A stretch of 64,000 nt of DNA, taken from Pseudomonas resinovorans NBRC 106553 (GTDB lineage Bacteria > Pseudomonadota > Gammaproteobacteria > Pseudomonadales > Pseudomonadaceae). Positions 1-64,000 of this stretch are shown piece by piece. The first letter of the stretch is position 1, and each line of letters begins with the position of its first letter. Where the stretch lies: NCBI RefSeq assembly GCF_000412695.1, contig NC_021499.1, positions 2,170,001 through 2,234,000 on the forward strand. The letters run 5' to 3'. Both the position numbers and the translations under genes were made by a program. The notes under the pieces are model-generated. The model did not search any database. It saw only the letters and a list, made by a program, of their open reading frames with translations, and had not been told where the DNA came from.

Positions 1-13
1 GCATGAAGGTTTC

Positions 14-89
14 GTCCCCTTCGTCTAGTGGCCTAGGACACCGCCCTTTCACGGCGGTAACAGGGGTTCGAGTCCCCTAGGGGACGCCA
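14..89 (+). tRNA. tRNA-Glu (anticodon TTC), copy 1
   Basis: A 76-nt cloverleaf with the CCA end encoded. The acceptor stem starts GTCCCCT and closes with AGGGGAC followed by GCCA. The anticodon arm CCGCC / GGCGG encloses the loop CTTTCAC, giving anticodon TTC. The T-loop GTTCGAGTC is canonical. It is the first member of the tRNA array; its promoter lies left of the window. Confidence 0.97.
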
Positions 90-132
90 TATTCCAGCAG
101 CATCGGCAATGCCGGTGCAGCCGAAGTGATTC

Positions 133-208
<76 letters not shown>

Positions 209-231
209 AACACGATGCGCCACGCATCAAA

Positions 232-259
232 AGGACCAGCCTAGCGCTGGTCCTGTTTT
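232..259 (+). terminator. Hairpin between first and second tRNA pairs
   Basis: A perfect 9-bp stem (232-240 AGGACCAGC with 246-254 GCTGGTCCT) with a 5-nt loop is followed by GTTTT. It resembles an intrinsic terminator, but tRNA genes continue on the same strand 12 nt later. It may be a processing or leaky termination hairpin, or the relic terminator of a duplicated unit. Confidence 0.5.
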
Positions 260-270
260 CAGAAGGATTT

Positions 271-346
271 GTCCCCTTCGTCTAGTGGCCTAGGACACCG
301 CCCTTTCACGGCGGTAACAGGGGTTCGAGTCCCCTAGGGGACGCCA
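271..346 (+). tRNA. tRNA-Glu (anticodon TTC), copy 2
   Basis: This copy is identical to the tRNA-Glu at 14-89 over all 76 nt. It lies exactly 257 nt downstream of it and begins the second repeat unit of the array. Confidence 0.97.
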
Positions 347-389
347 TATTCCAGCAGCACCGGCAATGCCGGTGTAGCCGAAGTGATTC

Positions 390-465
<76 letters not shown>

Positions 466-488
466 AATCGATGCCACGTGCATCACTC

Positions 489-515
489 AGGGCCAGCCTA
501 AGTGCTGGCCCTGCT
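489..515 (+). terminator. Hairpin between second and third tRNA units
   Basis: A perfect 9-bp stem (489-497 AGGGCCAGC with 504-512 GCTGGCCCT) with a 6-nt loop sits at the same place as the hairpin at 232-254. It keeps the shape with several compensatory changes but lacks a good T-run. It is more likely a processing or attenuating hairpin than a full stop. Confidence 0.4.
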
Positions 516-529
516 GTTCGAAGGTTCTT

Positions 530-605
530 GTCCCCTTCGTCTAGTGGCCTAGGACACCGCCCTTTCACGGCGGTAACAGGGGTTCGAGTCCCCTAGGGGA
601 CGCCA
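530..605 (+). tRNA. tRNA-Glu (anticodon TTC), copy 3
   Basis: Third identical tRNA-Glu, 259 nt after copy 2. No tRNA-Ala follows, so the third unit is incomplete and the array ends at the terminator 31 nt downstream. Confidence 0.97.
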
Positions 606-633
606 CTTTCAGATTTCCCGCACTGCGGGCTTT

Positions 634-673
634 TCAAGGGTCATTCCAGTCTGGAATGGCCCTTTTGTTTTTC
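634..673 (+). terminator. Intrinsic terminator of the tRNA array
   Basis: A long, almost perfect stem (AAGGGTCATTCCAG at 636-649 against CTGGAATGGCCCTT at 651-664) is followed by TTGTTTTTCT. It is a strong Rho-independent terminator that closes the tRNA operon before the TetR gene. Confidence 0.85.
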
Positions 674-718
674 TCCCCCTTTGAAAAATCGCTGCCGACG
701 AACGGCGTCACAAGTGGC

Positions 719-758
719 TTGCCAAGTTGTATTACACAAATAATATTATGTGTGTAAT
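719..758 (+). promoter_or_regulatory. Promoter and palindromic operator of the TetR gene
   Basis: A -35-like TTGCCA (719-724) is followed after 16 nt by a -10-like TAATAT (741-746). Overlapping the -10 is a 28-nt palindrome at 731-758, with ATTACACA at one end and TGTGTAAT at the other. By eye 26 of 28 positions are self-complementary. This is the expected architecture of an autorepressing TetR-family operator. The ribosome-binding site GGAGG lies at 765-769, just before the start codon. Confidence 0.7.
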
Positions 759-774
759 TTAATCGGAGGCCGCC

Positions 775-1314
775 ATGAGCGAAAAGAAAGCCCAGACCCG
801 TGAGCGCATCCTGGAGGCTGCCGCCTCGGCCATGCTGCAGCACGGCCCGCAGGAACCCGGCGTGGCGGATGTGATGGCCGCCGCCGGGCTGACGGTGGGC
901 GGCTTCTACGCCCACTTCAGCAGCAAGGATGCGCTGATGCTGGAGGTCTTCGAGCAACTGCTGCGCAAGCGCAGGGACCTCATGGCGCTGCTCGAGCCGA
1001 GCTTGCCCGGCCCCGAGCGACGTGCCCTGGCTGCGGGTTTCTACCTGTCGCGCAAGCACCGCGACGCCACGCGCGCCGGTTGTCCGCTGCCCAGCTCCCT
1101 GGGGGCGATGCCGCAATTGCCCCAGGCCTATCGCGAGCTGTTGGCCGAGCACCTGGAGTTGATCAGTGCCCAGATGTGCGACTCCCCCGAGGAGGTCGAC
1201 CAGGCCCTCGCCGACATCGCCCTGATGGTGGGCGGCCTGGCCCTGGCCCGCGCCCTGGGCGAAGGCGATTTGTCCGATCGCGTACTGCGTGCCGCCAAGT
1301 CGGCGGTGATCTGA
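775..1314 (+). CDS. TetR/AcrR-family transcriptional regulator
   Basis: This 179-residue protein has the standard TetR plan. Residues ~8-55 form the DNA-binding helix-turn-helix: RERILEAA, then VADVMAAAGLTVGGFYAHFSSKDALM, which carries the conserved G-x-F/Y-x-H-F-x-S-K recognition-helix pattern. The C-terminal ~120 residues are a variable ligand-binding and dimerisation domain; the ligand cannot be told. The start is fixed by GGAGG 5 nt upstream. A near-perfect palindrome over the promoter suggests autorepression. The next gene, an alpha/beta hydrolase, starts 11 nt after the stop and is probably co-regulated, so the natural inducer may be an ester or lipid-like compound (inference). Confidence 0.92.
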   Translation: MSEKKAQTRERILEAAASAMLQHGPQEPGVADVMAAAGLTVGGFYAHFSSKDALMLEVFEQLLRKRRDLMALLEPSLPGPERRALAAGFYLSRKHRDATRAGCPLPSSLGAMPQLPQAYRELLAEHLELISAQMCDSPEEVDQALADIALMVGGLALARALGEGDLSDRVLRAAKSAVI

Positions 1315-1325
1315 GGAGACCGACC

Positions 1326-2168
1326 GTGAATAACCTGCCTCTTATCCGTGGCGTCAATGCCGTTCTCGGCCGCCTGGCCCCGCAAACCGTCGCTCGCCGC
1401 ATGCGCCGCCAGTTCATGACGCCGCGCAACCTGCCGCCGCGGGATTGGGAAATGCCCCTGCTCACCAGCGGCGAACGCATCACCCTGCGCTTCGGCCTGT
1501 CCGCCCTGCGCTGGGGCAGCGGCCCGACCGTACTGCTCATGCACGGTTGGGAAGGGCGGCCGACCCAGTTCGCCAGCCTGATCGAGGCCTTGGTGGCGGA
1601 GGGTTACGGCGTGGTGGCGCTGGATGGTCCCGCCCATGGGCGTTCGCCGGGGCACGAAGCCAATGTGGTGCTGTTCGCGCGGGCCTTGCTGGAGGCCGCC
1701 GGTGAGTTGCCGCCGTTGCACGCGGTAATCGGCCATTCCCTGGGTGGCGCTAGCGTGTTGCTCGCCAGCCAGATGGGGCTGCGTGCCAGGGCCCTGGTGA
1801 GTATTTCAGCGCCCAGCCGCATCCTCGGGCCCTTGCGCAGTTTCGCCAGCTTCATGGGGCTGCCGCCGAAGGCGAGGGCGTATTTCGTCAGCGAAGTGGA
1901 AAGCCACGCCGGAATTCCCGCTGCGCATCTGGACGCGAGGCGCTACCAACTGGATATCCCCGGTCTCGTGGTGCACGCCGAAGACGACCTGGAGGTGCCG
2001 ATCAGCGAAGCCAGGACGCTTCACGACGTCTGGTTCGACAGCCAGTTGCTGCACCTGGAGCGCGGTGGTCATCGGCGGCTGCTGGCCGACGCCCGAGTGC
2101 TGGACGCGGTGCTCAGGCTGCTGGCCCAGGTGCGCGAGCCGGCGAGCACGGTGCAGGCGTCCGCCTGA
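1326..2168 (+). CDS. Alpha/beta hydrolase
   Basis: A 280-residue alpha/beta-hydrolase-fold enzyme. It shows the oxyanion-hole segment LLMHGWEG near residue 75, the nucleophile elbow GHSLGG with Ser138, an acid candidate in HAEDDLEVP, and a late histidine (ERGGHRRLL). I chose the GTG at 1326 because GAGGAG precedes it at good distance and it follows the TetR stop by 11 nt; the longer open frame upstream overlaps the TetR gene and is not plausible. It probably forms an operon with the TetR gene. The substrate is unknown: esterase, lipase or thioesterase activity would all fit. Confidence 0.88.
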   Translation: MNNLPLIRGVNAVLGRLAPQTVARRMRRQFMTPRNLPPRDWEMPLLTSGERITLRFGLSALRWGSGPTVLLMHGWEGRPTQFASLIEALVAEGYGVVALDGPAHGRSPGHEANVVLFARALLEAAGELPPLHAVIGHSLGGASVLLASQMGLRARALVSISAPSRILGPLRSFASFMGLPPKARAYFVSEVESHAGIPAAHLDARRYQLDIPGLVVHAEDDLEVPISEARTLHDVWFDSQLLHLERGGHRRLLADARVLDAVLRLLAQVREPASTVQASA

Positions 2169-2280
2169 AGCGCGCGGGGCTGGCAGGTGACCCGCCGTCG
2201 GTGCTCTACTTCCAAGGTTCATCGGCCGGGTGTGGTGGTTTGCTCCCGGGGCGGAGAATTTTGTGATGTGGAGAACGGAC

Positions 2281-2931
2281 ATGAGCCTGACGATGGATGT
2301 GGTGCTGCAGCGGGCGCGACCGGTTCTGCCTGTGCTGGTGATCGAGGATATCGGGCTGGCCCTGGATCTTGCGGGAGCGCTCAGGGCCGGTGGCATCGAC
2401 GTGCTGGAAGTGACCCTGCGCGCACCGCGGGCGCTGGACGCGCTGGCGGCGATCCGCAAGGAGTTCCCTGACCTGCTGGTGGGGGCGGGCACCCTGATCC
2501 ACACCGAACAGTTCCTCGAGGCGCGCGACGCCGGGGCGCATTTCGCCGTCAGCCCCGGCTGCACCGAGCGTCTCGCCGCGGCCGCCGAGGATTCCGGCCT
2601 GCCTTACCTGCCCGGCGTGATGACGCCCTCCGAAGTACTGCTGGCGCTGGAGTATGGCTACCGCTCGCTGAAGCTCTTCCCGGCCAATGGCAATGGCAGC
2701 GTGAAGATGCTGAAGAGCCTCAAGGGCCCCTTCACCGGCATCCGTTTCTGCCCTACCGGCGGGGTGACCCCCGACAACCTGCTGACCTTCCTGCGCCTGC
2801 CCAACGTCGCCTGCGTCGGCGGCACCTGGATCGCACCTACAAGCCTGATCCGCGCCCGCGCCTGGGATCAGATCACCCAACTCGCCAGTGAGGCACGTGA
2901 ACTGGCCGGTAGCCTGGAGCTCCATTCATGA
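2281..2931 (+). CDS. KDPG/KHG-type aldolase (Eda family)
   Basis: This 216-residue class I aldolase belongs to the Eda family, which cleaves 2-keto-3-deoxy-6-phosphogluconate (or 4-hydroxy-2-ketoglutarate) to pyruvate plus an aldehyde. Visible family features are LEVTLR, VGAGT, SPGC, the Schiff-base lysine in LKLFPA (Lys131) and a phosphate-binding TGGV. The ATG at 2281 has GGAG six bases upstream; an in-frame ATG at 2266 is less well placed. Neighbours are a hydrolase and a thioesterase, not edd/zwf/pgl, so this may be a paralogue with a different physiological substrate rather than the main Entner-Doudoroff enzyme. Confidence 0.88.
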   Translation: MSLTMDVVLQRARPVLPVLVIEDIGLALDLAGALRAGGIDVLEVTLRAPRALDALAAIRKEFPDLLVGAGTLIHTEQFLEARDAGAHFAVSPGCTERLAAAAEDSGLPYLPGVMTPSEVLLALEYGYRSLKLFPANGNGSVKMLKSLKGPFTGIRFCPTGGVTPDNLLTFLRLPNVACVGGTWIAPTSLIRARAWDQITQLASEARELAGSLELHS

Positions 2932-3377
2932 ACTGGGACATGCCCAATCCCTTCGTCATCGATCTCAAGGTCGGCGCCGATGATATCGATGGCCTCGGCC
3001 ATGCCAACAACGCGGTCTACGTCAGTTGGCTGGAGCGCTGCGCCTGGCGCCACTCCCAGAGCCTGGGGCTGGACCTGGCCGAATACCGCCGCCTGGACCG
3101 CGCAATGGCCGTGTTGCGGCATGAGATCGACTACCTTGCCGCTGCCTACGAGGGGCAGGAGCTGCAGGTCGGCACCTGGATCGTCGAGTCGGACCATCGC
3201 CTGAAGATGGACCGGCGCTTCCAGTTGGTGCGGCCGGAGGACGGCGCCACGCTGCTGCGGGCCAAGACCACCTTCGTCTGCATCGAGCTCTCCAGCGGCA
3301 GGCCCAAGCGCATGCCCGGCGAGTTCGTCGACGGTTACGGCGCTGCCTTGCAGCCGCCGTTCCCGATGGAGTTGTAA
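2928..3377 (+). CDS. Acyl-CoA thioesterase (4HBT hot-dog fold)
   Basis: A 149-residue single hot-dog protein of the 4-hydroxybenzoyl-CoA thioesterase family. Its N-terminal motif DDIDGLGHANNAVYVSWLE is the classical signature (catalytic Asp region, GHxNN, Y). The ATG overlaps the aldolase stop by 4 nt (ATGA), so the two genes are translationally coupled. The family hydrolyses acyl-CoA or acyl-ACP thioesters; the natural acyl chain cannot be told. Confidence 0.88.
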   Translation: MNWDMPNPFVIDLKVGADDIDGLGHANNAVYVSWLERCAWRHSQSLGLDLAEYRRLDRAMAVLRHEIDYLAAAYEGQELQVGTWIVESDHRLKMDRRFQLVRPEDGATLLRAKTTFVCIELSSGRPKRMPGEFVDGYGAALQPPFPMEL

Positions 3378-3380
3378 GGG

Positions 3381-3773
3381 CTATTCCGCAGCGGGTGCGA
3401 GAAACACTTCATGCTGCTCCTGGACGATGCGCAGGTGGCGCACTTCGCCAGGCTGGATGATCGCCGACTGCGGGCTGCCGGCGGGTTGCCCGGCGCAATA
3501 GCCGGAACTGCTCGACGCCACCCGCAGGGCGACCTCGCCGGCGCGTACCGGGATGCTCACCGACTCGCCGGGGGCCAGTTGCGCCACCAGTTCGTTCTGT
3601 ACGTACAGGTCGATATCGCAGGCGTTCGCCGCGTTCTCGTCGCGGCTGACCAGCAACTCGCCCAGGGCGTCCGGCGCCGGCTGCAACGGTGGCGCGAAGA
3701 TCGCCTCGCTGGCGGCGAAAACAACGGTGGAGGCCAGTGTGAGCGCGGCGAGCACGGGTACGAGCGAATTCAT
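3381..3773 (-). CDS. Small secreted protein of unknown function
   Basis: A 130-residue protein with a Sec-type signal peptide ([20 protein letters not shown], likely cut before ASEA). The mature ~110 residues contain two cysteines (in NACDIDLY and GYCAGQ) that could form a disulfide, and look beta-rich ([20 protein letters not shown]). I chose the ATG at 3773 over one six codons earlier because AGGAG precedes it by 9 nt and the signal peptide starts there. It is encoded opposite to both neighbours and ends 3 nt from the thioesterase stop. Envelope or surface placement is likely; function unknown. Confidence 0.75.
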
Positions 3774-3897
3774 CCAGCAGTTCTCCTGCACTGAATCGAT
3801 GTTTTTTCGACCACCAGTCCTGCCTGATGCTCCCCGGGATATTCGCCGTCCATCATGCTGCGTAAACTACGCACCTTTTCTTCCGAGCCTGTTGCCC

Positions 3898-4872
3898 ATG
3901 CAAATCGCCCTGGCCCCCATGGAGGGGCTGGTCGACGAGATCCTTCGCGATGTGCTGACCCGTGTCGGCGGCATCGACTGGTGCGTGACCGAATTCATCC
4001 GGGTCTGCGACCGCCTGCTGGCGGCCAGTACCTTCGAGAAACTCGCCCCCGAACTGGCACAGGGTGCCCGGACTGCCGCCGGCACGCCCATGCGCGTGCA
4101 GCTGCTGGGGTCCGACCCGGTCTGCCTGGGGGACAACGCCGCCTTTGCCTGTGAGCTGGGCGCCCCGGTGATCGACCTCAACTTCGGCTGTCCGGCCAAG
4201 ACGGTGAACAAGTCCCGGGGCGGCGCCGTGCTGCTCAAGGAGCCGGAGTTGCTGCACGCCATCGTCCGCGAAGTGCGCCGCGCCGTACCGGCGGCCATCC
4301 CGGTGACGGCGAAGATGCGCCTCGGTTTCGACAGCCCGGACGGCGCCCTGGATTGCGCGCGGGCGCTGGCCGAGGGTGGCGCCCAGCAGATCGTGGTGCA
4401 CGCGCGGACCAAGGTCGACGGCTACAAGCCGCCGGCGCACTGGGAGTGGGTGGCGCGGGTGCAGGAGGCGGTCAAGGTGCCGGTGTTCGCCAACGGTGAG
4501 ATCTGGACCCTGGACGACTGGCGCCGCTGCCGCGAGGTGAGCGGGGTGGAGGACATCATGCTCGGCCGTGGCCTGGTGTCGCGCCCGGACCTGGCCCGGC
4601 AGATCGCCGCGGCGCGGGCTGGTGAGACGGTGCGGGAAATGACCTGGGCCGAACTCCAGCCGTTGCTGCAGGACTTCTGGCGCCAGGCCCGGCGCAAGCT
4701 GGCGCCGCGCTATGCGCCGGGGCGCCTCAAACAGTGGCTGGGCATGCTCACCCGCAGCTATCCCGAGGCGGTGGTGCTGTTCGCCGAAGTACGCCGGGAA
4801 AGCGACTGCGCGCGCATCGATGCGTTGCTTGGCGTGCCTGAACTCGCCCGGGACTGGGCCGAAGCGGTCTAG
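3898..4872 (+). CDS. dusC: tRNA-dihydrouridine(16) synthase DusC
   Basis: A 324-residue FMN-dependent enzyme that reduces uridine to dihydrouridine in tRNA D-loops. It begins [13 protein letters not shown] and carries the catalytic cysteine in [10 protein letters not shown] (Cys98), the conserved TAKMRLG and VHARTK substrate/FMN motifs, and VFANGEI. Length and the C-terminal helical domain fit the DusC (U16) branch better than DusA or DusB. I used the ATG at 3898; the longer frame upstream overlaps the antisense secreted-protein gene. Its stop shares the tetranucleotide CTAG with the stop of the convergent SDR gene. Confidence 0.92.
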
Positions 4873-5615
4873 CGTCCGCCGGCCACATCCAGGATCGCCC
4901 CGCTGGTATAGGACGCCTCCTCGCCAGCCAGCCAGAGGATGGCCGCGGCCACTTCCTCGGCTTCGCCGCCGCGCCCCATGGGTACCGCCTGGCGCACCCG
5001 TTCGACGCGATCGGGCTCGCCGCCGCTGGCATGGATCTCGGTGCGGATCACGCCGGGCCGCACGGCGTTGACGCGTATGCCGTCGCCGGCCAGCTCCTTG
5101 GCCAGGCCCAGGGTCATGCTGTCGATGGCGCCCTTGGCCGCTGCGTAGTCGACGTACTCGTCCGGCGCGCCGATGCGCGCGGCGATGGACGACAGGTTGA
5201 CGATGGCGCCGCCCTGGCCGCCATGGCGCGTGGACATGCGCCGGATCGCTTCCCGCGCGCAGAGGAAGCTGCCCAGCACGTTGGCCCGCAGCACCCGCTC
5301 GATGCGTGCGCCATCCATGTCCTCCAGGCGCATCTGGCGCTCCAGCATGCCGGCATTGTTCACCAGCACATCCAGCCGCCCGAAGGCCTGGTCCAGCTGT
5401 TCGAACATCCGCAGTACCTGGTTTTCGTCGCCGACATCCGCCCCCAGGGCGACGGCGCGCCCGCCCGCCGCCTCGATCTCCCGTACCAGCGCATCCGCGC
5501 TGTCGCGGCGTTGCCGGTAGTTGATGCCCAGGGCGTAGCCGCGCTGGGCGGCGAGACGAGCGGTGGCGGCGCCGATGCCACGGCTGGCACCGGTGATGAG
5601 CATGACTTTCTGCAT
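4869..5615 (-). CDS. SDR-family NAD(P)-dependent oxidoreductase
   Basis: This 248-residue classical short-chain dehydrogenase starts with the dinucleotide-binding TGASRGIG at residues 8-15. It also has NNAG, the catalytic Ser region (VNLSS), YxxxK as YAAAK, and the PG of RPGVIRTEI. The Arg-containing segment after strand beta-2 (NYRQRRDS) favours NADPH. AGGAAA precedes the ATG. It is convergent with dusC (4-bp overlap at the stops) and divergent from ibpA, whose promoter lies directly upstream of its start. Substrate unknown. Confidence 0.9.
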
Positions 5616-5631
5616 GGGATTTCCTCGGGGG

Positions 5632-5660
5632 CTTGAAATGCGTTCGGCCGACCCTATCTA
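5632..5660 (+). promoter_or_regulatory. Sigma-32 (RpoH) heat-shock promoter of ibpA
   Basis: CTTGAAA at 5632-5638 and CCCTATCTA at 5652-5660 are separated by 13 nt. This matches the RpoH consensus (CTTGAAA, 13-15 nt, CCCCATnT) at nearly every base. Transcription would start near 5667, giving a leader of about 62 nt that contains the two hairpins of the RNA thermometer. Confidence 0.82.
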
Positions 5661-5667
5661 GTTTACT

Positions 5668-5732
5668 GCGGGATGCCGAAGTCGGGTCCCGCACTTGAAA
5701 CACTTGCTGATTACTCAGGAGATCGATACATG
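5668..5732 (+). promoter_or_regulatory. ROSE-like RNA thermometer in the ibpA 5' UTR
   Basis: The leader folds into two hairpins. The first pairs GCGGGA (5668-5673) with TCCCGC (5687-5692). The second pairs CTTGCTG (5703-5709) with CAGGAG (5716-5721), which contains the ribosome-binding site AGGAG. This is the ROSE signature: an anti-Shine-Dalgarno U-U-G-C-U strand whose G is unpaired or forms a weak G-G pair. At low temperature the site is masked; heat opens it. Short ROSE-like thermometers of this two-hairpin form are known for Pseudomonas ibpA. Confidence 0.82.
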
Positions 5733-6176
5733 AGCACTGCTTTTTCCCTCGCCCCCCTTTTCCGTCATTCCGTGGGCTTCGACCGTTTCAACGACCTGTT
5801 CGAATCCGCCCTGCGCAATGAAGGTGGCAGCAGCTACCCGCCCTACAACGTCGAAAAGCATGGCGATGACCAGTACCGCATCGTCGTCGCCGCCGCCGGC
5901 TTCCAGGAAGAAGACCTGGAGCTCCAGGTGGAACGTGGCGTGCTGACCGTGGCCGGTGGCAAGCGCGAGAAGAGCGACGAAGCCGTCACCTACCTGCACC
6001 ACGGCATCGCGCAGCGCGCCTTCAAGCTGTCCTTCCGCCTGGCCGACCACATCGAGGTCAAGTCCGCCGCCCTGCAGAACGGGCTGCTGAACATCGACCT
6101 GGTGCGCGTGGTGCCCGAGGAAGCCAAGGCCAAGCGCATCCCCATCGGTGGCCAGCGGGCAGTGCTGGAAAACTGA
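5730..6176 (+). CDS. ibpA: Small heat-shock protein IbpA (Hsp20)
   Basis: This 148-residue alpha-crystallin-type holdase binds unfolding proteins in the cytoplasm and hands them to DnaK/ClpB. The N-terminal arm (FSLAPLFRHSVGFDRFNDLF) and alpha-crystallin domain (YPPYNVEK through ERGVLTVAGGKRE) are typical IbpA, with the C-terminal A-x-x-I/L segment near RIPIGGQ. The ATG at 5730 follows AGGAG by 8 nt. Regulation is doubly visible: an RpoH-type promoter and a ROSE-like thermosensor. A strong terminator follows. Confidence 0.96.
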   Translation: MSTAFSLAPLFRHSVGFDRFNDLFESALRNEGGSSYPPYNVEKHGDDQYRIVVAAAGFQEEDLELQVERGVLTVAGGKREKSDEAVTYLHHGIAQRAFKLSFRLADHIEVKSAALQNGLLNIDLVRVVPEEAKAKRIPIGGQRAVLEN

Positions 6177-6200
6177 TCTCCGGACAAGCCGGAACGAAAG

Positions 6201-6225
6201 AGGGCGCCTGCGGGCGCCCTTTTTC
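6201..6225 (+). terminator. ibpA terminator, possibly bidirectional
   Basis: An 8-bp perfect GC-rich stem (AGGGCGCC 6201-6208 with GGCGCCCT 6213-6220), loop TGCG, then TTTTT. It lies between the convergent ibpA and GGDEF-EAL genes. On the minus strand the hairpin is followed by a weaker CTTTC, so it may serve both. Confidence 0.85.
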
Positions 6226-6234
6226 ATGCCCGTG

Positions 6235-9200
6235 TCAGGGTGCCATCGAGGTTCGCGCCAGCAGGGCTCGGAACTCCGCCAGGGACACCGGGCGGCTGTA
6301 CAGGTAGCCCTGGTAGAGGTGGCAGCCCTGCTGTTCGAGGAAGGCCAGTTGCTCGGCCTGTTCCACCCCTTCGGCGATCACTTCCAGGCCCAGGCTGTGG
6401 GCCATGGCGACGATGGCGCGGACGATCTCCGCATCGTTGGAGTCCTGGGTAGCCTCGCGGACGAAGGACTGGTCGATCTTCAGCGCATCCACCGGCAGGC
6501 GCTTGAGGTAGGTCAGGGACGAATAGCCGGTGCCGAAGTCATCCATGGCGAAGCTCGCGCCGAGCTTCTTCAGGCGACGCATCTTGCCGATGGTGTCCTC
6601 GATGTTCTGGATGACGATGCCTTCGGTGATCTCCAGTTTCAGCAGCTGGGCCGGTAGCTGGCTGCGTTGCAGGCTGCGTTCGACCCGTTCGACGAAGTCG
6701 CTCTGGCGGAACTGGCGTGGGCTGATGTTCACGCACAGGCTGAAGTCGCGGGGATCGACCAGCCCCTCGGCCACCAGTTGCTCGCAGGCGTTGCAGGCCT
6801 CGTCCAGCACCCAGGCGCCCACCTCGAGGATCAGGCCGCTTTCCTCCAGGACCTGGATGAACTGGCCGGGGGATTGCGGGCCCAGGGTCGGGTGGTGCCA
6901 GCGCAGCAGGGCTTCGGCACCCGTCACGCGGTTGTTGCGGGCATCCACCTGGGGCTGGAAGTGCAATTCGAACTCGCCGCGGGCCAGGGCCAGGCGCAGA
7001 TCGTTCTCCAGCCGCAGGCGCTCGCTGGCGGCTTCCTGCATGGTCTTGCGGAATATCTGGATCGCGTTGCGTCCGGAATCCTTGGCGCGGTAAAGGGCGA
7101 TGTCGGCGCGCTTGAGCAGGTCGGCCGGGCTGTCGCCGTGGTCGGGGATCAGGGCGATACCGATGCTCGGGGTGACCTGCAGGCGATGGCCTTCCAGCAA
7201 CATCGGCTCGGCCAGCAGCTTACGCAGCTTGTCGGCGATTTCGCGCACCTGGCGGGTGACCGCCGAGCGTTTGCCCTCAAGGCCCGTCAGCAGCACCACG
7301 AACTCGTCGCCGCCCAGGCGCGCCACGGTGTCTTCCATGCGTACGCTGGCTTCCAGGCGGGCGGTGACCATCTTCAGCACCGCATCGCCCAGGGGGTGGC
7401 CGAGGGAATCGTTGATGTGCTTGAAGTGGTCGAGGTCGAGGAACAGCAGGGCGCCGCGCATGCCATGGCGCCGCAGCAGGGCGATCTGCTGCTTGAGCCG
7501 GTCGGTCAGCAGCGCGCGGTTGGGCAGGTTGGTCAGCGGATCGTGGTAGGCCAGGTGCTGGATCTGCGCCTGGGCGTCCTTGAGGGCGCTGATGTCCCGC
7601 GCGGTGAGCAACAGGCAGGTCTTGCCGTCGAGTTCGATCTGCTCCACCGAGACCTCAACGACCTTGTGGCTGCCGTCGCGGTGCTGGCCGAGCATTTCCA
7701 GGTGGTGCACGCGGCCGTTGCGCCGGAGCAATTCGAGCAATTGCTCGCGGCCGCCGGGGTTGGCCCAGATGTTCATGTCGCCGGCGGTGCGGCCCAGGAC
7801 TTCGTCGGCGCGGTAGCCGGTGAGGCGGCAGAAGCCTTCGTTGACCTCGATGTAGCGGCCGGTGTCGCGCTCGGTGATGGTGATGGCGTCGGGGCTGGAG
7901 TGGAAGGCCTTGGCGAACTTCTCCTGGCTGGCCTTGAGCGCCGCCTCGGCCTGCTGGCGGGCGGTGATGTCACGGAAGGTGGTGGTGATGCAGAGCTGGC
8001 GCTCGACACGGATGAAGCGGCTGGACACCACGCAGGTCAGCAGACGGCCGTCGAAGGTGCGGAAGCGTGCCTCGACGTTGTCCAGGCCCTGGTCGCGCAG
8101 TATCTGGGCGTACAGCCGCGAACGCTGCTCGGGGTCGGCCCAGAACTGGATCTGCGGCGCGGCGCGCCCGACGATCTGCTCCGGCTGCCAGCCGAACACT
8201 TCGCTGAAGCTCGGGTTGATCTCGATGAACAGGCCGTCGCGGATGCGCGATACGCAGATCGGGTCGGGGCTGGCCTGGAACAGGGTGACGAACTTCTCTT
8301 CCGACGCCGCCAGCCGCTGCTCGCGGCGCACCCGTTCGCTGATGTCCATGAGGATGCCGGTCATCCGTACCGGCCGGGCGAGTTCGTCGCGGTAGAGCCT
8401 GGCGGTGCTTTCCAGGTAGTGCACCTCGCCATTGTCGAAGCGGGCGCGGTAGGTCACCTGGTATTCGTCGCTCTCGCCCTCGAGCACTTCCTGGTAGGCG
8501 CGACGCATGTTCTGGCGGTCCTCGTCCGGCACGTAGACGAAGAAGTCGCGGAACTCACCCTCGAAGGGCTCCCGGGCCAGGCCGTGCAGGGCCGAGGCGC
8601 GGGCGGAGCCGTAGAGGGTGCCGGCGTCGATGTGCCAGTCCCAGGTGCCGAGATCCGCGGATTCGAGTGCCAGGTTGAGGCGCTCCTGACTGTCCTTCAG
8701 GGCTTGCTCCTGGGCGCGCTGGAGGGTCACGTCACGAACGGTCAGCACCAGGCAGGTACGACTGCCCAGCTCGATTTCCTCGCCGTAAAGCAGGCAGGTG
8801 GCCGGGCTGCCGTCACGGCGCCTGAGGTTGACTTCCAGCTCGTCGAGGCGGCCGTGGCGCTGCAGGGTGTCGAGCATCCGCTGGCGCTGCTGCGGGTCTT
8901 CCCAGATACCCAGTTCCAGGGAGCTGCGGCCGATGGTTTCTTCCTGGCTCCAGCCGAACTGGCGCTCGAAGCCGGTGTTGATCTCCATGAAGCAGCCGCT
9001 GGCGCGATCAGTGATCACCACCGCTTCGGGGGTGCTGCGGAAGGCCTTGGCGAACTTTTCCTCGCTGATCCGCAGGGCGTTCTCGGCGCGCTTGCGTTCG
9101 GTGGTGTCGAGGAAGGTGCTGATCAGGTAGGGCTGGCCTTCCAGTTCGATGTACTGGCTGGACAGTACGCCGTCGAGCACGCCGCCCTGGCGGGTGCGCA

Positions 9201-9906
9201 GCTTGACCTCCTGGGCCACCGGCGCGCTGCTGCCGTGGCAGTTGTCGTGCAGCCACTGGCGCTGGCCGAGGTCTTCCCAGATGCCCAGTTCCAGGGTGGT
9301 GCGGCCGATGGTCTGCTCCACCGGCCAGCCCAGCAGGTTCTCGAAATGCTGGTTGGCTTCGACGATCAGGCTGTCGGCCAGGCGCACCAGCAGCACCACG
9401 TCGGGGCTGAGGTGGAACAGGCTGGAGTAGCGTTGCCTGGAGTTGATCAGGTCCTGGGCGTGTTGCTGCTGCTCGGTGACGTCGCGGATCACGCCGATCA
9501 TGCGCCGCTTGCCATCGGTCATGGGCTGCAGGCTGCCGCTGATTTCCAGCCAGTGCAGGCTGCCGTCGGGCCAGCGTATGCGGTGGAGCAGGGCGCGCTC
9601 GGCCTGGCGTCCATCGAGCACGTCGCGGAACAGGCGCAGGACTTCGCCGCGATCCTCCTCGGGAATCAGTTCGATGTAGTCCACCGGCTTGCGCAGGGGG
9701 CGGTGCGGGTCGAGGCCGAACAGGGCCTGGGCGCCGCGGGACCAGCTCACCCGGCCGGAATCGATGTCCCAGGACCAGGCGCCGAGGCGCGCGCCGTTCA
9801 GCGCAGCCAGCAGGCTGGGGGCATCCTGCCAGGATCGCTCGAAGGCGCTGGGGTCGATGGCGGGGATATGGGGGAGCGGGGGATTCGGGTCACTGGCTTT
9901 GCGCAT
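6235..9906 (-). CDS. Multi-PAS GGDEF-EAL cyclic-di-GMP protein
   Basis: A 1223-residue, apparently soluble protein with no membrane segment. Six PAS domains follow one another (about residues 35-150, 155-275, 280-400, 405-525, 530-650, 655-775), each ending in a PAC-type RDVT/RDIT segment. Then come a GGDEF domain with intact GGDEF at 865-869 and a product-inhibition site RMED (R-x-x-D) five residues before it, and an EAL domain with EALLRW at 998, DDFGTGYSSL and EVIAEGVE. Both catalytic sites look intact, so it could make and degrade cyclic-di-GMP. AAAGGGG precedes the ATG. The PAS input signal cannot be read. Resembles large Pseudomonas PAS-GGDEF-EAL regulators, but I cannot assign a name. 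Confidence 0.93.
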   Translation of the reverse strand: MRKASDPNPPLPHIPAIDPSAFERSWQDAPSLLAALNGARLGAWSWDIDSGRVSWSRGAQALFGLDPHRPLRKPVDYIELIPEEDRGEVLRLFRDVLDGRQAERALLHRIRWPDGSLHWLEISGSLQPMTDGKRRMIGVIRDVTEQQQHAQDLINSRQRYSSLFHLSPDVVLLVRLADSLIVEANQHFENLLGWPVEQTIGRTTLELGIWEDLGQRQWLHDNCHGSSAPVAQEVKLRTRQGGVLDGVLSSQYIELEGQPYLISTFLDTTERKRAENALRISEEKFAKAFRSTPEAVVITDRASGCFMEINTGFERQFGWSQEETIGRSSLELGIWEDPQQRQRMLDTLQRHGRLDELEVNLRRRDGSPATCLLYGEEIELGSRTCLVLTVRDVTLQRAQEQALKDSQERLNLALESADLGTWDWHIDAGTLYGSARASALHGLAREPFEGEFRDFFVYVPDEDRQNMRRAYQEVLEGESDEYQVTYRARFDNGEVHYLESTARLYRDELARPVRMTGILMDISERVRREQRLAASEEKFVTLFQASPDPICVSRIRDGLFIEINPSFSEVFGWQPEQIVGRAAPQIQFWADPEQRSRLYAQILRDQGLDNVEARFRTFDGRLLTCVVSSRFIRVERQLCITTTFRDITARQQAEAALKASQEKFAKAFHSSPDAITITERDTGRYIEVNEGFCRLTGYRADEVLGRTAGDMNIWANPGGREQLLELLRRNGRVHHLEMLGQHRDGSHKVVEVSVEQIELDGKTCLLLTARDISALKDAQAQIQHLAYHDPLTNLPNRALLTDRLKQQIALLRRHGMRGALLFLDLDHFKHINDSLGHPLGDAVLKMVTARLEASVRMEDTVARLGGDEFVVLLTGLEGKRSAVTRQVREIADKLRKLLAEPMLLEGHRLQVTPSIGIALIPDHGDSPADLLKRADIALYRAKDSGRNAIQIFRKTMQEAASERLRLENDLRLALARGEFELHFQPQVDARNNRVTGAEALLRWHHPTLGPQSPGQFIQVLEESGLILEVGAWVLDEACNACEQLVAEGLVDPRDFSLCVNISPRQFRQSDFVERVERSLQRSQLPAQLLKLEITEGIVIQNIEDTIGKMRRLKKLGASFAMDDFGTGYSSLTYLKRLPVDALKIDQSFVREATQDSNDAEIVRAIVAMAHSLGLEVIAEGVEQAEQLAFLEQQGCHLYQGYLYSRPVSLAEFRALLARTSMAP

Positions 9907-10016
9907 GCGCGCCCCTTTCCGGCGATAGGGCAGAGAGTGGGTCGGTGAAGAGTGGCCAATCCTGGCGCCTTCCCGACCCTGTTCTTATTGGCTGGGGTTC
10001 AACTTAGCCTTTGCGC

Positions 10017-10904
10017 TTACAGGTACGCAAGGTCATCGCGCTGGGCATCCAGCAGCGCCATGAAGGCTTTGGCGGCGTTCGACAGGGTGCGCTCGGTGTG
10101 CAGGATGTAGCCGAGCTGGCGCGACAGCTGGATGTCCTGCAGCGGCAGGCGCACCACCGAGTCGTCGAGCATGGTGCGCGGCAGCACGCTCCAGGCGATG
10201 CCGATGGAGACCATCATCTTGATGGTCTCCATGTAGTTGGTGCTCATGGCGATGTTCGGTGTCAGGCCCTCGGCCTCGAACATGCGGCGGACGATGTGGT
10301 GGGTGAAGGTGTTGCCGCCGGGGAATACCGCCGGGTGCCGCGCCACGTCGGGGAGGAAGATGGTCTTGTCGCGGGCCAGGGGGTGTTCCGGCGCGGCGAC
10401 GAAATCCAGCGGGTCGTTCCACACCTGCACCGCCTGTACCGGTAGCGCGGTCTCAGGTGCCAGGGTGATCACCGCCAGTTCCACGCGGCCATGGAGGATT
10501 TCCTCATAGGCCACTTCCGAGTCGAGGAACTGGATGTCCAGGGCCACCTGCGGGTAGGCGCGGGTGAAGGCGCGCAGCAGCGGCGGCAGGCGGTGCAGGC
10601 CGATGTGGTGGCTGGTGGCCAGGGTCAGGCGGCCGCTGATGTCGCCGGACAGGTTGCTCAGGGCGCGGCGGGTGTCGTCCAGCACATTGAGGATCTGGTA
10701 GGCCCGTGGCAGCAACGCGCGCCCGGCCTCGGTCAGGCTCACTTCCCGGCCCAGGCGGTCGAACAGGCGCACGCTGAGCTGCTGTTCCAGGGAGGCGATG
10801 CGCTTGCTCACCGCCGGCTGGGTCAGGTGCAGGCGCTCGCCCGCTTCCGAGAAGCTGCCGGTCTCGGCAATGGCGATGAAGGCATTGAGGCTGGCCAGAT
10901 CCAT
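10017..10904 (-). CDS. LysR-family regulator divergent from leuC
   Basis: A 295-residue LysR-type regulator. The N-terminal winged HTH is clear (MDLASLNAFIAIAETGSFSEAGERLHLTQPAVSKRIASLE), followed by a periplasmic-binding-fold effector domain from about residue 90. GGAG precedes the ATG by 8 nt. It is divergent from leuC with a 170-bp gap containing a 7-bp inverted repeat of T-N11-A type, the usual LysR binding pattern. Control of the leu genes is therefore likely but inferred; the co-inducer could be an isopropylmalate, by analogy with other leucine LysR regulators. Confidence 0.92.
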   Translation of the reverse strand: MDLASLNAFIAIAETGSFSEAGERLHLTQPAVSKRIASLEQQLSVRLFDRLGREVSLTEAGRALLPRAYQILNVLDDTRRALSNLSGDISGRLTLATSHHIGLHRLPPLLRAFTRAYPQVALDIQFLDSEVAYEEILHGRVELAVITLAPETALPVQAVQVWNDPLDFVAAPEHPLARDKTIFLPDVARHPAVFPGGNTFTHHIVRRMFEAEGLTPNIAMSTNYMETIKMMVSIGIAWSVLPRTMLDDSVVRLPLQDIQLSRQLGYILHTERTLSNAAKAFMALLDAQRDDLAYL

Positions 10905-10942
10905 GTATGGACTCCGTGATTGCTGGGGCTCGTATGCTTATA

Positions 10943-10959
10943 CATTCCTCAAAGGAATG
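10943..10959. promoter_or_regulatory. Candidate LysR binding site upstream of leuC
   Basis: CATTCCT (10943-10949) and AGGAATG (10953-10959) form a perfect 7-bp inverted repeat around CAA. The inner TTCCTCAAAGGAA fits the LysR pattern T-N11-A. Its centre lies about 65 bp before the expected leuC transcription start, the usual position of a LysR recognition site. Confidence 0.6.
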
Positions 10960-10980
10960 CTTTAAATAAAAAATATGAAT

Positions 10981-11011
10981 TTGAGTTATTCGATGCAAGC
11001 CCCTAGCATCG
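10981..11011 (+). promoter_or_regulatory. leuC promoter with overlapping inverted repeat
   Basis: TTGAGT (10981-10986) and TAGCAT (11004-11009) are separated by 17 nt and resemble a sigma-70 promoter. The inverted repeat CGATGC (10991-10996) / GCATCG (11006-11011) overlaps spacer and -10 and could be a second regulator contact. A small hairpin (AGGGG 11026-11030 / CCCCT 11038-11042) follows in the leader. Confidence 0.5.
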
Positions 11012-11074
11012 TCCCCACAAGCAAAAGGGGCTTTCGACCCCTGCGCAACGAAGCACGCTGATGAGGACCTGACG

Positions 11075-12499
11075 ATGGCCGGCAAGACGCTCTACGACAA
11101 GCTCTGGGATGCACACGAGGTGAAGCGCCGCGACGATGGTTCGTCGCTGATCTACATCGACCGTCACATCCTCCACGAAGTGACCTCGCCCCAGGCCTTC
11201 GAAGGGCTGCGCCTGGCCGCTCGCAAGCCCTGGCGCATCGACGCCAACATCGCCACCCCGGACCACAACGTGCCGACCACCCGCGCCGAGCGCCAGGGCG
11301 GCCTCGACGCGATCGCCGACGAAGTGTCGCGCATCCAGGTCAAGACCCTGGACGAGAACTGCGATGACTTCGGCATCCTCGAGTTCAAGATGAACGACGT
11401 GCGCCAGGGCATCGTCCACGTGGTGGGCCCGGAGCAGGGCGCCACCCTGCCGGGCATGACCGTGGTCTGCGGCGACTCCCACACCTCCACCCACGGCGCC
11501 TTCGGGGCGCTGGCCCACGGCATCGGCACCTCCGAGGTCGAGCATGTGCTGGCCACCCAGTGCCTGGTGGCGAAGAAGATGAAGAACATGCAGGTGCGCG
11601 TGGAGGGCCAACTGCCCGCCGGCGTCACCGCCAAGGACATCGTGCTGGCCGTCATCGGCAAGATCGGTACCGCCGGCGGCAACGGCCATGCCCTCGAGTT
11701 CGCCGGCAGCGCCATCCGCGACCTGTCCGTCGAAGGCCGCATGACCATCTGCAACATGTCCATCGAGGCCGGTGCCCGCGTCGGCCTGGTGGCGGTGGAC
11801 GAGAAGACCATCGCCTATGTCGAGGGCCGTCCGTTCGCACCCAAGGGCGCCGACTGGAACGCCGCCGTGGCCGCCTGGCGTGACCTCGTGTCCGACGCCG
11901 ACGCCCACTTCGACACCGTGGTCGAGCTGCGCGCCGAAGACATCATTCCCCAGGTCAGCTGGGGTACTTCCCCCGAGATGGTGCTGCCGGTCGACCAGCG
12001 CGTGCCGGACCCGGCCGCCGAAGCGGACCCGGTCAAGCGCGGCTCCATCGAGCGCGCCCTGAAATACATGGGCCTGGCCGCCAACCAGGCGATCACCGAT
12101 ATCCAGCTGGACCGCGTGTTCATCGGTTCCTGCACCAACTCGCGGATCGAAGACCTGCGTGCCGCCGCCGAAGTGGCCAAGGGCCGCAAGGTCGCCGCGA
12201 CCATCAAGCAGGCGCTGGTGGTGCCGGGCTCCGGTCTGGTCAAGCAGCAGGCCGAGAAGGAAGGCCTGGACAAGGTCTTCATCGAGGCGGGATTCGAATG
12301 GCGTGAGCCGGGCTGCTCCATGTGCCTGGCGATGAACCCCGACCGCCTGGAGAGTGGCGAGCATTGCGCGTCCACCTCCAACCGCAACTTCGAGGGGCGT
12401 CAGGGTGCCGGTGGTCGTACCCACCTGGTCAGCCCGGCCATGGCCGCCGCCGCGGCGGTGACCGGTCGTTTCGTCGATGTTCGCGAACTGCTCAAGTAA
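11075..12499 (+). CDS. leuC: 3-isopropylmalate dehydratase, large subunit LeuC
   Basis: This 474-residue aconitase-family subunit isomerises 2-isopropylmalate to 3-isopropylmalate with LeuD, the second step of the leucine branch. Family marks are TPDHNVPTT near residue 60, [15 protein letters not shown], and the [4Fe-4S] ligands in IGSCTNSR and PGCSMC. The length is normal. GAGGA precedes the ATG. leuD follows after 15 nt. Confidence 0.97.
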
Positions 12500-12514
12500 G
12501 GAAGGAGAGTCGAG

Positions 12515-13159
12515 ATGAAAGCCTTTACACAACACACCGGTCTCGTCGCTCCGCTGGATCGCGCCAACGTCGATACCGACCAGATCATTCCCAAGCAATT
12601 CCTCAAGTCGATCAAGCGCACGGGCTTTGGCCCCAACCTGTTCGACGAGTGGCGCTACCTGGACGTCGGCCAGCCGAACCAGGACAACTCCAAGCGTCCG
12701 GTGAACCAGGACTTCGTGCTGAATTTCCCGCGTTACCAGGGCGCCAGCGTGCTGCTCGCCCGCGAGAACTTCGGTTGCGGCTCCTCCCGCGAGCACGCGC
12801 CCTGGGCCCTGGAAGAGTACGGCTTCCGCGCCATCATCGCGCCGAGCTACGCCGACATCTTCTTCAACAACAGCTTTAAGAATGGCCTGCTGCCGATCAT
12901 CCTGAAGGACGAGGAAGTCGACGAGCTGTTCCAGCAGTGCGAGGCCAACGAGGGCTACCAGCTCACCGTGGACCTGGCGGCGCAGACCGTGACCCGTCCG
13001 GATGGCAAGCAGTACGGCTTCGAGGTGGACGCGTTCCGCAAGCACTGCCTGCTCAATGGTTTCGATGACATCGGCCTGACCTTGCAGGATGCTGAGGCGA
13101 TCAAGACCTTCGAAGGCAAGCACCGCGCCAACAGCCCCTGGCTGTTCCGCGACGCCTGA
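12515..13159 (+). CDS. leuD: 3-isopropylmalate dehydratase, small subunit LeuD
   Basis: This 214-residue swivel-domain subunit partners with LeuC. It shows [12 protein letters not shown] near the start and the substrate-binding loop [15 protein letters not shown], both diagnostic. A strong AAGGAAGGAG lies upstream of the ATG. It is the second gene of the leu operon; the methyltransferase gene begins 19 nt after its stop. Confidence 0.97.
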
Positions 13160-13178
13160 ACAACCCGAGGAGTACAAG

Positions 13179-13943
13179 GTGAGCGACAAGGCCCATGAGC
13201 AGGTTGTCCAGCGTCAGTTCGGCGAGCAGGCCAGTGCCTATCTGAGCAGTGCCGTGCACGCCCAGGGCGTGGAGTTCTCGCTGCTGCAGGCGGCGGTGCA
13301 AGGCCATGGCGCTGCCCGTGTCCTCGACCTTGGCTGCGGCGCGGGGCACGTCAGTTTCCATGTCGCGCCACTGGTGGGCGAAGTGGTGGCCTACGACCTG
13401 TCCGAGCAGATGCTCGAGGTGGTCGCCGCGGCTGCCGCGCAGCGTGGCCTGGCGAACGTGCGTACCGAGCGCGGGGCGGCCGAGCGGCTGCCCTTCGCCG
13501 ACGCCAGCTTCGACTTCGTCTTCAGCCGTTACTCGGCGCACCACTGGAGCGATCTGGGCCTGGCCCTGCGCGAAGTGCGTCGGGTGCTGAAGCCCGGCGG
13601 CGTGGCGGCCTTCATCGACGTCGCCTCGCCGGGCAGCCCGTTGCTCGACACCCATCTGCAAACGGTGGAGGTGCTGCGCGATACCAGTCATGTGCGCGAC
13701 TATTCGACCGCCGAATGGCTGCGGCAGGTGAGCGAAGCGGGCCTGCACGTCGATCGCCATACGCGTCAGCGCCTGCGCCTGGAGTTCGGCTCCTGGATCG
13801 AGCGCATGCGCACCCCGGCGGTGTTCCGCGACGCCATCCTGGCCTTGCAGAACGCCCAGGGTGAAGAGGTTCGCGAGTATTTTGAAATTGCTGCGGACGG
13901 CTCCTTCAGCACCGATGTACTGGTGCTCTGGGCCGGACGCTAG
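13179..13943 (+). CDS. Class I SAM-dependent methyltransferase
   Basis: A 254-residue methyltransferase of the UbiE/methyltransferase-11 type. The SAM-binding motif I is VLDLGCGAGHVSF, followed by an acidic residue in VVAYDLSEQM and RLPFADASFDFVFSRYSAHHW. The GTG at 13179 has GAGGAG upstream; the earlier ATG of the open frame lies inside leuD. It sits between leuD and leuB in the same direction with short gaps, so it is likely co-transcribed with leucine biosynthesis. Its methyl acceptor is unknown, and no link to leucine synthesis is visible in the protein itself. Confidence 0.85.
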   Translation: MSDKAHEQVVQRQFGEQASAYLSSAVHAQGVEFSLLQAAVQGHGAARVLDLGCGAGHVSFHVAPLVGEVVAYDLSEQMLEVVAAAAAQRGLANVRTERGAAERLPFADASFDFVFSRYSAHHWSDLGLALREVRRVLKPGGVAAFIDVASPGSPLLDTHLQTVEVLRDTSHVRDYSTAEWLRQVSEAGLHVDRHTRQRLRLEFGSWIERMRTPAVFRDAILALQNAQGEEVREYFEIAADGSFSTDVLVLWAGR

Positions 13944-13985
13944 AACGCATTGCATGGCGCGGAGTGCGCCTAACGAGAGGAAAGC

Positions 13986-15068
<1,083 letters not shown>

Positions 15069-15074
15069 TCTGTC

Positions 15075-15107
15075 GGGCCCGCTGGGGTACCAGCGGCCCA
15101 CTTTTTC
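15075..15107 (+). terminator. Terminator after leuB
   Basis: The stem GGGC-CGCTGG (15075-15085, with one bulged C) pairs with CCAGCGGCCC (15090-15099) around loop GGTA, followed by ACTTTTTC. It separates the leu operon from asd. Confidence 0.75.
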
Positions 15108-15124
15108 AAGAAGGTGTAGTTGTC

Positions 15125-16237
15125 ATGAAGCGTGTAGGTCTTATCGGTTGGCGCGGCATGGTGGGTTCCGTTCTCATGCAGCGAATGCTGGAAGAGCGGG
15201 ATTTCGACCTGATCGAGCCGGTGTTCTTCACCACTTCCAACGTCGGTGGCCAGGGCCCCGCGGTCGGCAAGGAAATTGCCCCGCTGAAGGACGCCTATAG
15301 CATCGACGAGCTGAAGAACCTCGATGTGATCCTCACCTGCCAGGGCGGCGACTACACCAACGAGGTATTCCCCAAGCTGCGCGAAGCCGGTTGGCAGGGT
15401 TACTGGATCGACGCCGCGTCCAGCCTGCGCATGCAGGATGACTCGGTGATCGTCCTCGACCCGGTGAACCGCAAGGTGATCGACCAGCAGCTGGACGCTG
15501 GTACCAAGAACTACATCGGCGGCAACTGCACCGTCAGCCTGATGCTGATGGCGCTCGGCGGCCTGTTCGAAGCCGGTCTGGTGGAGTGGATGAACGCCAT
15601 GACCTACCAGGCGGCCTCCGGCGCCGGCGCGCAGAACATGCGCGAGCTGATCAAGCAGATGGGCGCTACCCACGCGGCCGTCGCCGATGACCTGGCCAAC
15701 CCGGCCAGCGCCATCCTCGACATCGACCGCAAGGTGGCCGAAGCCATGCGCGGCGAAGACTTCCCCACCGAAAACTTCGGCGTACCCCTGGCCGGCAGCC
15801 TGATCCCCTGGATCGACAAGGAACTGCCCAACGGCCAGAGCCGTGAAGAGTGGAAGGGCCAGGCCGAGACCAACAAGATCCTCGGTCGCTTCAAGAGCCC
15901 GATCCCGGTGGATGGCATCTGCGTGCGCATCGGCGCCATGCGCTGCCACAGCCAGGCGCTGACCATCAAGCTGAACAAGGACGTGCCGATCGCCGACATC
16001 GAAGGCATGATCAGCCAGCACAACCCCTGGGTGAAGCTGGTGCCGAACCAGCGCGAAATCAGCATGCGCGAGCTGACCCCGACCGCCGTGACCGGCACCC
16101 TCAGTGTACCGGTCGGCCGTCTGCGCAAGCTCAATATGGGCTCGCAGTACCTGGGCGCCTTCACCGTTGGCGACCAGCTGCTCTGGGGCGCCGCCGAGCC
16201 GCTGCGCCGCATGCTGCGCATCCTGCTGGAGCGTTGA
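15125..16237 (+). CDS. asd: Aspartate-semialdehyde dehydrogenase
   Basis: A 370-residue NADPH-dependent enzyme that reduces beta-aspartyl phosphate to aspartate semialdehyde, the common precursor of lysine/diaminopimelate, threonine and methionine. It begins with the nucleotide-binding [11 protein letters not shown], and the catalytic cysteine is in GGNCTVSL (Cys135). The length fits the Gram-negative Asd type. AGAAGGTG lies upstream of the ATG. The terminator just before it implies its own transcription unit. A paralogue follows 110 bp downstream. Confidence 0.96.
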
Positions 16238-16244
16238 CGGCGAG

Positions 16245-16275
16245 CAGGGTGCCGATGAGGCTCGTCGGTACCCTG
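16245..16275 (+). terminator. Hairpin after asd
   Basis: CAGGGTGCCGA (16245-16255) pairs with TCGGTACCCTG (16265-16275), 11 bp including one G-T, with a 9-nt loop. There is no T-run, so it may stabilise the asd mRNA or act as a weak terminator. Confidence 0.45.
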
Positions 16276-16285
16276 AGTCCCTTGA

Positions 16286-16314
16286 TTGCTTGCATGCGGG
16301 GTGGCGGTTACAGT
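16286..16314 (+). promoter_or_regulatory. Possible promoter of the usg-1 gene
   Basis: TTGCTT (16286-16291) and TACAGT (16309-16314) are separated by 17 nt, a fair sigma-70-type match, 34 nt before the ATG of the asd paralogue. Confidence 0.4.
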
Positions 16315-16347
16315 GCCGCTCCTCGCATCGCCATTAAGTAGTACCCC

Positions 16348-17376
16348 ATGAGCCAGTCCCTCGATATCGCCGTGATCGGCGCCACCGGCACCGTTGGCGA
16401 AACCCTCGTCCAGCTCCTCGAAGAGCGGGAATTCCCGGTCGGGAACCTGTATCTGCTCGCCAGCGGCGAATCCGCCGGCGCCTCCGTGCCCTTCAAGGGG
16501 CGCAACCTGCGCGTACGGGACGTGGCCGATTTCGACTTTGCCCAGGTAAAACTGGTCTTCTTCGCGGCAGGCGAGGCGGCGACCCGCAGTTTCGCGGCCA
16601 GCGCAACCGGCGCGGGCTGCTCCATCATCGACCTGTCCGGCGCGCTGGACGCCAGTGAAGCGCCGAGCCTGGTGCCGGAAGCCAACCCGCAGCTGCTCGA
16701 AGGCCTGGTGCCTCCTTACAGCCTCAGCAGCCCGAGCGCCTCGGCGGTCGCCCTGGCCTGCGTGCTGGCGCCGCTCAAGGGCCTGCTCAAGCCGCAGCGC
16801 CTCAGCGTGCTGGCCAACCTGGCGGTATCCAGCCGTGGTCGCGAAGGCGTCAACGAGCTGGCCCGGCAGACCGCGGAGCTGCTCAACGCACGCCCGCTGG
16901 AACCGCGCTTCTTCGATCGCCAGATCGCCTTCAACATCTTTGCCCAGGTCGCTGCGCCGGACGCCCAGGGGCATATCGCCCTGGAGCGCCGCCTTGGTGC
17001 CGAGATCAAGCAGTTGCTCGGTGAGCCGGGTCTGCGCGTGGCCGCCACCTGCGCCCTGGCGCCGGTGTTCTTCGGCGACAGCCTCGCGGTTTCCCTGGTG
17101 GCCGAGCAGGCGGTGGACCTCGCCGCGGTGCGTGAATGCCTGAGCCGGGCGCCGGGCGTCGAATTTGTGGAGGAGGAGGGCGACTATCCGACCGCTGTCG
17201 GCGACGCCGTGGGGCAGGATTCGGTATATGTAGGCCGGGTTCGCGGCGGCCTGGATGACCCTTGCGAACTCAATTTGTGGATTGCTTCCGATAATGCAAG
17301 AAAAGGCGCTGCGCTCAACGCTGTGCAGTCGGCCGAGTTGTTGATAAAACACTATCTGTCAAAGATACTTACCTGA
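16348..17376 (+). CDS. USG-1 protein (asd paralogue without catalytic Cys)
   Basis: A 342-residue protein with the Asd fold: IAVIGATGTVGETLVQLLEER at the N-terminus and the dimerisation domain. At the place where Asd has its catalytic cysteine it reads SSPSASAVALACVL, with serine/alanine instead, so dehydrogenase activity is doubtful. This is the hallmark of USG-1, usually encoded next to asd or truA/fimV in Pseudomonas. Its function is not established in what I know. The ATG at 16348 follows TAAGTAGTACCCC without a strong ribosome-binding site. Confidence 0.88.
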   Translation: MSQSLDIAVIGATGTVGETLVQLLEEREFPVGNLYLLASGESAGASVPFKGRNLRVRDVADFDFAQVKLVFFAAGEAATRSFAASATGAGCSIIDLSGALDASEAPSLVPEANPQLLEGLVPPYSLSSPSASAVALACVLAPLKGLLKPQRLSVLANLAVSSRGREGVNELARQTAELLNARPLEPRFFDRQIAFNIFAQVAAPDAQGHIALERRLGAEIKQLLGEPGLRVAATCALAPVFFGDSLAVSLVAEQAVDLAAVRECLSRAPGVEFVEEEGDYPTAVGDAVGQDSVYVGRVRGGLDDPCELNLWIASDNARKGAALNAVQSAELLIKHYLSKILT

Positions 17377-17398
17377 AAATTGGTAGAAACTTTCTAGC

Positions 17399-17425
17399 TT
17401 GACAATACTGGCTTGGCCTTATCGT
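17399..17425 (+). promoter_or_regulatory. Possible fimV promoter
   Basis: A perfect -35 TTGACA (17399-17404) is followed after 15 nt by TATCGT (17420-17425). The spacer is short, so the -10 is uncertain. It lies about 95 nt upstream of the fimV start, in a 142-bp gap. Confidence 0.4.
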
Positions 17426-17518
17426 TGATGGGGAGCCGCCGATCCGGCGTGCGCAGGCAGCGACTTAAGACCCTCCTCCCGTTATGCGGGAAAAAAGATA
17501 AAACAAGGGAATCACTCT

Positions 17519-20458
17519 ATGGTTCGGGTTCGCAAACTTGTGCTGGCAATCGCGGCTGCATCCGCGCTGACTTCGGGTGTGGCCAACGCCCTCGGGCTGG
17601 GGGAAGTCACCCTGCGGTCCTCCTTGAACCAGCCTCTGGATGCGGAGATCGAGCTGCTCGAGGTGCGCGACCTGGCCTCCGCCGAGGTCAAGCCGAACCT
17701 GGCCGCCGCCGAGGAGTTCACCAAGGCCGGCGTGGATCGCCAGTATTTCCTGCAGGACCTGAAGTTCACCCCCGTGGTCAAGCCCAATGGCCGCAGCGTC
17801 ATCCGCGTGACTTCCAGCAAGCCGGTTCGCGAGCCCTACCTGAACTTCCTGGTCGAGGTGCTCTGGCCCAATGGCCGTCTGCTGCGTGAGTACACGCTGC
17901 TCCTCGACCCGCCGCTCTATTCGCCCCAGGCCGCAGCCGCCGCCGCTCCGCGGGCACCCATCGCCGCGCCGGTGCAAGCACCGCGTCCGGCCGTGACCCC
18001 TGCGCCGCAGCGCACCACCCCGGCAGCTCCGGTCGCCGCTGCGCCGCGTCCGAGCGCGCCTGCGCCCGCAGCCGCCCCGGCCCCCAAGACGCCGGCCGAC
18101 CAATACCGCACCACCTCCCGCGACACCCTCTGGGAAATCGCCGAGCGCAACCGGGCCGGCGGCTCGGTGCACCAGGCCATGCTGGCCATCCAGGACCTGA
18201 ACCCGGACGCCTTCGTCGACGGCAACATCAATCGGCTGAAGAGCGGCCAGGTGCTGCGCCTGCCGGACGAGAACCAGATTGCCAGCCGCTCCCAGGCCGA
18301 GGCCATCAGCCAGGTCCAGGCACAGAATACTGCCTGGCGTGAAGGTCGCAGCCTGGCGGGCGAGGGCAAGCGCCAGCTGGACGCCACCAAGCGCGGCAGC
18401 GCTGGCGCCGCTCCCGAGAAAGTCGAGACCCAGGACAATCTGCGCCTGGTCTCCGGCGAAAGCGGCAAGGCCTCCAGTGGCAATGACAAGGGCGTCAATG
18501 GCGATAGCAAGGCGCTCAACGACAAGCTGGCCGTCACCCAGGAAAGCCTGGATTCGACCCGTCGCGAGAATGACGAGCTGAAAAGCCGCATGGGCGACCT
18601 GCAGAGCCAGATGGACAAGCTGCAGCGCCTGATTCAGCTGAAGGACGACCAACTCGCCAAGCTTCAGGCCGATATGGCTGGCAAGGACAAGCAGGCACCT
18701 GCGGCTCCTGCCGCTGCCGCCACCGCACCTGCTGCAGCAGCCAAGCCGGGGGCCACACCGGCTGCCCCGGCAGCGCAGCCTGCCGCGCCGGTCGCCACCG
18801 CGCCCGCCCAGCCTGTAGCGCCCGCCGCCGCTCCCGCTCAGCCGGCCGTTGCAGCCGCTCCGGCAACTCCTGCCCAGCCTGCCGCCCCCGCTGCGCCCGT
18901 TGCAGCAGCTCCGGCGAAACCGGCCGAGCCTGCCAAGCCGGCGGCACCTGCCAAACCCGCAGCCCCGGCCAAGCCGGTGCAAACCGCTCCGGCGGCTCCG
19001 GTGGCCGAGCCGCCGAAGTCCAGCATCATCGACGACGTGCTGGCCAATCCCATGCTGCTCCTGATGGCCGGTGGTAGCGCCCTGGTAGCCCTGCTGGTGC
19101 TGCTGATGGTGTTGTCCCGCCGCAACGCGCTGAAGGAAGCCGAGCTGCAGAACAGCCGCGCGGCGCAAGAGGGCGACGACAGCTTCGACGGCGACCTCGA
19201 CCTGAAAGACGACGGCCTTGACGCCCTCGACAGCGTTGATCTGGGTGACGTGGCTGATGCCCCGGAAGCCGCGCCTGTCAAAGCCGACGACCGCGTGACC
19301 GCGCAGACGGGCGACGTCATCAGCGAGGCCGACATCTATGTCGCCTACGGCCGCTTCAACCAGGCTGCCGAGCTGCTGCAGAACGCCATCAACGACGAGC
19401 CCCAGCGCAGTGACCTGCGCCTGAAACTGATGGAGGTCTACGCCGAACTGGGTGATCGCGAGGGCTTCGCTCGCCAGGAAAGCGAGCTCCGCGAAATCGG
19501 CGGTGTCAGCGGCGAAATCGACCAGCTCAAGGGCAAGTACCCGGCCATGGCGCTGGCAGCCGTTGCCGCCGGCACCGCGGCCGCCGGCTTCTCCGCTGCG
19601 GACGACCTGGACAGCTTCAGCCTCGATGACCTGACCCTGGACGACACGCCGAGCAGCGCTCCGGCCGCTGGTGCGGACCTGGACGATGCCTTCGACCTGA
19701 GCCTGGATGACCTGGGTTCCGATCTGGATCTCGACCTGGTGGAGGAAAAGCCCGCTGCCGTTCAGCCCGCCGTCGCACCGGCGCCTGTCGACGAGCTGAG
19801 CCTGGACGACCTGGAATTCGACGCGCCGGCCGCACCGGCCAAGGCCGACGACCTGGACTTCGACCTGGATATCGGCGGTGACGATCTGCTCACCGGCAAC
19901 GAAAGCCTGGAACTCAGCGACGACCTGGCCGGCTTCAGCCTCGACCTGGAGCCGACCGCCCAGCCGACCAGCACCGAAGAGGACGAGTTCCTCCTCAGCC
20001 TGGACGGCGACCTCGACGCTCCGCTGAGCATCGAGCAGCCTGCCGTTGCGCAGGAACCGGCCACCAGCGCCAACCTGCTGGACCTGCCGGCGGACTTCGA
20101 TCTGTCCCTGCCCGACGAGCCGCTTGCCGAGCCGATCACCGACAGTGACAGCTTCTCCGCCCAGCTGGATGAGGTCAGTGCCGAGCTGGACCAGCTGTCG
20201 GACAGCCTGCAGCAGGCGCCGGAACCGGTAGCCGTTCTGGAAGACGAACTGCCGGAGCCTGACATGGGGCTGGCTGAGGAAGACGATTTCGATTTCCTCT
20301 CCGGCACCGACGAAACCGCGACCAAACTGGACCTGGCTCGCGCCTATATCGACATGGGTGACACCGAAGGTGCTCGCGACATCCTCGACGAAGTGATGTC
20401 CGAAGGTAACGACACCCAGCAACAGGAAGCGCGCGAGCTCATCGCCCGACTCAGCTGA
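17519..20458 (+). CDS. fimV: FimV, polar peptidoglycan-binding hub protein
   Basis: A 979-residue inner-membrane protein with a large periplasmic part. Order: signal peptide (ends near VANA), the FimV N-terminal domain (GLGEVTLRSSLNQPLDAEIEL), a Pro/Ala-rich linker, a LysM peptidoglycan-binding domain at about residues 196-245 (TSRDTLWEIAERN), a coiled coil near 330-385, a long Pro/Ala/Lys linker, one membrane helix at about 510-532, then an acidic cytoplasmic region with TPR helices (~600-650), repeated SLDDL-type acidic segments, and the conserved C-terminal domain ending at LIARLS. FimV promotes PilQ secretin assembly, twitching, and polar cAMP and T2SS functions. AAGGGA precedes the ATG. 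Confidence 0.96.
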   Translation: MVRVRKLVLAIAAASALTSGVANALGLGEVTLRSSLNQPLDAEIELLEVRDLASAEVKPNLAAAEEFTKAGVDRQYFLQDLKFTPVVKPNGRSVIRVTSSKPVREPYLNFLVEVLWPNGRLLREYTLLLDPPLYSPQAAAAAAPRAPIAAPVQAPRPAVTPAPQRTTPAAPVAAAPRPSAPAPAAAPAPKTPADQYRTTSRDTLWEIAERNRAGGSVHQAMLAIQDLNPDAFVDGNINRLKSGQVLRLPDENQIASRSQAEAISQVQAQNTAWREGRSLAGEGKRQLDATKRGSAGAAPEKVETQDNLRLVSGESGKASSGNDKGVNGDSKALNDKLAVTQESLDSTRRENDELKSRMGDLQSQMDKLQRLIQLKDDQLAKLQADMAGKDKQAPAAPAAAATAPAAAAKPGATPAAPAAQPAAPVATAPAQPVAPAAAPAQPAVAAAPATPAQPAAPAAPVAAAPAKPAEPAKPAAPAKPAAPAKPVQTAPAAPVAEPPKSSIIDDVLANPMLLLMAGGSALVALLVLLMVLSRRNALKEAELQNSRAAQEGDDSFDGDLDLKDDGLDALDSVDLGDVADAPEAAPVKADDRVTAQTGDVISEADIYVAYGRFNQAAELLQNAINDEPQRSDLRLKLMEVYAELGDREGFARQESELREIGGVSGEIDQLKGKYPAMALAAVAAGTAAAGFSAADDLDSFSLDDLTLDDTPSSAPAAGADLDDAFDLSLDDLGSDLDLDLVEEKPAAVQPAVAPAPVDELSLDDLEFDAPAAPAKADDLDFDLDIGGDDLLTGNESLELSDDLAGFSLDLEPTAQPTSTEEDEFLLSLDGDLDAPLSIEQPAVAQEPATSANLLDLPADFDLSLPDEPLAEPITDSDSFSAQLDEVSAELDQLSDSLQQAPEPVAVLEDELPEPDMGLAEEDDFDFLSGTDETATKLDLARAYIDMGDTEGARDILDEVMSEGNDTQQQEARELIARLS

Positions 20459-20461
20459 TAG

Positions 20462-21322
20462 ATGACAGACGCAGTACCCGCAGCGGCAGCCCCTGAGGCT
20501 GCCGCTGGCATTTACAGAATCGCACTTGGTGTTGAATACAAGGGCTCGCGCTATCGTGGCTTCCAGCGTCAGATCGACGGGGTTCCCTCGATCCAGGGCG
20601 CTCTGGAGAAGGCGATTTGCCGAGTGGCCGGCGGCATTCCCGTCACCCTCAGTTGTGCCGGGCGCACCGACGCCATGGTTCACGCCTGCGGCCAGGTCGT
20701 GCACTTCGATACCCCGGTGTCCAGAAGCGAGCTCTCCTGGATCATGGGCGCCAACGCCAACCTGCCGCCGGACATCAGCGTCACCTGGGCGAGGGAGATG
20801 CCGAAGACCTTCGACGCCCGTTTCAGCGCCATGGCCCGGCGTTATCGCTATGTGATCTACAACGACCAGATCCGTCCGGCGCACATGGCCGAGGAAGTCA
20901 CCTGGAACCACCGGCCACTCGATCTGCAGCGCATGCGCGAGGCCGCACGCTGCCTGGTCGGTACCCATGACTTCAGCGCCTTCCGCGCCCGCCAATGCCA
21001 GGCCAAGTCGCCGGTCAAGACGGTGCATCACCTGGAGCTGCTCGAGTTCGGTCGAATGATCGTCCTCGACATCCGCGCCAACGCCTTCCTCCATCACATG
21101 GTGCGCAACATTGCCGGTGTGTTGATGACCATCGGTGCCGGCGAGCAGCCGGTGGCCTGGGCCCAGCAGGTGCTGGAAGGGCGTATCCGTCGCGAGGGCG
21201 GGGTGACTGCGCATCCCTACGGGCTCTATCTGGTGCGGGTCGAGTACCCCGAGCCGTTCGAGCTTCCCGAGCGCTACCTGGGGCCGCACTTTCTTTCCGG
21301 TCTGCCGGATATCCTGAGCTGA
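20462..21322 (+). CDS. truA: tRNA pseudouridine(38-40) synthase TruA
   Basis: A 286-residue enzyme that converts uridines 38-40 of the anticodon arm to pseudouridine. The catalytic aspartate is Asp70 in GRTDAMVHA; Met replaces the more common Gly or Ala next to it, which should be harmless. FDARFSAMARRYRYVI and NAFLHHMVRNI are further TruA blocks. The first ~15 residues are a Pro/Ala-rich extension. The ATG starts 3 nt after the fimV stop, so the genes are coupled. trpF follows 56 nt later. Confidence 0.95.
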   Translation: MTDAVPAAAAPEAAAGIYRIALGVEYKGSRYRGFQRQIDGVPSIQGALEKAICRVAGGIPVTLSCAGRTDAMVHACGQVVHFDTPVSRSELSWIMGANANLPPDISVTWAREMPKTFDARFSAMARRYRYVIYNDQIRPAHMAEEVTWNHRPLDLQRMREAARCLVGTHDFSAFRARQCQAKSPVKTVHHLELLEFGRMIVLDIRANAFLHHMVRNIAGVLMTIGAGEQPVAWAQQVLEGRIRREGGVTAHPYGLYLVRVEYPEPFELPERYLGPHFLSGLPDILS

Positions 21323-21378
21323 CGCTGCCTCGGGCCTTTGCTAACATCCTGGGTCTTTAGCCATAAGGTGCCTGCATC

Positions 21379-21996
21379 TTGTCCGCCGTTCGCATCAAAA
21401 TCTGCGGTATTACCCGAATCGAGGACGCCCTGGCCGCCGTTGCCGCCGGGGCCGATGCCATAGGTTTTGTGTTCTATGCCAAGAGTCCGCGTGCGGTGAC
21501 GCCGGCCCAGGCCAGGTCGATCATCGCGGCGCTGCCGCCCTTCGTGACCACGGTGGGCCTCTTCGTCGACATGCCGCGGGCCGAATTGCGCCAGTTGCTG
21601 GGTGAAGTCCCGCTGGACCTGTTGCAGTTCCATGGCGATGAGTCCGCTGAAGATTGCGCGGGTTTCGGTCGGCCCTATATCAAGGCGCTGCGGGTGAAAC
21701 CAGGCGACGACATCGCGGCCGCCGTTTCCCGTTACCCCGAGGCGTCCGGCCTGTTGCTGGATACCTATGTGCCCGGTGTCCCGGGTGGCACCGGAGAGGC
21801 CTTCGATTGGAGCCTGGTGCCCCAGGATGCGGCAAAGCCGCTGATCCTCGCCGGTGGCCTGACCCCCGACAACGTCGGCGAGGCGGTGCGCCAGGTACGG
21901 CCTTATGCGGTGGACGTCAGTGGTGGCGTCGAGGCTGCCAAGGGCATCAAGGATGCAGCGAAGATCCAGGCCTTCATCCAGCGAGCGCGTAGCTGA
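21379..21996 (+). CDS. trpF: Phosphoribosylanthranilate isomerase TrpF
   Basis: A 205-residue TIM-barrel enzyme of tryptophan synthesis that converts N-(5-phosphoribosyl)anthranilate to CdRP. It starts [16 protein letters not shown], with the catalytic Cys in KICGIT, the general acid Asp in [20 protein letters not shown], and [11 protein letters not shown] for phosphate binding. The start codon is TTG at 21379, supported by AAGGTG eight bases upstream and by the fact that KICGIT must lie close to the N-terminus. It is a stand-alone trpF, away from other trp genes, as in other pseudomonads. Confidence 0.95.
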
Positions 21997-22298
21997 AATG
22001 CCGCTGCCGGAAACTTTTGCCCGTCCGTTTGTTGGTGCGTCTCCTGCATATGTGACGGACGGCGTTTCGCTGCCGTCCATAAGCGAGTTGCCCAGACAGG
22101 CGAAGCCTGTCGGGTCGCGTGGCAAGGCTGCGTCGATCGGGCCTGTTTTTGTTGAGTGCGATGGCCGGTCCATCGCCAGGGCGACCGCCGGGCATGCCTT
22201 GACTGCCGGGGTCGCAACCATGAATTCGCCGAAGAACATGCGCGGGGCAATGAACCGCTAGCGCGTGTTCGGGCCTGAAAGCTGTGGAGAACTAGAGC
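21997..22298. other. 302-bp trpF-accD intergenic region
   Basis: No convincing gene. A hairpin at 22091-22114 has stem GACAGGC (22095-22101) / GCCTGTC (22105-22111), loop GAA, extended by CCC/GGG, with no T-run. An 87-codon plus-strand open frame from 21998 lacks a ribosome-binding site and protein-like composition. The accD promoter must lie here, but I see no clear -35/-10 pair. Confidence 0.5.
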
Positions 22299-23171
22299 AT
22301 GAGCAACTGGCTGGTAGACAAACTGATCCCTTCGATCATGCGTTCCGAGGTGAAGAAGAGCTCGGTCCCGGAAGGCCTCTGGCACAAGTGCCCGTCCTGC
22401 GAGGCGGTGCTGTACAAGCCCGAGCTGGAAAAGACGCTGGACGTCTGCCCGAAATGCAACCACCACATGCGTATCGGCGCGCGCACCCGTCTGGACATCT
22501 TCCTCGATCCGGAAGGCCGTGAAGAACTCGGCGCCGACCTGGAGCCGGTGGACCGCCTGAAGTTCCGCGACAGCAAGAAGTACAAGGACCGCCTGACCGC
22601 CGCGCAGAAGGATACCGGTGAGAAGGACGCGCTGATCGCTATGCGCGGAACCCTGCACCAGATGCCGGTCGTCGCCTGTGCCTTCGAATTCTCCTTCATG
22701 GGTGGCTCCATGGGTGCCATCGTCGGCGAGCGTTTCGTCCGCGCCGCCAACGCCGCCCTGGAGCAGCGCTGCCCGCTGGTCTGCTTCTCCGCCTCCGGCG
22801 GTGCGCGGATGCAGGAAGCCCTGATCTCCCTGATGCAGATGGCCAAGACCTCGGCTGCCCTGGCGCGCCTGCGCGAAGAAGGCATTCCGTTCATTTCCGT
22901 GCTGACCGACCCGGTCTATGGCGGCGTATCCGCCAGCCTGGCGATGCTCGGCGACGTAATCGTCGGTGAACCCAAGGCACTGATCGGCTTTGCCGGTCCC
23001 CGCGTGATCGAGCAGACCGTGCGCGAGAAACTGCCGGAAGGCTTCCAGCGCAGCGAGTTCCTGCTGGAGCACGGCGCCATCGACATGATCATCCCCCGCG
23101 CGGAACTGCGAGAGCGCCTTGGTCGGCTGCTGGCGCAGATGACGCGTCAACCCTCCCCGGTTATCGCATGA
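22299..23171 (+). CDS. accD: Acetyl-CoA carboxylase carboxyltransferase subunit beta
   Basis: This 290-residue subunit, with AccA, transfers CO2 from carboxybiotin to acetyl-CoA, giving malonyl-CoA for fatty acid synthesis. The N-terminal zinc ribbon is visible ([16 protein letters not shown] and CPKCNHH, residues ~27-50), followed by the crotonase-fold domain with [12 protein letters not shown] and [19 protein letters not shown] precedes the ATG. folC overlaps its stop by 4 nt. Confidence 0.97.
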
Positions 23172-24454
23172 CCCAGAGAACCCTTGCCGACTGGCTTTCC
23201 TACCTTGAACAGCTCCACCCCACGGCTATCGACATGGGGCTGGAGCGCAGTCGTGAAGTGGCCACCCGGCTCGGCCTGGCCCGGCCGGCGCCGAAGGTGA
23301 TCACGGTCACCGGCACCAACGGCAAGGGTTCTACCTGCGCATTCCTGGCCGCGCTGCTGCGCGCCCAGGGGCTGGCGGTCGGCGTCTACAGCTCGCCGCA
23401 TCTGCTGCGCTACAACGAGCGGGTCCAGATCAATGGTGTCGAGGCGTCCGACCAGGCGCTCTGCGACGCCTTCGTTGCCGTCGAGGCGGCGCGCGGCGAG
23501 ATCTCCCTCACCTATTTCGAAATGGGCACCCTGGCGGCCTTCTGGCTGTTCCAGCATGCCGGCCTGGATGCCGTGGTGCTGGAGGTCGGTCTGGGAGGTC
23601 GCCTGGACGCGGTCAACCTGGTGGATGCCGATCTGGCCCTGGTCACCAGCATAGGCGTGGACCATGCCGACTGGCTGGGCGACACCCGGGAGAGCGTCGC
23701 CTTCGAGAAGGCGGGTATCTTCCGTGCCGGCAAGCCGGCCCTGTGCGGCGACCTCGATCCGCCCAAGCCCCTGCTGGAGCAGGCCGCCGCCCTGGGCGCG
23801 CCGCTGTTGCTGCGCGGCCCCGACTTCGATCTCGCCATGGGGGAGGGGAGCTGGCACTGGCGCGGTTTCGCGGCCTCGGGAGAGCCGCTGGAGCTGCACG
23901 AGCTGCCGCTGCTCGACCTGCCCATGGAGAACGCCGCCCTCGCGCTCCAGGCTTATGCCCTGCTGGACATGCCCTGGCAGCCGGAAGCGCTGCAGGCTGC
24001 ACTGCTGGGCACCCGCGTCGCCGGGCGTCTGGATCGGCGTAGCGTCATCTGGCGCGGCAAGGCGCTTTCCCTGCTGCTGGATGTCGGCCACAACCCCCAT
24101 GCCGCCGAGTACCTCGCGGCACGCCTGGCCGCACGCCCGGTCGCGGGTCGCCGGCTGGCGGTATTCGGCCTGCTTTCCGACAAGGATCTCCCTGGCGTCC
24201 TGCTCCCCCTGCAGGCGCGCCTGGCCCACTGGGCGGTGGCGCCGCTGCCGACCCCTCGCACTCGCTCCGCAGCCGAGCTGCAGGCGGCATTGACGAACCT
24301 TCACGCAAGCGTCAGTGTCCACGAAACTATCGCCGCCGCGCTGGATGCACAGTGCGAGCAGGCGACGCCGGATGACGAGATTCTGGTGTTCGGATCGTTC
24401 TACAGCGTGGCCGAGGCGCTGAGCTGGTTGGAAAGCCAAGCAAAGGGGGAGTAG
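23168..24454 (+). CDS. folC: Dihydrofolate/folylpolyglutamate synthase FolC
   Basis: This 428-residue Mur-ligase-family enzyme adds glutamate to dihydropteroate and to folates. The ATP-binding loop is [17 protein letters not shown], with [16 protein letters not shown] and the Mg-binding [26 protein letters not shown]. The ATG overlaps the accD stop (ATGA), so they are translationally coupled, an accD-folC order common in Gammaproteobacteria. The SPOR gene follows after 5 nt. Confidence 0.96.
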
Positions 24455-24459
24455 GGGAA

Positions 24460-25167
24460 ATGGCTGTACTGGACAAGGGACTCAAGCAACGTATCGTCGG
24501 CGCGCTGGTGCTGGTGGCGCTCGCGGTGATCTTCCTGCCCATGCTGTTCAGTCGTGAAGACGAACTGCGCCAGGTGGTGGTCGAAGCGCCGCCGATGCCC
24601 AAGGCCCCGGACATGCCGAAGGCGGAGCTGGAGCAGGTCGAGGTGCCCGAACCCCAGGCGCTGCCCCAGGAACCCGTGCCGCCGCTGGAACCCACTGGCG
24701 AGGCGCTGGCATCCAGTGTGCCGCCTGTGGTGGACACCGCTCCGGCTCAGCCAGCCGTTCCCGCCGTACCGGCTCCCGCCCCGGCACAATCCCAGCCATC
24801 GGCTCCGGCCCCGGTTCCGACTCCCGCCCCGGCGCAGCCCCAGGTGCAGGCCAAGGTGCCCGCGCCGGCGCCGGCCGCTCCCGTTGCTGCGGTCAAGGCC
24901 GAGGAAAAGCGCCTGGACGTCAATGGCCTGCCGGTCAGTTGGTCGGTTCAGCTGGCCAGCCTGTCCAGCCGTTCCAGTGCGGAGAACCTGCAGAAGAACC
25001 TGCGCACCCAGGGCTACAACGCCTATATCCGCAGTGTCGAGGGCATGAATCGGGTCTTCGTCGGTCCGCTGATCGAGCGCGCCGAAGCCAACCGCCTGCG
25101 TGACCAGCTCAGCCGTCAGCAGAATCTGAATGGCTTTGTCGTACGTTTCCAGCCTGAAAAAGGCTGA
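24460..25167 (+). CDS. SPOR-domain cell-division protein (DedD-like)
   Basis: A 235-residue bitopic inner-membrane protein. Residues ~1-12 are cytoplasmic, ~13-32 form the membrane helix (VGALVLVALAVIFLPMLF), a Pro/Ala-rich periplasmic linker runs to ~150, and a C-terminal SPOR domain (WSVQLASLSSRSSAENLQKNL to the end) binds glycan strands stripped of stem peptides at the septum. AGGGGAA precedes the ATG. The position between folC and cvpA matches dedD in enterobacteria, supporting a DedD-type division role. Confidence 0.88.
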   Translation: MAVLDKGLKQRIVGALVLVALAVIFLPMLFSREDELRQVVVEAPPMPKAPDMPKAELEQVEVPEPQALPQEPVPPLEPTGEALASSVPPVVDTAPAQPAVPAVPAPAPAQSQPSAPAPVPTPAPAQPQVQAKVPAPAPAAPVAAVKAEEKRLDVNGLPVSWSVQLASLSSRSSAENLQKNLRTQGYNAYIRSVEGMNRVFVGPLIERAEANRLRDQLSRQQNLNGFVVRFQPEKG

Positions 25168-25203
25168 TAGACAAGGTTAATTAAGCCCTTTCGGTTCCGC
25201 GGG

Positions 25204-25232
25204 TTACCGGAGCTGAAGGGCTCTGCTAAAAT
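25204..25232 (+). promoter_or_regulatory. Possible cvpA-purF promoter
   Basis: TTACCG (25204-25209) and TAAAAT (25227-25232) are separated by 17 nt; the -10 is good, the -35 poor. A long-range inverted repeat (AGCCCTT near 25184 / AAGGGCT near 25216) flanks it. No PurR-type box is evident. Confidence 0.35.
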
Positions 25233-25262
25233 GCAGCGCCTTTTCAGTTTGTGGGCTGCACT

Positions 25263-25775
25263 GTGGCATTAACCTGGGTCGATTGGACGATCATCGCCAT
25301 CATCGCCATTTCCAGTCTGGTCAGTTTGAGACGCGGCTTCGTCAAGGAAGCGCTCTCGCTGCTCACCTGGATAGTCGCAGGCGTCGTCGCCTGGACCTTT
25401 GGCGGCGCCCTGTCACTGCACCTCACCGAATTCATCGAAATGCCCTCGGCGCGAATCATCGCCGCGTGCGCCATCCTCTTCGTCGCCACCCTGCTGGTGG
25501 GGGCCTTGATCAATTTCCTGATCGGCGAGCTGGTCAGGGTTACCGGCATGGACGGTACCGACCGCGTGCTGGGCATGGCCTTCGGCGCCGCCCGTGGCGC
25601 GCTGCTGGTGGTGCTGCTGGTCGGCCTGCTCAGCCTGGCGCCGGTACAACAGGATCCCTGGTGGCAGCATTCCACGCTGCTCCCGCATTTTCTTTTGGTT
25701 GCCGACTGGTCGAAGAACCTCATTCTGGGCTTCACCAGTCAGTGGATCGCGAGCGGCATCAGCTCACCCAGCTGA
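25263..25775 (+). CDS. cvpA: CvpA family membrane protein
   Basis: A 170-residue integral membrane protein with four likely helices. Known family members are linked to colicin V production and envelope or stress phenotypes. The start is placed at the GTG at 25263 (ALTWVDWTIIAIIAISSLVS), because CvpA proteins begin close to the TWVDW motif; the open frame extends four codons further to another GTG. No strong ribosome-binding site is visible. It lies directly before purF, the usual cvpA-purF pairing. Confidence 0.9.
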   Translation: MALTWVDWTIIAIIAISSLVSLRRGFVKEALSLLTWIVAGVVAWTFGGALSLHLTEFIEMPSARIIAACAILFVATLLVGALINFLIGELVRVTGMDGTDRVLGMAFGAARGALLVVLLVGLLSLAPVQQDPWWQHSTLLPHFLLVADWSKNLILGFTSQWIASGISSPS

Positions 25776-25863
25776 TGCGTCGCAGCAGTAGCATGCCCGC
25801 CCAAGCCCAAACGGCCTGGTCGGGTACTTGATTAGCCTGAACTACTAGCAGGGGTTGCGTCAC

Positions 25864-27369
25864 ATGTGTGGCATCGTCGGTATCGTCGGTAAGTCGAACG
25901 TCAATCAGGCGCTGTATGACGCGCTTACCGTGCTCCAGCATCGCGGCCAGGACGCTGCCGGTATTGTGACCAGCCATGATGGCCGGCTCTTCCTGCGCAA
26001 GGACAACGGCCTGGTCCGTGACGTCTTCCAGCAGCGCCATATGCAGCGCCTGGTGGGCTCCATGGGCATCGGCCACGTGCGCTATCCCACCGCGGGTTCC
26101 TCCAGTTCCGCCGAGGCCCAGCCGTTCTACGTCAACTCGCCCTACGGCATCACCCTGGCGCACAACGGCAACCTGACCAACGTCGAGCAGCTGGCCAAGG
26201 AAATCTACGAGTCCGACCTGCGCCACGTGAACACCAACTCCGATTCGGAAGTGCTGCTCAACGTGTTCGCCCACGAGCTGGCCCACCGCGGCAAGCTGCA
26301 GCCTACCGAGGAAGACGTGTTCGCCGCGGTTTCCGGCGTGCACCAGCGCTGCAGTGGCGGTTACGCGGTGGTCGCGATGATCACCGGCTACGGCATCGTC
26401 GGCTTCCGCGATCCCCATGCGATCCGCCCGATCGTCTTCGGCCAGCGCCACACCGACGAAGGCGTGGAGTACATGATCGCCTCCGAGAGCGTCTCCCTCG
26501 ACGTGCTCGGCTTCACCCTGATCCGTGACCTGGCCCCGGGCGAAGCGGTGTACATCACCGAAGACGGCAAGCTGTTCACCCGCCAGTGCGCCACCAATCC
26601 GCAGTACTCCCCGTGCATCTTCGAGCACGTCTACCTGGCGCGCCCGGATTCGATCATGGATGGCATCTCCGTCTACAAGGCACGCCTGCGCATGGGCGAG
26701 AAGCTGGCCGAGAAGATCCAGCGCGAGCGTCCGGAGCACGACATCGACGTGGTGATCCCGATTCCGGACACCAGCCGCACCGCGGCCCTAGAACTGGCCA
26801 ACCACCTGGGCGTCAAGTTCCGCGAAGGCTTCGTGAAGAACCGCTACATCGGCCGTACCTTCATCATGCCAGGCCAGGCCGCGCGCAAGAAATCCGTGCG
26901 CCAGAAGCTGAACGCCATCGAGCTGGAATTCCGCGGCAAGAACGTGATGCTGGTGGACGACTCCATCGTCCGTGGCACCACCTGCAAGCAGATCATCCAG
27001 ATGGCCCGCGAAGCCGGCGCCAAGAACGTCTACTTCTGCTCGGCGGCCCCGGCGGTTCGCTACCCCAACGTCTACGGCATCGACATGCCCAGCGCCCACG
27101 AGCTGATCGCCCACAACCGCTCCACCGAGGAAGTGGCCGAACTGATCGGCGCCGACTGGCTGGTCTACCAGGACCTGCCGGACCTGATCGACGCCGTTGG
27201 CGGCGGCAAGGTGAAGATCGACCACTTCGACTGCGCCGTGTTCGATGGCCAGTACATCACCGGTGACGTCGACGAGAACTACCTGAACAAGATCGAGCAG
27301 GCGCGCAACGACCTCGCCAAGGTCAAGGCGCATGCGGTCAGCGCCATCATCGATCTGTACAACAACTGA
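25864..27369 (+). CDS. purF: Amidophosphoribosyltransferase PurF
   Basis: This 501-residue enzyme catalyses the first committed purine step, PRPP plus glutamine to 5-phosphoribosylamine. The ATG at 25864 gives MCGIVGIVG, so Met removal exposes Cys1, the N-terminal nucleophile of the class II glutaminase domain; the upstream TTG would not. The phosphoribosyltransferase domain has the PRPP loop [16 protein letters not shown]. The length is normal. CAGGGG lies upstream. Confidence 0.97.
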
Positions 27370-27403
27370 GTCGCAAGCCGTTGGCGGCGAGCTGAAAGTC
27401 TGT

Positions 27404-27430
27404 AGCCCGGATAACCTCCGGGCTTCGTTT
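27404..27430 (+). terminator. Terminator after purF
   Basis: AGCCCGGA (27404-27411) pairs perfectly with TCCGGGCT (27417-27424) around TAACC, followed by TCGTTT. The T-run is short, so it may be leaky into metZ. Confidence 0.65.
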
Positions 27431-27446
27431 CTGAAGAGGTAGGGAT

Positions 27447-28658
27447 ATGACGCAGGAATGGGAAGCCGGAAGGCTGGACAGTGATCTGGAAGGCGCCGCC
27501 TTCGACACCCTGGCTGTGCGTGCCGGCCAGCGCCGCTCGCCGGAAGGCGAGCATGGCGAGGCCATGTTCCTCACCTCCAGCTACGTGTTCCGCACCGCCG
27601 CCGATGCCGCCGCGCGCTTCGCCGGCGAAGTGCCGGGCAATGTCTACTCGCGCTATACCAACCCGACCGTGCGCACCTTCGAGGAGCGCATCGCCGCCCT
27701 GGAAGGCGCCGAGCAGGCCGTGGCCACCGCTTCCGGCATGTCGGCGATCCTGGCCATCGCCATGAGCCTGTGCAGCGCCGGCGACCACGTGCTGGTGTCC
27801 CGCAGCGTGTTCGGCTCCACCATCAGCCTGTTCGAGAAGTACCTCAAGCGCTTCGGCATCGAGGTCGACTACCCGGCGCTGTCCGACCTGGCCGGCTGGG
27901 AAGCGGCGATCAAGCCGAACACCAAGCTGCTGTTCGTCGAGTCGCCGTCCAACCCCCTGGCCGAACTGGTGGACATCCCCGCCCTGGCCGACATCGCCCA
28001 CGCCAAGGGCGCGCTGCTGGTGGTGGACAACTGCTTCTGCACACCGGCTCTGCAACAGCCGCTGAAGCTGGGCGCCGACATCGTCATGCACTCGGCCACC
28101 AAGTACATCGACGGCCAGGGCCGCACCATGGGCGGCGTGGTCGCCGGCCGCGCCGAGCACATGAAGGAAGTGGTGGGTTTCCTGCGTACCGCCGGCCCGA
28201 CCCTCAGCCCGTTCAACGCCTGGGTCATGATGAAGGGCCTGGAAACCCTGCGCGTGCGCATGCAGGCCCATTGCGCCAGCGCCCTGGAAATCGCCCGCTG
28301 GCTGGAAACCCAGCCCGGCGTCGAGCGCGTCTACTACTCCGGCCTGGAAAGCCATCCGCAGCACGAACTGGCCAAGCGTCAGCAGAAGGGCTTCGGCGCC
28401 GTGGTCAGTTTCGAGGTCAAGGGTGGCAAGGAAGCAGCCTGGCGCTTCATCGACGCCACCCGGATGATCTCCATCACCACCAACCTGGGTGATACCAAGA
28501 CCACCATCGCCCACCCGGCCACTACCTCCCACGGTCGCCTGTCGCCACAGGAGCGTGCCAACGCGGGTATCCGCGACAGCCTGGTACGCCTGGCCATCGG
28601 CCTGGAAGATGTGGCCGACCTCAAGGCCGACCTGGAGCGCGGGCTCGCGGCGCTGTGA
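27447..28658 (+). CDS. metZ: O-succinylhomoserine sulfhydrylase MetZ
   Basis: A 403-residue PLP enzyme of the Cys/Met metabolism family. In Pseudomonas it makes homocysteine directly from O-succinylhomoserine and sulfide. Features are [43 protein letters not shown] and the PLP lysine in [11 protein letters not shown] (Lys219). GAGGTAGGG precedes the ATG. The following SDR gene overlaps its stop by 4 nt. Confidence 0.95.
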
Positions 28659-29434
28659 TCGACTGGACCCTGAAGGCGGCCAGTGCCCATAACGGCAAGG
28701 TCGCCCTGGTCACTGGCGCATCGCGCGGGATAGGTCTGGGCGTCGCCGCCTGGCTGATCGCCGAGGGGTGGCAGGTGGTGCTCGCCGATGTCGACCGCGT
28801 TCGCGGTTCCAGGGTCGCCAAGGCCCTGGGCGAAAATGCCTGGTTCGTCGCCATGGACGTGGCCCATGAAAGCCAGGTGGCGGTGGGCATCGCCGAGGTG
28901 CTGGGACAGTTCGGTCGCCTCGACGCCCTGGTGAGCAACGCCGCCGTCACCGAACCCCACAACCCGCCGCTGGAAAGCCTGGAGTTGGCACGCTGGAACC
29001 GTGTGCTGGCGGTCAACCTGACGGGCACCATGCTCCTGGCCAAGCACGCCGCGCCCTATCTGCGCGGCCATCGCGGCGCCATCGTCACCATCTCCTCCAC
29101 CCGTGCCCATCAGTCCGAGCCCGACAGCGAGGCCTACGCCGCGAGCAAGGGTGGCCTGCTGGCCCTGACCCATGCCCTGGCCGTGAGCCTGGGGCCGGAC
29201 ATTCGGGTCAACGCCGTCAGCCCCGGCTGGATCGATGCCCGCGACCTCGGCGCACGGCTGGAGGCGCCGCTGGGCGAGTCCGATCACGGGCAGCACCCGG
29301 TAGGTCGCGTGGGCCTGGTGGAGGACGTGGCGGCGCAGGTGGCCTGGTTGCTCTCGGATAACGCGGGCTTCGTCACCGGCCAGGAGTTCATCGTCGATGG
29401 CGGCATGACCCGCAAGATGATCTATCTCGGCTGA
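28655..29434 (+). CDS. SDR-family oxidoreductase downstream of metZ
   Basis: This 259-residue classical SDR has [10 protein letters not shown], the acidic residue after beta-2 (VVLADVDR, suggesting NAD preference), SNAAV, ISSTR, YxxxK as YAASK, and SPGWIDAR. The GTG start overlaps the metZ stop by 4 nt, so they are translationally coupled. A role in sulfur or methionine metabolism would be inference only. Conserved in this position in P. aeruginosa as I recall. Confidence 0.88.
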
Positions 29435-30004
29435 GCTTTGGCTGGGATAGGGCAGGGCGGCTGCACCGGGAGGCTGGGTGTATCGGATTGGCAATTCGCT
29501 GTGATTGCCCTACCTGACTCCTAGCCGGCGGATGCTTCCCTCTCCCCCGCCCCTCTCCCCCGCCCCTCTCCCGCAAGCGGGCGAGGGGCGACTCGCGTTG
29601 GCAAGCGACAGACAATCCTGATGCCCACTCATGGCTTGCAACCTTGCTGAAGAGATGAGGCAAGGACTCCGCCCCTTCAGGAGGTCGAGTGGAATCGTTG
29701 TGAAGGGGGACGAGCGGCATGGATGCCGCGAGAGGCGCGCAGGGCCATGGATGGCCCTTCGCGCCGTGCCCCCGGAGCGACGATGTAGCGAGGGGAGTTT
29801 GGCGCAGCCAAACCCGGATGTCGGGGCAAGCCTTTTGCTTCCTTTGGGTGGTGCGGCATTCCGACGACTGCCAAAGGAAGTCGCCCGGGAAGGCGAAACA
29901 GAAACTTGCAGCCCACTCGACAATGAGCTGGGCAACAGAACCTCACACCCAATAGCCAATCCAGCGCGAACAGCTCTTCCCCGAAATCCCGTGTGCGCTA
30001 GCGG
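29435..30004. repeat. Hairpin-rich intergenic repeat between metZ-SDR and xcpQ
   Basis: 570 bp without a convincing gene, between convergent genes. It starts with a 13-nt direct repeat (29538-29550, 29551-29563, partial at 29564) merging into the hairpin 29561-29574 / 29577-29590. Then come several hairpins: GCGGCAT/ATGCCGC (29714-29729), AGGGCCAT/ATGGCCCT (29741-29758), GTTTGGC/GCCAAAC (29797-29813), and a 10-bp stem CTTCCTTTGG/CCAAAGGAAG (29838-29847 / 29871-29880). The order and wording resemble a mosaic intergenic repeat I recall in several Pseudomonas genomes. Confidence 0.6.
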
Positions 30005-31957
30005 TCAATGCCTGCGCAGGTCCACCGCCGGCTCCTGCCGGCCGTCGAACAGCTCCACCGGTTTGCGCGGCAGGACGGACGGACGGCCGTCGGTTTCGTG
30101 TTCGCCGACTATGCGGATGTCGTTGTATTTCTTCCCGGACAGCGCCGCGAGGCCGGCGGCGTCGCGCACCACGGAGGGGCGCAGGAACACCATCAGGTTG
30201 CGCTTGACGTGGGAGTCGCGGGTGGAGCGGAACAGCCGGCCGATGATGGGCAGGTCGCCCAGCAGCGGCACCTTGGAGTCGGTCTGGGTGACGTCTTCCT
30301 GGATCAGCCCGCCCATCACGATCACCTGGCCGTCCTCGGCGAGGATGGTGCTCTTGATCGAGCGCTTGTTGGTGATCAGGTCCACCGCTTGGGCGGTGAG
30401 GGTGGCGGAAGGGGCGATGGAGGAGATTTCCTGTTCGACTTCCAGGCGCAGGGTGGCGCCTTCGGTAATGTGCGGCGTCACCTTCAGGGTCACGCCGATA
30501 TCCTGGCGTTCGATGGTGGTGAAGGGGTTGTTCGCCCCTGAGGCGTCGGTGGTGAAGGTGCCGGTCTGGAAGGGCACGTTCTGGCCCACCAGGATTTCCG
30601 CCTTCTGGTTGTCCAGGGTCAGCAGGCTCGGGGTGGACAGCAGGTTGCTCTTGCTGTTGGCCGAGAGCGCGGTGATCAGCACGCCGAAGTCTTCCGAACC
30701 GATGCCGATGATGGCGCCGTCCGGCAGGTTGTCGGGAATCTCGTCGTCGCGGATGGCGTTGAGCACGGTGCCCAGGGAGAGGCCGGTGTTGCCGAAGTTC
30801 ACCCCGCCCAGGCCACCGGTACTGCCACGGGCATCCACCGCCCACTGCACGCCGAGGGCGTCGGTGATATCGCCGGAAATCTCGACGATGGCGGCTTCCA
30901 CCATGACTTGGGCGCGGGGCACGTCGAGCTGGCGGACGATGTCTTCCAGGGCGGTGACCACGTCCGGCTCGGCCAGCAGGACCAGGGCGTTGAGGCTCTC
31001 GTCGGCGCGGATCAGGATGTTCTGCGGCTTGCCGCTGCCGCTTGGGGCGCCTTCGCCGCCGCCTTCTTCGCTTTTCAGGCCCTCGGACAGTTCGCCGAGG
31101 GTTTCGGCCAGCGTCTTGGCGTCGTTGTGCCGCAGGCGGATCACCCGGGTATTGGCCGAACGCGAGGTCGGCGTATCGAGGGATTGCGCCAGTGCCGCCA
31201 GCTTGGCTCGGGCGGACGGCGGGCCGAGGATGATCAGGCGGTTGGTGCGGGAGTCGGCGATCACCTGGGTGCCCGAGGTGCCCTTGGACTGGCCGCGATT
31301 GAGGGAGGCGTTGAGCACCTCGGCGGCGTCCATCACCCAGGCGTAGCGCAAGTTCAGCACGGTGTAGTCGCGGTCGCCCTTCTGGTCGAGTTGGCGCATC
31401 AGGTCTTCGATCCGCGCGATGTTGGCGGCGCGGTCACTGATGATCAGGGCGTTGGAGGAGGTCACGGCGGCCAGGTGGCCGTACTGGGGGACCAGCGGTC
31501 GAATCAGTGGAATGAGTTCCGTCACCGGCGTGTGCTGCACCTGGATCACGCGGGTTTCCAGGCTCTCGGCGCCCGGGCGGCTGCTGCCGGCCTCGGCCTT
31601 GGCTTCGGCATTGGGGATGATGCGGGCCTGGTCGCCCTGGGTCACCACGGTGAAGCCATGGGTGGCCATCACCGAAAGGAAGAGTTGATAGACCTCGTTG
31701 AGCCCCAGAGGCGCCTTCGATACCACGCTGACCTGGCCCTTCACTCGCGGGTCGACGATGAAGGTCTCGCCGGTGATGTCGGCGATCTGGTCGATGAACT
31801 CGCGGATGTCGGCATCCTTGAGGTTGATGGTCCAGCCATCCTGCTGCTGTTGCTGCGCGCTGCCCGGCGCCGTCGTTGCGGCGAGCAGGGGCAGGGGGGC
31901 GGCGAGCATCCCGGCGGCGATCAGGGCGAGCGTGAGGCGCGAGAAGGTCAGGGTCAT
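30005..31957 (-). CDS. xcpQ: Type II secretion secretin GspD / XcpQ
   Basis: This 650-residue outer-membrane secretin forms the pore of the Xcp type II secretion system. Signal peptide at residues 1-27 (ends LPLLAA), then N0 (WTINLKDADIREFIDQIADITGETF), N1-N3 ring domains, a Gly/Ser/Glu-rich insert in N3, and the secretin domain with VPLLGDLPIIGRLFRS near the end. The start at 31957 (MTLTFSRL) gives a clean signal peptide; the longer frame lies inside xcpP. It begins 4 nt after the xcpP stop. Confidence 0.96.
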   Translation of the reverse strand: MTLTFSRLTLALIAAGMLAAPLPLLAATTAPGSAQQQQQDGWTINLKDADIREFIDQIADITGETFIVDPRVKGQVSVVSKAPLGLNEVYQLFLSVMATHGFTVVTQGDQARIIPNAEAKAEAGSSRPGAESLETRVIQVQHTPVTELIPLIRPLVPQYGHLAAVTSSNALIISDRAANIARIEDLMRQLDQKGDRDYTVLNLRYAWVMDAAEVLNASLNRGQSKGTSGTQVIADSRTNRLIILGPPSARAKLAALAQSLDTPTSRSANTRVIRLRHNDAKTLAETLGELSEGLKSEEGGGEGAPSGSGKPQNILIRADESLNALVLLAEPDVVTALEDIVRQLDVPRAQVMVEAAIVEISGDITDALGVQWAVDARGSTGGLGGVNFGNTGLSLGTVLNAIRDDEIPDNLPDGAIIGIGSEDFGVLITALSANSKSNLLSTPSLLTLDNQKAEILVGQNVPFQTGTFTTDASGANNPFTTIERQDIGVTLKVTPHITEGATLRLEVEQEISSIAPSATLTAQAVDLITNKRSIKSTILAEDGQVIVMGGLIQEDVTQTDSKVPLLGDLPIIGRLFRSTRDSHVKRNLMVFLRPSVVRDAAGLAALSGKKYNDIRIVGEHETDGRPSVLPRKPVELFDGRQEPAVDLRRH

Positions 31958-31961
31958 CGTG

Positions 31962-32609
31962 TCATTCGCTATCCTGGGGCTGTTCGGTGGGAGGCTCGGA
32001 GACGCTGTTCTCCGGGTCCTCCATCTGTTGGCGCAGCTTTTCCATGCGCTCGCGCAATTCGGCGGCGTTGTCTTCCTGCAGGCCATTGAGGTCGTCGATC
32101 ACGGCGGCGGAAGGATCTTCGGCGGCGTTGCCGTTCACCGGGGTGAAGCGCGAGCGCGGCGCCGGAAAGCTGAGACTTTCCAGGCGACCATTGCGTTCGA
32201 TCTCGACGCGATTGCGATACACCCCGTGCACTTTCACACCACTGGTGATCTCGTCTCCGGCCACGAAGCGGCGCGGCTTGCCGCCTTCGTACTGGATGAT
32301 GGCGATGGACTTGTCGGGCCCGGCATGGACGAAGCTGCCGAGCAGGGTCAGGCGCAGGTTGGTGGTGGGGGGCGGGCCGCTGGGCTGGATCTTCACCCCG
32401 GGGCCGAACAGCGGTTCGAGATTCTGCAGCGGTTGCGCGCTGGCAAGCGGAGTGCCCTGTTGCTGCGGCGCCGCGACCGGCGCCTCGACCAGACGCAGCC
32501 ATTGCCGGGTCTGCCAGGCGAAGCTGGCGACCATGGCCAGAACCAGCAGCGCAGCAACGAGGGCTGGCGCATGGCGCTGCAGCCGATGCGCGGATTCCGG
32601 TGCGTGCAA
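31962..32609 (-). CDS. xcpP: Type II secretion protein GspC / XcpP
   Basis: A 215-residue bitopic inner-membrane protein that links the inner-membrane platform to the secretin. A short cytoplasmic tail, membrane helix at about 15-32 (PALVAALLVLAMVASFAW), then the periplasmic homology region (NLRLTLLGSFVHAGPDKSIAIIQ, GDEI, VHGVYRNRVEIERNGRLESL). It has no PDZ domain but a C-terminal coiled coil (AAELRERMEKLRQQME) as in XcpP. The start codon is TTG, preceded by AGGAG at 10 nt; no in-frame ATG or GTG fits. Confidence 0.93.
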   Translation of the reverse strand: MHAPESAHRLQRHAPALVAALLVLAMVASFAWQTRQWLRLVEAPVAAPQQQGTPLASAQPLQNLEPLFGPGVKIQPSGPPPTTNLRLTLLGSFVHAGPDKSIAIIQYEGGKPRRFVAGDEITSGVKVHGVYRNRVEIERNGRLESLSFPAPRSRFTPVNGNAAEDPSAAVIDDLNGLQEDNAAELRERMEKLRQQMEDPENSVSEPPTEQPQDSE

Positions 32610-32874
32610 GTGGGTACGACTCCTAATGCTGTGTTGTTCTTTTGGTCTTATAGGTACGCAGAACTGCTTTGATCATAGCAGCGCCTTGGGACACCATGCT
32701 CGGCCATCTGGAGGATGTTGGCAGTGTGTCGCTGTGCTAAAGATATCTGTGAATTTTTACGGCTTTAGGTGGTTTTGTTCACACACATCATAAGAATCGA
32801 ACCGTGGCTCTGCACAAGCGTCAGATTGCGCTGCAATACTTGTTTGCGGACTCACTTGAAATAGGCACCCAAGG
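32610..32874. promoter_or_regulatory. Divergent xcpP / xcpR control region
   Basis: 265 bp between the two divergent xcp operons, more AT-rich than its surroundings, so both promoters should be here. In P. aeruginosa xcp transcription depends on quorum sensing, but I find no convincing las/rhl box (CT-N12-AG with dyad): the nearest, CTGGAGGATGTTGGCAG at 32708, has the wrong spacing. No clear -35/-10 pair can be assigned by eye. Confidence 0.5.
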
Positions 32875-34362
32875 ATGAACCCACCACTGGTTGAATCGCC
32901 CCTGCGACGGCTGCCCTTCGGCTTCGCCAAGCGACACGGCGTGTTGCTGATCGACGGGACCGAGCCCTGCCTGGCCCACCGTCCCGGTGTCGAACTGGTG
33001 GCCCTGGCCGAGGCCAGGCGCTTCGCCGGCCGCAGCCTGCCGCTGCGCCCGCTCACGGGCGAGGCCTTCGACCAGGCCCTGGCCCTGGCCTATCAGCATG
33101 ACTCCTCCGCGGCCATGCAGCTGGCCGAGGACCTGGGCGGCAGCCTCGACCTCGCCGCCCTGGCCGAGCAGATTCCGGAAACCGAGGACTTGCTGGAGCA
33201 GGAGGACGACGCGCCGATCATCCGCCTGATCAACGCCATCCTCGGCGAGGCGATCAAGGAAAACGCCTCGGACATCCACCTGGAAACCTTCGAGAAGCGG
33301 CTGGTGGTGCGCTTTCGCGTCGACGGCATCCTCCGCGAGGTGCTGGAACCCAAGCGCGAGCTGGCGGCGCTGCTGGTGTCGCGGATCAAGGTGATGGCGC
33401 GGCTGGACATCGCCGAAAAACGCATCCCCCAGGACGGCCGCATTTCCCTGCGGGTGGCCGGACGGGAGGTCGATATCCGTGTCTCGACGTTGCCCTCGGC
33501 CAACGGCGAGCGCGTGGTGTTGCGCCTGCTGGACAAGCAGGCCGGGCGCCTGACCCTGCAGCACCTGGGCATGAGCGAGCGCGACCGGCATCTGCTGGAA
33601 GACACCGTGCGTCGTCCCCACGGCATCCTGCTGGTCACCGGGCCCACCGGCTCGGGCAAGACCACCACCCTCTATGCCAGCCTGGTGACCCTCAACGACC
33701 GCACCCGCAACATCCTCACCGTCGAAGACCCCATCGAGTACCACATCGAGGGCATCGGCCAGACCCAGGTCAACACCAAGGTCGACATGACCTTCGCCCG
33801 TGGCCTGCGCGCCATCCTGCGCCAGGACCCGGACGTGGTGATGGTGGGCGAGATCCGCGACCAGGAAACCGCCGAGATCGCCGTCCAGGCATCGCTCACC
33901 GGTCACCTGGTGCTGTCGACCCTGCACACCAACAGCGCCATCGGCGCCATCACCCGCCTGGTGGACATGGGGGTCGAACCCTTCCTGCTGTCGTCGTCGT
34001 TGCTCGGCGTGCTGGCCCAGCGCCTGGTGCGGGTGCTCTGCCCGCATTGCAAGGAGGCCTACCAGGCCGATGCCGCCGAATGCCTGCTGCTGGGCGTGGA
34101 AGCCGACAGCGCACCGACCCTGCATCGCGCCCGTGGCTGCGGGCAATGCCACCAGCAGGGCTATCGCGGACGGACCGGGATCTACGAACTGGTGGTGTTC
34201 GACGACCACATGCGCAGCCTGATCCACAGCGTCGCCTCCGAGCAGGAAATGATCCGCCACGCGCGCCTGTCCAGCCCCAGCATCCGCGAGGACGGCCGAC
34301 GCAAGGTGCTGCAAGGGGTCACCACGGTGGAAGAAGTGCTGCGGGTGACCCAGGAAGAATAA
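32875..34362 (+). CDS. xcpR: Type II secretion ATPase GspE / XcpR
   Basis: A 495-residue cytoplasmic hexameric ATPase powering pseudopilus assembly. N-terminal domain binding XcpY, then the T2SSE core: Walker [10 protein letters not shown] at residues 256-264, Asp box (LTVEDPIEY), Walker B (VMVGEIRD), His box, and a tetra-cysteine zinc site (CPHC ... CGQC). The ATG follows AAGG directly with no spacer, so the ribosome-binding site is unusually placed; no better in-frame start is apparent. xcpS begins on the next base after the stop. Confidence 0.95.
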
Positions 34363-35577
34363 ATGGCCGCATTCGAATACCTCGCACTCGATAGCAAGGG
34401 TCGCCAGCAGAAGGGTGTGCTGGAGGCCGACAGCGCTCGCCAGGTGCGCCAGCTGCTGCGCGAACGCCAGCTGGCGCCGCTGGAAGTGCGCGCCACTCGC
34501 GTGCGCGAGCAGGCCGAGCGCGGTCGCTTCAGCCTGGTGCGCGGGCTGTCCGCCCGTGACCTGGCGCTGGTGACGCGGCAACTCGCGACCCTGGTGCAGG
34601 CCGCGCTGCCCATCGAAGAAGCGTTGCGGGCGGCGGCCGCGCAGTCCAGCAGTTCGCGCATCCAGTCCATGCTGCTGGCGGTGCGCGCGCGGGTACTGGA
34701 AGGCCACAGCCTGGCCAGCAGCCTGCGGGAGTTTCCCTCGGCCTTCCCCGAGCTCTATCGCGCCACGGTGTCCGCCGGCGAGCATGCCGGCCACCTGGGG
34801 CCGGTGCTGGAGCAGTTGGCCGACTACACCGAACAACGCCAGCAGTCGCGGCAGAAGATCCAGCTGGCGCTGCTCTACCCGGTGATCCTGATGTTCACCT
34901 CCCTGGCCATCGTCGCGTTCCTCCTGGGTTTCGTGGTGCCGGACGTGGTCAAGGTATTCATCGATTCCGGCCAGACCCTGCCGTTGCTAACGCGCGGCCT
35001 GATCGCCCTCAGCGACCTGGTCAAGCACTGGGGCTGGCTGATGCTGCTGGTGCTGGTGGCGGCCTTCGTCGGTGCGCGCTGGGCACTGCGCGACCCGGAT
35101 ATCCGACTGCGCTGGCATGGGCTGGTATTGCGCATTCCACTGGTGGGGCGGTTGGTGCGCGCCACCGATACGGCGCGCTTCGCTTCCACCCTGGCGATCC
35201 TTACCCGCAGCGGGGTGCCCCTGGTCGAAGCCCTCGGCATCGGCGCCGAAGTGATCGCCAACCGGGTGATCCGCGCCCAGGTGGTGGTGGCCGCGCAGAA
35301 GGTCCGTGAAGGCGGCAGCCTGACCCGCGCCCTGGAGGCCAGCGGGCAGTTCCCGCCGATGATGCTGCACATGATCGCCAGCGGCGAACGCTCCGGCGAA
35401 CTGGACCAGATGCTCGCCCGCACCGCGCGCAACCAGGAAAACGACCTGGGGGCGCAGATCGCCCTGCTGGTCGGTCTTTTCGAACCGTTCATGCTGGTGG
35501 TCATGGGCGCGGTGGTGCTGATGATCGTGCTGGCCATCCTGCTGCCTATTCTTTCTCTCAACCAACTCGTGGGGTAA
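34363..35577 (+). CDS. xcpS: Type II secretion platform protein GspF / XcpS
   Basis: A 404-residue inner-membrane platform protein with two homologous cytoplasmic T2SSF domains and three membrane helices (around residues 170-195, 220-242 and 375-400). Signatures are LALVTRQLATLVQAALPIEEAL and, in the second half, ARFASTLAILTRSGVPLVEAL. It begins immediately after the xcpR stop; AGGA lies within the end of xcpR. Confidence 0.96.
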   Translation: MAAFEYLALDSKGRQQKGVLEADSARQVRQLLRERQLAPLEVRATRVREQAERGRFSLVRGLSARDLALVTRQLATLVQAALPIEEALRAAAAQSSSSRIQSMLLAVRARVLEGHSLASSLREFPSAFPELYRATVSAGEHAGHLGPVLEQLADYTEQRQQSRQKIQLALLYPVILMFTSLAIVAFLLGFVVPDVVKVFIDSGQTLPLLTRGLIALSDLVKHWGWLMLLVLVAAFVGARWALRDPDIRLRWHGLVLRIPLVGRLVRATDTARFASTLAILTRSGVPLVEALGIGAEVIANRVIRAQVVVAAQKVREGGSLTRALEASGQFPPMMLHMIASGERSGELDQMLARTARNQENDLGAQIALLVGLFEPFMLVVMGAVVLMIVLAILLPILSLNQLVG

Positions 35578-35581
35578 TCGC

Positions 35582-36013
35582 GTGAATCTGCGCCGTAGTC
35601 AGTCGGGCTTTACGCTCATCGAAATCATGGTGGTGGTGGTCATCCTCGGCATCCTCGCCGCTCTGGTGGTGCCGCAGGTGATGAACCGCCCCGACCAGGC
35701 CAAGGTCACGGTGGCCAAGGGCGACATCAAGGCCATAGGCGCCGCCCTGGACATGTACAAGCTGGACAACTTCGCCTACCCCAGCACGCAGCAGGGCCTG
35801 GAGGCACTGGTGAGCCGGCCTTCGGGCAACCCGCCGGCGAAGAACTGGAACAAGGACGGCTACCTGAAGAAGCTCCCGGTGGACCCATGGGGCAACACCT
35901 ACCAGTACCTTTCCCCGGGCAGCAAAGGCACCTATGACCTCTATTCCCTGGGGGCCGACGGCAAGGAAGGCGGCAGCGACAACGACGCCGACATCGCCAA
36001 CTGGGACAACTGA
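35582..36013 (+). CDS. xcpT: Major pseudopilin GspG / XcpT
   Basis: This 143-residue major pseudopilin has a short leader MNLRRSQSG cut by prepilin peptidase before FTLIEIMVVVVILGI; Glu5 of the mature protein is present. The C-terminus shows the calcium-loop region (GADGKEGGSDNDADIANWDN). The start codon is GTG, with GGGGTAA upstream. It lies 4 nt after xcpS. The prepilin peptidase gene is not in this window. Confidence 0.96.
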   Translation: MNLRRSQSGFTLIEIMVVVVILGILAALVVPQVMNRPDQAKVTVAKGDIKAIGAALDMYKLDNFAYPSTQQGLEALVSRPSGNPPAKNWNKDGYLKKLPVDPWGNTYQYLSPGSKGTYDLYSLGADGKEGGSDNDADIANWDN

Positions 36014-36600
36014 TGAACAGCGGGCGGCGGGGCGGCGCGAGCCGGATGCCCGGCGCCTCGGCGTCCGCGGGCTTCACCCTGATCGAGGTGCTGGTGGTGA
36101 TGGTGATCATCGCCTGCCTCGCCGGCCTGGCGGTGATCAGCTCGGGCGTCGCCGGCCCGACCCGCGAACTCAACAACGAGGCCGAGCGCCTGGCCGGCCT
36201 GATCGGCGTACTGGCCGACGAGGCCGTGCTGGACAATCGCGAGTACGGCCTGCGCCTTGAGCGTGACGGCTACCAGCTCTACTACTACGACGAATCCGTG
36301 AGCCGCTGGCAGGCCATGTCCGACGGCGGCCGGCAGCTGCCCGACTGGGCGGAACTGAGCTTCGAGCTGGAAGGCGAGCCGCTGGTGCTGCCGGCGCCCG
36401 CAAAGAGCGACAAGGACGACACGCAGCCGAAGGACGCGCGGCCGGTGCCGCAGCTGGTGATCCTCTCCAGCGGTGAGCTCAGCCCGTTCCGCCTGGTGCT
36501 TGGCGAGCGCCGCAAGGATGGCTTGCGCCTGCAGCTGTCCAGCGACGGTTTCCGCCTGCCCCGGGTGGAGAACCTCAATGGCAAGGGGCGCGCCGGATGA
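36013..36600 (+). CDS. xcpU: Minor pseudopilin GspH / XcpU
   Basis: A 195-residue minor pseudopilin. Leader of about 20 residues, cut before FTLIEVLVVMVIIACL, longer than in the neighbours; an internal Met at residue 12 would shorten it to 9, but it has no ribosome-binding site. The ATG overlaps the xcpT stop by one base (TGATG). A charged insert (KSDKDDTQPKDARP) lies near residue 132. Confidence 0.93.
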   Translation: MNSGRRGGASRMPGASASAGFTLIEVLVVMVIIACLAGLAVISSGVAGPTRELNNEAERLAGLIGVLADEAVLDNREYGLRLERDGYQLYYYDESVSRWQAMSDGGRQLPDWAELSFELEGEPLVLPAPAKSDKDDTQPKDARPVPQLVILSSGELSPFRLVLGERRKDGLRLQLSSDGFRLPRVENLNGKGRAG

Positions 36601-36986
36601 AAGGCAGTCGCGGCTTCACCCTGATCGAAGTGCTGGTGGCCCTGGCCATCTTCGCGGTGGTCGCCGCCAGCGTACTCACCGCCAGCGCGCGCAGCCTGCA
36701 GATCGCCTCGCGGCTGGAGGACAAGACCCTCGCCATGTGGATCGCCGACAACCGCCTGACCGAGCTGCAGCTGCGCAGCACGCCCCCGGGCAATGGCCGC
36801 GACCAGGGCGAGCTGGATTACGGCGGTCGGCGCTGGGAATGGCAGAGCCAGATCGATGCCACCACTGATCCGGCGCTACGCCGGGTCACTCTCTGGGTGG
36901 CGCCGCGTCCGAACCGGGGCATCGGCGGCAAGCTGGAAGACCGGGCCACGGTGCGCCTGGTGGGCTTCGTCGGGAGCACGCCATGA
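36597..36986 (+). CDS. xcpV: Minor pseudopilin GspI / XcpV
   Basis: A 129-residue minor pseudopilin that nucleates the tip complex with XcpW, XcpX and XcpU. The leader MKGSRG is cut before FTLIEVLVALAIFAVV. The start overlaps the xcpU stop by 4 nt (ATGA), as does the next gene with this one. Confidence 0.95.
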   Translation: MKGSRGFTLIEVLVALAIFAVVAASVLTASARSLQIASRLEDKTLAMWIADNRLTELQLRSTPPGNGRDQGELDYGGRRWEWQSQIDATTDPALRRVTLWVAPRPNRGIGGKLEDRATVRLVGFVGSTP

Positions 36987-37690
36987 AGCGCTGCGCCGGC
37001 TTCACCTTGCTGGAGCTGCTCATCGCCATCGCGATTTTCGCCGTGCTGGCCATGGGCACCTGGCGCATGCTGGGCGCGGTACTCGACAGCGACGAGGCGA
37101 CCCGCGAACAGGAGCGCCAGCTGCGCGAGCTGGTACGGGCCATTTCCGCCTTCGAGCGGGACGTGCGCCAACTGGTGGCGCGGCCTATCCGAGACGCCTA
37201 CGGAGAACCTCGCGCCGCGTTGTTGAGCGAGCACGAGGGTGACGACGACAGCATCGAACTGACCCGCAGCGGCTGGCGCAACCCCACCGGCAGCCAGCGT
37301 TCGCGCTTGCAACGGGTGCGCTGGCAGCTGTCCGGCGAGCGCCTGGAACGGCGCTACTGGACGGTCCTGGACCAGGCCCAGGACAGCCTGCCGCAGGTGC
37401 AGTCGACCCTGGACGGGGTCACGGCCATGAAGCTGCGCTATATGGACGAAACCGGCGACTGGCAGGACAGCTGGCCACCCGCCGGCCTCGCCGAGGATGA
37501 GCGGCTCGATCGCCTGCCGCGTGCCCTCGAACTGACCCTGGAGCACCGCCGCTACGGCGAGCTGCGCCGGGTGGTGCGTCTGGTGGACAACCCGCCACGG
37601 CAACGGCCCCAGGCCGGCGGCGGGCAGCAGGACGGCGACCAGCAGCCTGATGGTGGGCAGCAGGATGGCGAGCAGGAGCCGGTGCAATGA
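36983..37690 (+). CDS. xcpW: Minor pseudopilin GspJ / XcpW
   Basis: A 235-residue minor pseudopilin of the tip complex. The leader MKRCAG is cut before FTLLELLIAIAIFAVL. The GspJ domain includes EREVRQL-like FERDVRQLVARPIRD and MKLRYMDETGDW. The C-terminal ~25 residues are a Gln/Gly/Asp-rich tail (GGGQQDGDQQPDGGQQDG), low-complexity and not part of the fold. It overlaps both neighbours by 4 nt. Confidence 0.95.
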   Translation: MKRCAGFTLLELLIAIAIFAVLAMGTWRMLGAVLDSDEATREQERQLRELVRAISAFERDVRQLVARPIRDAYGEPRAALLSEHEGDDDSIELTRSGWRNPTGSQRSRLQRVRWQLSGERLERRYWTVLDQAQDSLPQVQSTLDGVTAMKLRYMDETGDWQDSWPPAGLAEDERLDRLPRALELTLEHRRYGELRRVVRLVDNPPRQRPQAGGGQQDGDQQPDGGQQDGEQEPVQ

Positions 37691-38658
37691 AGCGCCAATC
37701 GGGTGTCGCGCTGCTCACGGTACTGCTGGTGGTGGCGGTGGTCACCGTGGTGTGCGCCGGCCTGATCGCCCGGACCCAGCTGGCCATCCGTTCCAGCGGC
37801 AACGAGCTGCAGGTCCGCCAGGTGGCCCAGTACGCCCTCGGCGGCGAAGCCCTGGCCGAGGCGATCCTGCTCCGCGACCTGCGCCAGGGCGATCCGCGTA
37901 CGCCGGTGGATCACCTGGGCGAAGCCTGGGCACGGCCACTGACTACCTTCCAGCTGGACGACGGCGGCTCCCTCAGCGTGCGCATCGACGACCCCAGCGG
38001 CCGCTTGAACCTCAATGGACTGGTGCGCGATGGCCAGATCAACGAACAGGGCATCCGCCAGTTCCGCCGCCTGCTGCTGCGCCTGGGCATCGAGGCGCCC
38101 TACACCGAGCGCCTGGTGGACTGGCTCGACACCGACCAGGAACCCTTCGGCCCCAATGGCGCGGAAGACAACCAGTACCTGCTGCTGAAGCCGCCGTATC
38201 GGGCGGCCAACCATGCCATGAGCGATATCTCCGAGCTGCGCCTGGTGCTGGGCATGACCGAGCTGGATTACCGCAAGCTGCTGCCCTACGTCAGCGTGCT
38301 GCCGGCGGATGCCACCCTCAACGTCAACACCGCCAGCCCCCTGGTGCTCTCCACCCTGGCCGACAACCTCGACGCCAGCGGCGCGGGCTTGTTGGTGGCG
38401 GCGCGGGGCGCCACGGGCTTTCCCAGCATGGAGGCCTTTCTCCGGCAGCCGGCCCTGGCCGGGATGGGCCTGGAGGCCCAGGGGCTGGCCGTCGGCAGCC
38501 AGTATTTCCTGGTGATCAGCGAGGTACGCCTTGCCGGTCGCCGCCAGGTTCTGTCCAGTACCCTGCAACGTGGCACAGACGGCAAGGTACGGGTTCTCTC
38601 TCGTGATCTCGGGCAGGGCGGCTTGCCGCCGGCGCCCGTCAAGGAGCCGCAGTCATGA
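37687..38658 (+). CDS. xcpX: Minor pseudopilin GspK / XcpX
   Basis: A 323-residue large minor pseudopilin capping the tip. The leader MKRQSG is cut before VALLTVLLVVAVVT; the usual Glu5 is Thr, which is normal for GspK and lets it sit at the tip. A large alpha domain is inserted in the pilin fold (LVDWLDTDQEPFGPNGAEDN). It overlaps xcpW and xcpY by 4 nt each. Confidence 0.95.
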   Translation: MKRQSGVALLTVLLVVAVVTVVCAGLIARTQLAIRSSGNELQVRQVAQYALGGEALAEAILLRDLRQGDPRTPVDHLGEAWARPLTTFQLDDGGSLSVRIDDPSGRLNLNGLVRDGQINEQGIRQFRRLLLRLGIEAPYTERLVDWLDTDQEPFGPNGAEDNQYLLLKPPYRAANHAMSDISELRLVLGMTELDYRKLLPYVSVLPADATLNVNTASPLVLSTLADNLDASGAGLLVAARGATGFPSMEAFLRQPALAGMGLEAQGLAVGSQYFLVISEVRLAGRRQVLSSTLQRGTDGKVRVLSRDLGQGGLPPAPVKEPQS

Positions 38659-39797
38659 CACAGGCTTGCATCTTCCTCCCCGTCGCCGCCTGCCAGCAGC
38701 TGGACGCCGAACTGGATGTGCTGCTCTGGCAGGGTGGGACGAGCCGTCGCCTGCCCCTGGCCCGGGCGCTGGAAGAGGTGGCGCCACCCTGGCGCCTGAT
38801 CCTGCCGGTGGAGGCGGTGACCTGCTGCGCCGTGCGTTTGCCCACCCAGAAGGGCCGCTGGTTGCGCCAGGCGCTGCCCTTTGCCGTGGAGGAACTGCTT
38901 GCCGAGGATGTGGAGCACTTCCACCTGGGGCTCGGTGGCGCCGTGGCGGATGGCCGGCACCGGGTCTTCGCGGTGCGCCGCAGCTGGCTGGCCGGCTGGC
39001 TGGAGCTGGTGCGCAAACTCGGCCCGGCGCCTGCGGCTATCCAGGTGGACGCCGACCTGCTGCCGGAGCAGGGCAGCCAACTGCTCTGGCTGGGGCAGCG
39101 CTGGCTGCTGGGTGGCGAAGGCAGTACCCGGCTCGCATTCGAGGAACAGGACTGGCCCCATCTGCGCGATGCCTGCCCGGCGCCGCGCACCGGCCATGCA
39201 CCTGCCGAACGACAGACCCTGGACGGCGTGGACCAGTGGCAGGACGCGCCCGACCTCCATGGTTGGCTGGCGGAACAGAAAGGCAGCGATCTGGCCCAGG
39301 GCGAATTCACCCTGAAGGAAGAGCGCCAGCAGTGGTCGCGCTGGAAGCCCCTGCTGGGCCTGGTGGGCCTCTGGCTGTTGCTGCAGTGGGGATTCAACCT
39401 GGCCCAGTCGTGGCAGTTGCAGCGCCAGGGCGACACCTACGCCCAGGCCAATGAAGCGCTCTATCGCGAGCTGTTCCCCCAGGACAGCAAGCTGGTGAAC
39501 CTGCGCGCGCAGTTCGACCAGCACCTGGCCGAGGGTTCCAACTCGAGCCAGGGGCGCCTGCTGGCGTTGCTGGGCCAGGCGGCCCAGGCGCTGATCGCGG
39601 AGGGCGCCCAGGTGCGCGTGCAGCAACTGGATTTCAGTGAAACCCGTGGCGACCTGGCGCTGCAGGTCCAGGCGCCGGGCTTCGACGCCCTGGAGCGCCT
39701 GCGTGAACGCCTGATCGGCAGCGGGCTGTCGGTGCAGATGGGCTCGGCGAGTCGCGACCAGAGCGGCGTCAGTGCCCGCCTGGTGATAGGAGGATGA
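38655..39797 (+). CDS. xcpY: Type II secretion protein GspL / XcpY
   Basis: A 380-residue bitopic protein that recruits the ATPase XcpR to the membrane. The N-terminal ~225 residues form the actin-like cytoplasmic domain, then one membrane helix at about 230-250 (LLGLVGLWLLLQWGF), then a ferredoxin-like periplasmic domain that pairs with XcpZ. It overlaps xcpX and xcpZ by 4 nt. Confidence 0.94.
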   Translation: MTQACIFLPVAACQQLDAELDVLLWQGGTSRRLPLARALEEVAPPWRLILPVEAVTCCAVRLPTQKGRWLRQALPFAVEELLAEDVEHFHLGLGGAVADGRHRVFAVRRSWLAGWLELVRKLGPAPAAIQVDADLLPEQGSQLLWLGQRWLLGGEGSTRLAFEEQDWPHLRDACPAPRTGHAPAERQTLDGVDQWQDAPDLHGWLAEQKGSDLAQGEFTLKEERQQWSRWKPLLGLVGLWLLLQWGFNLAQSWQLQRQGDTYAQANEALYRELFPQDSKLVNLRAQFDQHLAEGSNSSQGRLLALLGQAAQALIAEGAQVRVQQLDFSETRGDLALQVQAPGFDALERLRERLIGSGLSVQMGSASRDQSGVSARLVIGG

Positions 39798-40318
39798 CAA
39801 TGCTCGACGCAATCAAGACGCCGCTCCAGGCGCAATGGCAGTCCTCGGCCCTGGGCGCGCGCTGGCGCAGCTTGCCGGTGCGCGACCGTGTGGCCCTGGC
39901 AGGGTTGGGCCTGTTCCTCGGGCTGATGCTGCTCTACCTGCTGCTCTGGTTGCCGGCCGAACGGCGCCTGGCCAGCTCCCGCGAATACTTCGAGACCCAG
40001 CGCGGCCTGCACGCCTACCTGCAACTGCATGCCCCCGCGGCAAGGGCGGTGAAGGTCGAGCCGCAGACCCGGGTGGACCCGGAGCGCCTGCAGGGGCTGG
40101 TCACCGCCACCGCCGCCGAACAAGGCCTGGCGGTGGAGCGTATCGACAGCGACGGACCAGGCTCGGTGCAGGTGAACCTGCAACCGGCGGCCTTCCCCAA
40201 TCTGCTGCGCTGGTTCGGCGTGCTGGAAGGGCAGGGTGTGCGCATCGACGAAGCCGGGCTGAATCGCAACGAGGATGGCCGGGTGACGGCGAGGATTTCA
40301 CTGAAGGCCGGTAGCTGA
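39794..40318 (+). CDS. xcpZ: Type II secretion protein GspM / XcpZ
   Basis: A 174-residue bitopic platform protein that pairs with XcpY. A ~30-residue cytoplasmic N-terminus, membrane helix at about 34-52 (VALAGLGLFLGLMLLYLLLW), then a periplasmic ferredoxin-like domain. Last gene of the xcpR-Z operon, with a 4-nt overlap with xcpY. No obvious terminator follows before the tRNA operon promoter. Confidence 0.94.
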   Translation: MTMLDAIKTPLQAQWQSSALGARWRSLPVRDRVALAGLGLFLGLMLLYLLLWLPAERRLASSREYFETQRGLHAYLQLHAPAARAVKVEPQTRVDPERLQGLVTATAAEQGLAVERIDSDGPGSVQVNLQPAAFPNLLRWFGVLEGQGVRIDEAGLNRNEDGRVTARISLKAGS

Positions 40319-40421
40319 GTCCGCCCCGATCCGGTGCGGGCGCACCGTCCTGGTGCTCTCGTGGCGGCCAGGGCTGCCCCGGCAAAAAACACACCCCTGA
40401 AGAAAAAATCCATACAGGGTG

Positions 40422-40450
40422 TTGACTTAGCGGAGGCCTCTGCGTAAATT
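40422..40450 (+). promoter_or_regulatory. Promoter of the tRNA-Val/Asp/Asp operon
   Basis: TTGACT (40422-40427) and TAAATT (40445-40450) are separated by 17 nt, a strong sigma-70 promoter. The -10 is followed by a GC-rich discriminator (GCGCGCC), as in stringently controlled stable-RNA promoters. The tRNA starts 20 nt after the -10. Confidence 0.82.
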
Positions 40451-40469
40451 GCGCGCCTCGCAAGGCGAA

Positions 40470-40545
40470 GGGTGATTAGCTCAGCCGGGAGAGCATCTGC
40501 CTTACAAGCAGAGGGTCGGCGGTTCGATCCCGTCATCACCCACCA
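40470..40545 (+). tRNA. tRNA-Val (anticodon TAC)
   Basis: A 76-nt tRNA with CCA encoded. Acceptor GGGTGAT / ATCACCC. Anticodon arm CTGC / GCAG around CTTACAA, giving anticodon TAC. First gene of the operon. Confidence 0.97.
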
Positions 40546-40581
40546 CTCCTTGCGAATTTCGGACGAAAGTCCGGCCGACGC

Positions 40582-40658
40582 GCAGCGGTAGTTCAGTCGG
40601 TTAGAATACCGGCCTGTCACGCCGGGGGTCGCGGGTTCGAGTCCCGTCCGCTGCGCCA
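40582..40658 (+). tRNA. tRNA-Asp (anticodon GTC), copy 1
   Basis: A 77-nt tRNA with CCA encoded. Acceptor GCAGCGG / CCGCTGC; anticodon arm CCGGC / GCCGG around CTGTCAC, giving anticodon GTC. It lies 36 nt after tRNA-Val. Confidence 0.97.
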
Positions 40659-40761
40659 TATATCCCATGTTCGAGTTGCTCGGGCATGAGGCGGCAAGAG
40701 GTCCTTCGGGGCAGTCGCCAGACGATGCAAGGGTTTTACCGGACGCAAGTCCAGCCGACAC

Positions 40762-40838
40762 GCAGCGGTAGTTCAGTCGGTTAGAATACCGGCCTGTCAC
40801 GCCGGGGGTCGCGGGTTCGAGTCCCGTCCGCTGCGCCA
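40762..40838 (+). tRNA. tRNA-Asp (anticodon GTC), copy 2
   Basis: An exact duplicate of the tRNA-Asp at 40582-40658, 180 nt downstream. The flanking bases before both copies are also alike (gtcc-gccgac-cgc), pointing to a local duplication. Confidence 0.97.
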
Positions 40839-40846
40839 TATAGAGA

Positions 40847-40880
40847 AGCCCTCAGGTAGCGATACCTGGGGGCTTTTTCT
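40847..40880 (+). terminator. Terminator of the tRNA-Val/Asp operon
   Basis: A 12-bp stem (AGCCCTCAGGTA 40847-40858 with TACCTGGGGGCT 40863-40874, one T-G pair), loop GCGA, followed by TTTTCTTT. A strong intrinsic terminator. Confidence 0.88.
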
Positions 40881-41028
40881 TTGCGCCTGAAAAAGCACCT
40901 GGCCTGCGCTTGCCCATCGAGCGGGGTAATATTTCGGTCACCTGGGTTCGTTACATTTTCAGGCATGCCGAGCAGGCTTGGCATGGTCTTTGTTTCCATG
41001 ACCTGTATCGAAACAGGAGGAACTACCG

Positions 41029-41115
41029 ATGGATGACTACCAGGAAGAAATTCTCGATTTCCACGCCGATGAGCAGGACTACGTGGAGCCCGCGGAAGAC
41101 GCTACCGAAATGTGA
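41029..41115 (+). CDS. 28-residue acidic small ORF
   Basis: ATG at 41029 preceded by a full AGGAGG (41015-41020) at 8-nt spacing, 28 codons, stop TGA at 41113. The product starts MDDYQEEILDFHADEQDY; 12 of 28 residues are acidic and there is no Lys or Arg. It is not a signal peptide or membrane segment. The ribosome-binding site is partly inside a small hairpin (CCTGT 41002-41006 / ACAGG 41013-41017), and a second hairpin (CATGCC 40964-40969 / GGCATG 40980-40985) precedes it. It ends on the base next to the convergent AraC gene. I recall short proteins starting MDDYQEE in other pseudomonads, but cannot check. Function unknown. Confidence 0.6.
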   Translation: MDDYQEEILDFHADEQDYVEPAEDATEM

Positions 41116-42153
41116 TCAGCCCGCCTGGCGCTGGCTGCGGCGGAACTCGCCTGGCGTGCTGCCGCTCCAGCGCTTGAAGGCGCGCTGGAAGGCTTCCGCC
41201 GAGGCGAAGCCGAGCAGGTAGGCGATTTCGCCGAACGCCAGTTCGGTGTCGCGGATATAGGCCATGGCCAGGTCGCGACGGGTTTCGTTGAGGATGGCGC
41301 GGAACTGGGTGCCTTCCTCGGCCAGCTTGCGTCGCAGGGTCCAGCTGGGCATCTGCAGGCGTGCCGCCACTTCTTCCAGGTCCGGCTCGCGGCCATGCAG
41401 CAGCGGCCCCAGCAGTTGGGTGATGCGCTCGCGCAGGCTGCGGGTGCGGGTCAGTTGCTGCAATTCCCTCTCGCAGATATCCAGCAGCTGCCGCCAGGTG
41501 CTGGGGCAGTGCTCGTGGCCGCGCAGGGCCAGGGTGTCCTGGGACAGGCGCAGCTGGTTGGCGCCGGCCTCGAACTCCACCGGGCAGCCGAAGTGCTCGG
41601 TGTAGCGCTCGGCGTAGTCCGGCGCCTGGAACTCGATTTCCACCTTGTCGATCCTTATCCCGCTGCCGGCCAACTGGCCCAGGTGGCTCTGCCAGCCCGC
41701 CAGCACGGAATCCACCACGAAGCGGTTATAGGCGTTGTAGGGGCTGATGGAGTAGAAGCGCAGCCAGGCGCCCTTGCTGTCTTCGTGGAAGCTGGATTGG
41801 CCACGGTAGTTGCTGGCATAGAGCAGCTCGAAGCGCGTCAGAGCGCGGGCGGCCTCCCGCAGGTTGGGCGCTTGCGCCGCGCAGACGCCCGCCAACCCGA
41901 ATTGGCCGAGACGGCTGAGGCGCCCCATGGACAGGCCCAGGGCCGGATCGCCGCTGAGCTGGATAGCGGCGTGGCCCAGGCGCATGTAGCGCGGGATCGA
42001 CAGTCGCGCCTGGGGTTCGGCCAGGCGCGCGGCATCCAGGCCGAAGCGTTCCAGTAGTTCGGCGGGGGACTGGCCGGCCTGTTGCATGGCGGCGGCCAGG
42101 CTGTGGACACAGCCCACCGACAGGTCGCCGAGCTTGACCCGTTGCGCTTTCAT
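41116..42153 (-). CDS. AraC-family transcriptional regulator
   Basis: A 345-residue regulator of the OruR/ArgR-like AraC group with an N-terminal arabinose-binding-like sensor domain (residues ~20-200, LGLSMGRLSRLGQFGLAGVCAAQAPNLREA). The C-terminal double HTH spans ~245-340, with LAMAYIRDTELAFGEIAYLLGF and the AraC signature SAEAFQRAFKRWSGSTPGEFR. Its ATG overlaps the stop of the upstream nitrilase-like gene by 4 nt, so they form an operon. Effector unknown. Confidence 0.93.
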   Translation of the reverse strand: MKAQRVKLGDLSVGCVHSLAAAMQQAGQSPAELLERFGLDAARLAEPQARLSIPRYMRLGHAAIQLSGDPALGLSMGRLSRLGQFGLAGVCAAQAPNLREAARALTRFELLYASNYRGQSSFHEDSKGAWLRFYSISPYNAYNRFVVDSVLAGWQSHLGQLAGSGIRIDKVEIEFQAPDYAERYTEHFGCPVEFEAGANQLRLSQDTLALRGHEHCPSTWRQLLDICERELQQLTRTRSLRERITQLLGPLLHGREPDLEEVAARLQMPSWTLRRKLAEEGTQFRAILNETRRDLAMAYIRDTELAFGEIAYLLGFASAEAFQRAFKRWSGSTPGEFRRSQRQAG

Positions 42154-43082
42154 TGGGCGTCCAGCCAGGCATTGAGCAGGTGGCTGCCGGGCGCGTCGCT
42201 TGCTTGCGGGGCGGCCAGGGGAGTCAGCTCGCTGCCGGAGGGGGAATTGTGCAGGGGCCAGAGGCGGCCACGCAGGAAGAGCTCCTCGCTGGCGCTGGAC
42301 TGGCCGTTGTCCAGGGTCACCTTGCTCCGGGGGTAGCCCTGGCCCCAGCTGCGGGTGATGGTCACCAGGCCGCCGGCGGTCTGCAGGGTCTGGCGGGATT
42401 CGCCCCGGGCGCTCTGCGGCCAGGGCTGGCTGTAGGGTTCACCCAGCAGCAGGCCGTCCGGGGAGAATGCCAGCGCGAGGTTGTAGAGGGCGCCATGGCC
42501 GCTGCGCAGCTTGCCTTCCTTGAAGTAGGGCGAGGGCAGCAGGATGGAGCCGGCGAGGATGGTCACCTGGTAGTGGCTGGCGAGGCGGCCGAACATTTTC
42601 TGGTAGTCCCGCGCCATGCGCCGGGCCTTGGCCCGCAGCAGGGCTTCTTCCAGGTCCTGGCCCTGGAGGAACAGGCGGCCGAGCAGGGTCGGGTGGCTGA
42701 GGGTCAGCAGGCGGCCGGCTTCGGCCAGGGAGCGTGCCTTGTAGAGGTCCTGCTTTTCGTTCTGCAGCAGCAGCCAGGTACCGATGTGGTCGGGCAGGGC
42801 GACCACGGTGCGCTCGGTCAGCAGGCCCTGGTCGCGGGCCTGGTCGAGGGCGGCGGCGAGCTTCATGTGCAGCAGGTCCGGGTCCCGGTAGTCGCTGGGA
42901 TAGAGCGCCGGGCGGATGGCCAGCAGGTTGCCGCCGCTGCCGGCCGTGCCGACATCGCTGGCCAGGCTGGCACGCAGGTCGGACAGGTAGTGGGCGCGCG
43001 GCCGTTCGCCGGTCCAGACCGCGTAGGCGGTCAGGCAGCTCACCAGGAGGGCGGCGATCAGGGGCGTCAGCAGTTTGCGCAT
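42150..43082 (-). CDS. Nitrilase-superfamily-like envelope protein, probably inactive
   Basis: A 310-residue protein that resembles the carbon-nitrogen hydrolase fold weakly (VALPDHIG where enzymes have a PE, then HYQVTILAGSILLPSP and LYNLALAFSPDGLLLGEPYSQ). The catalytic Glu is Asp, the Lys is not evident, and no nucleophilic Cys exists in the body of the protein. The only early Cys (residue 16, in LLVSC) forms a lipobox-like sequence, so it could be a lipoprotein; alternatively the N-terminus is a membrane anchor (LIAALLVSCLTAYAVW). It is the first gene of a two-gene unit with the AraC regulator. Function unknown. Confidence 0.7.
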   Translation of the reverse strand: MRKLLTPLIAALLVSCLTAYAVWTGERPRAHYLSDLRASLASDVGTAGSGGNLLAIRPALYPSDYRDPDLLHMKLAAALDQARDQGLLTERTVVALPDHIGTWLLLQNEKQDLYKARSLAEAGRLLTLSHPTLLGRLFLQGQDLEEALLRAKARRMARDYQKMFGRLASHYQVTILAGSILLPSPYFKEGKLRSGHGALYNLALAFSPDGLLLGEPYSQPWPQSARGESRQTLQTAGGLVTITRSWGQGYPRSKVTLDNGQSSASEELFLRGRLWPLHNSPSGSELTPLAAPQASDAPGSHLLNAWLDAQ

Positions 43083-43239
43083 GGAGTGTCCGTGGCTCGG
43101 GGATAACGTTCAGGGTAGGGGAGGCGCTGGCGGTTGCCAAGGGTCGCTGTTCGTTTGGGTCAGTAACTTGTCATTTCTGATCATTGAGCCGGTGAGGCAC
43201 GCTCTTTATCGTTTGCCCCATAACCGACCCCGGCCCTGA

Positions 43240-45321
<2,082 letters not shown>

Positions 45322-45325
45322 CCAC

Positions 45326-45375
45326 GAGCCCGAGCGGGCTCCGACCGCTTCGCCGCCCGGCCCCGCGCCGGGCGG
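45326..45375 (+). terminator. Paired hairpins after fadH
   Basis: Two GC-rich stems: GAGCCCG (45326-45332) / CGGGCTC (45335-45341) with a very short loop, and CCGCCCGG (45353-45360) / CCGGGCGG (45368-45375). There is no T-run, so termination efficiency is uncertain. Confidence 0.45.
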
Positions 45376-45593
45376 TGCTCCCCGCAGGACAAACCACGTC
45401 ACATTTTTGCCTAGCCGCCAGTCCGACGGGATGCGACGGCGGGGCACTGCCAACCCAGTCACATTGCTCGACGGCTAATATCCCCTAGACTTTTCTAAAG
45501 TCCGGATCAGTTTGCGTGGACGAAATCCATGCACCATCAGGCCCCCCCATCAATGCCCGCCGTGAGTCACCGCGCAGAGCCAGAGGTAGAGCG

Positions 45594-46964
45594 ATGAGCA
45601 TGCTGAAGAAGCCGCAACTGGTGGAAGCCGTCGTGTTCTTCAACGAGCGCGGCGTCTGCAAGCAGATGCTCTTTTCGGAGTTCGAAGCCATCCTCGATGG
45701 CGTGGTCGGCATGCCGGAGTTCGCCGACCGCCAGATGAACCTGGCCTACCTGATGATCAACCCGCGCCTGCAAGTGCGCGCCGTGGTCTTCTTCTACCTC
45801 GACTTCGATGAAACCGGCCGCGCCGATACCGGTTGGAACCTGCCGCTGCGCCAGCTCGCCGAGCGCGCCGGGCGCGGTCCGGACCTGGGCGCCGGGCCGA
45901 TCCGCCTTGCCTGCCGTAGCCAGTGCCCGGTGTCCTGGCAGCAGATGCACCTCTGGGACCCCAGCCTCAACGCCGACCGCAACGACCTGGCGCTGCTGCG
46001 CGATGCCATCAAGCGCAACAGCCTGGGCCTGCTGGTGGAAGAGGAGCTGCCCAAGGTGCTGGACGCCGAGCGGCTGCAGGTGGCCTCGGAAGACAGCTGG
46101 TACGCTCCGCCGGAAATCACCAAGGAGATGGCCGAGCAGCTGGCGGAAAAGATGGAGAAGGAGCACCGCCTGAAGACCGCCCAGTTGGTGCGCCAGCAGC
46201 GTCTGCGCCTCAGCTCCCTCAGCCAGCAGAACGAAGAAGCCATGGCGCGGGTGCGCCACGACGCCGACCAGAGCCACTCGGCGTTGCAGGAGCAGATCCG
46301 TACGCTGCAACACGCCTTGCGCCAGCAGGAGGAAGCCAACGCCGGGCTGCAGGCCCATATCGACGGCGAGTCGGAACGCTTCCGGAGCAGCCGCGAGGAA
46401 ATGAGCCTGCAGCTGCGCGCCCTGGAGCGTCACGGGCGCACCGAGGCGGACATCCTCCGGGCCCAGTTCGAAAGCGAGCTGCAGGCGCGCGTCGCCGCCG
46501 CCGTGGCCGAGTACCGCGAGCAGCTGGCCATACGCGACGTCGAACTGGCCTACCGCGACCAGCAGGACGCCCAGTTGCAGACCGAGCTCAATCGCCTGCG
46601 CCTGGAATGCGAAGCCCTGGAAGGTCAGTCCGGCCAGTTGATGCTGGAGCGCCTGGCGCAGCTGGGCGTGGTCTTCGTGGTCTACCACCCCGGTGCCGGC
46701 CACCTGACTATTCCCCTGGCCGACATCGCTCGCTACCAGGACAACCCCCAGGCCTACGCGGCGGCCAAGTGCTTCGTCTCCGAAAGCCAGTACCGCCAGT
46801 GGCTGCTCCACTACCAGCAGCCCACCTGCGACGCCACGCTGCCCAATGGCGAGCGTTGCAGCATGCCCATCGACCGCATCGAGGCGCCTAGCCGCTTCGT
46901 CGCCGGTGAATCCAACTGCTGCCCACGGCATCGGGCGGGAGGGCGGTTGCGCACCGCCGGCTGA
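45594..46964 (+). CDS. Conserved hypothetical coiled-coil protein with Cys-rich tail
   Basis: A 456-residue soluble protein I do not recognise by function. Residues ~1-160 form a globular N-terminal domain (VEAVVFFNERGVCKQMLFSEFEAILDG; RAVVFFYLDFDETGRAD). About 175-375 is a long Gln/Glu/Arg-rich coiled coil. About 385-420 is another small domain, and the tail has Cys-x9-Cys ... CC-x2-H (CDATLPNGERC and CCPRH), suggesting a zinc site. AGAGGTAGA precedes the ATG at 45594; the frame stays open to a GTG at 45516 without support. It may be a scaffold or cytoskeleton-like protein. Confidence 0.75.
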   Translation: MSMLKKPQLVEAVVFFNERGVCKQMLFSEFEAILDGVVGMPEFADRQMNLAYLMINPRLQVRAVVFFYLDFDETGRADTGWNLPLRQLAERAGRGPDLGAGPIRLACRSQCPVSWQQMHLWDPSLNADRNDLALLRDAIKRNSLGLLVEEELPKVLDAERLQVASEDSWYAPPEITKEMAEQLAEKMEKEHRLKTAQLVRQQRLRLSSLSQQNEEAMARVRHDADQSHSALQEQIRTLQHALRQQEEANAGLQAHIDGESERFRSSREEMSLQLRALERHGRTEADILRAQFESELQARVAAAVAEYREQLAIRDVELAYRDQQDAQLQTELNRLRLECEALEGQSGQLMLERLAQLGVVFVVYHPGAGHLTIPLADIARYQDNPQAYAAAKCFVSESQYRQWLLHYQQPTCDATLPNGERCSMPIDRIEAPSRFVAGESNCCPRHRAGGRLRTAG

Positions 46965-47028
46965 GCGGGACCGCGACACCCACCTGCTTTATCCTTGCGC
47001 CCCCGAATGGACGCCAACGGACTCGACC

Positions 47029-48000
47029 TTGCCCCTGATTCCGCCTGACTGGACCCCCCGTGCCGCCCTCGAACCCCTGCACCTGCCCTGGCTGGCGGAA
47101 GCGGGCCTGGAGCTGGCCGTGCTGCGCCTGGACGCCCTCGACCCGCTGGTGTCGGGCAACAAGTGGTTCAAGCTGGCGCCCCACCTGGAGCAGGCCGGGC
47201 GCAACGGTGTCGACGGTGTGATCAGCCTGGGTGGGGCCCATTCCAATCATCTCCATGCGCTGGCCGCCGCCGGGGCACGTTTCGGCTTCCCCTGTGTCGG
47301 CCTGCTGCGGGGCGAGCCCCAGGACACGCCCACGGTGCGTGATCTCCAGCGCTTCGGCATGACCTTGCACTGGCTGGGCTACGGCGGCTACCGCGCGCGC
47401 CACCAGCCGGGTTTCTGGGAGCCCTGGCGGCAACGCTACCCGCACTTGCAGGCGGTGCCCGAAGGCGGTGGCGGTTTGCCCGGCGCACTGGGTTGCGTCG
47501 CGCTGGTAGGGATGGTCCGCGAACAGCTCGCGGACCTCGGCTGGGACGATTACCACAGCCTCTGGACCGCCGTCGGCACCGGCACCACCCTGGCCGGGCT
47601 GGTGCTCGGCGAGAACGGGCGGCACCCGGTATTCGGCGCCCTGGCGGTACCGCCGGACCACGGTGTGGCCGAACAGGTCAGTGCCCTGCTCGTCGAGGCG
47701 GGTCGCTTTGATGCCGACTATCACCTGCTCGACGCCAGTCGCGGCGGCTTCGCCCGGCTGGATGGCGAACTCGCGCGCTTTCTGCTGGACAGCGAGCGGG
47801 ACGGCGGCCTGATGCTGGAACCCCTCTACACCGCCAAGGCCCTGCTGGCGATTCGACAGGAGGCGCGCGCTGGCCGCCTTCCCGCCGGCAGCCGCCTGGT
47901 GCTGCTGCATACCGGTGGCTTGCAGGGACGTCGTGCCTTGCAGGCCGAGCTTGCGCAACTGGCGGGCTACACTGGTCCGGCAGTGGAAGCACAAGGATGA
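47029..48000 (+). CDS. ACC deaminase / D-cysteine desulfhydrase family PLP enzyme
   Basis: A 323-residue fold-type II PLP enzyme. The PLP lysine is in VSGNKWFKL, followed by SLGGAHSNHLHALAAAGARFG, typical of the 1-aminocyclopropane-1-carboxylate deaminase/D-cysteine desulfhydrase family. A D-amino-acid beta-elimination or deaminase role is likely, but the substrate cannot be decided by eye. There is no ATG near the domain start; the TTG at 47029 (LPLIPPDWTPRAALEPL) is the best guess and has only a weak ribosome-binding site, so the N-terminus is uncertain. The next gene starts 4 nt after its stop. Confidence 0.82.
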   Translation: MPLIPPDWTPRAALEPLHLPWLAEAGLELAVLRLDALDPLVSGNKWFKLAPHLEQAGRNGVDGVISLGGAHSNHLHALAAAGARFGFPCVGLLRGEPQDTPTVRDLQRFGMTLHWLGYGGYRARHQPGFWEPWRQRYPHLQAVPEGGGGLPGALGCVALVGMVREQLADLGWDDYHSLWTAVGTGTTLAGLVLGENGRHPVFGALAVPPDHGVAEQVSALLVEAGRFDADYHLLDASRGGFARLDGELARFLLDSERDGGLMLEPLYTAKALLAIRQEARAGRLPAGSRLVLLHTGGLQGRRALQAELAQLAGYTGPAVEAQG

Positions 48001-48004
48001 GTCC

Positions 48005-49111
48005 ATGAGCGAAGCCCTGAATCCCCAGCAATTGCGCAGCCTGATTCCCCTCAACGCGCTATCCGACCAGCAATGGCGCGAGCTGCGCGCCCATCTGGTG
48101 CCCCAGCCGCTGTTGGCGGGCCAGTTGTTGTTCCGGCGCGGTGACCAGGCGCGGCTGACCTACTACCTGCTGTCGGGTGAACTGCTACTGCGTGACGCCG
48201 ACGGCAGCGAGACGCGCCTGGAGGCGGGCAGCGAAGCCAGCTGCCACCCGGTTTCCCCGAGCCTGCCGCGCTTGTACGAGGCGTCGGCCCTGCGCGATTC
48301 ATCGCTGCTGGCCATCGACAGTGCGGCCCTGGCGAGCCAGCTCACCTTGGGCTCGGCCCACCAGGACCTGCTGCTGGAGTACGGCCTGGACGGCGACGGC
48401 GAATGGCTCGAAGCCTTGCTGGCCAGCCCCCTGCTGGCCAGGGTGCCGCCGGCCAATGTGCGCAGCATGCTGGAGCGCCTGCGGCGGGTGGAGTTGCCGG
48501 CGGGTAGCCGGGTGATGGCCGAAGGGGAGGAGGGCGACTGCTGCTACTTCCTGCAGTCCGGCCGCGCCGAGGTGATCCGTGGCGCCGGCAGCGAGCGCCA
48601 GTTGCTCGCCGAGCTGGACGTCGGCGCCTGCTTCGGCGAAGAGGCCTTGCTCGGAGATTGCCCGCGCAATGCCAGCGTCACCCTGCTGGAAGACAGCGTG
48701 TTGCAGCGCCTGGACCGCGCGGATTTCCTCGAGTTGCTGAAGGCCCCGGTGGTGGATGAGGTCAGCCTCGGCGAAGCGGTGCGCCTGCTCGGCGGCGGTG
48801 GCCAGTGGCTGGACGTGCGTCTGCAGGAAGAGTACGAGCGCGCCCATGCGCCCCAGGCGCTGAACATGCCCCTGCACCTGCTGCGCCTGAAGGCACGTCT
48901 GCTGCAGGGCGGTGCCACCTACCTGTGCTACTGCGACAGCGGCAAGCGCAGTGCCAGCGCGGTATTCACCCTCTCCCAGCTGGGATTCCGCGCCTACGCC
49001 CTGCGCGACGGCCTGGATGCCCTGCCGGCGCTGCAGCGGGAGGCGCTGATCAGTGAAGCCGGCTCCGGCTACCTGGCGCGTTCCGGTGGGCGCATCGAAC
49101 GCAGCCGCTGA
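48005..49111 (+). CDS. Cyclic-nucleotide-binding and rhodanese fusion protein
   Basis: A 368-residue cytoplasmic protein. It holds two cNMP-binding-like beta-roll domains: one at ~15-115 (LLAGQLLFRRGDQARLTYYLLSGELLL), apparently degenerate, and a better one at ~145-255 (LPAGSRVMAEGEEGDCCYFLQSGRAEVI, FGEEALLGDCPRNASVTLLED, near the phosphate-binding FGE-x-AL-x(5)-RxAS consensus). A C-terminal rhodanese domain (~260-355) has a potential active-site Cys in YCDSGKRSA. There is no HTH. AAGGA lies upstream of the ATG at 48005. A role sensing cAMP or c-di-GMP and handling sulfur is possible but unproven. Confidence 0.82.
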   Translation: MSEALNPQQLRSLIPLNALSDQQWRELRAHLVPQPLLAGQLLFRRGDQARLTYYLLSGELLLRDADGSETRLEAGSEASCHPVSPSLPRLYEASALRDSSLLAIDSAALASQLTLGSAHQDLLLEYGLDGDGEWLEALLASPLLARVPPANVRSMLERLRRVELPAGSRVMAEGEEGDCCYFLQSGRAEVIRGAGSERQLLAELDVGACFGEEALLGDCPRNASVTLLEDSVLQRLDRADFLELLKAPVVDEVSLGEAVRLLGGGGQWLDVRLQEEYERAHAPQALNMPLHLLRLKARLLQGGATYLCYCDSGKRSASAVFTLSQLGFRAYALRDGLDALPALQREALISEAGSGYLARSGGRIERSR

Positions 49112-49120
49112 CCTCGTCGC

Positions 49121-50071
49121 TCAGGCCTGGAGCGGCTCCAGCGGCCAGCGGTCGCTGACCACGAAGGCCCGCTCGGCTTCCCGCCAGCGTCCGTCGGCGT
49201 CCGCCACCAGGCGGACCAGCAGGCGCGCCGGGCTGTCGGGATCGAGCTCCGCGCGCCATTGGCCGAAGCGCTCCGCTGGCCAGCAGTCGTTCGCCTCGCT
49301 CACCGCCGGCGCCAGCCAGGCGTGCCGCGCCAGGGGCTGCCAATGGCCCTCGGCGGGCTGACCAAGGAAGTCGTCCAGCTCGTTCTGGCGCAGCCAGCGG
49401 CCGCGCAGGTGGCCCGGGTTGGCGCCCTGGGGCGCGGTGCAGTTGCCCGGCCAGGGGTAGAAGAAGTAGCCGCCCAGCCAGAGTTCCGCGCTGGTCGGCT
49501 GAACCTCCAGCTGCGCCAGCGCCTCCTGGCTTTCCGGACGGGAGGACAGCGGCAACTGGTGCAGGCCGAGATGCTCCAGCTTGAGGTCGAGGCGGTCGTG
49601 GCTGCCGGGGCCGAGCCATTGCGACGGGGTGCTGCCGTCGCCATGGCGGGGCCCCAGGTAGAGCTTGATCGCCAGTTCCAGATGGTGCACGCCCTCGGCG
49701 TCGCGCAGCAGGAGGTCGAGCTCGCCCAGGGTCTGGCCGCCGAGGCGGATCGGCAGGTTGGCCGCCAGCAGTTGCACGTCCGGCGCCTGGCCCAGGGCGA
49801 ACTGCCAGAGGCGCTCGTAGTAGAGCCCCAGCCGATGGTTGGGCGCCTGCGCCAGCCAGTGTTCGAGGGGGCCGGGTTGCCGGTCCTGGGCCAGCAGCCA
49901 GTCGGCCAGGCGCTCCGGGTGGCTGGCCCAGCCGCTGGCGCAGAGCGGATGGCGCTGGCGCCAGGGTGTCTGGCTGAGCAGCGACGGGGAGAGCAGGGCC
50001 CAGGCGAGGTCGCGCACAGCGGCATGATCCAGCTGGCGCGGCAGGTCGGTAAGCGATTCGAAGGCTTGCAT
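49121..50071 (-). CDS. DUF1853 family protein
   Basis: A 316-residue soluble protein that I place in DUF1853. Conserved-looking segments are RDLAWALLSPSLL near the start, LGLYYERLWQFAL, and ELDLLLRDAEGVHHLELAIKLYLG. The pattern E-L-D ... H-x-E-x-A-x-K resembles a PD-(D/E)XK nuclease core (Asp ... Glu-x-Lys-like). That similarity is my inference, not a known function. It is convergent with the cNMP-rhodanese gene (9-nt gap) and divergent from nadK. The start at 50071 (MQAFESLTDLP) avoids the nadK reading frame. Confidence 0.78.
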   Translation of the reverse strand: MQAFESLTDLPRQLDHAAVRDLAWALLSPSLLSQTPWRQRHPLCASGWASHPERLADWLLAQDRQPGPLEHWLAQAPNHRLGLYYERLWQFALGQAPDVQLLAANLPIRLGGQTLGELDLLLRDAEGVHHLELAIKLYLGPRHGDGSTPSQWLGPGSHDRLDLKLEHLGLHQLPLSSRPESQEALAQLEVQPTSAELWLGGYFFYPWPGNCTAPQGANPGHLRGRWLRQNELDDFLGQPAEGHWQPLARHAWLAPAVSEANDCWPAERFGQWRAELDPDSPARLLVRLVADADGRWREAERAFVVSDRWPLEPLQA

Positions 50072-50165
50072 GTTGCGAGCATAGCCGACGGCGGTTTGCC
50101 GCTGTCTGCCGCTATCCTCCATACTTTCGCCATTCACTACGCCGCTATACCCCCCTTGGAGTCCC

Positions 50166-51053
50166 ATGGAGCAATTCCGCAATATCGGCATCATCGGTCG
50201 CCTGGGCAGTTCCCATGTGCTCGACACCATTCGCCGGCTGAAAAAATTCCTGCTGGACCGCCACCTCCACGTGATCCTCGAGGACACCATCGCCGAAGTG
50301 CTGCCGGGCCATGGCCTGCAGACGTCGTCGCGGAAGATCCTCGGCGAGGTCTGCGACCTGGTCATAGTGGTCGGCGGCGACGGCAGCATGCTCGGTGCCG
50401 CCCGGGCCCTGGCGCGGCACAACGTGCCGGTGCTGGGGATCAACCGCGGTAGCCTGGGCTTCCTCACCGATATCCGCCCCGACGAGCTGGAAGTGAAGGT
50501 GGCGGAGGTGCTGGACGGCCGCTACAGCGTCGAGACGCGCTTTTTGCTGGAGTCCGAGGTACGCCGCCACGGCGAGGCCATCGGCCAGGGCGATGCCCTC
50601 AACGACGTGGTGCTGCATCCCGGCAAGTCGACGCGGATGATCGAGTTCGAACTGCACATCGATGGCCAGTTCGTCTGCAGCCAGAAGGCCGACGGCCTGA
50701 TCGTCGCCACCCCCACCGGTTCCACCGCGTACGCGCTGTCGGCCGGTGGCCCGATCATGCATCCCAAGCTCGACGCCATCGTGGTCGTGCCCATGTATCC
50801 GCACACCCTGTCCAGTCGCCCCATAGTGGTGGACAGCACCAGTGAGCTGAAGATAGTGGTCTCGCCCAACATGCAGATCTACCCGCTGGTGTCCTGCGAT
50901 GGCCAGAACCACTTCACCTGCGCCCCCGGCGACACCATCACGGTGCGCAAGAAGCCGCAGAAGCTGCGCCTGATCCACCCGCTGGACCACAACTACTACG
51001 AGGTCTGCCGGACCAAACTGGGCTGGGGCAGCCGACTGGGTGGAGGCGACTGA
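50166..51053 (+). CDS. nadK: NAD kinase
   Basis: This 295-residue enzyme phosphorylates NAD to NADP. The GGDG motif (residues 70-73, VVGGDGSMLGAAR), the TPTGSTAYALSAGGP substrate block and NRGSLGFLTDI are diagnostic. TTGGAG lies just upstream of the ATG. It heads a run of genes (phosphoesterase, rhomboid, YeaC, DUF2797) with 1-4 nt overlaps or short gaps. Confidence 0.97.
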   Translation: MEQFRNIGIIGRLGSSHVLDTIRRLKKFLLDRHLHVILEDTIAEVLPGHGLQTSSRKILGEVCDLVIVVGGDGSMLGAARALARHNVPVLGINRGSLGFLTDIRPDELEVKVAEVLDGRYSVETRFLLESEVRRHGEAIGQGDALNDVVLHPGKSTRMIEFELHIDGQFVCSQKADGLIVATPTGSTAYALSAGGPIMHPKLDAIVVVPMYPHTLSSRPIVVDSTSELKIVVSPNMQIYPLVSCDGQNHFTCAPGDTITVRKKPQKLRLIHPLDHNYYEVCRTKLGWGSRLGGGD

Positions 51054-52027
51054 TGAGCCTCGATCCCGGCCGTGGCTATGACCTGATCGGCGATGTCCAC
51101 GGTTGCGCCCATACCCTGGAGCGCCTGCTGGATCGCCTCGGTTACCGCAAGCATGGCGACGTCTGGCGGCACCCGCAGCGCATGGCGCTGTTCCTCGGCG
51201 ACATCATCGACCGTGGTCCGCGCATCCGCGAGGCGCTGCACCTGGTCCATGACATGGTGGAGGCCGGCCAGGCGCTGTGCATCATGGGCAACCACGAGTA
51301 CAACGCCCTCGGCTGGAGCACCCCGGCGCCGCCCGGCAGCGGCAAGCAGTTCGTCCGCGAGCACACGCCACGGCATGGCCGCCTGATCAAGGAAACCCTG
51401 GAGCAGTTCGAAGGCCATCCGGCGGACTGGCACGATTTCCTCGGCTGGTTCTATGAGCTACCGCTGTTCCTCGATGGCGGACGCCTGCGCATGGTCCACG
51501 CCTGCTGGGACGGCCAGATGATCGATGCGCTGCGCGAGATGCACCCGGACGGGCGGATCAACGAAACCTTCCTCAAGGCCGCTGCCGACCCCACCAGCTT
51601 CGCCAGCCGGGTATTCGACCGGCTGCTGCGCGGCACCGACCTGCCGCTGCCGGGGGGCATGACCCTGACCAGCAGCGATGGCTTCACCCGCTCGGTGTTC
51701 CGCACCAAGTTCTGGGCCGAAGACCCGCAGACCTACGGCGACGTGGTGTTCCAGCCCGACGCCTTGCCCGAGCAGGTGGCCAGTCAGCCGCTGTCCAAGG
51801 CGCACAAGTCGCGCCTGCTCAGCTACAGCCCGCAGGAGCCGATCCTGTTCGTCGGCCACTACTGGCGGCGCGGCCGGCCGGCGCCGATCCGCGCCAACCT
51901 GGCCTGCCTGGACTACAGCGCGGTGATGTACGGCAAGCTGGTGGCCTATCGATTCGACCAGGAAAGTCGCCTGGACCCGGACAAGTTCGTCTGGGTCGAA
52001 GTGGAACGCCCCGAGGAGCCTCAATGA
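51053..52027 (+). CDS. Calcineurin-like metallophosphoesterase
   Basis: A 324-residue protein with the full metallophosphoesterase signature: DLIGDVHGC near residue 8, FLGDIIDRGP near 47 and MGNHEYN near 80, then VHACWD and GHYWRRG with later metal-binding histidines. It resembles PrpE/ApaH-like bacterial phosphatases; the substrate (phosphoprotein, nucleotide or dinucleoside polyphosphate) cannot be told. The ATG shares one base with the nadK stop (TGATG), and it overlaps the rhomboid gene by 4 nt. Confidence 0.9.
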   Translation: MSLDPGRGYDLIGDVHGCAHTLERLLDRLGYRKHGDVWRHPQRMALFLGDIIDRGPRIREALHLVHDMVEAGQALCIMGNHEYNALGWSTPAPPGSGKQFVREHTPRHGRLIKETLEQFEGHPADWHDFLGWFYELPLFLDGGRLRMVHACWDGQMIDALREMHPDGRINETFLKAAADPTSFASRVFDRLLRGTDLPLPGGMTLTSSDGFTRSVFRTKFWAEDPQTYGDVVFQPDALPEQVASQPLSKAHKSRLLSYSPQEPILFVGHYWRRGRPAPIRANLACLDYSAVMYGKLVAYRFDQESRLDPDKFVWVEVERPEEPQ

Positions 52028-52890
52028 GTGCGGTTGAAGTAATGCGTCTGCCCCTGACCGTGGACCTTTCCGGTTTCGTCGCCCTGTTGCAGCGCCTTGA
52101 AGTGCCGTACCGGGTCAGCGAGGAGTCCGGCGAGCAGGTGCTCTGGGTGCCGGGCGCACAACTGGCCGAGCAGGTGCGCGGGCTCTATGAGCGCTTCCCC
52201 GAGGGCGACCCGCATTTCCAGCTGCAGCACGAGGCGCCGCCGCAAGCGCCGCGCCCGGGCTTCATCGCCCAGCTCAACGCCAGCCGCATCACCAGCCTGG
52301 TGCTGCTGGCCACCCTGGTGGTGGCGGTGCTGACCAACCTGGGGGACAACTTCTCGACTATCCGCTGGTTCAGCTTCCAGGACTTCCAGATCCAGGGCGA
52401 CTACATCTACTTCACGCCGCTGGCCGAAAGCCTGGCGGCGGGGCAATGGTGGCGCCTGGTGTCACCCATGCTGATCCACTTCGGCATCCTCCACCTGGCG
52501 ATGAACGCCATGTGGTTCTGGGAGCTGGGACGGCGCATCGAGGCCCGCCAGGGCGGCCTGATGCTGCTGGCGCTGACCCTGGGCTTCAGCCTGGTGTCGG
52601 ACGTCGCCCAGTACTTCACCAGCGGTGCGTCGCTGTTCGGCGGGCTTTCCGGGGTGCTCTACGGCCTGCTGGGCCATTGCTGGGTGTTCCAGCGCCTGGC
52701 GCCGTGCCCGGCCTACCGGCTGCCGCCCGGGGTGATGGCGATGATGCTGATCTGGCTGCTGGTGTGCCTGTCGGGCCTGATCACCGCGCTCGGTTTCGGC
52801 GCCATCGCCAACGGCGCCCACGTCGGCGGTCTCGTGGCCGGTTGCGCCACCGGGCTGGTGGGTGGTGCCCTGGCGCGCCTGCGCCGCTAG
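52024..52890 (+). CDS. Rhomboid family intramembrane serine protease (GlpG-like)
   Basis: A 288-residue protein with an N-terminal cytoplasmic domain (~1-75) and six likely membrane helices. The catalytic dyad is Ser209 in GGLSGVLYG and His266 in NGAHVGG; the loop WRLVSPMLIHFGILHLAMNAMWFWELG is the conserved L1/HxxxN region. It cuts membrane helices at small residues. It is the third gene of the nadK run. Confidence 0.93.
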   Translation: MSAVEVMRLPLTVDLSGFVALLQRLEVPYRVSEESGEQVLWVPGAQLAEQVRGLYERFPEGDPHFQLQHEAPPQAPRPGFIAQLNASRITSLVLLATLVVAVLTNLGDNFSTIRWFSFQDFQIQGDYIYFTPLAESLAAGQWWRLVSPMLIHFGILHLAMNAMWFWELGRRIEARQGGLMLLALTLGFSLVSDVAQYFTSGASLFGGLSGVLYGLLGHCWVFQRLAPCPAYRLPPGVMAMMLIWLLVCLSGLITALGFGAIANGAHVGGLVAGCATGLVGGALARLRR

Positions 52891-52927
52891 AATGCGCAGT
52901 TCTTTTTACGTTACCGGTGAGTGGCCC

Positions 52928-53188
52928 ATGTCGTCTTTTGCCCATCTGATCAGCAACATCACCCAGGATGTCTACGAAAGCCTCAAGCTGGCCGTGGAAA
53001 TCGGCAAGTGGCCGGACGGCCGCAAGCTGACCCAGGAGCAGAAGGAGCTGTCGCTGCAGGCGGTGATCGCCTGGGAGCTGAAGCACCTCCCCGAAGAAGA
53101 GCGTACCGGCTACATGGGCCCGCAGGAGTGCAGCTCCAAGTCCGAATCCATTCCCAACATCCTGTTCAAGTCGAATTCGGTTCACTGA
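52928..53188 (+). CDS. YeaC family protein (DUF1315)
   Basis: An 86-residue small acidic cytoplasmic protein of the DUF1315/YeaC family (SLKLAVEIGKWPDGRKLTQEQKELSLQAVIAWE). The ATG at 52928 is 37 nt after the rhomboid stop and preceded by GTGAGTGG; the open frame extends back into the rhomboid gene. Function unknown. The next gene starts within its stop codon. Confidence 0.87.
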   Translation: MSSFAHLISNITQDVYESLKLAVEIGKWPDGRKLTQEQKELSLQAVIAWELKHLPEEERTGYMGPQECSSKSESIPNILFKSNSVH

Positions 53189-54018
53189 TGCTGGAATTAG
53201 GACGTGGCGCACTCAACAAGATGTCGGTGCGCCTTGAAGCCCCCGTGCAGTACGGTTTTCGCCTCGGCGAGCTGGACATCGCCGCCAACCCCCTGATCGG
53301 CAAGCAGCTGCGTCTGGAGTTCCTCGGCGCGATCAACTGCACCCACTGCGGCCGCAAGACCAAGAAGAGCTTCAGCCAGGGCTACTGCTACCCCTGCTTC
53401 ACCAAGCTGGCGCAGTGCGACAGCTGCATCATCAGCCCGGAGAAGTGCCACTACCACGAAGGCACCTGCCGCGAGCCGGAATGGGGCGAGCGCTTCTGCA
53501 TGACCGACCACGTGGTCTACCTGGCCAATTCCTCGGGCATCAAGGTGGGCATCACCCGTGCCAGTCAGGTGCCGACCCGCTGGATCGACCAGGGCGCCAG
53601 CCAGGCGCTGCCGATCGTGCGCGTGGCCACCCGCCAGCAGTCCGGCTTCGTCGAAGACCTGCTGCGCAGCCGCGTGGCGGACCGCACCAACTGGCGCGCC
53701 ATGCTCAAGGGCGAGGCGCCGGCGCTGGACCTGGCCGCCGTGCGTGACGAGCTGTTCGAGCACTGCGCCGACGGCATCCGCGCCCTGCAGGATCGCTTCG
53801 GCCTGCAGGCGATCCAGCCGGTGGTCGATATCCAGCCCATCGAGATCAGCTACCCGGTGGATGCCTATCCGACCAAGGTAGTCAGCTTCGACCTGGACAA
53901 GACGCCGGTGGTGGAGGGTACGCTCAGGGGCATCAAGGGCCAGTACCTGATCCTCGACACCGGCGTGATCAACCTGCGCAAGTACACCGCGTACCAGTTG
54001 GCCATCAGCGCCGCCTGA
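53188..54018 (+). CDS. DUF2797 family cysteine-rich protein
   Basis: A 276-residue protein with a cluster of cysteines in the first half: CTHC, CYPC, CDSC, then C and CHYHEGTC, and a later FCMTDH. This looks like one or two zinc sites. The middle (HVVYLANSSGIKVGITRASQVPTRWIDQGA) resembles a GIY-YIG nuclease core, with the spacing Y-L ... G-x-K-x-G-I-T and an Arg; this similarity is my inference. The ATG overlaps the yeaC stop (TGATG). Function not established. Confidence 0.82.
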   Translation: MLELGRGALNKMSVRLEAPVQYGFRLGELDIAANPLIGKQLRLEFLGAINCTHCGRKTKKSFSQGYCYPCFTKLAQCDSCIISPEKCHYHEGTCREPEWGERFCMTDHVVYLANSSGIKVGITRASQVPTRWIDQGASQALPIVRVATRQQSGFVEDLLRSRVADRTNWRAMLKGEAPALDLAAVRDELFEHCADGIRALQDRFGLQAIQPVVDIQPIEISYPVDAYPTKVVSFDLDKTPVVEGTLRGIKGQYLILDTGVINLRKYTAYQLAISAA

Positions 54019-54116
54019 TCCCAATGGTCTGGTCGGTGGTCCATACTCCGACCTTGACCTAACCAACATGGGTGACCCAGGGTTTTGGGGCCGCCCCCGC
54101 AATCGAAGAGACGACC

Positions 54117-56789
54117 ATGCGCACCGAGCAACCGAAAGTCATCTACCTCAAGGACTATCAGGCCCCGGAATACCTGATCGACGAGACCAACCTGACCTTC
54201 GAGCTGTACGAGGACCACAGCCTGGTCCACGCCCAGCTGGTGATGCGCCGCAATCCCGAGCGAGCGGCCGGTGATGCGGGCGCGGGCCTGCCGCCGCTGG
54301 TACTCGATGGCCAGCAGCTGGAGCTGCTGGCGCTGTCCATGGATGACCAGGCGCTGACCGCCGCCGACTATCAGCTGGACGACAGCCACCTGACCCTGCA
54401 GCCCAAGGCCGCCACCTTCACCCTCGACAGCACGGTGCGCATCCACCCGGAAACCAACACCGCGCTGGAAGGCCTGTACAAGTCCGGCAAGATGTTCTGC
54501 ACCCAGTGCGAGGCCGAGGGCTTCCGCAAGATCACCTATTACCTCGACCGTCCGGACGTGATGAGCAAGTTCACCACCACCGTCACGGCCGAGCAGCACC
54601 GCTATCCGGTGCTGCTGTCCAACGGCAACCCGGTGGCCAGCGGGTCGGAGGAGGGCGGTCGGCACTGGGCCACCTGGCAGGACCCCTTCAAGAAGCCGGC
54701 CTACCTGTTCGCCCTGGTGGCGGGCGACCTCTGGTGCGTCGAGGACAGCTTCACCACCATGACCGCCCGCGACGTGGCGCTGCGCATCTATGTCGAGCCG
54801 GAGAACATCGACAAGGTCCAGCACGCCATGGACAGCCTGAAGAAGTCCATGCGCTGGGACGAGGAGGTCTACGGCCGCGAGTACGACCTGGACATCTTCA
54901 TGATCGTCGCGGTCAACGACTTCAACATGGGCGCCATGGAGAACAAGGGGCTCAACATCTTCAACTCCAGCTGCGTGCTGGCCAAGGCCGAGACCGCCAC
55001 CGACGCCGCCCACCAGCGCGTCGAGGCCGTGGTGGCCCACGAGTACTTCCACAACTGGTCGGGCAACCGCGTGACCTGCCGCGACTGGTTCCAGCTGTCG
55101 CTCAAGGAAGGCTTCACCGTGTTCCGCGACGCCGAGTTCTCCGCCGACATGAACTCGCGCACGGTCAAGCGCATCGAGGACGTGGCCTTCCTGCGCACCA
55201 ACCAGTTCGCCGAGGACGCCGGCCCCATGGCCCACCCGGTGCGTCCGGACTCCTTCATGGAGATTTCCAACTTCTACACCCTGACCGTCTACGAGAAGGG
55301 CTCGGAAGTGGTGCGCATGATCCACACCCTGCTGGGCGCCGAAGGCTTCCGCAAGGGCACCGACCTCTACTTCGAGCGCCATGACGGCCAGGCCGTGACC
55401 TGCGACGACTTCATCAAGGCCATGGAAGACGCCAATGGCGTCGACCTGACCCAGTTCAAGCGCTGGTACAGCCAGGCGGGCACGCCGCGCCTCGCCGTGA
55501 CCGAAGCCTTCGATCCTGCCGCGCGCACCTACACCCTGAGCTTCCGCCAGAGCTGCCCGGCCACCCCAGGCCAGGCGGAGAAACTGCCCTTCGTCATTCC
55601 CGTCGAGCTGGGCCTGCTGGATGCCGCCGGCAACGACCTGCCGCTGCGCCTGGCCGGCGAAGCACAGGCCGGTGGCGGCAACCGGGTGATCTCGGTGACC
55701 GAGGCCGAGCAGTCGTTCACCTTCGTCGATATCGCCGAGAAGCCGCTGCCGTCGCTGCTGCGCGGGCTGTCCGCGCCGGTGAAGCTGAGCTTCCCCTACG
55801 ACCGCGACCAGCTGATGTTCCTCATGCAGCACGACTCCGACGGCTTCAACCGTTGGGATGCCGGGCAGCAGCTGTCGGTACAGGTGCTGCAGGAACTGAT
55901 CGGCCAGCATCAGCGCGGCGAGCCGCTGCAGCTGGACCCGCGCCTGCTCACCGCCTTCCGCACCCTGCTGGACGACGAGTCCCTGGACCAGGCGATGGTG
56001 GCCGAGATGCTCTCGCTGCCGAGCGAGGCCTATCTCACCGAGATCAGCGAAGTGGCCGACGTGGATGCCATCCATGCCGCCCGCGAGTTCACCCGGCAGT
56101 CCATCGGCGCCACCCTGTTCGAGCCGTTGCTGGCGCGCTACCAGGCCAATCGCGCGATCTCCCGGGAAACCGGCTATGTCGCCGAGGCCGCCCACATCGC
56201 CCGGCGTACCCTGCAGAACATCGCCCTGTCGTACCTGATGCAGAGCGGCAAGGCGGACGTGCTGGCGGCCTGCCTCGAGCAGTTCAAGGACTGCGACAAC
56301 ATGACCGAGCGCCTCTCGGCCCTGGCCGTGCTGGTCAACTCCGGCTTCGAGCAGGAGAAGGCCGAGGCCCTGGCGTGCTTCGCCGACTACTTCAAGGATG
56401 ACCCGCTGGTGATGGACCAGTGGTTCAGCGTGCAAGCCGGTTGCGGCCTGCCGGGTGGCCTGGAGCGCGTCCAGGCGCTGATGGAGCATCCGGCCTTCAC
56501 CCTGAAGAACCCCAACAAGGTGCGCGCCCTGATCGGTGCCTTCGCCAACCAGAACCTGGTGAACTTCCACCGGGCCGATGGCGCGGGCTACCGCTTCCTC
56601 GCCGACCATGTGATCACCCTGAACGCCCTCAACCCGCAGATCGCTTCCCGCCAGCTGGCGCCCCTGACCCGCTGGCGCAAGTACGACGACGGCCGCCAGC
56701 AGCTGATGAGGGCCGAACTGGAGCGCATCCTCGCCTCGGGCGAGCTCTCCAGCGACGTCTTCGAAGTGGTCAGCAAGAGCCTCGCCTGA
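54117..56789 (+). CDS. pepN: Aminopeptidase N (PepN)
   Basis: An 890-residue cytoplasmic M1 zinc aminopeptidase with broad N-terminal specificity in peptide turnover. The exopeptidase motif GAMEN lies at residues 272-276, the zinc site HEYFH at 308-312, with the third ligand Glu331 18 residues further on (HExxH-x18-E). The length is normal for the gammaproteobacterial type. The start ATG at 54117 is preceded by GAAGAG; the upstream in-frame ATG at 54072 is less likely because it adds residues that precede the MRTEQPKVIYLKDY start. Confidence 0.97.
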   Translation: MRTEQPKVIYLKDYQAPEYLIDETNLTFELYEDHSLVHAQLVMRRNPERAAGDAGAGLPPLVLDGQQLELLALSMDDQALTAADYQLDDSHLTLQPKAATFTLDSTVRIHPETNTALEGLYKSGKMFCTQCEAEGFRKITYYLDRPDVMSKFTTTVTAEQHRYPVLLSNGNPVASGSEEGGRHWATWQDPFKKPAYLFALVAGDLWCVEDSFTTMTARDVALRIYVEPENIDKVQHAMDSLKKSMRWDEEVYGREYDLDIFMIVAVNDFNMGAMENKGLNIFNSSCVLAKAETATDAAHQRVEAVVAHEYFHNWSGNRVTCRDWFQLSLKEGFTVFRDAEFSADMNSRTVKRIEDVAFLRTNQFAEDAGPMAHPVRPDSFMEISNFYTLTVYEKGSEVVRMIHTLLGAEGFRKGTDLYFERHDGQAVTCDDFIKAMEDANGVDLTQFKRWYSQAGTPRLAVTEAFDPAARTYTLSFRQSCPATPGQAEKLPFVIPVELGLLDAAGNDLPLRLAGEAQAGGGNRVISVTEAEQSFTFVDIAEKPLPSLLRGLSAPVKLSFPYDRDQLMFLMQHDSDGFNRWDAGQQLSVQVLQELIGQHQRGEPLQLDPRLLTAFRTLLDDESLDQAMVAEMLSLPSEAYLTEISEVADVDAIHAAREFTRQSIGATLFEPLLARYQANRAISRETGYVAEAAHIARRTLQNIALSYLMQSGKADVLAACLEQFKDCDNMTERLSALAVLVNSGFEQEKAEALACFADYFKDDPLVMDQWFSVQAGCGLPGGLERVQALMEHPAFTLKNPNKVRALIGAFANQNLVNFHRADGAGYRFLADHVITLNALNPQIASRQLAPLTRWRKYDDGRQQLMRAELERILASGELSSDVFEVVSKSLA

Positions 56790-56847
56790 CGCCCTCCGGC
56801 AGCCCGTGAAAGCGGGCTGTCATCTCCTGCAACAACTCTCTCCAGGG

Positions 56848-56882
56848 AGTGTTACCGGTTAGCGCCGGTAACACTTTTTTGT
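56848..56882 (+). terminator. Terminator after pepN
   Basis: A perfect 11-bp stem (AGTGTTACCGG 56848-56858 with CCGGTAACACT 56865-56875), loop TTAGCG, then TTTTT. A textbook intrinsic terminator. Confidence 0.9.
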
Positions 56883-57048
56883 TACTCAAGGAAATGAACC
56901 TTCGCGCTTTTATGCGTGAACAGTCTTAAAAGCCCAGAAAAGGCTTGACCAGACAGCTTTTGGTATGAGCGTACATGCCCTGCAAGTGTGATCTTGAGTG
57001 ACAAATCGTGCCAGATCGTCCGACAAGATCGGACAGAAAATCTGAAAT

Positions 57049-57067
57049 TGATCAGTGGATGATCAGT
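57049..57067. repeat. Tandem TGATCAGT motifs upstream of the DUF1302 gene
   Basis: TGATCAGT occurs at 57049-57056 and 57060-57067, with starts 11 bp apart (one helical turn). A third copy is at 57286-57293, close to the start of the downstream gene. The core TGATCA is itself palindromic. This spacing suits a dimeric regulator bound side by side on one face of the helix. Confidence 0.5.
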
Positions 57068-57310
57068 CACTTGTTTGACTGATTTCCGGCGCTTGGTGCG
57101 TGGAGATTTTTTGGCGCCTGTCGGCGACTTGGCACCATGGTTGCAATGCCCCAGAAGATTTGGCCCTGTTTCGGTGCAAACCGAGCGGGGTGCGCTCTGC
57201 GCTGGGGATTTCCTGCCGAAGCCAAACAGACCGCGTCACGCGGCTGCACAAACAAGGCCCGCCCGATGGGCCGCCAATAACAAAGTGATCAGTCCACGGA
57301 GTAAGACTCG

Positions 57311-59347
57311 ATGGAGCTCAAGTCCCGCAAGCCCACGTTGCGTTTCGCACCGGCCAAGGCAGGTTTCGCCTTCGTCGGTATCCTGCCGATCCTGGTAGCC
57401 GCCCAGGCCCAGGCGGTGGAGTTCAGCTTCGCCGACGGCGAAGTCGCCGGTTCCCTCGACACCACCGTTTCCTACGGCCAACTGTGGCGCGTACAGGGAC
57501 AGGACAGGACCAACGACGACATCAACACCAACGACGGTAACCGTAACTTCAATACCGGCCTGGTCTCCGAGGTCTACAAGATCACTTCCGACCTGGAAGC
57601 GACCTACAAGAACTACGGCATGTTCGTCCGCGGCACTGCGTTCTATGACACCCAGATCATGGACAAGCGCAACGACTACCTGGACAACAACAACCCCGTC
57701 CAGCCGAGCCAGAACTTCCCGCGCGACGACAGCTTCACCCGTGAGACCCGCCACAAGGCCGGTCGCGACGCGCAGATCCTCGACGCCTACCTCTACGGCA
57801 ACTGGGACGTGGCCGACATGCCGCTCACCGGCCGTATCGGCAAGCAGGTATTCAACTGGGGCGAGGGCATCTTCTACCGTGGTGGCATCAACACCACCAA
57901 CCCGGTCGACGCCGCCAAGTTCCGCCTGCCGGGCTCCGAGCTGAAGGAAGTGCTGGTGCCGGTAGAGGCCCTGAACTTCAGCCTCGGCCTGACCGATAAC
58001 CTGTCGGTGGAAACCTTCTACCAGTTCAACTTCAAAGAATCGGCCATCGACCCGGTAGGTACCTACTTCTCCGAGACCGACCTGTTCGCCGATGGCGGCA
58101 ACACCGCTTATTCGACCCAGCGCGCGCTGACTCCGCTCGCGCCGCTGTACGCCGGCTTCAGCGCCGCCGGTGTGGGTGGTCTGCAGGGTGGCCGTAACGT
58201 CGACGCCAATGGCGTGATCAAGGTCGCCTCGGTTGGCCCGGACATCAACGCCAAGAACGACGGCCAGTTCGGTATCGCCTTCCGCTACATCGCCGAAGAG
58301 CTCAACTCCACCGAGTTCGGTTTCTACTTCGTCAACTACCACGCCAAGGAACCGACCATCGCCGCCAACCTGGGCGCCTACGATGGCCTGAACCTGGCCC
58401 AGATCGCAGGTCAGGCAGCCGTTGCCCTGACCCCGCAGGTTCAGCAGGCGGTCGCAGCCCAGGCCGGTATCTCCGTCGCCCAACTGCAGGCCGTGCTGGC
58501 CAACCCAGCCCTCAACCCGGCTCTGGCTCAGGCCTACTCCAACGCCCTGACCACCGCCGCCACCACGGCAGCCGGCGGCCTGGCGACCATGGACGTGGCC
58601 AACGCCGTCCAGGCCCAGCGCGAATACGTCGAAGACATCCGCATGTACGGCGTCAGCTTCAACACCACCGTCGGCAACGCCTCGGTGTTCGGTGAGCTGG
58701 CCTACCGCCCGAACCTGCCGATCGGCATCGCCACCACCAACGACCTGCTGGGCGACCTGCTGCTCCAGGCTCCGCAGCTGGCCGCCGGCGGCGTCGTCAA
58801 TATCGGCGGCACCGACGTGCAGCTGGGTGACTCGATCCACAACTACGAGCGCGTCGAAGCCTTCAACAGCTCCGTGGGCACCATCTACAACTTCGGCCCG
58901 TCGCTGTCCTTCGACTCCCTGTTTGGTGTCGCCGAGCTGGCCTCCGAGCACCTGCGCGGCAGCTCCCTGCAATACACCGCGTTCAACGGCCAGAAGCGCT
59001 ACTACTCCGGCCGTGGCAACAACTCCTACGTGTCCGGCGGCGACCGCGACGATCAGGTCAACAAGAACGCCTACGGCTACACCCTGCTGCTGTCCGGTAC
59101 CTGGAACGACGTCTACGCCGGCGTGAACGTTTCCCCCTATGTCGTCTACAAGGACGATTTCGAGGGCAACTCCTACCAGACCGGCAACTTCATCGAGGGT
59201 CGCAAGGCCTACACCCTGGGCGTCAAGGCCACCTACCTGCAAAGCCTGGAAGCCGAGCTGCAGTACACCGAATTCTTCGGCGGCGGCCAGAACAACTCCG
59301 TACGCGACCGCGACAACATCGGGGTCAGCGTCAAGTACTCCTTCTAA
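57311..59347 (+). CDS. DUF1302 outer-membrane beta-barrel protein
   Basis: A 678-residue protein with a signal peptide (KAGFAFVGILPILVAAQAQA, likely cut before VEFSF). Alternating beta strands follow, and it ends in Phe (VSVKYSF), the classic outer-membrane barrel signature. Early strands read VEFSFADGEVAGSLDTTVSYG. An Ala/Gln-rich, probably helical segment sits near residues 360-430 (LNLAQIAGQAAVALTPQVQQAVAAQAG), possibly a plug or periplasmic insert. GGAG lies upstream of the ATG. The DUF1329 gene follows after 63 nt. The family is often paired with DUF1329 proteins near hydrophobic-compound catabolism genes; function not settled. Confidence 0.9.
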   Translation: MELKSRKPTLRFAPAKAGFAFVGILPILVAAQAQAVEFSFADGEVAGSLDTTVSYGQLWRVQGQDRTNDDINTNDGNRNFNTGLVSEVYKITSDLEATYKNYGMFVRGTAFYDTQIMDKRNDYLDNNNPVQPSQNFPRDDSFTRETRHKAGRDAQILDAYLYGNWDVADMPLTGRIGKQVFNWGEGIFYRGGINTTNPVDAAKFRLPGSELKEVLVPVEALNFSLGLTDNLSVETFYQFNFKESAIDPVGTYFSETDLFADGGNTAYSTQRALTPLAPLYAGFSAAGVGGLQGGRNVDANGVIKVASVGPDINAKNDGQFGIAFRYIAEELNSTEFGFYFVNYHAKEPTIAANLGAYDGLNLAQIAGQAAVALTPQVQQAVAAQAGISVAQLQAVLANPALNPALAQAYSNALTTAATTAAGGLATMDVANAVQAQREYVEDIRMYGVSFNTTVGNASVFGELAYRPNLPIGIATTNDLLGDLLLQAPQLAAGGVVNIGGTDVQLGDSIHNYERVEAFNSSVGTIYNFGPSLSFDSLFGVAELASEHLRGSSLQYTAFNGQKRYYSGRGNNSYVSGGDRDDQVNKNAYGYTLLLSGTWNDVYAGVNVSPYVVYKDDFEGNSYQTGNFIEGRKAYTLGVKATYLQSLEAELQYTEFFGGGQNNSVRDRDNIGVSVKYSF

Positions 59348-59364
59348 TACCAACAAGAACAAGA

Positions 59365-59384
59365 CGGGCGCCCCCGGGCGCCCG
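59365..59384 (+). other. Intercistronic hairpin between DUF1302 and DUF1329 genes
   Basis: CGGGCGCC (59365-59372) pairs perfectly with GGCGCCCG (59377-59384), loop CCCG, no T-run. It is likely an mRNA-stabilising hairpin protecting the upstream barrel transcript, not a terminator. Confidence 0.6.
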
Positions 59385-59410
59385 ATGCAGACTCATCACG
59401 GAGAATCCAC

Positions 59411-60778
59411 ATGCTGAAAAAGCTTTCGCTGATTAGCGCCGCGGTAGCGCTGGCGCTCACCGCCAGCAGCGCCCTGGCGCAGGTCTCGGCCCAGGAAGCC
59501 GCCAAGCTCGGCACCACCCTGACCCCCTTCGGCGCCGAAAAGGCCGGCAACGCAGCCGGCACCATTCCGGCCTGGACCGGTGGCATCACCGAGATCCCGG
59601 CGGGCTACAAGCCTGGCATGCACCATCCGGATCCGTTCCCGGAAGACAAGCCGCTGTTCACCATCACCAAGGCCAACCTGGACCAGTACAAGGCCAACCT
59701 GACCCCGGGTCAGATCGCCCTGTTCAACGCCTACCCGAACAGCTTCCAGATGCCGGTCTACCAGACCCGCCGTTCCGGCTCCGCGCCGCAATGGATCTAC
59801 GACAACACCATCAAGAACGCCACCACCGCCAAACTGCTGGACGGCGGCAACGGCTTCTCCGATGCCTACGGCGGCATTCCGTTCCCGATCCCGCAGAACG
59901 GCGTGGAAGCCCTGTGGAACCACATCACCCGTTACCGCGGCAACTACATCGTGCGTCGCGCCTCCGAAGTGGCCGTGCAGCGCAACGGTGACTTCTCCCT
60001 GGTGACCTCGCAGCAGGAAGCCCTGTTCAAGTACTACAACCCGAAGGGTTCGTACGCTGACCTGAACAACATCCTCTTCTACTACCTGTCCTTCACCAAG
60101 AGCCCGGCTCGCCTGGCTGGTGGCGCCACCCTGGTCCACGAAACCCTCGACCAGGTGAAGGAGCCGCGTCAGGCCTGGGCTTACAACGCCGGCCAACGCC
60201 GCGTGCGCCGTGCGCCGAACCTGGCCTACGACACCCCGATCGCCGCCGCCGACGGCCTGCGTACCGCCGACGACACCGACATGTTCAACGGTGCCCCGGA
60301 TCGCTACGACTGGAAACTGGTGGGCAAGAAGGAAATCTACATCCCGTACAACAACTACAAGGTCTCCAGCCCTTCGGTTAAGTACAAGGACCTGCTGCAA
60401 CCGGGCCACCTGAACCCGGCCGTTACCCGCAACGAACTGCACCGTGTGTGGGTCGTGGAAGGCACCCTGAAGCCGGGCGCCCGTCACATCTACTCCAAGC
60501 GCACCCTGTTCCTCGACGAGGACAGCTGGCAAGCCGCAGTGGTTGACCAGTACGACGGCCGTGGCGAACTGTGGCGTGTATCGGTGGCCTACCTGAAGAA
60601 CTACTACGAGCTGCCGACCACCTGGTCCGCGCTGGATGTGTTCCACGACCTGCAGGCCCGCCGCTACCACGTACAGAACCTGGACAACGAAGAGCCGACC
60701 ACCATCGACTTCAACCAGGCGGTCCCGGACGATGGCTACTTCAAGCCGTCCGCCCTGCGTCGCCGCGGTACTCGTTGA
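59411..60778 (+). CDS. DUF1329 periplasmic protein (LolA-like)
   Basis: A 455-residue exported protein with a clear signal peptide (MLKKLSLISAAVALALTASS, cut after SALA). The mature part holds the DUF1329 domain, including EAAKLGTTLTPFGAEKAGN at the start, GIPFPIPQNGVEALWNH, and RAWAYNAGQRRVRRAPNLAYD-like QAWAYNAGQRRVRRAP. The family is reported to share the LolA/LolB lipid-binding fold, so carrying a lipid or another hydrophobic molecule through the periplasm fits. CGGAGAA precedes the ATG. It pairs with the DUF1302 barrel in one operon and ends at a strong terminator. Confidence 0.9.
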   Translation: MLKKLSLISAAVALALTASSALAQVSAQEAAKLGTTLTPFGAEKAGNAAGTIPAWTGGITEIPAGYKPGMHHPDPFPEDKPLFTITKANLDQYKANLTPGQIALFNAYPNSFQMPVYQTRRSGSAPQWIYDNTIKNATTAKLLDGGNGFSDAYGGIPFPIPQNGVEALWNHITRYRGNYIVRRASEVAVQRNGDFSLVTSQQEALFKYYNPKGSYADLNNILFYYLSFTKSPARLAGGATLVHETLDQVKEPRQAWAYNAGQRRVRRAPNLAYDTPIAAADGLRTADDTDMFNGAPDRYDWKLVGKKEIYIPYNNYKVSSPSVKYKDLLQPGHLNPAVTRNELHRVWVVEGTLKPGARHIYSKRTLFLDEDSWQAAVVDQYDGRGELWRVSVAYLKNYYELPTTWSALDVFHDLQARRYHVQNLDNEEPTTIDFNQAVPDDGYFKPSALRRRGTR

Positions 60779-60794
60779 TCCGCGACACCCCGTG

Positions 60795-60826
60795 AAAAAG
60801 GCCGCTGAAAAGCGGCCTTTTTCTTT
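60795..60826 (+). terminator. Terminator after the DUF1329 gene
   Basis: A perfect stem AAGGCCGCT (60798-60806) / AGCGGCCTT (60811-60819), loop GAAA, then TTTCTTT. It splits the barrel/LolA-like pair from the propeller/RND pair, so the latter needs its own promoter or read-through. Confidence 0.87.
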
Positions 60827-60966
60827 GCGCGCTCGGTTACAGAGCGCCACCGGCGCTTAACAAAACATAACGTCCCACTGATTGTGCAGGCTTTCCAAAG
60901 CTGGCTAGGATTAGCTCGCTGCTCGACCCGGGCAGACCTACCTATAACAACAAGGGGTAAAGGTGT

Positions 60967-62040
60967 ATGAGTGAGCCCGTCATGCGGCGCACCTCGTCCG
61001 GCCTCCACAAGCCGACGTTCCGCTTCCAATCGCCGCTGGCCAAAGCGCTCTCGCTGTTCAGTGTGCTCTCCGCCCTGGCTGTAGGCGCTGCGCCCATCAC
61101 CGCATCCGCGCTGGCCGCCGATGCACCGGTCCTCTCCATCGAATCGCCCAAGGCCGTCAGCAGCCTGCTGCTCGATGTCGCCCATGCCGGCAAGCGCCTG
61201 GTGGCCGTTGGCGACCGTGGCCATATCCTTTATTCCGACGACAACGGCAAGTCCTGGACCCAGGCCAAGGTGCCTACCCGCCAGATGCTCGCCGCGGTCT
61301 ATTTCGTTGACGACAAGAAAGGCTGGGCCGTTGGCCACGACTCGCAGATCCTCGCCAGCGAGGACGGCGGCGCGACCTGGACCCTGCAGTTCGAAGACCT
61401 GGAGCGCGAAGCGCCCCTGCTGGACGTCTGGTTCAAGGACGCCAGCACCGGCTTCGCCGTGGGTGCCTACGGCGCCCTGCTGACCACCCAGGATGGCGGC
61501 AAGAACTGGGAAGACGTCAGCGACCGTCTCGACAACGAAGACCAGTACCACCTCAACGCCATCACCGCGGTGAAGGACTCCGGCCTGTTCGTGGTGGGGG
61601 AGGCGGGCAGCATGTTCCGCTCCGCCGACTGGGGCCAGACCTGGGAACGCCTCGAAGGCCCGTACGAAGGCTCGTTGTTCGGCGTGCTCGGCACCGCCGA
61701 GCCGGGCGTGGTCATCGCCTACGGCCTGCGTGGCCACCTGTTCCGCTCCACTGATTTCGGCGGCACCTGGGACACCGTGTCGCTGAAAACCACCAGCGGC
61801 GATCTGGAGTTCGGCCTGTCCGGCGGCGCCCTGCTGCCCGACGGCACCCTGGTGGTGGTCGGCCATGGCGGCAGCGTGCTCAAGAGCATCGACAATGGCC
61901 GCAGCTTCACTGTGGTGAACCGCAGCGACCGCCTGTCGCTTGCCAGCGTCATCGCTGATGAAAAGGGCAACCTGATTCTGGTGGGACAGGGCGGTGTACG
62001 CGTAGCGTCCCCGACCGGCGCCGAGCTGGGCCAACTATAA
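60967..62040 (+). CDS. Ycf48/BNR-repeat beta-propeller protein
   Basis: A 357-residue exported protein. A ~50-residue N-terminus with a hydrophobic stretch and Ala-rich cleavage region (ASALAADAP) is followed by about six Asp-box blades, e.g. GHILYSDDNGKSWTQ, SQILASEDGGATWT, ALLTTQDGGKNWE, SMFRSADWGQTWE, HLFRSTDFGGTWD and SVLKSIDNGRSF. These are typical of Ycf48/HCF136-like propellers, which in plants and cyanobacteria assist photosystem II assembly. Here it is probably a periplasmic assembly or partner protein for the transporter gene 19 nt downstream. AAGG precedes the ATG. Confidence 0.88.
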   Translation: MSEPVMRRTSSGLHKPTFRFQSPLAKALSLFSVLSALAVGAAPITASALAADAPVLSIESPKAVSSLLLDVAHAGKRLVAVGDRGHILYSDDNGKSWTQAKVPTRQMLAAVYFVDDKKGWAVGHDSQILASEDGGATWTLQFEDLEREAPLLDVWFKDASTGFAVGAYGALLTTQDGGKNWEDVSDRLDNEDQYHLNAITAVKDSGLFVVGEAGSMFRSADWGQTWERLEGPYEGSLFGVLGTAEPGVVIAYGLRGHLFRSTDFGGTWDTVSLKTTSGDLEFGLSGGALLPDGTLVVVGHGGSVLKSIDNGRSFTVVNRSDRLSLASVIADEKGNLILVGQGGVRVASPTGAELGQL

Positions 62041-62059
62041 GAAAAGCCGGAGAGTTTCG

Positions 62060-64000
62060 ATGAGTACCCATCACCAGGACAAGGCGACCTTCCTGGAGCG
62101 CCTGATCTTCAACAACCGGCCGGCGGTGATCGTCATCTGCCTGCTGGTTAGCATCTTCCTCTTCTGGCAGGCCCTGCAAGTGCGGCCGTCCACCAGCTTC
62201 GAGAAGATGATCCCGCTGCAGCACCCCTTCATCCAGAAGATGATCGAGCACCGCAACGACCTGGCCAACCTGGGCAACACCGTGCGTATTTCGGTGGAAG
62301 CGGTCGACGGCGACATCTTCACCAAGGAGTACATGGAGACCCTGCGCCAGATCCACGACGAGGTGTTCTACATCTCCGGCGTCGATCGTTCCGGCCTGAA
62401 GTCCCTGTGGAGCCCGAGCGTGCGCTGGACCGAGGTGACCGAGGAAGGCTTCGCCGGTGGCGAGGTGATCCCGCAGACCTACGACGGTTCCCCGGCCAGC
62501 CTGGAAGACCTGCGCAACAACGTGCTCAAGTCCGGCCAGATCGGTCGCCTGGTGGCCAACAACTTCAAGTCGAGCATCATCGACGTGCCGCTGCTGGAGT
62601 CCTATCCGGACCCGAACGACCAGGGCAAGCTGATGAAGCTGGACTACCGCCAGTTCTCCCATGAGCTGGAAGAGAAGATCCGCGACAAGTACCAGGCGCA
62701 GAACCCCAACGTGAAGGTTCACATAGTGGGCTTCGCCAAGAAGGTCGGTGACCTGATCGACGGCCTGATCATGGTGGTGATGTTCTTCGGTATCGCCTTC
62801 CTGATCACACTGGTGCTGCTCTACTGGTTCACCTGGTGTATCCGCAGCACCATCGCCGTGCTGTCCACCACCCTGGTGGCGGTGATCTGGCAGCTGGGCC
62901 TGATGCACACCGTGGGCTTCGGTCTCGATCCCTATTCGATGCTGGTGCCCTTCCTGATCTTCGCCATCGGTATTTCCCACGGCGTACAGAAGATCAACGG
63001 TATCGCCCTGCAATCCAGTGACGCCGACAACGCACTGACGGCGGCACGACGCACCTTCCGCCAGCTGTTCCTGCCGGGGATGATCGCGATCCTGGCGGAC
63101 GCCGTGGGCTTCATCACCCTGCTGATCATCGACATCGGCGTGATCCGCGAGCTGGCCATCGGCGCCTCCATCGGTGTGGCGGTGATCGTGTTCACCAACC
63201 TGATCCTGCTGCCGGTAGCGATCTCCTACGTCGGCATCAGCAAGAAGGCCATCGAGCGCAGCAAGAAGGACGCCGTGCGCGAGCATCCGTTCTGGCGCTT
63301 GCTGTCCAACTTCGCCCACCCGGTGGTAGCCCCGATCTCCGTGGTCATTGCCCTGATCGCCTTCGGTGGCGGCCTGTGGTACAGCCAGAACCTGAAGATC
63401 GGCGACCTCGACCAGGGCGCGCCGGAACTGCGTCCTGACTCGCGCTACAACCAGGACAACAACTTCATCATCAACAACTACTCCACCAGCTCCGACGTGT
63501 TGGTCGTGATGGTCAAGACCGCCGCCGAAGGCTGCTCGACCCACGAGACCCTGGCGCCGGTGGACGAGCTGATGTGGAAGATGGAGAACACGCCGGGCGT
63601 GCAATCGGCCATCTCCATGGTCACCGTCTCCAAGCAGGTGATCAAAGGGATGAACGAAGGCAACCTGAAGTGGGAAACCCTGTCCCGCAACCAGGACGTG
63701 CTGAACAACTCCATCAGCCGCGCCGAAGGCCTGTACAACTCCGACTGCTCCCTGGCGCCGGTCCTGGTGTTCCTCAACGACCACAAGGCCGAGACCCTGA
63801 CCCGCGTCGTGACCGCCGTGCAGGAATTCGCCGAGACCCACGACAAGGACGGCCTGCAGTTCCTCCTGGCAGCCGGCAACGCCGGTATCGAAGCGGCCAC
63901 CAACGAGGTGATCGCCCAGGCCGAGCTGACCATCCTGATCCTGGTGTACATCTGCGTCGCGATCATGTGCCTGATCACCTTCCGCTCCATCGCCGCCACC
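62060..64000 (+). CDS. MMPL/RND-family transporter, partial (runs off the right edge)
   Basis: The frame is open from the ATG at 62060 to the window end: 647 codons without a stop, so the C-terminus is missing. First membrane helix near residues 23-41 (VIVICLLVSIFLFWQAL), then a periplasmic domain of about 190 residues, a block of helices from ~235 (DGLIMVVMFFGIAFLITLVLLYWF) to ~395 with an SSD-like LVPFLIFAIGISHGVQKING, another periplasmic domain, and the start of a second helix block at 630. This is the RND/MMPL layout. CCGGAGAG precedes the ATG. Paired with the propeller gene; the substrate is probably hydrophobic or lipid-like (inference). Confidence 0.92.
   Translation, partial: MSTHHQDKATFLERLIFNNRPAVIVICLLVSIFLFWQALQVRPSTSFEKMIPLQHPFIQKMIEHRNDLANLGNTVRISVEAVDGDIFTKEYMETLRQIHDEVFYISGVDRSGLKSLWSPSVRWTEVTEEGFAGGEVIPQTYDGSPASLEDLRNNVLKSGQIGRLVANNFKSSIIDVPLLESYPDPNDQGKLMKLDYRQFSHELEEKIRDKYQAQNPNVKVHIVGFAKKVGDLIDGLIMVVMFFGIAFLITLVLLYWFTWCIRSTIAVLSTTLVAVIWQLGLMHTVGFGLDPYSMLVPFLIFAIGISHGVQKINGIALQSSDADNALTAARRTFRQLFLPGMIAILADAVGFITLLIIDIGVIRELAIGASIGVAVIVFTNLILLPVAISYVGISKKAIERSKKDAVREHPFWRLLSNFAHPVVAPISVVIALIAFGGGLWYSQNLKIGDLDQGAPELRPDSRYNQDNNFIINNYSTSSDVLVVMVKTAAEGCSTHETLAPVDELMWKMENTPGVQSAISMVTVSKQVIKGMNEGNLKWETLSRNQDVLNNSISRAEGLYNSDCSLAPVLVFLNDHKAETLTRVVTAVQEFAETHDKDGLQFLLAAGNAGIEAATNEVIAQAELTILILVYICVAIMCLITFRSIAAT

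Follow-up and report, generated by a model that had tools for sequence, protein, structure and literature searches.

To our knowledge, the passage of greasy, poorly soluble molecules through the periplasm of Gram-negative bacteria is largely an open matter, and FadL-type outer-membrane channels leave both the periplasmic step and the energy source unexplained. At the end of a 64,000-nucleotide stretch of the Pseudomonas resinovorans NBRC 106553 genome (the window), four genes encode a DUF1302 protein, a DUF1329 protein, a Ycf48-like propeller and an RND permease. Do these four form a closed transport unit, or is the locus one site of something spread over the genome? A first-pass annotation of the sequence had placed the parts in the outer membrane, periplasm and inner membrane, where they indeed fit, and had proposed that they move a hydrophobic molecule, a role that our analysis supports. 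It had also called the system undescribed, which is no longer tenable: the same four-protein set was published in 2018 as AmeABCD of Castellaniella defragrans, with mutants (PMC6394551), and further instances are in print (PMC6449761, PMC10866462, PMC13101534). The set of four families is thus already known, and what may be new is the sharing of its parts across the genome.

We lean, by a little, towards reading the locus as one substrate module beside one inner-membrane hub, with the hub shared by modules elsewhere and the main flow directed inward. The hub (Ycf48-like propeller and AmeD-type RND protein) would be a proton-driven motor common to several distant modules, each pairing a channel in the outer membrane with a carrier in the periplasm and dedicated to one class of hydrophobic substrate; candidate classes are fatty acids and esters, terpenes, and aromatics. 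The carrier (DUF1329) would swap substrate with the RND protein, the propeller would serve as periplasmic adaptor, and the substrate would flow to catabolic enzymes whose genes lie next to many modules; the system probably imports hydrophobic carbon sources. Were one RND motor to serve many LolA-type carriers, five or more gene sets that have been described separately would share a mechanism, and DUF1302 and DUF1329 would gain roles; the efflux label of AmeABCD would come into question, and the matter would be relevant to pollutant degradation and oil-based biotechnology.

Layout and parts of the locus

Profile searches confirmed four open frames on one strand in the order DUF1302-DUF1329-propeller-RND, with the families and coordinates of the first-pass annotation (Table 1). 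The RND gene is cut by the window end; the complete gene (12060-14435 of genomic locus L009) encodes 791 aa. The aminopeptidase gene upstream, which we take to be pepN (aminopeptidase N), has a homologue in 52 of 80 hub loci compared.

Table 1 Features of the locus, in window coordinates.
Feature	Coordinates	Strand	Basis
Presumed pepN, syntenic landmark, outside the system	54117..56789	+	called start
Terminator-like hairpin 3' of presumed pepN, parts the aminopeptidase gene from the set	56848..56880	+	sequence reading
DUF1302 predicted outer-membrane beta-barrel, AmeA-like, substrate module part 1	57311..59347	+	PF06980
DUF1329 exported protein, LolA fold, AmeB-like, substrate module part 2	59411..60778	+	PF07044
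Terminator-like hairpin and T tract, between substrate module and hub	60795..60826	+	sequence reading, pattern search
Ycf48/BNR Asp-box propeller, exported, AmeC/PhnL-like, hub part 1	60967..62040	+	PF14870
RND permease, AmeD kind (HAE3-like), hub part 2	62060..64000, on to 64435	+	TIGR00921 best match

The DUF1302 protein (678 aa, C-terminal Phe) matches PF06980/DUF1302 at 533 bits over residues 18-678 in a profile search. As PF06980 is the sole Pfam match at E<=0.001, membership among the FadL/toluene channels was rejected. Its predicted model has an N-terminal helix and many long strands, with a mean pLDDT of only 68; a fold search with this model gave generic porin-type barrels at the top, for example OccAB1 and AlgE, and a FadL structure at rank 30 (TM 0.21), which speaks neither for nor against that family, and at this model confidence we claim no specific structural relative. 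Judged by its family and a moderately confident barrel-like model, it is assigned as the outer-membrane DUF1302 member of an AmeABCD-type set. The DUF1329 protein (455 aa) matches PF07044/DUF1329 at 553 bits and LolA_like PF17131 at 33.6 bits against a cut-off of 30, and its structural match to LolA proteins gives it a LolA fold; it is the periplasmic DUF1329/LolA-superfamily member of such a set. The likeness to LolA is one of fold alone, and the genomic context points to cargo other than lipoproteins.

The propeller protein (357 aa) matches PF14870/PSII_BNR at 95 bits, and by sequence its nearest solved relatives are Ycf48 proteins (2xbg, E 1.7e-20), which on the level of homology assigns it as the Ycf48-related (COG4447) periplasmic protein of an AmeABCD-type set. 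It had been called six-bladed: six Asp boxes are matched, but this does not fix the number of blades at six, and Ycf48 proteins are seven-bladed. The photosystem II assembly factor proper was rejected as an identity (NF010237, 91.3 bits against a cut-off of 326). The RND protein matches MMPL at 32.5 bits in a profile search, and its best NCBIfam match is HAE3 (TIGR00921, 77.6 bits, under the model cut-off of 351.9). Hydrophobic blocks at residues 14-43, 228-395, 414-442 and 615-771, seen as blocks rather than single segments, would fit a topology of 1+5+1+5 membrane segments with two large loops in the periplasm. S306, H307 and Q310 (62975-62989) are each identical in 80/80 loci; H307 lies within the motif SHxxQ, and a VDY motif is conserved at D689-Y690.

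Pairs and hubs across genomes

The propeller gene adjoins the RND gene in all 80 hub loci fetched, and DUF1302 adjoins DUF1329 in 30/30 of the best copies; among 15 pairs of the own genome, DUF1302 and DUF1329 distances are correlated (r 0.92). DUF1329 occurs in only 26 of the 80 hub loci, and DUF1302 and DUF1329 together in only 13, which argues against the fixed four-gene unit of the first-pass annotation. Propeller and RND protein are a constant hub, and the DUF1302-DUF1329 pairs are movable satellites. The own genome holds 17 DUF1329, 16 DUF1302, 6 propeller ORFs and 6 RND genes, arranged as six full cassettes in two gene orders, ten pairs without a nearby hub and one lone DUF1329. Six hubs for 17 DUF1329 copies count against full sharing, and sharing in this genome may be partial.

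Co-occurrence, whose absence the first-pass annotation had named as a ground for refutation, was found to be far beyond chance. In a set of 120 Pseudomonadota genomes that includes the own genome, the 12 with strong DUF1329 matches are also the 12 with strong hub RND matches (chance 9e-17, kinship ignored). Those 12 genomes hold 80 DUF1329 and 27 RND copies, with DUF1329 never fewer than RND and up to nine DUF1329 per hub. In 281 genomes of the class, scored by presence alone and not by copy number, every one of the 36 with the RND protein (E<=1e-150) also belongs to the 46 that have DUF1329 (E<=1e-40). The hub RND thus depends on DUF1329 genome-wide. Counted against the shared-hub reading are three of the 46 DUF1329 genomes (G235, G319 and G254, drafts of 270-330 contigs, two of them from one genus), where no AmeD-type RND was found, and two genomes with strong DUF1302 and no DUF1329 match (G069, G117).

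All 43 genomes searched that have a DUF1329-less hub locus carry 1-15 DUF1329 copies elsewhere, although few independent events lie behind this count, given that the genomes are mostly Pseudomonas. Among the DUF1329 copies listed for G401, G415 and G416, none has an RND gene inside the surrounding stretch. G407 shows that a DUF1329 copy distant from the first hub can still be linked to one: of its two copies, one belongs to a second full cassette (L171).

The ten of 16 own-genome pairs without a nearby hub, together with the three RND-less genomes, would also suit pairs that act without any RND protein, each hub serving its adjoining pair alone. We regard this as very improbable, given that the strong RND is never found without DUF1329 in either genome set, that all 43 genomes searched with a hub-only locus keep DUF1329 elsewhere, and that in Pseudomonas putida a pair and a hub whose locus numbers are widely separated have one common phenotype (PMC10866462).

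Catabolic genes neighbour many of the DUF1302-DUF1329 modules, and many pairs have their own regulator. AMP-binding genes are only weakly enriched near DUF1329: p is 0.03 within 10 kb (4/17), 0.46-0.47 within 5 kb and 0.07 within 20 kb. By our choice this count leaves out 10 of 35 matches, which are domains in frames of NRPS size.

Published relatives

AmeABCD resembles the present locus in that DUF1302, DUF1329, COG4447/Ycf48-related and RND proteins (HAE3 branch in AmeABCD, HAE3-like here) are encoded together and linked to hydrophobic substrates, but it is a single cassette whose composition and order are said to be conserved in the Castellaniella lineage (PMC6394551). The present genome has six cassettes in two orders and ten unlinked pairs, and in the window as well as in several relatives a hairpin parts the module from the hub.

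Judging partly by synteny in relatives, PP_2018-2019 of P. putida are presumably the propeller-RND hub beside pepN. PP_0765/PP_0766 and PP_2018/PP_2019 (DUF1302, DUF1329, a periplasmic protein and a pump) have been proposed as a transport system, with strong predicted contacts between PP_2018 and PP_2019 and weak ones from PP_0766 to PP_0765 and to PP_2019 (PMC10866462). All four are required on Tween 20 according to that account, the original data being those of Thompson 2020, so the joint need for a pair and a distant hub is supported by the genetics of others. Pair and hub have distant locus numbers, unlike the adjoining module and hub here, and PP_2018 is not termed a propeller in the accessible part of that paper (PMC10866462). 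In its main text, PMC10949508 mentions a 'possible Tween-20 catabolism' module but none of the four genes.

In Delftia acidovorans Cs1-4, DelCs14_1756 (DUF1302), DelCs14_1757 (DUF1329) and DelCs14_1758 (Ycf48-type, phnL) have the same DUF1302-DUF1329-Ycf48 order by locus number (PMC3958437, PMC3110197). The phnL mutant shows a 48 h lag on phenanthrene with normal growth on pyruvate; the authors, differing from the transport reading, favour a vesicle/nanopod function (PMC3958437). Shetty and Hickey are said to have deleted the DUF1329 gene DelCs14_1722 (PMC13101534); in the accessible text of PMC3958437 the terms DelCs14_1722 and DUF1329 are absent, and the gene disrupted there is phnL, of Ycf48 type. 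The Nanopod cluster of Candidatus Anaerobenzenivorax likewise combines DUF1329, Ycf48-related and MMPL proteins with a porin-like protein, and benzene transport was proposed with its direction left unspecified; it differs in belonging to a strict anaerobe of the Desulfobacterota, and its porin-like protein is not called DUF1302 in the part of the source available (PMC13101534). The same four families form a single operon (COG4447-COG1033-PF07044-DUF1302) in aromatics regulons, under AphS, and AphR/AphT in some genomes; this operon is from Betaproteobacteria and was inferred by comparative genomics of regulators (PMC6449761).

A hub with satellites was not found in the open-licence literature, including papers naming DUF1329 or DUF1302. 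TonB-ExbBD, in which one inner-membrane motor serves many outer-membrane receptors, is alike in pairing one motor with many substrate-specific outer-membrane modules; here the drive would be an RND protein with LolA-type carriers, and no sequence relation is claimed. The broader proposition may just as well be right as wrong: a TonB-independent active envelope transport in which an RND-propeller motor energises many barrel and LolA-carrier modules, the RND works in the import direction through an unusual relay of H307 with D689-Y690, and the published terpene, phenanthrene, phenol, benzene and Tween 20 sets are instances.

Direction of transport

As proposed for AmeABCD, the RND protein might instead send toxic hydrophobics out through DUF1329 and DUF1302, protecting solvent-grown cells. 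The ame mutant is less tolerant of high limonene and, when uncoupled, accumulates slightly more Nile Red, in the sole efflux assay, which was read as export (PMC6394551). However, Nile Red efflux curves of wild type and mutant are almost identical, and on acetate the mutant equals the wild type up to 5 mM limonene, a pattern that poor uptake fits too (PMC6394551). The authors of the aromatics regulons also suggest a role in coping with toxic aromatics (PMC6449761), and the solved bacterial relatives mostly bear exporter names, which counts against import. Yet pairs beside a CoA ligase and the Tween 20 requirement (PMC10866462) suit feeding better than detoxification, and an export machine would hardly be expected to have so many dedicated channels for each pump. 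We consider efflux unlikely, though it is the likeliest of the rivals.

We judge it improbable that the hub exports lipid for outer-membrane or vesicle homeostasis, like HpnN with hopanoids, which would make growth defects on hydrophobic substrates indirect. The far fewer vesicles made by the phnL mutant (PMC3958437) fit such a role and count against reading its phenanthrene lag as a transport defect, and DUF1302 and DUF1329 proteins are among the listed Delftia nanopod proteins (PMC3110197). A distant match to HpnN (E 0.026) fits too; its alignment around H307 is gapped and weak, so we assign H307 no HpnN counterpart. HpnN was rejected as an identity (TIGR03480, 31.1 bits against a cut-off of 751.85, for the 646 in-window residues). 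Lipid homeostasis also leaves unexplained why genomes hold many DUF1302-DUF1329 pairs, a good number of which have a regulator of their own and catabolic genes nearby.

Hairpins and operon structure

With a terminator-like hairpin at 60795-60826, a single operon of the four genes is not evident here, and it was rejected as the general case because this hairpin splits the run and few hub loci hold both module genes. The promoter scan gave no sigma-70-like promoter in 56700-62100 or after the RND gene, and Rfam at gathering scores gave no match in 56700-64000. A general terminator scan missed the hairpin, presumably because the stem overlaps the T tract; it was found by reading and by our own pattern search (hairpin and T tract). 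This pattern occurs in 7/25 DUF1329-propeller gaps, 0/13 DUF1302-DUF1329 gaps and 0/81 propeller-RND gaps, the two absences being partly due to short gaps (medians of 172, 62 and 21 bases, respectively). It was seen in none of the 12 DUF1329-only loci (L089-L091, L094-L101, L103). Among the 13 loci that also contain DUF1302, L083 and L105 have no hairpin of this kind between module and hub. A hairpin, often terminator-like, splits the pair from the hub in many adjoining loci: 7 of the 13 DUF1302-containing loci (window included) show the full pattern, in L075, L077 and L080 the hairpin is the same but its T tract is shorter, and L092 has a hairpin without one.

Window locus

The four open frames reported in the first-pass annotation are all present in the sequence at the positions claimed. 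Pfam searches identify their products as DUF1302 (533 bits), DUF1329 (553 bits, with LolA_like at 33.6 bits against a cut-off of 30), PSII_BNR/Ycf48 (95 bits) and MMPL (32.5 bits), and the RND gene runs past the window end. The nearest NCBIfam models, HAE3 for the RND protein (77.6 bits, cut-off 351.9) and Ycf48 for the propeller (91.3 bits, cut-off 326), are both matched below cut-off. The same four-protein set is known as AmeABCD (PMC6394551), and the window locus is another system of this kind. The closest relatives of its DUF1302 and DUF1329 proteins are from Metapseudomonas and related Pseudomonas.

Features of the window and of related loci
Feature	Locus	Coordinates	Remarks
Terminator-like hairpin	Window	56848-56880	After pepN (aminopeptidase N), upstream of the set
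DUF1302 gene	Window	57311-59347	
Hairpin and T tract	Window	60795-60826	Between DUF1329 and propeller genes
Genomic stop of RND gene	Window	64435	
DUF1302-DUF1329 pair	L018	8155-14092	Third gene on, convergent: alkyl sulfatase
Cassette	L020	8218-14895	DUF1329-DUF1302-RND-propeller
Cassette	L021	7597-14236	DUF1329-DUF1302-RND-propeller
Second full cassette	L171 (G407)	9493-14551	Own propeller and RND, then CoA-ligase-like gene
Distant cousin cassette	L163	G033:C2:43685-47972	

Co-occurrence across genomes

In a set of 120 Pseudomonadota genomes that includes the window strain's own, 12 have DUF1329 (at least 99 bits across the greater part of the model), and the same 12 have an AmeD-type RND (best match above 800 bits), a coincidence with a hypergeometric chance of 9e-17, which ignores kinship. 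These genomes hold 80 DUF1329 versus 27 RND genes, at ratios from 1:1 to 9:1 and never with fewer DUF1329 than RND. A DUF1329 gene lies within 6 kb of 24 of the 27 RND genes (one of the other three is at a contig end), and 55 of the 80 DUF1329 genes have no RND within 6 kb. DUF1302 above 350 bits is found in the same 12 genomes and in two further drafts of 360 and 410 contigs, G069 and G117 (proteins at G069:C62 and G117:C333, loci L159 and L160), in which no DUF1329 match appears at E<=0.001.

Weaker matches to DUF1329 (<=55 bits, 26 other genomes) and RND (<=191 bits, six genomes) were set aside. They appear to come from a cousin cassette with shorter LolA-like proteins, a distant RND and weak barrel matches, its parts lying side by side in some genomes. 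One such cassette, L163, with counterparts in other small Pseudomonadota genomes, has a short LolA-like protein, a divergent RND with AD replacing the SH motif and a weak DUF1302-like barrel match; a profile search of the locus detected no propeller.

At class level, 281 genomes (300 requested, own included; DUF1329 at E<=1e-40, RND at E<=1e-150) gave DUF1329 in 46 and RND in 36, all within the 46. When the remaining ten were re-searched, a divergent RND turned up in six (best E 1e-95 to 1e-128), an RND gene broken by a contig end beside DUF1329 in one, and weak RND matches only in three (G235, G319 and G254). The propeller adjoins the RND in eight of the nine full divergent loci fetched (L106-L111, L117-L119).

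A constant hub and a movable pair

The genome of the window strain (6.48 Mb) encodes 17 DUF1329, 16 DUF1302 and six AmeD-type RND proteins, together with six propeller frames (10 matches spread over them); a seventh RND match is weak (19.6 bits) and outside this count. By coordinates, all six RND genes are accompanied by propeller, DUF1302 and DUF1329 genes, four cassettes in the window order and two as DUF1329-DUF1302-RND-propeller. These two, L020 and L021, are near-duplicates (DUF1302 85%, DUF1329 77% identical); one is preceded by an amine oxidase gene, the other followed by a gene for the heavy chain of methylamine dehydrogenase.

No hub (propeller and RND) lies near the ten other DUF1302-DUF1329 pairs or near the single unpaired DUF1329. 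The window pair is nearest to one of these satellites, L011 (DUF1329 77%, DUF1302 70% identical). Pairwise distances of the two proteins correlate at r 0.92 across 15 of the 16 own-genome pairs (L024 omitted), a value reached by 0 of 10,000 shuffles, and at r 0.91 in nine satellites alone; the partners therefore diverge together.

Among the matches listed by a scan of GTDB genomes, the 80 best loci are mostly from Pseudomonas, because the query's first sequence serves for confirmation. The propeller gene adjoins the RND in all 80, with DUF1302 and DUF1329 in 13, DUF1329 alone in 13 and neither in 54 (11 of which have <6.5 kb of upstream sequence). Since pepN is found in 52 of the 80 and across all three classes, the hub site is stable and the pair variable in this group. 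All 43 genomes searched among the 54 encode DUF1329 elsewhere (1-15 copies), although close relationship reduces them to few independent events. DUF1302 adjoins all of the best 30 such copies, and 26 are accompanied by a LuxR-type regulator akin to the one in L010 (a contig end truncates two of the other four). Among eight larger regions taken from such genomes (L164-L171), an acyl-CoA synthetase gene precedes the pair in five (L164, L165, L167, L169 and L170), L166 is broken off, and L168 holds the pair and a LuxR-type gene with no synthetase match in the region. L171 is a full cassette, and the pepN-linked hub of the same genome stands without a pair; additional hubs can thus arrive as whole cassettes, and DUF1329 'elsewhere' is not always unlinked. 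Every DUF1329 copy in G401 (two), G415 and G416 (one each) is without RND in the 14-20 kb fetched. The constant unit is the hub and the movable unit is the pair.

A proposed shared motor and the probable direction of transport

Because the strong hub RND is not found without DUF1329, DUF1329 is rarely found without a hub and most pairs are distant from one, the simplest account is that pairs would use the hub in trans. The one experimental point for such use is the joint phenotype of P. putida, which on Tween 20 requires both PP_0765/0766 and PP_2018/2019, proposed to form a transport system; the contacts predicted between PP_2018 and PP_2019 are strong, those of PP_0766 to either PP_0765 or PP_2019 weak (PMC10866462). 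It is this proposed shared-motor architecture that merits further study.

Many of 30 neighbouring genes, hand-picked from gene calls and so not a random sample, are catabolic: CoA ligases, thiolase, fatty-acid hydroxylase, sulfatase, alkyl sulfatase, Rieske oxygenase, FAA hydrolase, FAD- and FMN-dependent oxidoreductases and acyl-CoA dehydrogenase. Regulators among them are of LuxR/MalT, AraC or LysR type, and some picks do not suggest hydrophobic food (a peptide-type solute-binding protein, M20 peptidase, DUF1254/DUF1214, DUF2889 and a Cache-domain protein). The sole count free of such selection, that of DUF1329 genes with an AMP-binding gene no more than 10 kb away (4/17, p 0.03), is weak. 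At L018, a CoA ligase also lies some genes upstream of the pair, and the neighbours suggest alkyl sulfate surfactants as substrate class.

The four families share one operon in aromatics regulons (PMC6449761), a phenol-hydroxylase cluster of Zoogloea includes DUF1302 and DUF1329 genes (PMC7012976), and a benzene degrader strongly expresses a DUF1329 clustered with Ycf48 and MMPL (PMC13101534). In a P. aeruginosa proteome table a fatty acid-CoA ligase, DUF1302 and DUF1329, with nearby locus tags, shift the same way (PMC7603352). Delftia phnL (Ycf48-type) is required for vesicles and normal phenanthrene growth (PMC3958437); DUF1302 and DUF1329 genes are numbered beside it, with products listed in nanopods (PMC3110197). 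We found no paper joining these gene sets in the open-licence literature.

Import, which fits dedicated channels beside catabolic genes, is probably the direction of transport. An ame mutant grows poorly on limonene and normally on acetate or perillyl alcohol; when uncoupled, it accumulates slightly more Nile Red, with nearly equal efflux curves (PMC6394551). Export, the less probable direction, matches the family's usual one as well as the results on Nile Red and tolerance.

Hairpin between pair and hub

Of 25 DUF1329-propeller gaps, 7 contain a strict hairpin and T pattern, which is found in <1% of shuffled sequence; these 7 are among the 13 with DUF1302 present, window counted, and none is among the 12 DUF1329-only loci. 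The pattern is absent from all 13 DUF1302-DUF1329 and all 81 propeller-RND gaps, a comparison limited by the shortness of both kinds. In three further loci this hairpin is followed by a shorter T tract. The own genome has three other cassettes in window order; L019 and L025 carry a similar hairpin in the corresponding position, and L023 does not. The hairpin may act as a terminator, or allow the pair to outnumber the motor; pair and hub may be two expression units.

Names of related genes

A 2026 article (PMC13101534) cites a Delftia DUF1329 deletion (DelCs14_1722); the accessible part of the cited source (PMC3958437) names neither DUF1329 nor DelCs14_1722, but disruption of phnL. Several database entries for the window DUF1302 barrel (homologues P0127, P0137 and P0177) are named 'glycine/betaine transmethylase', which looks like a misannotation for an exported barrel. 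Its P. aeruginosa orthologue is presumably PA3082. That gene is listed as gbt under the same name (PMC7775676). PA3923, a P. aeruginosa DUF1302 protein, was reported to be a laminin-binding surface protein (PMC6890786), which is used here solely to indicate that proteins of this kind are exposed at the surface.
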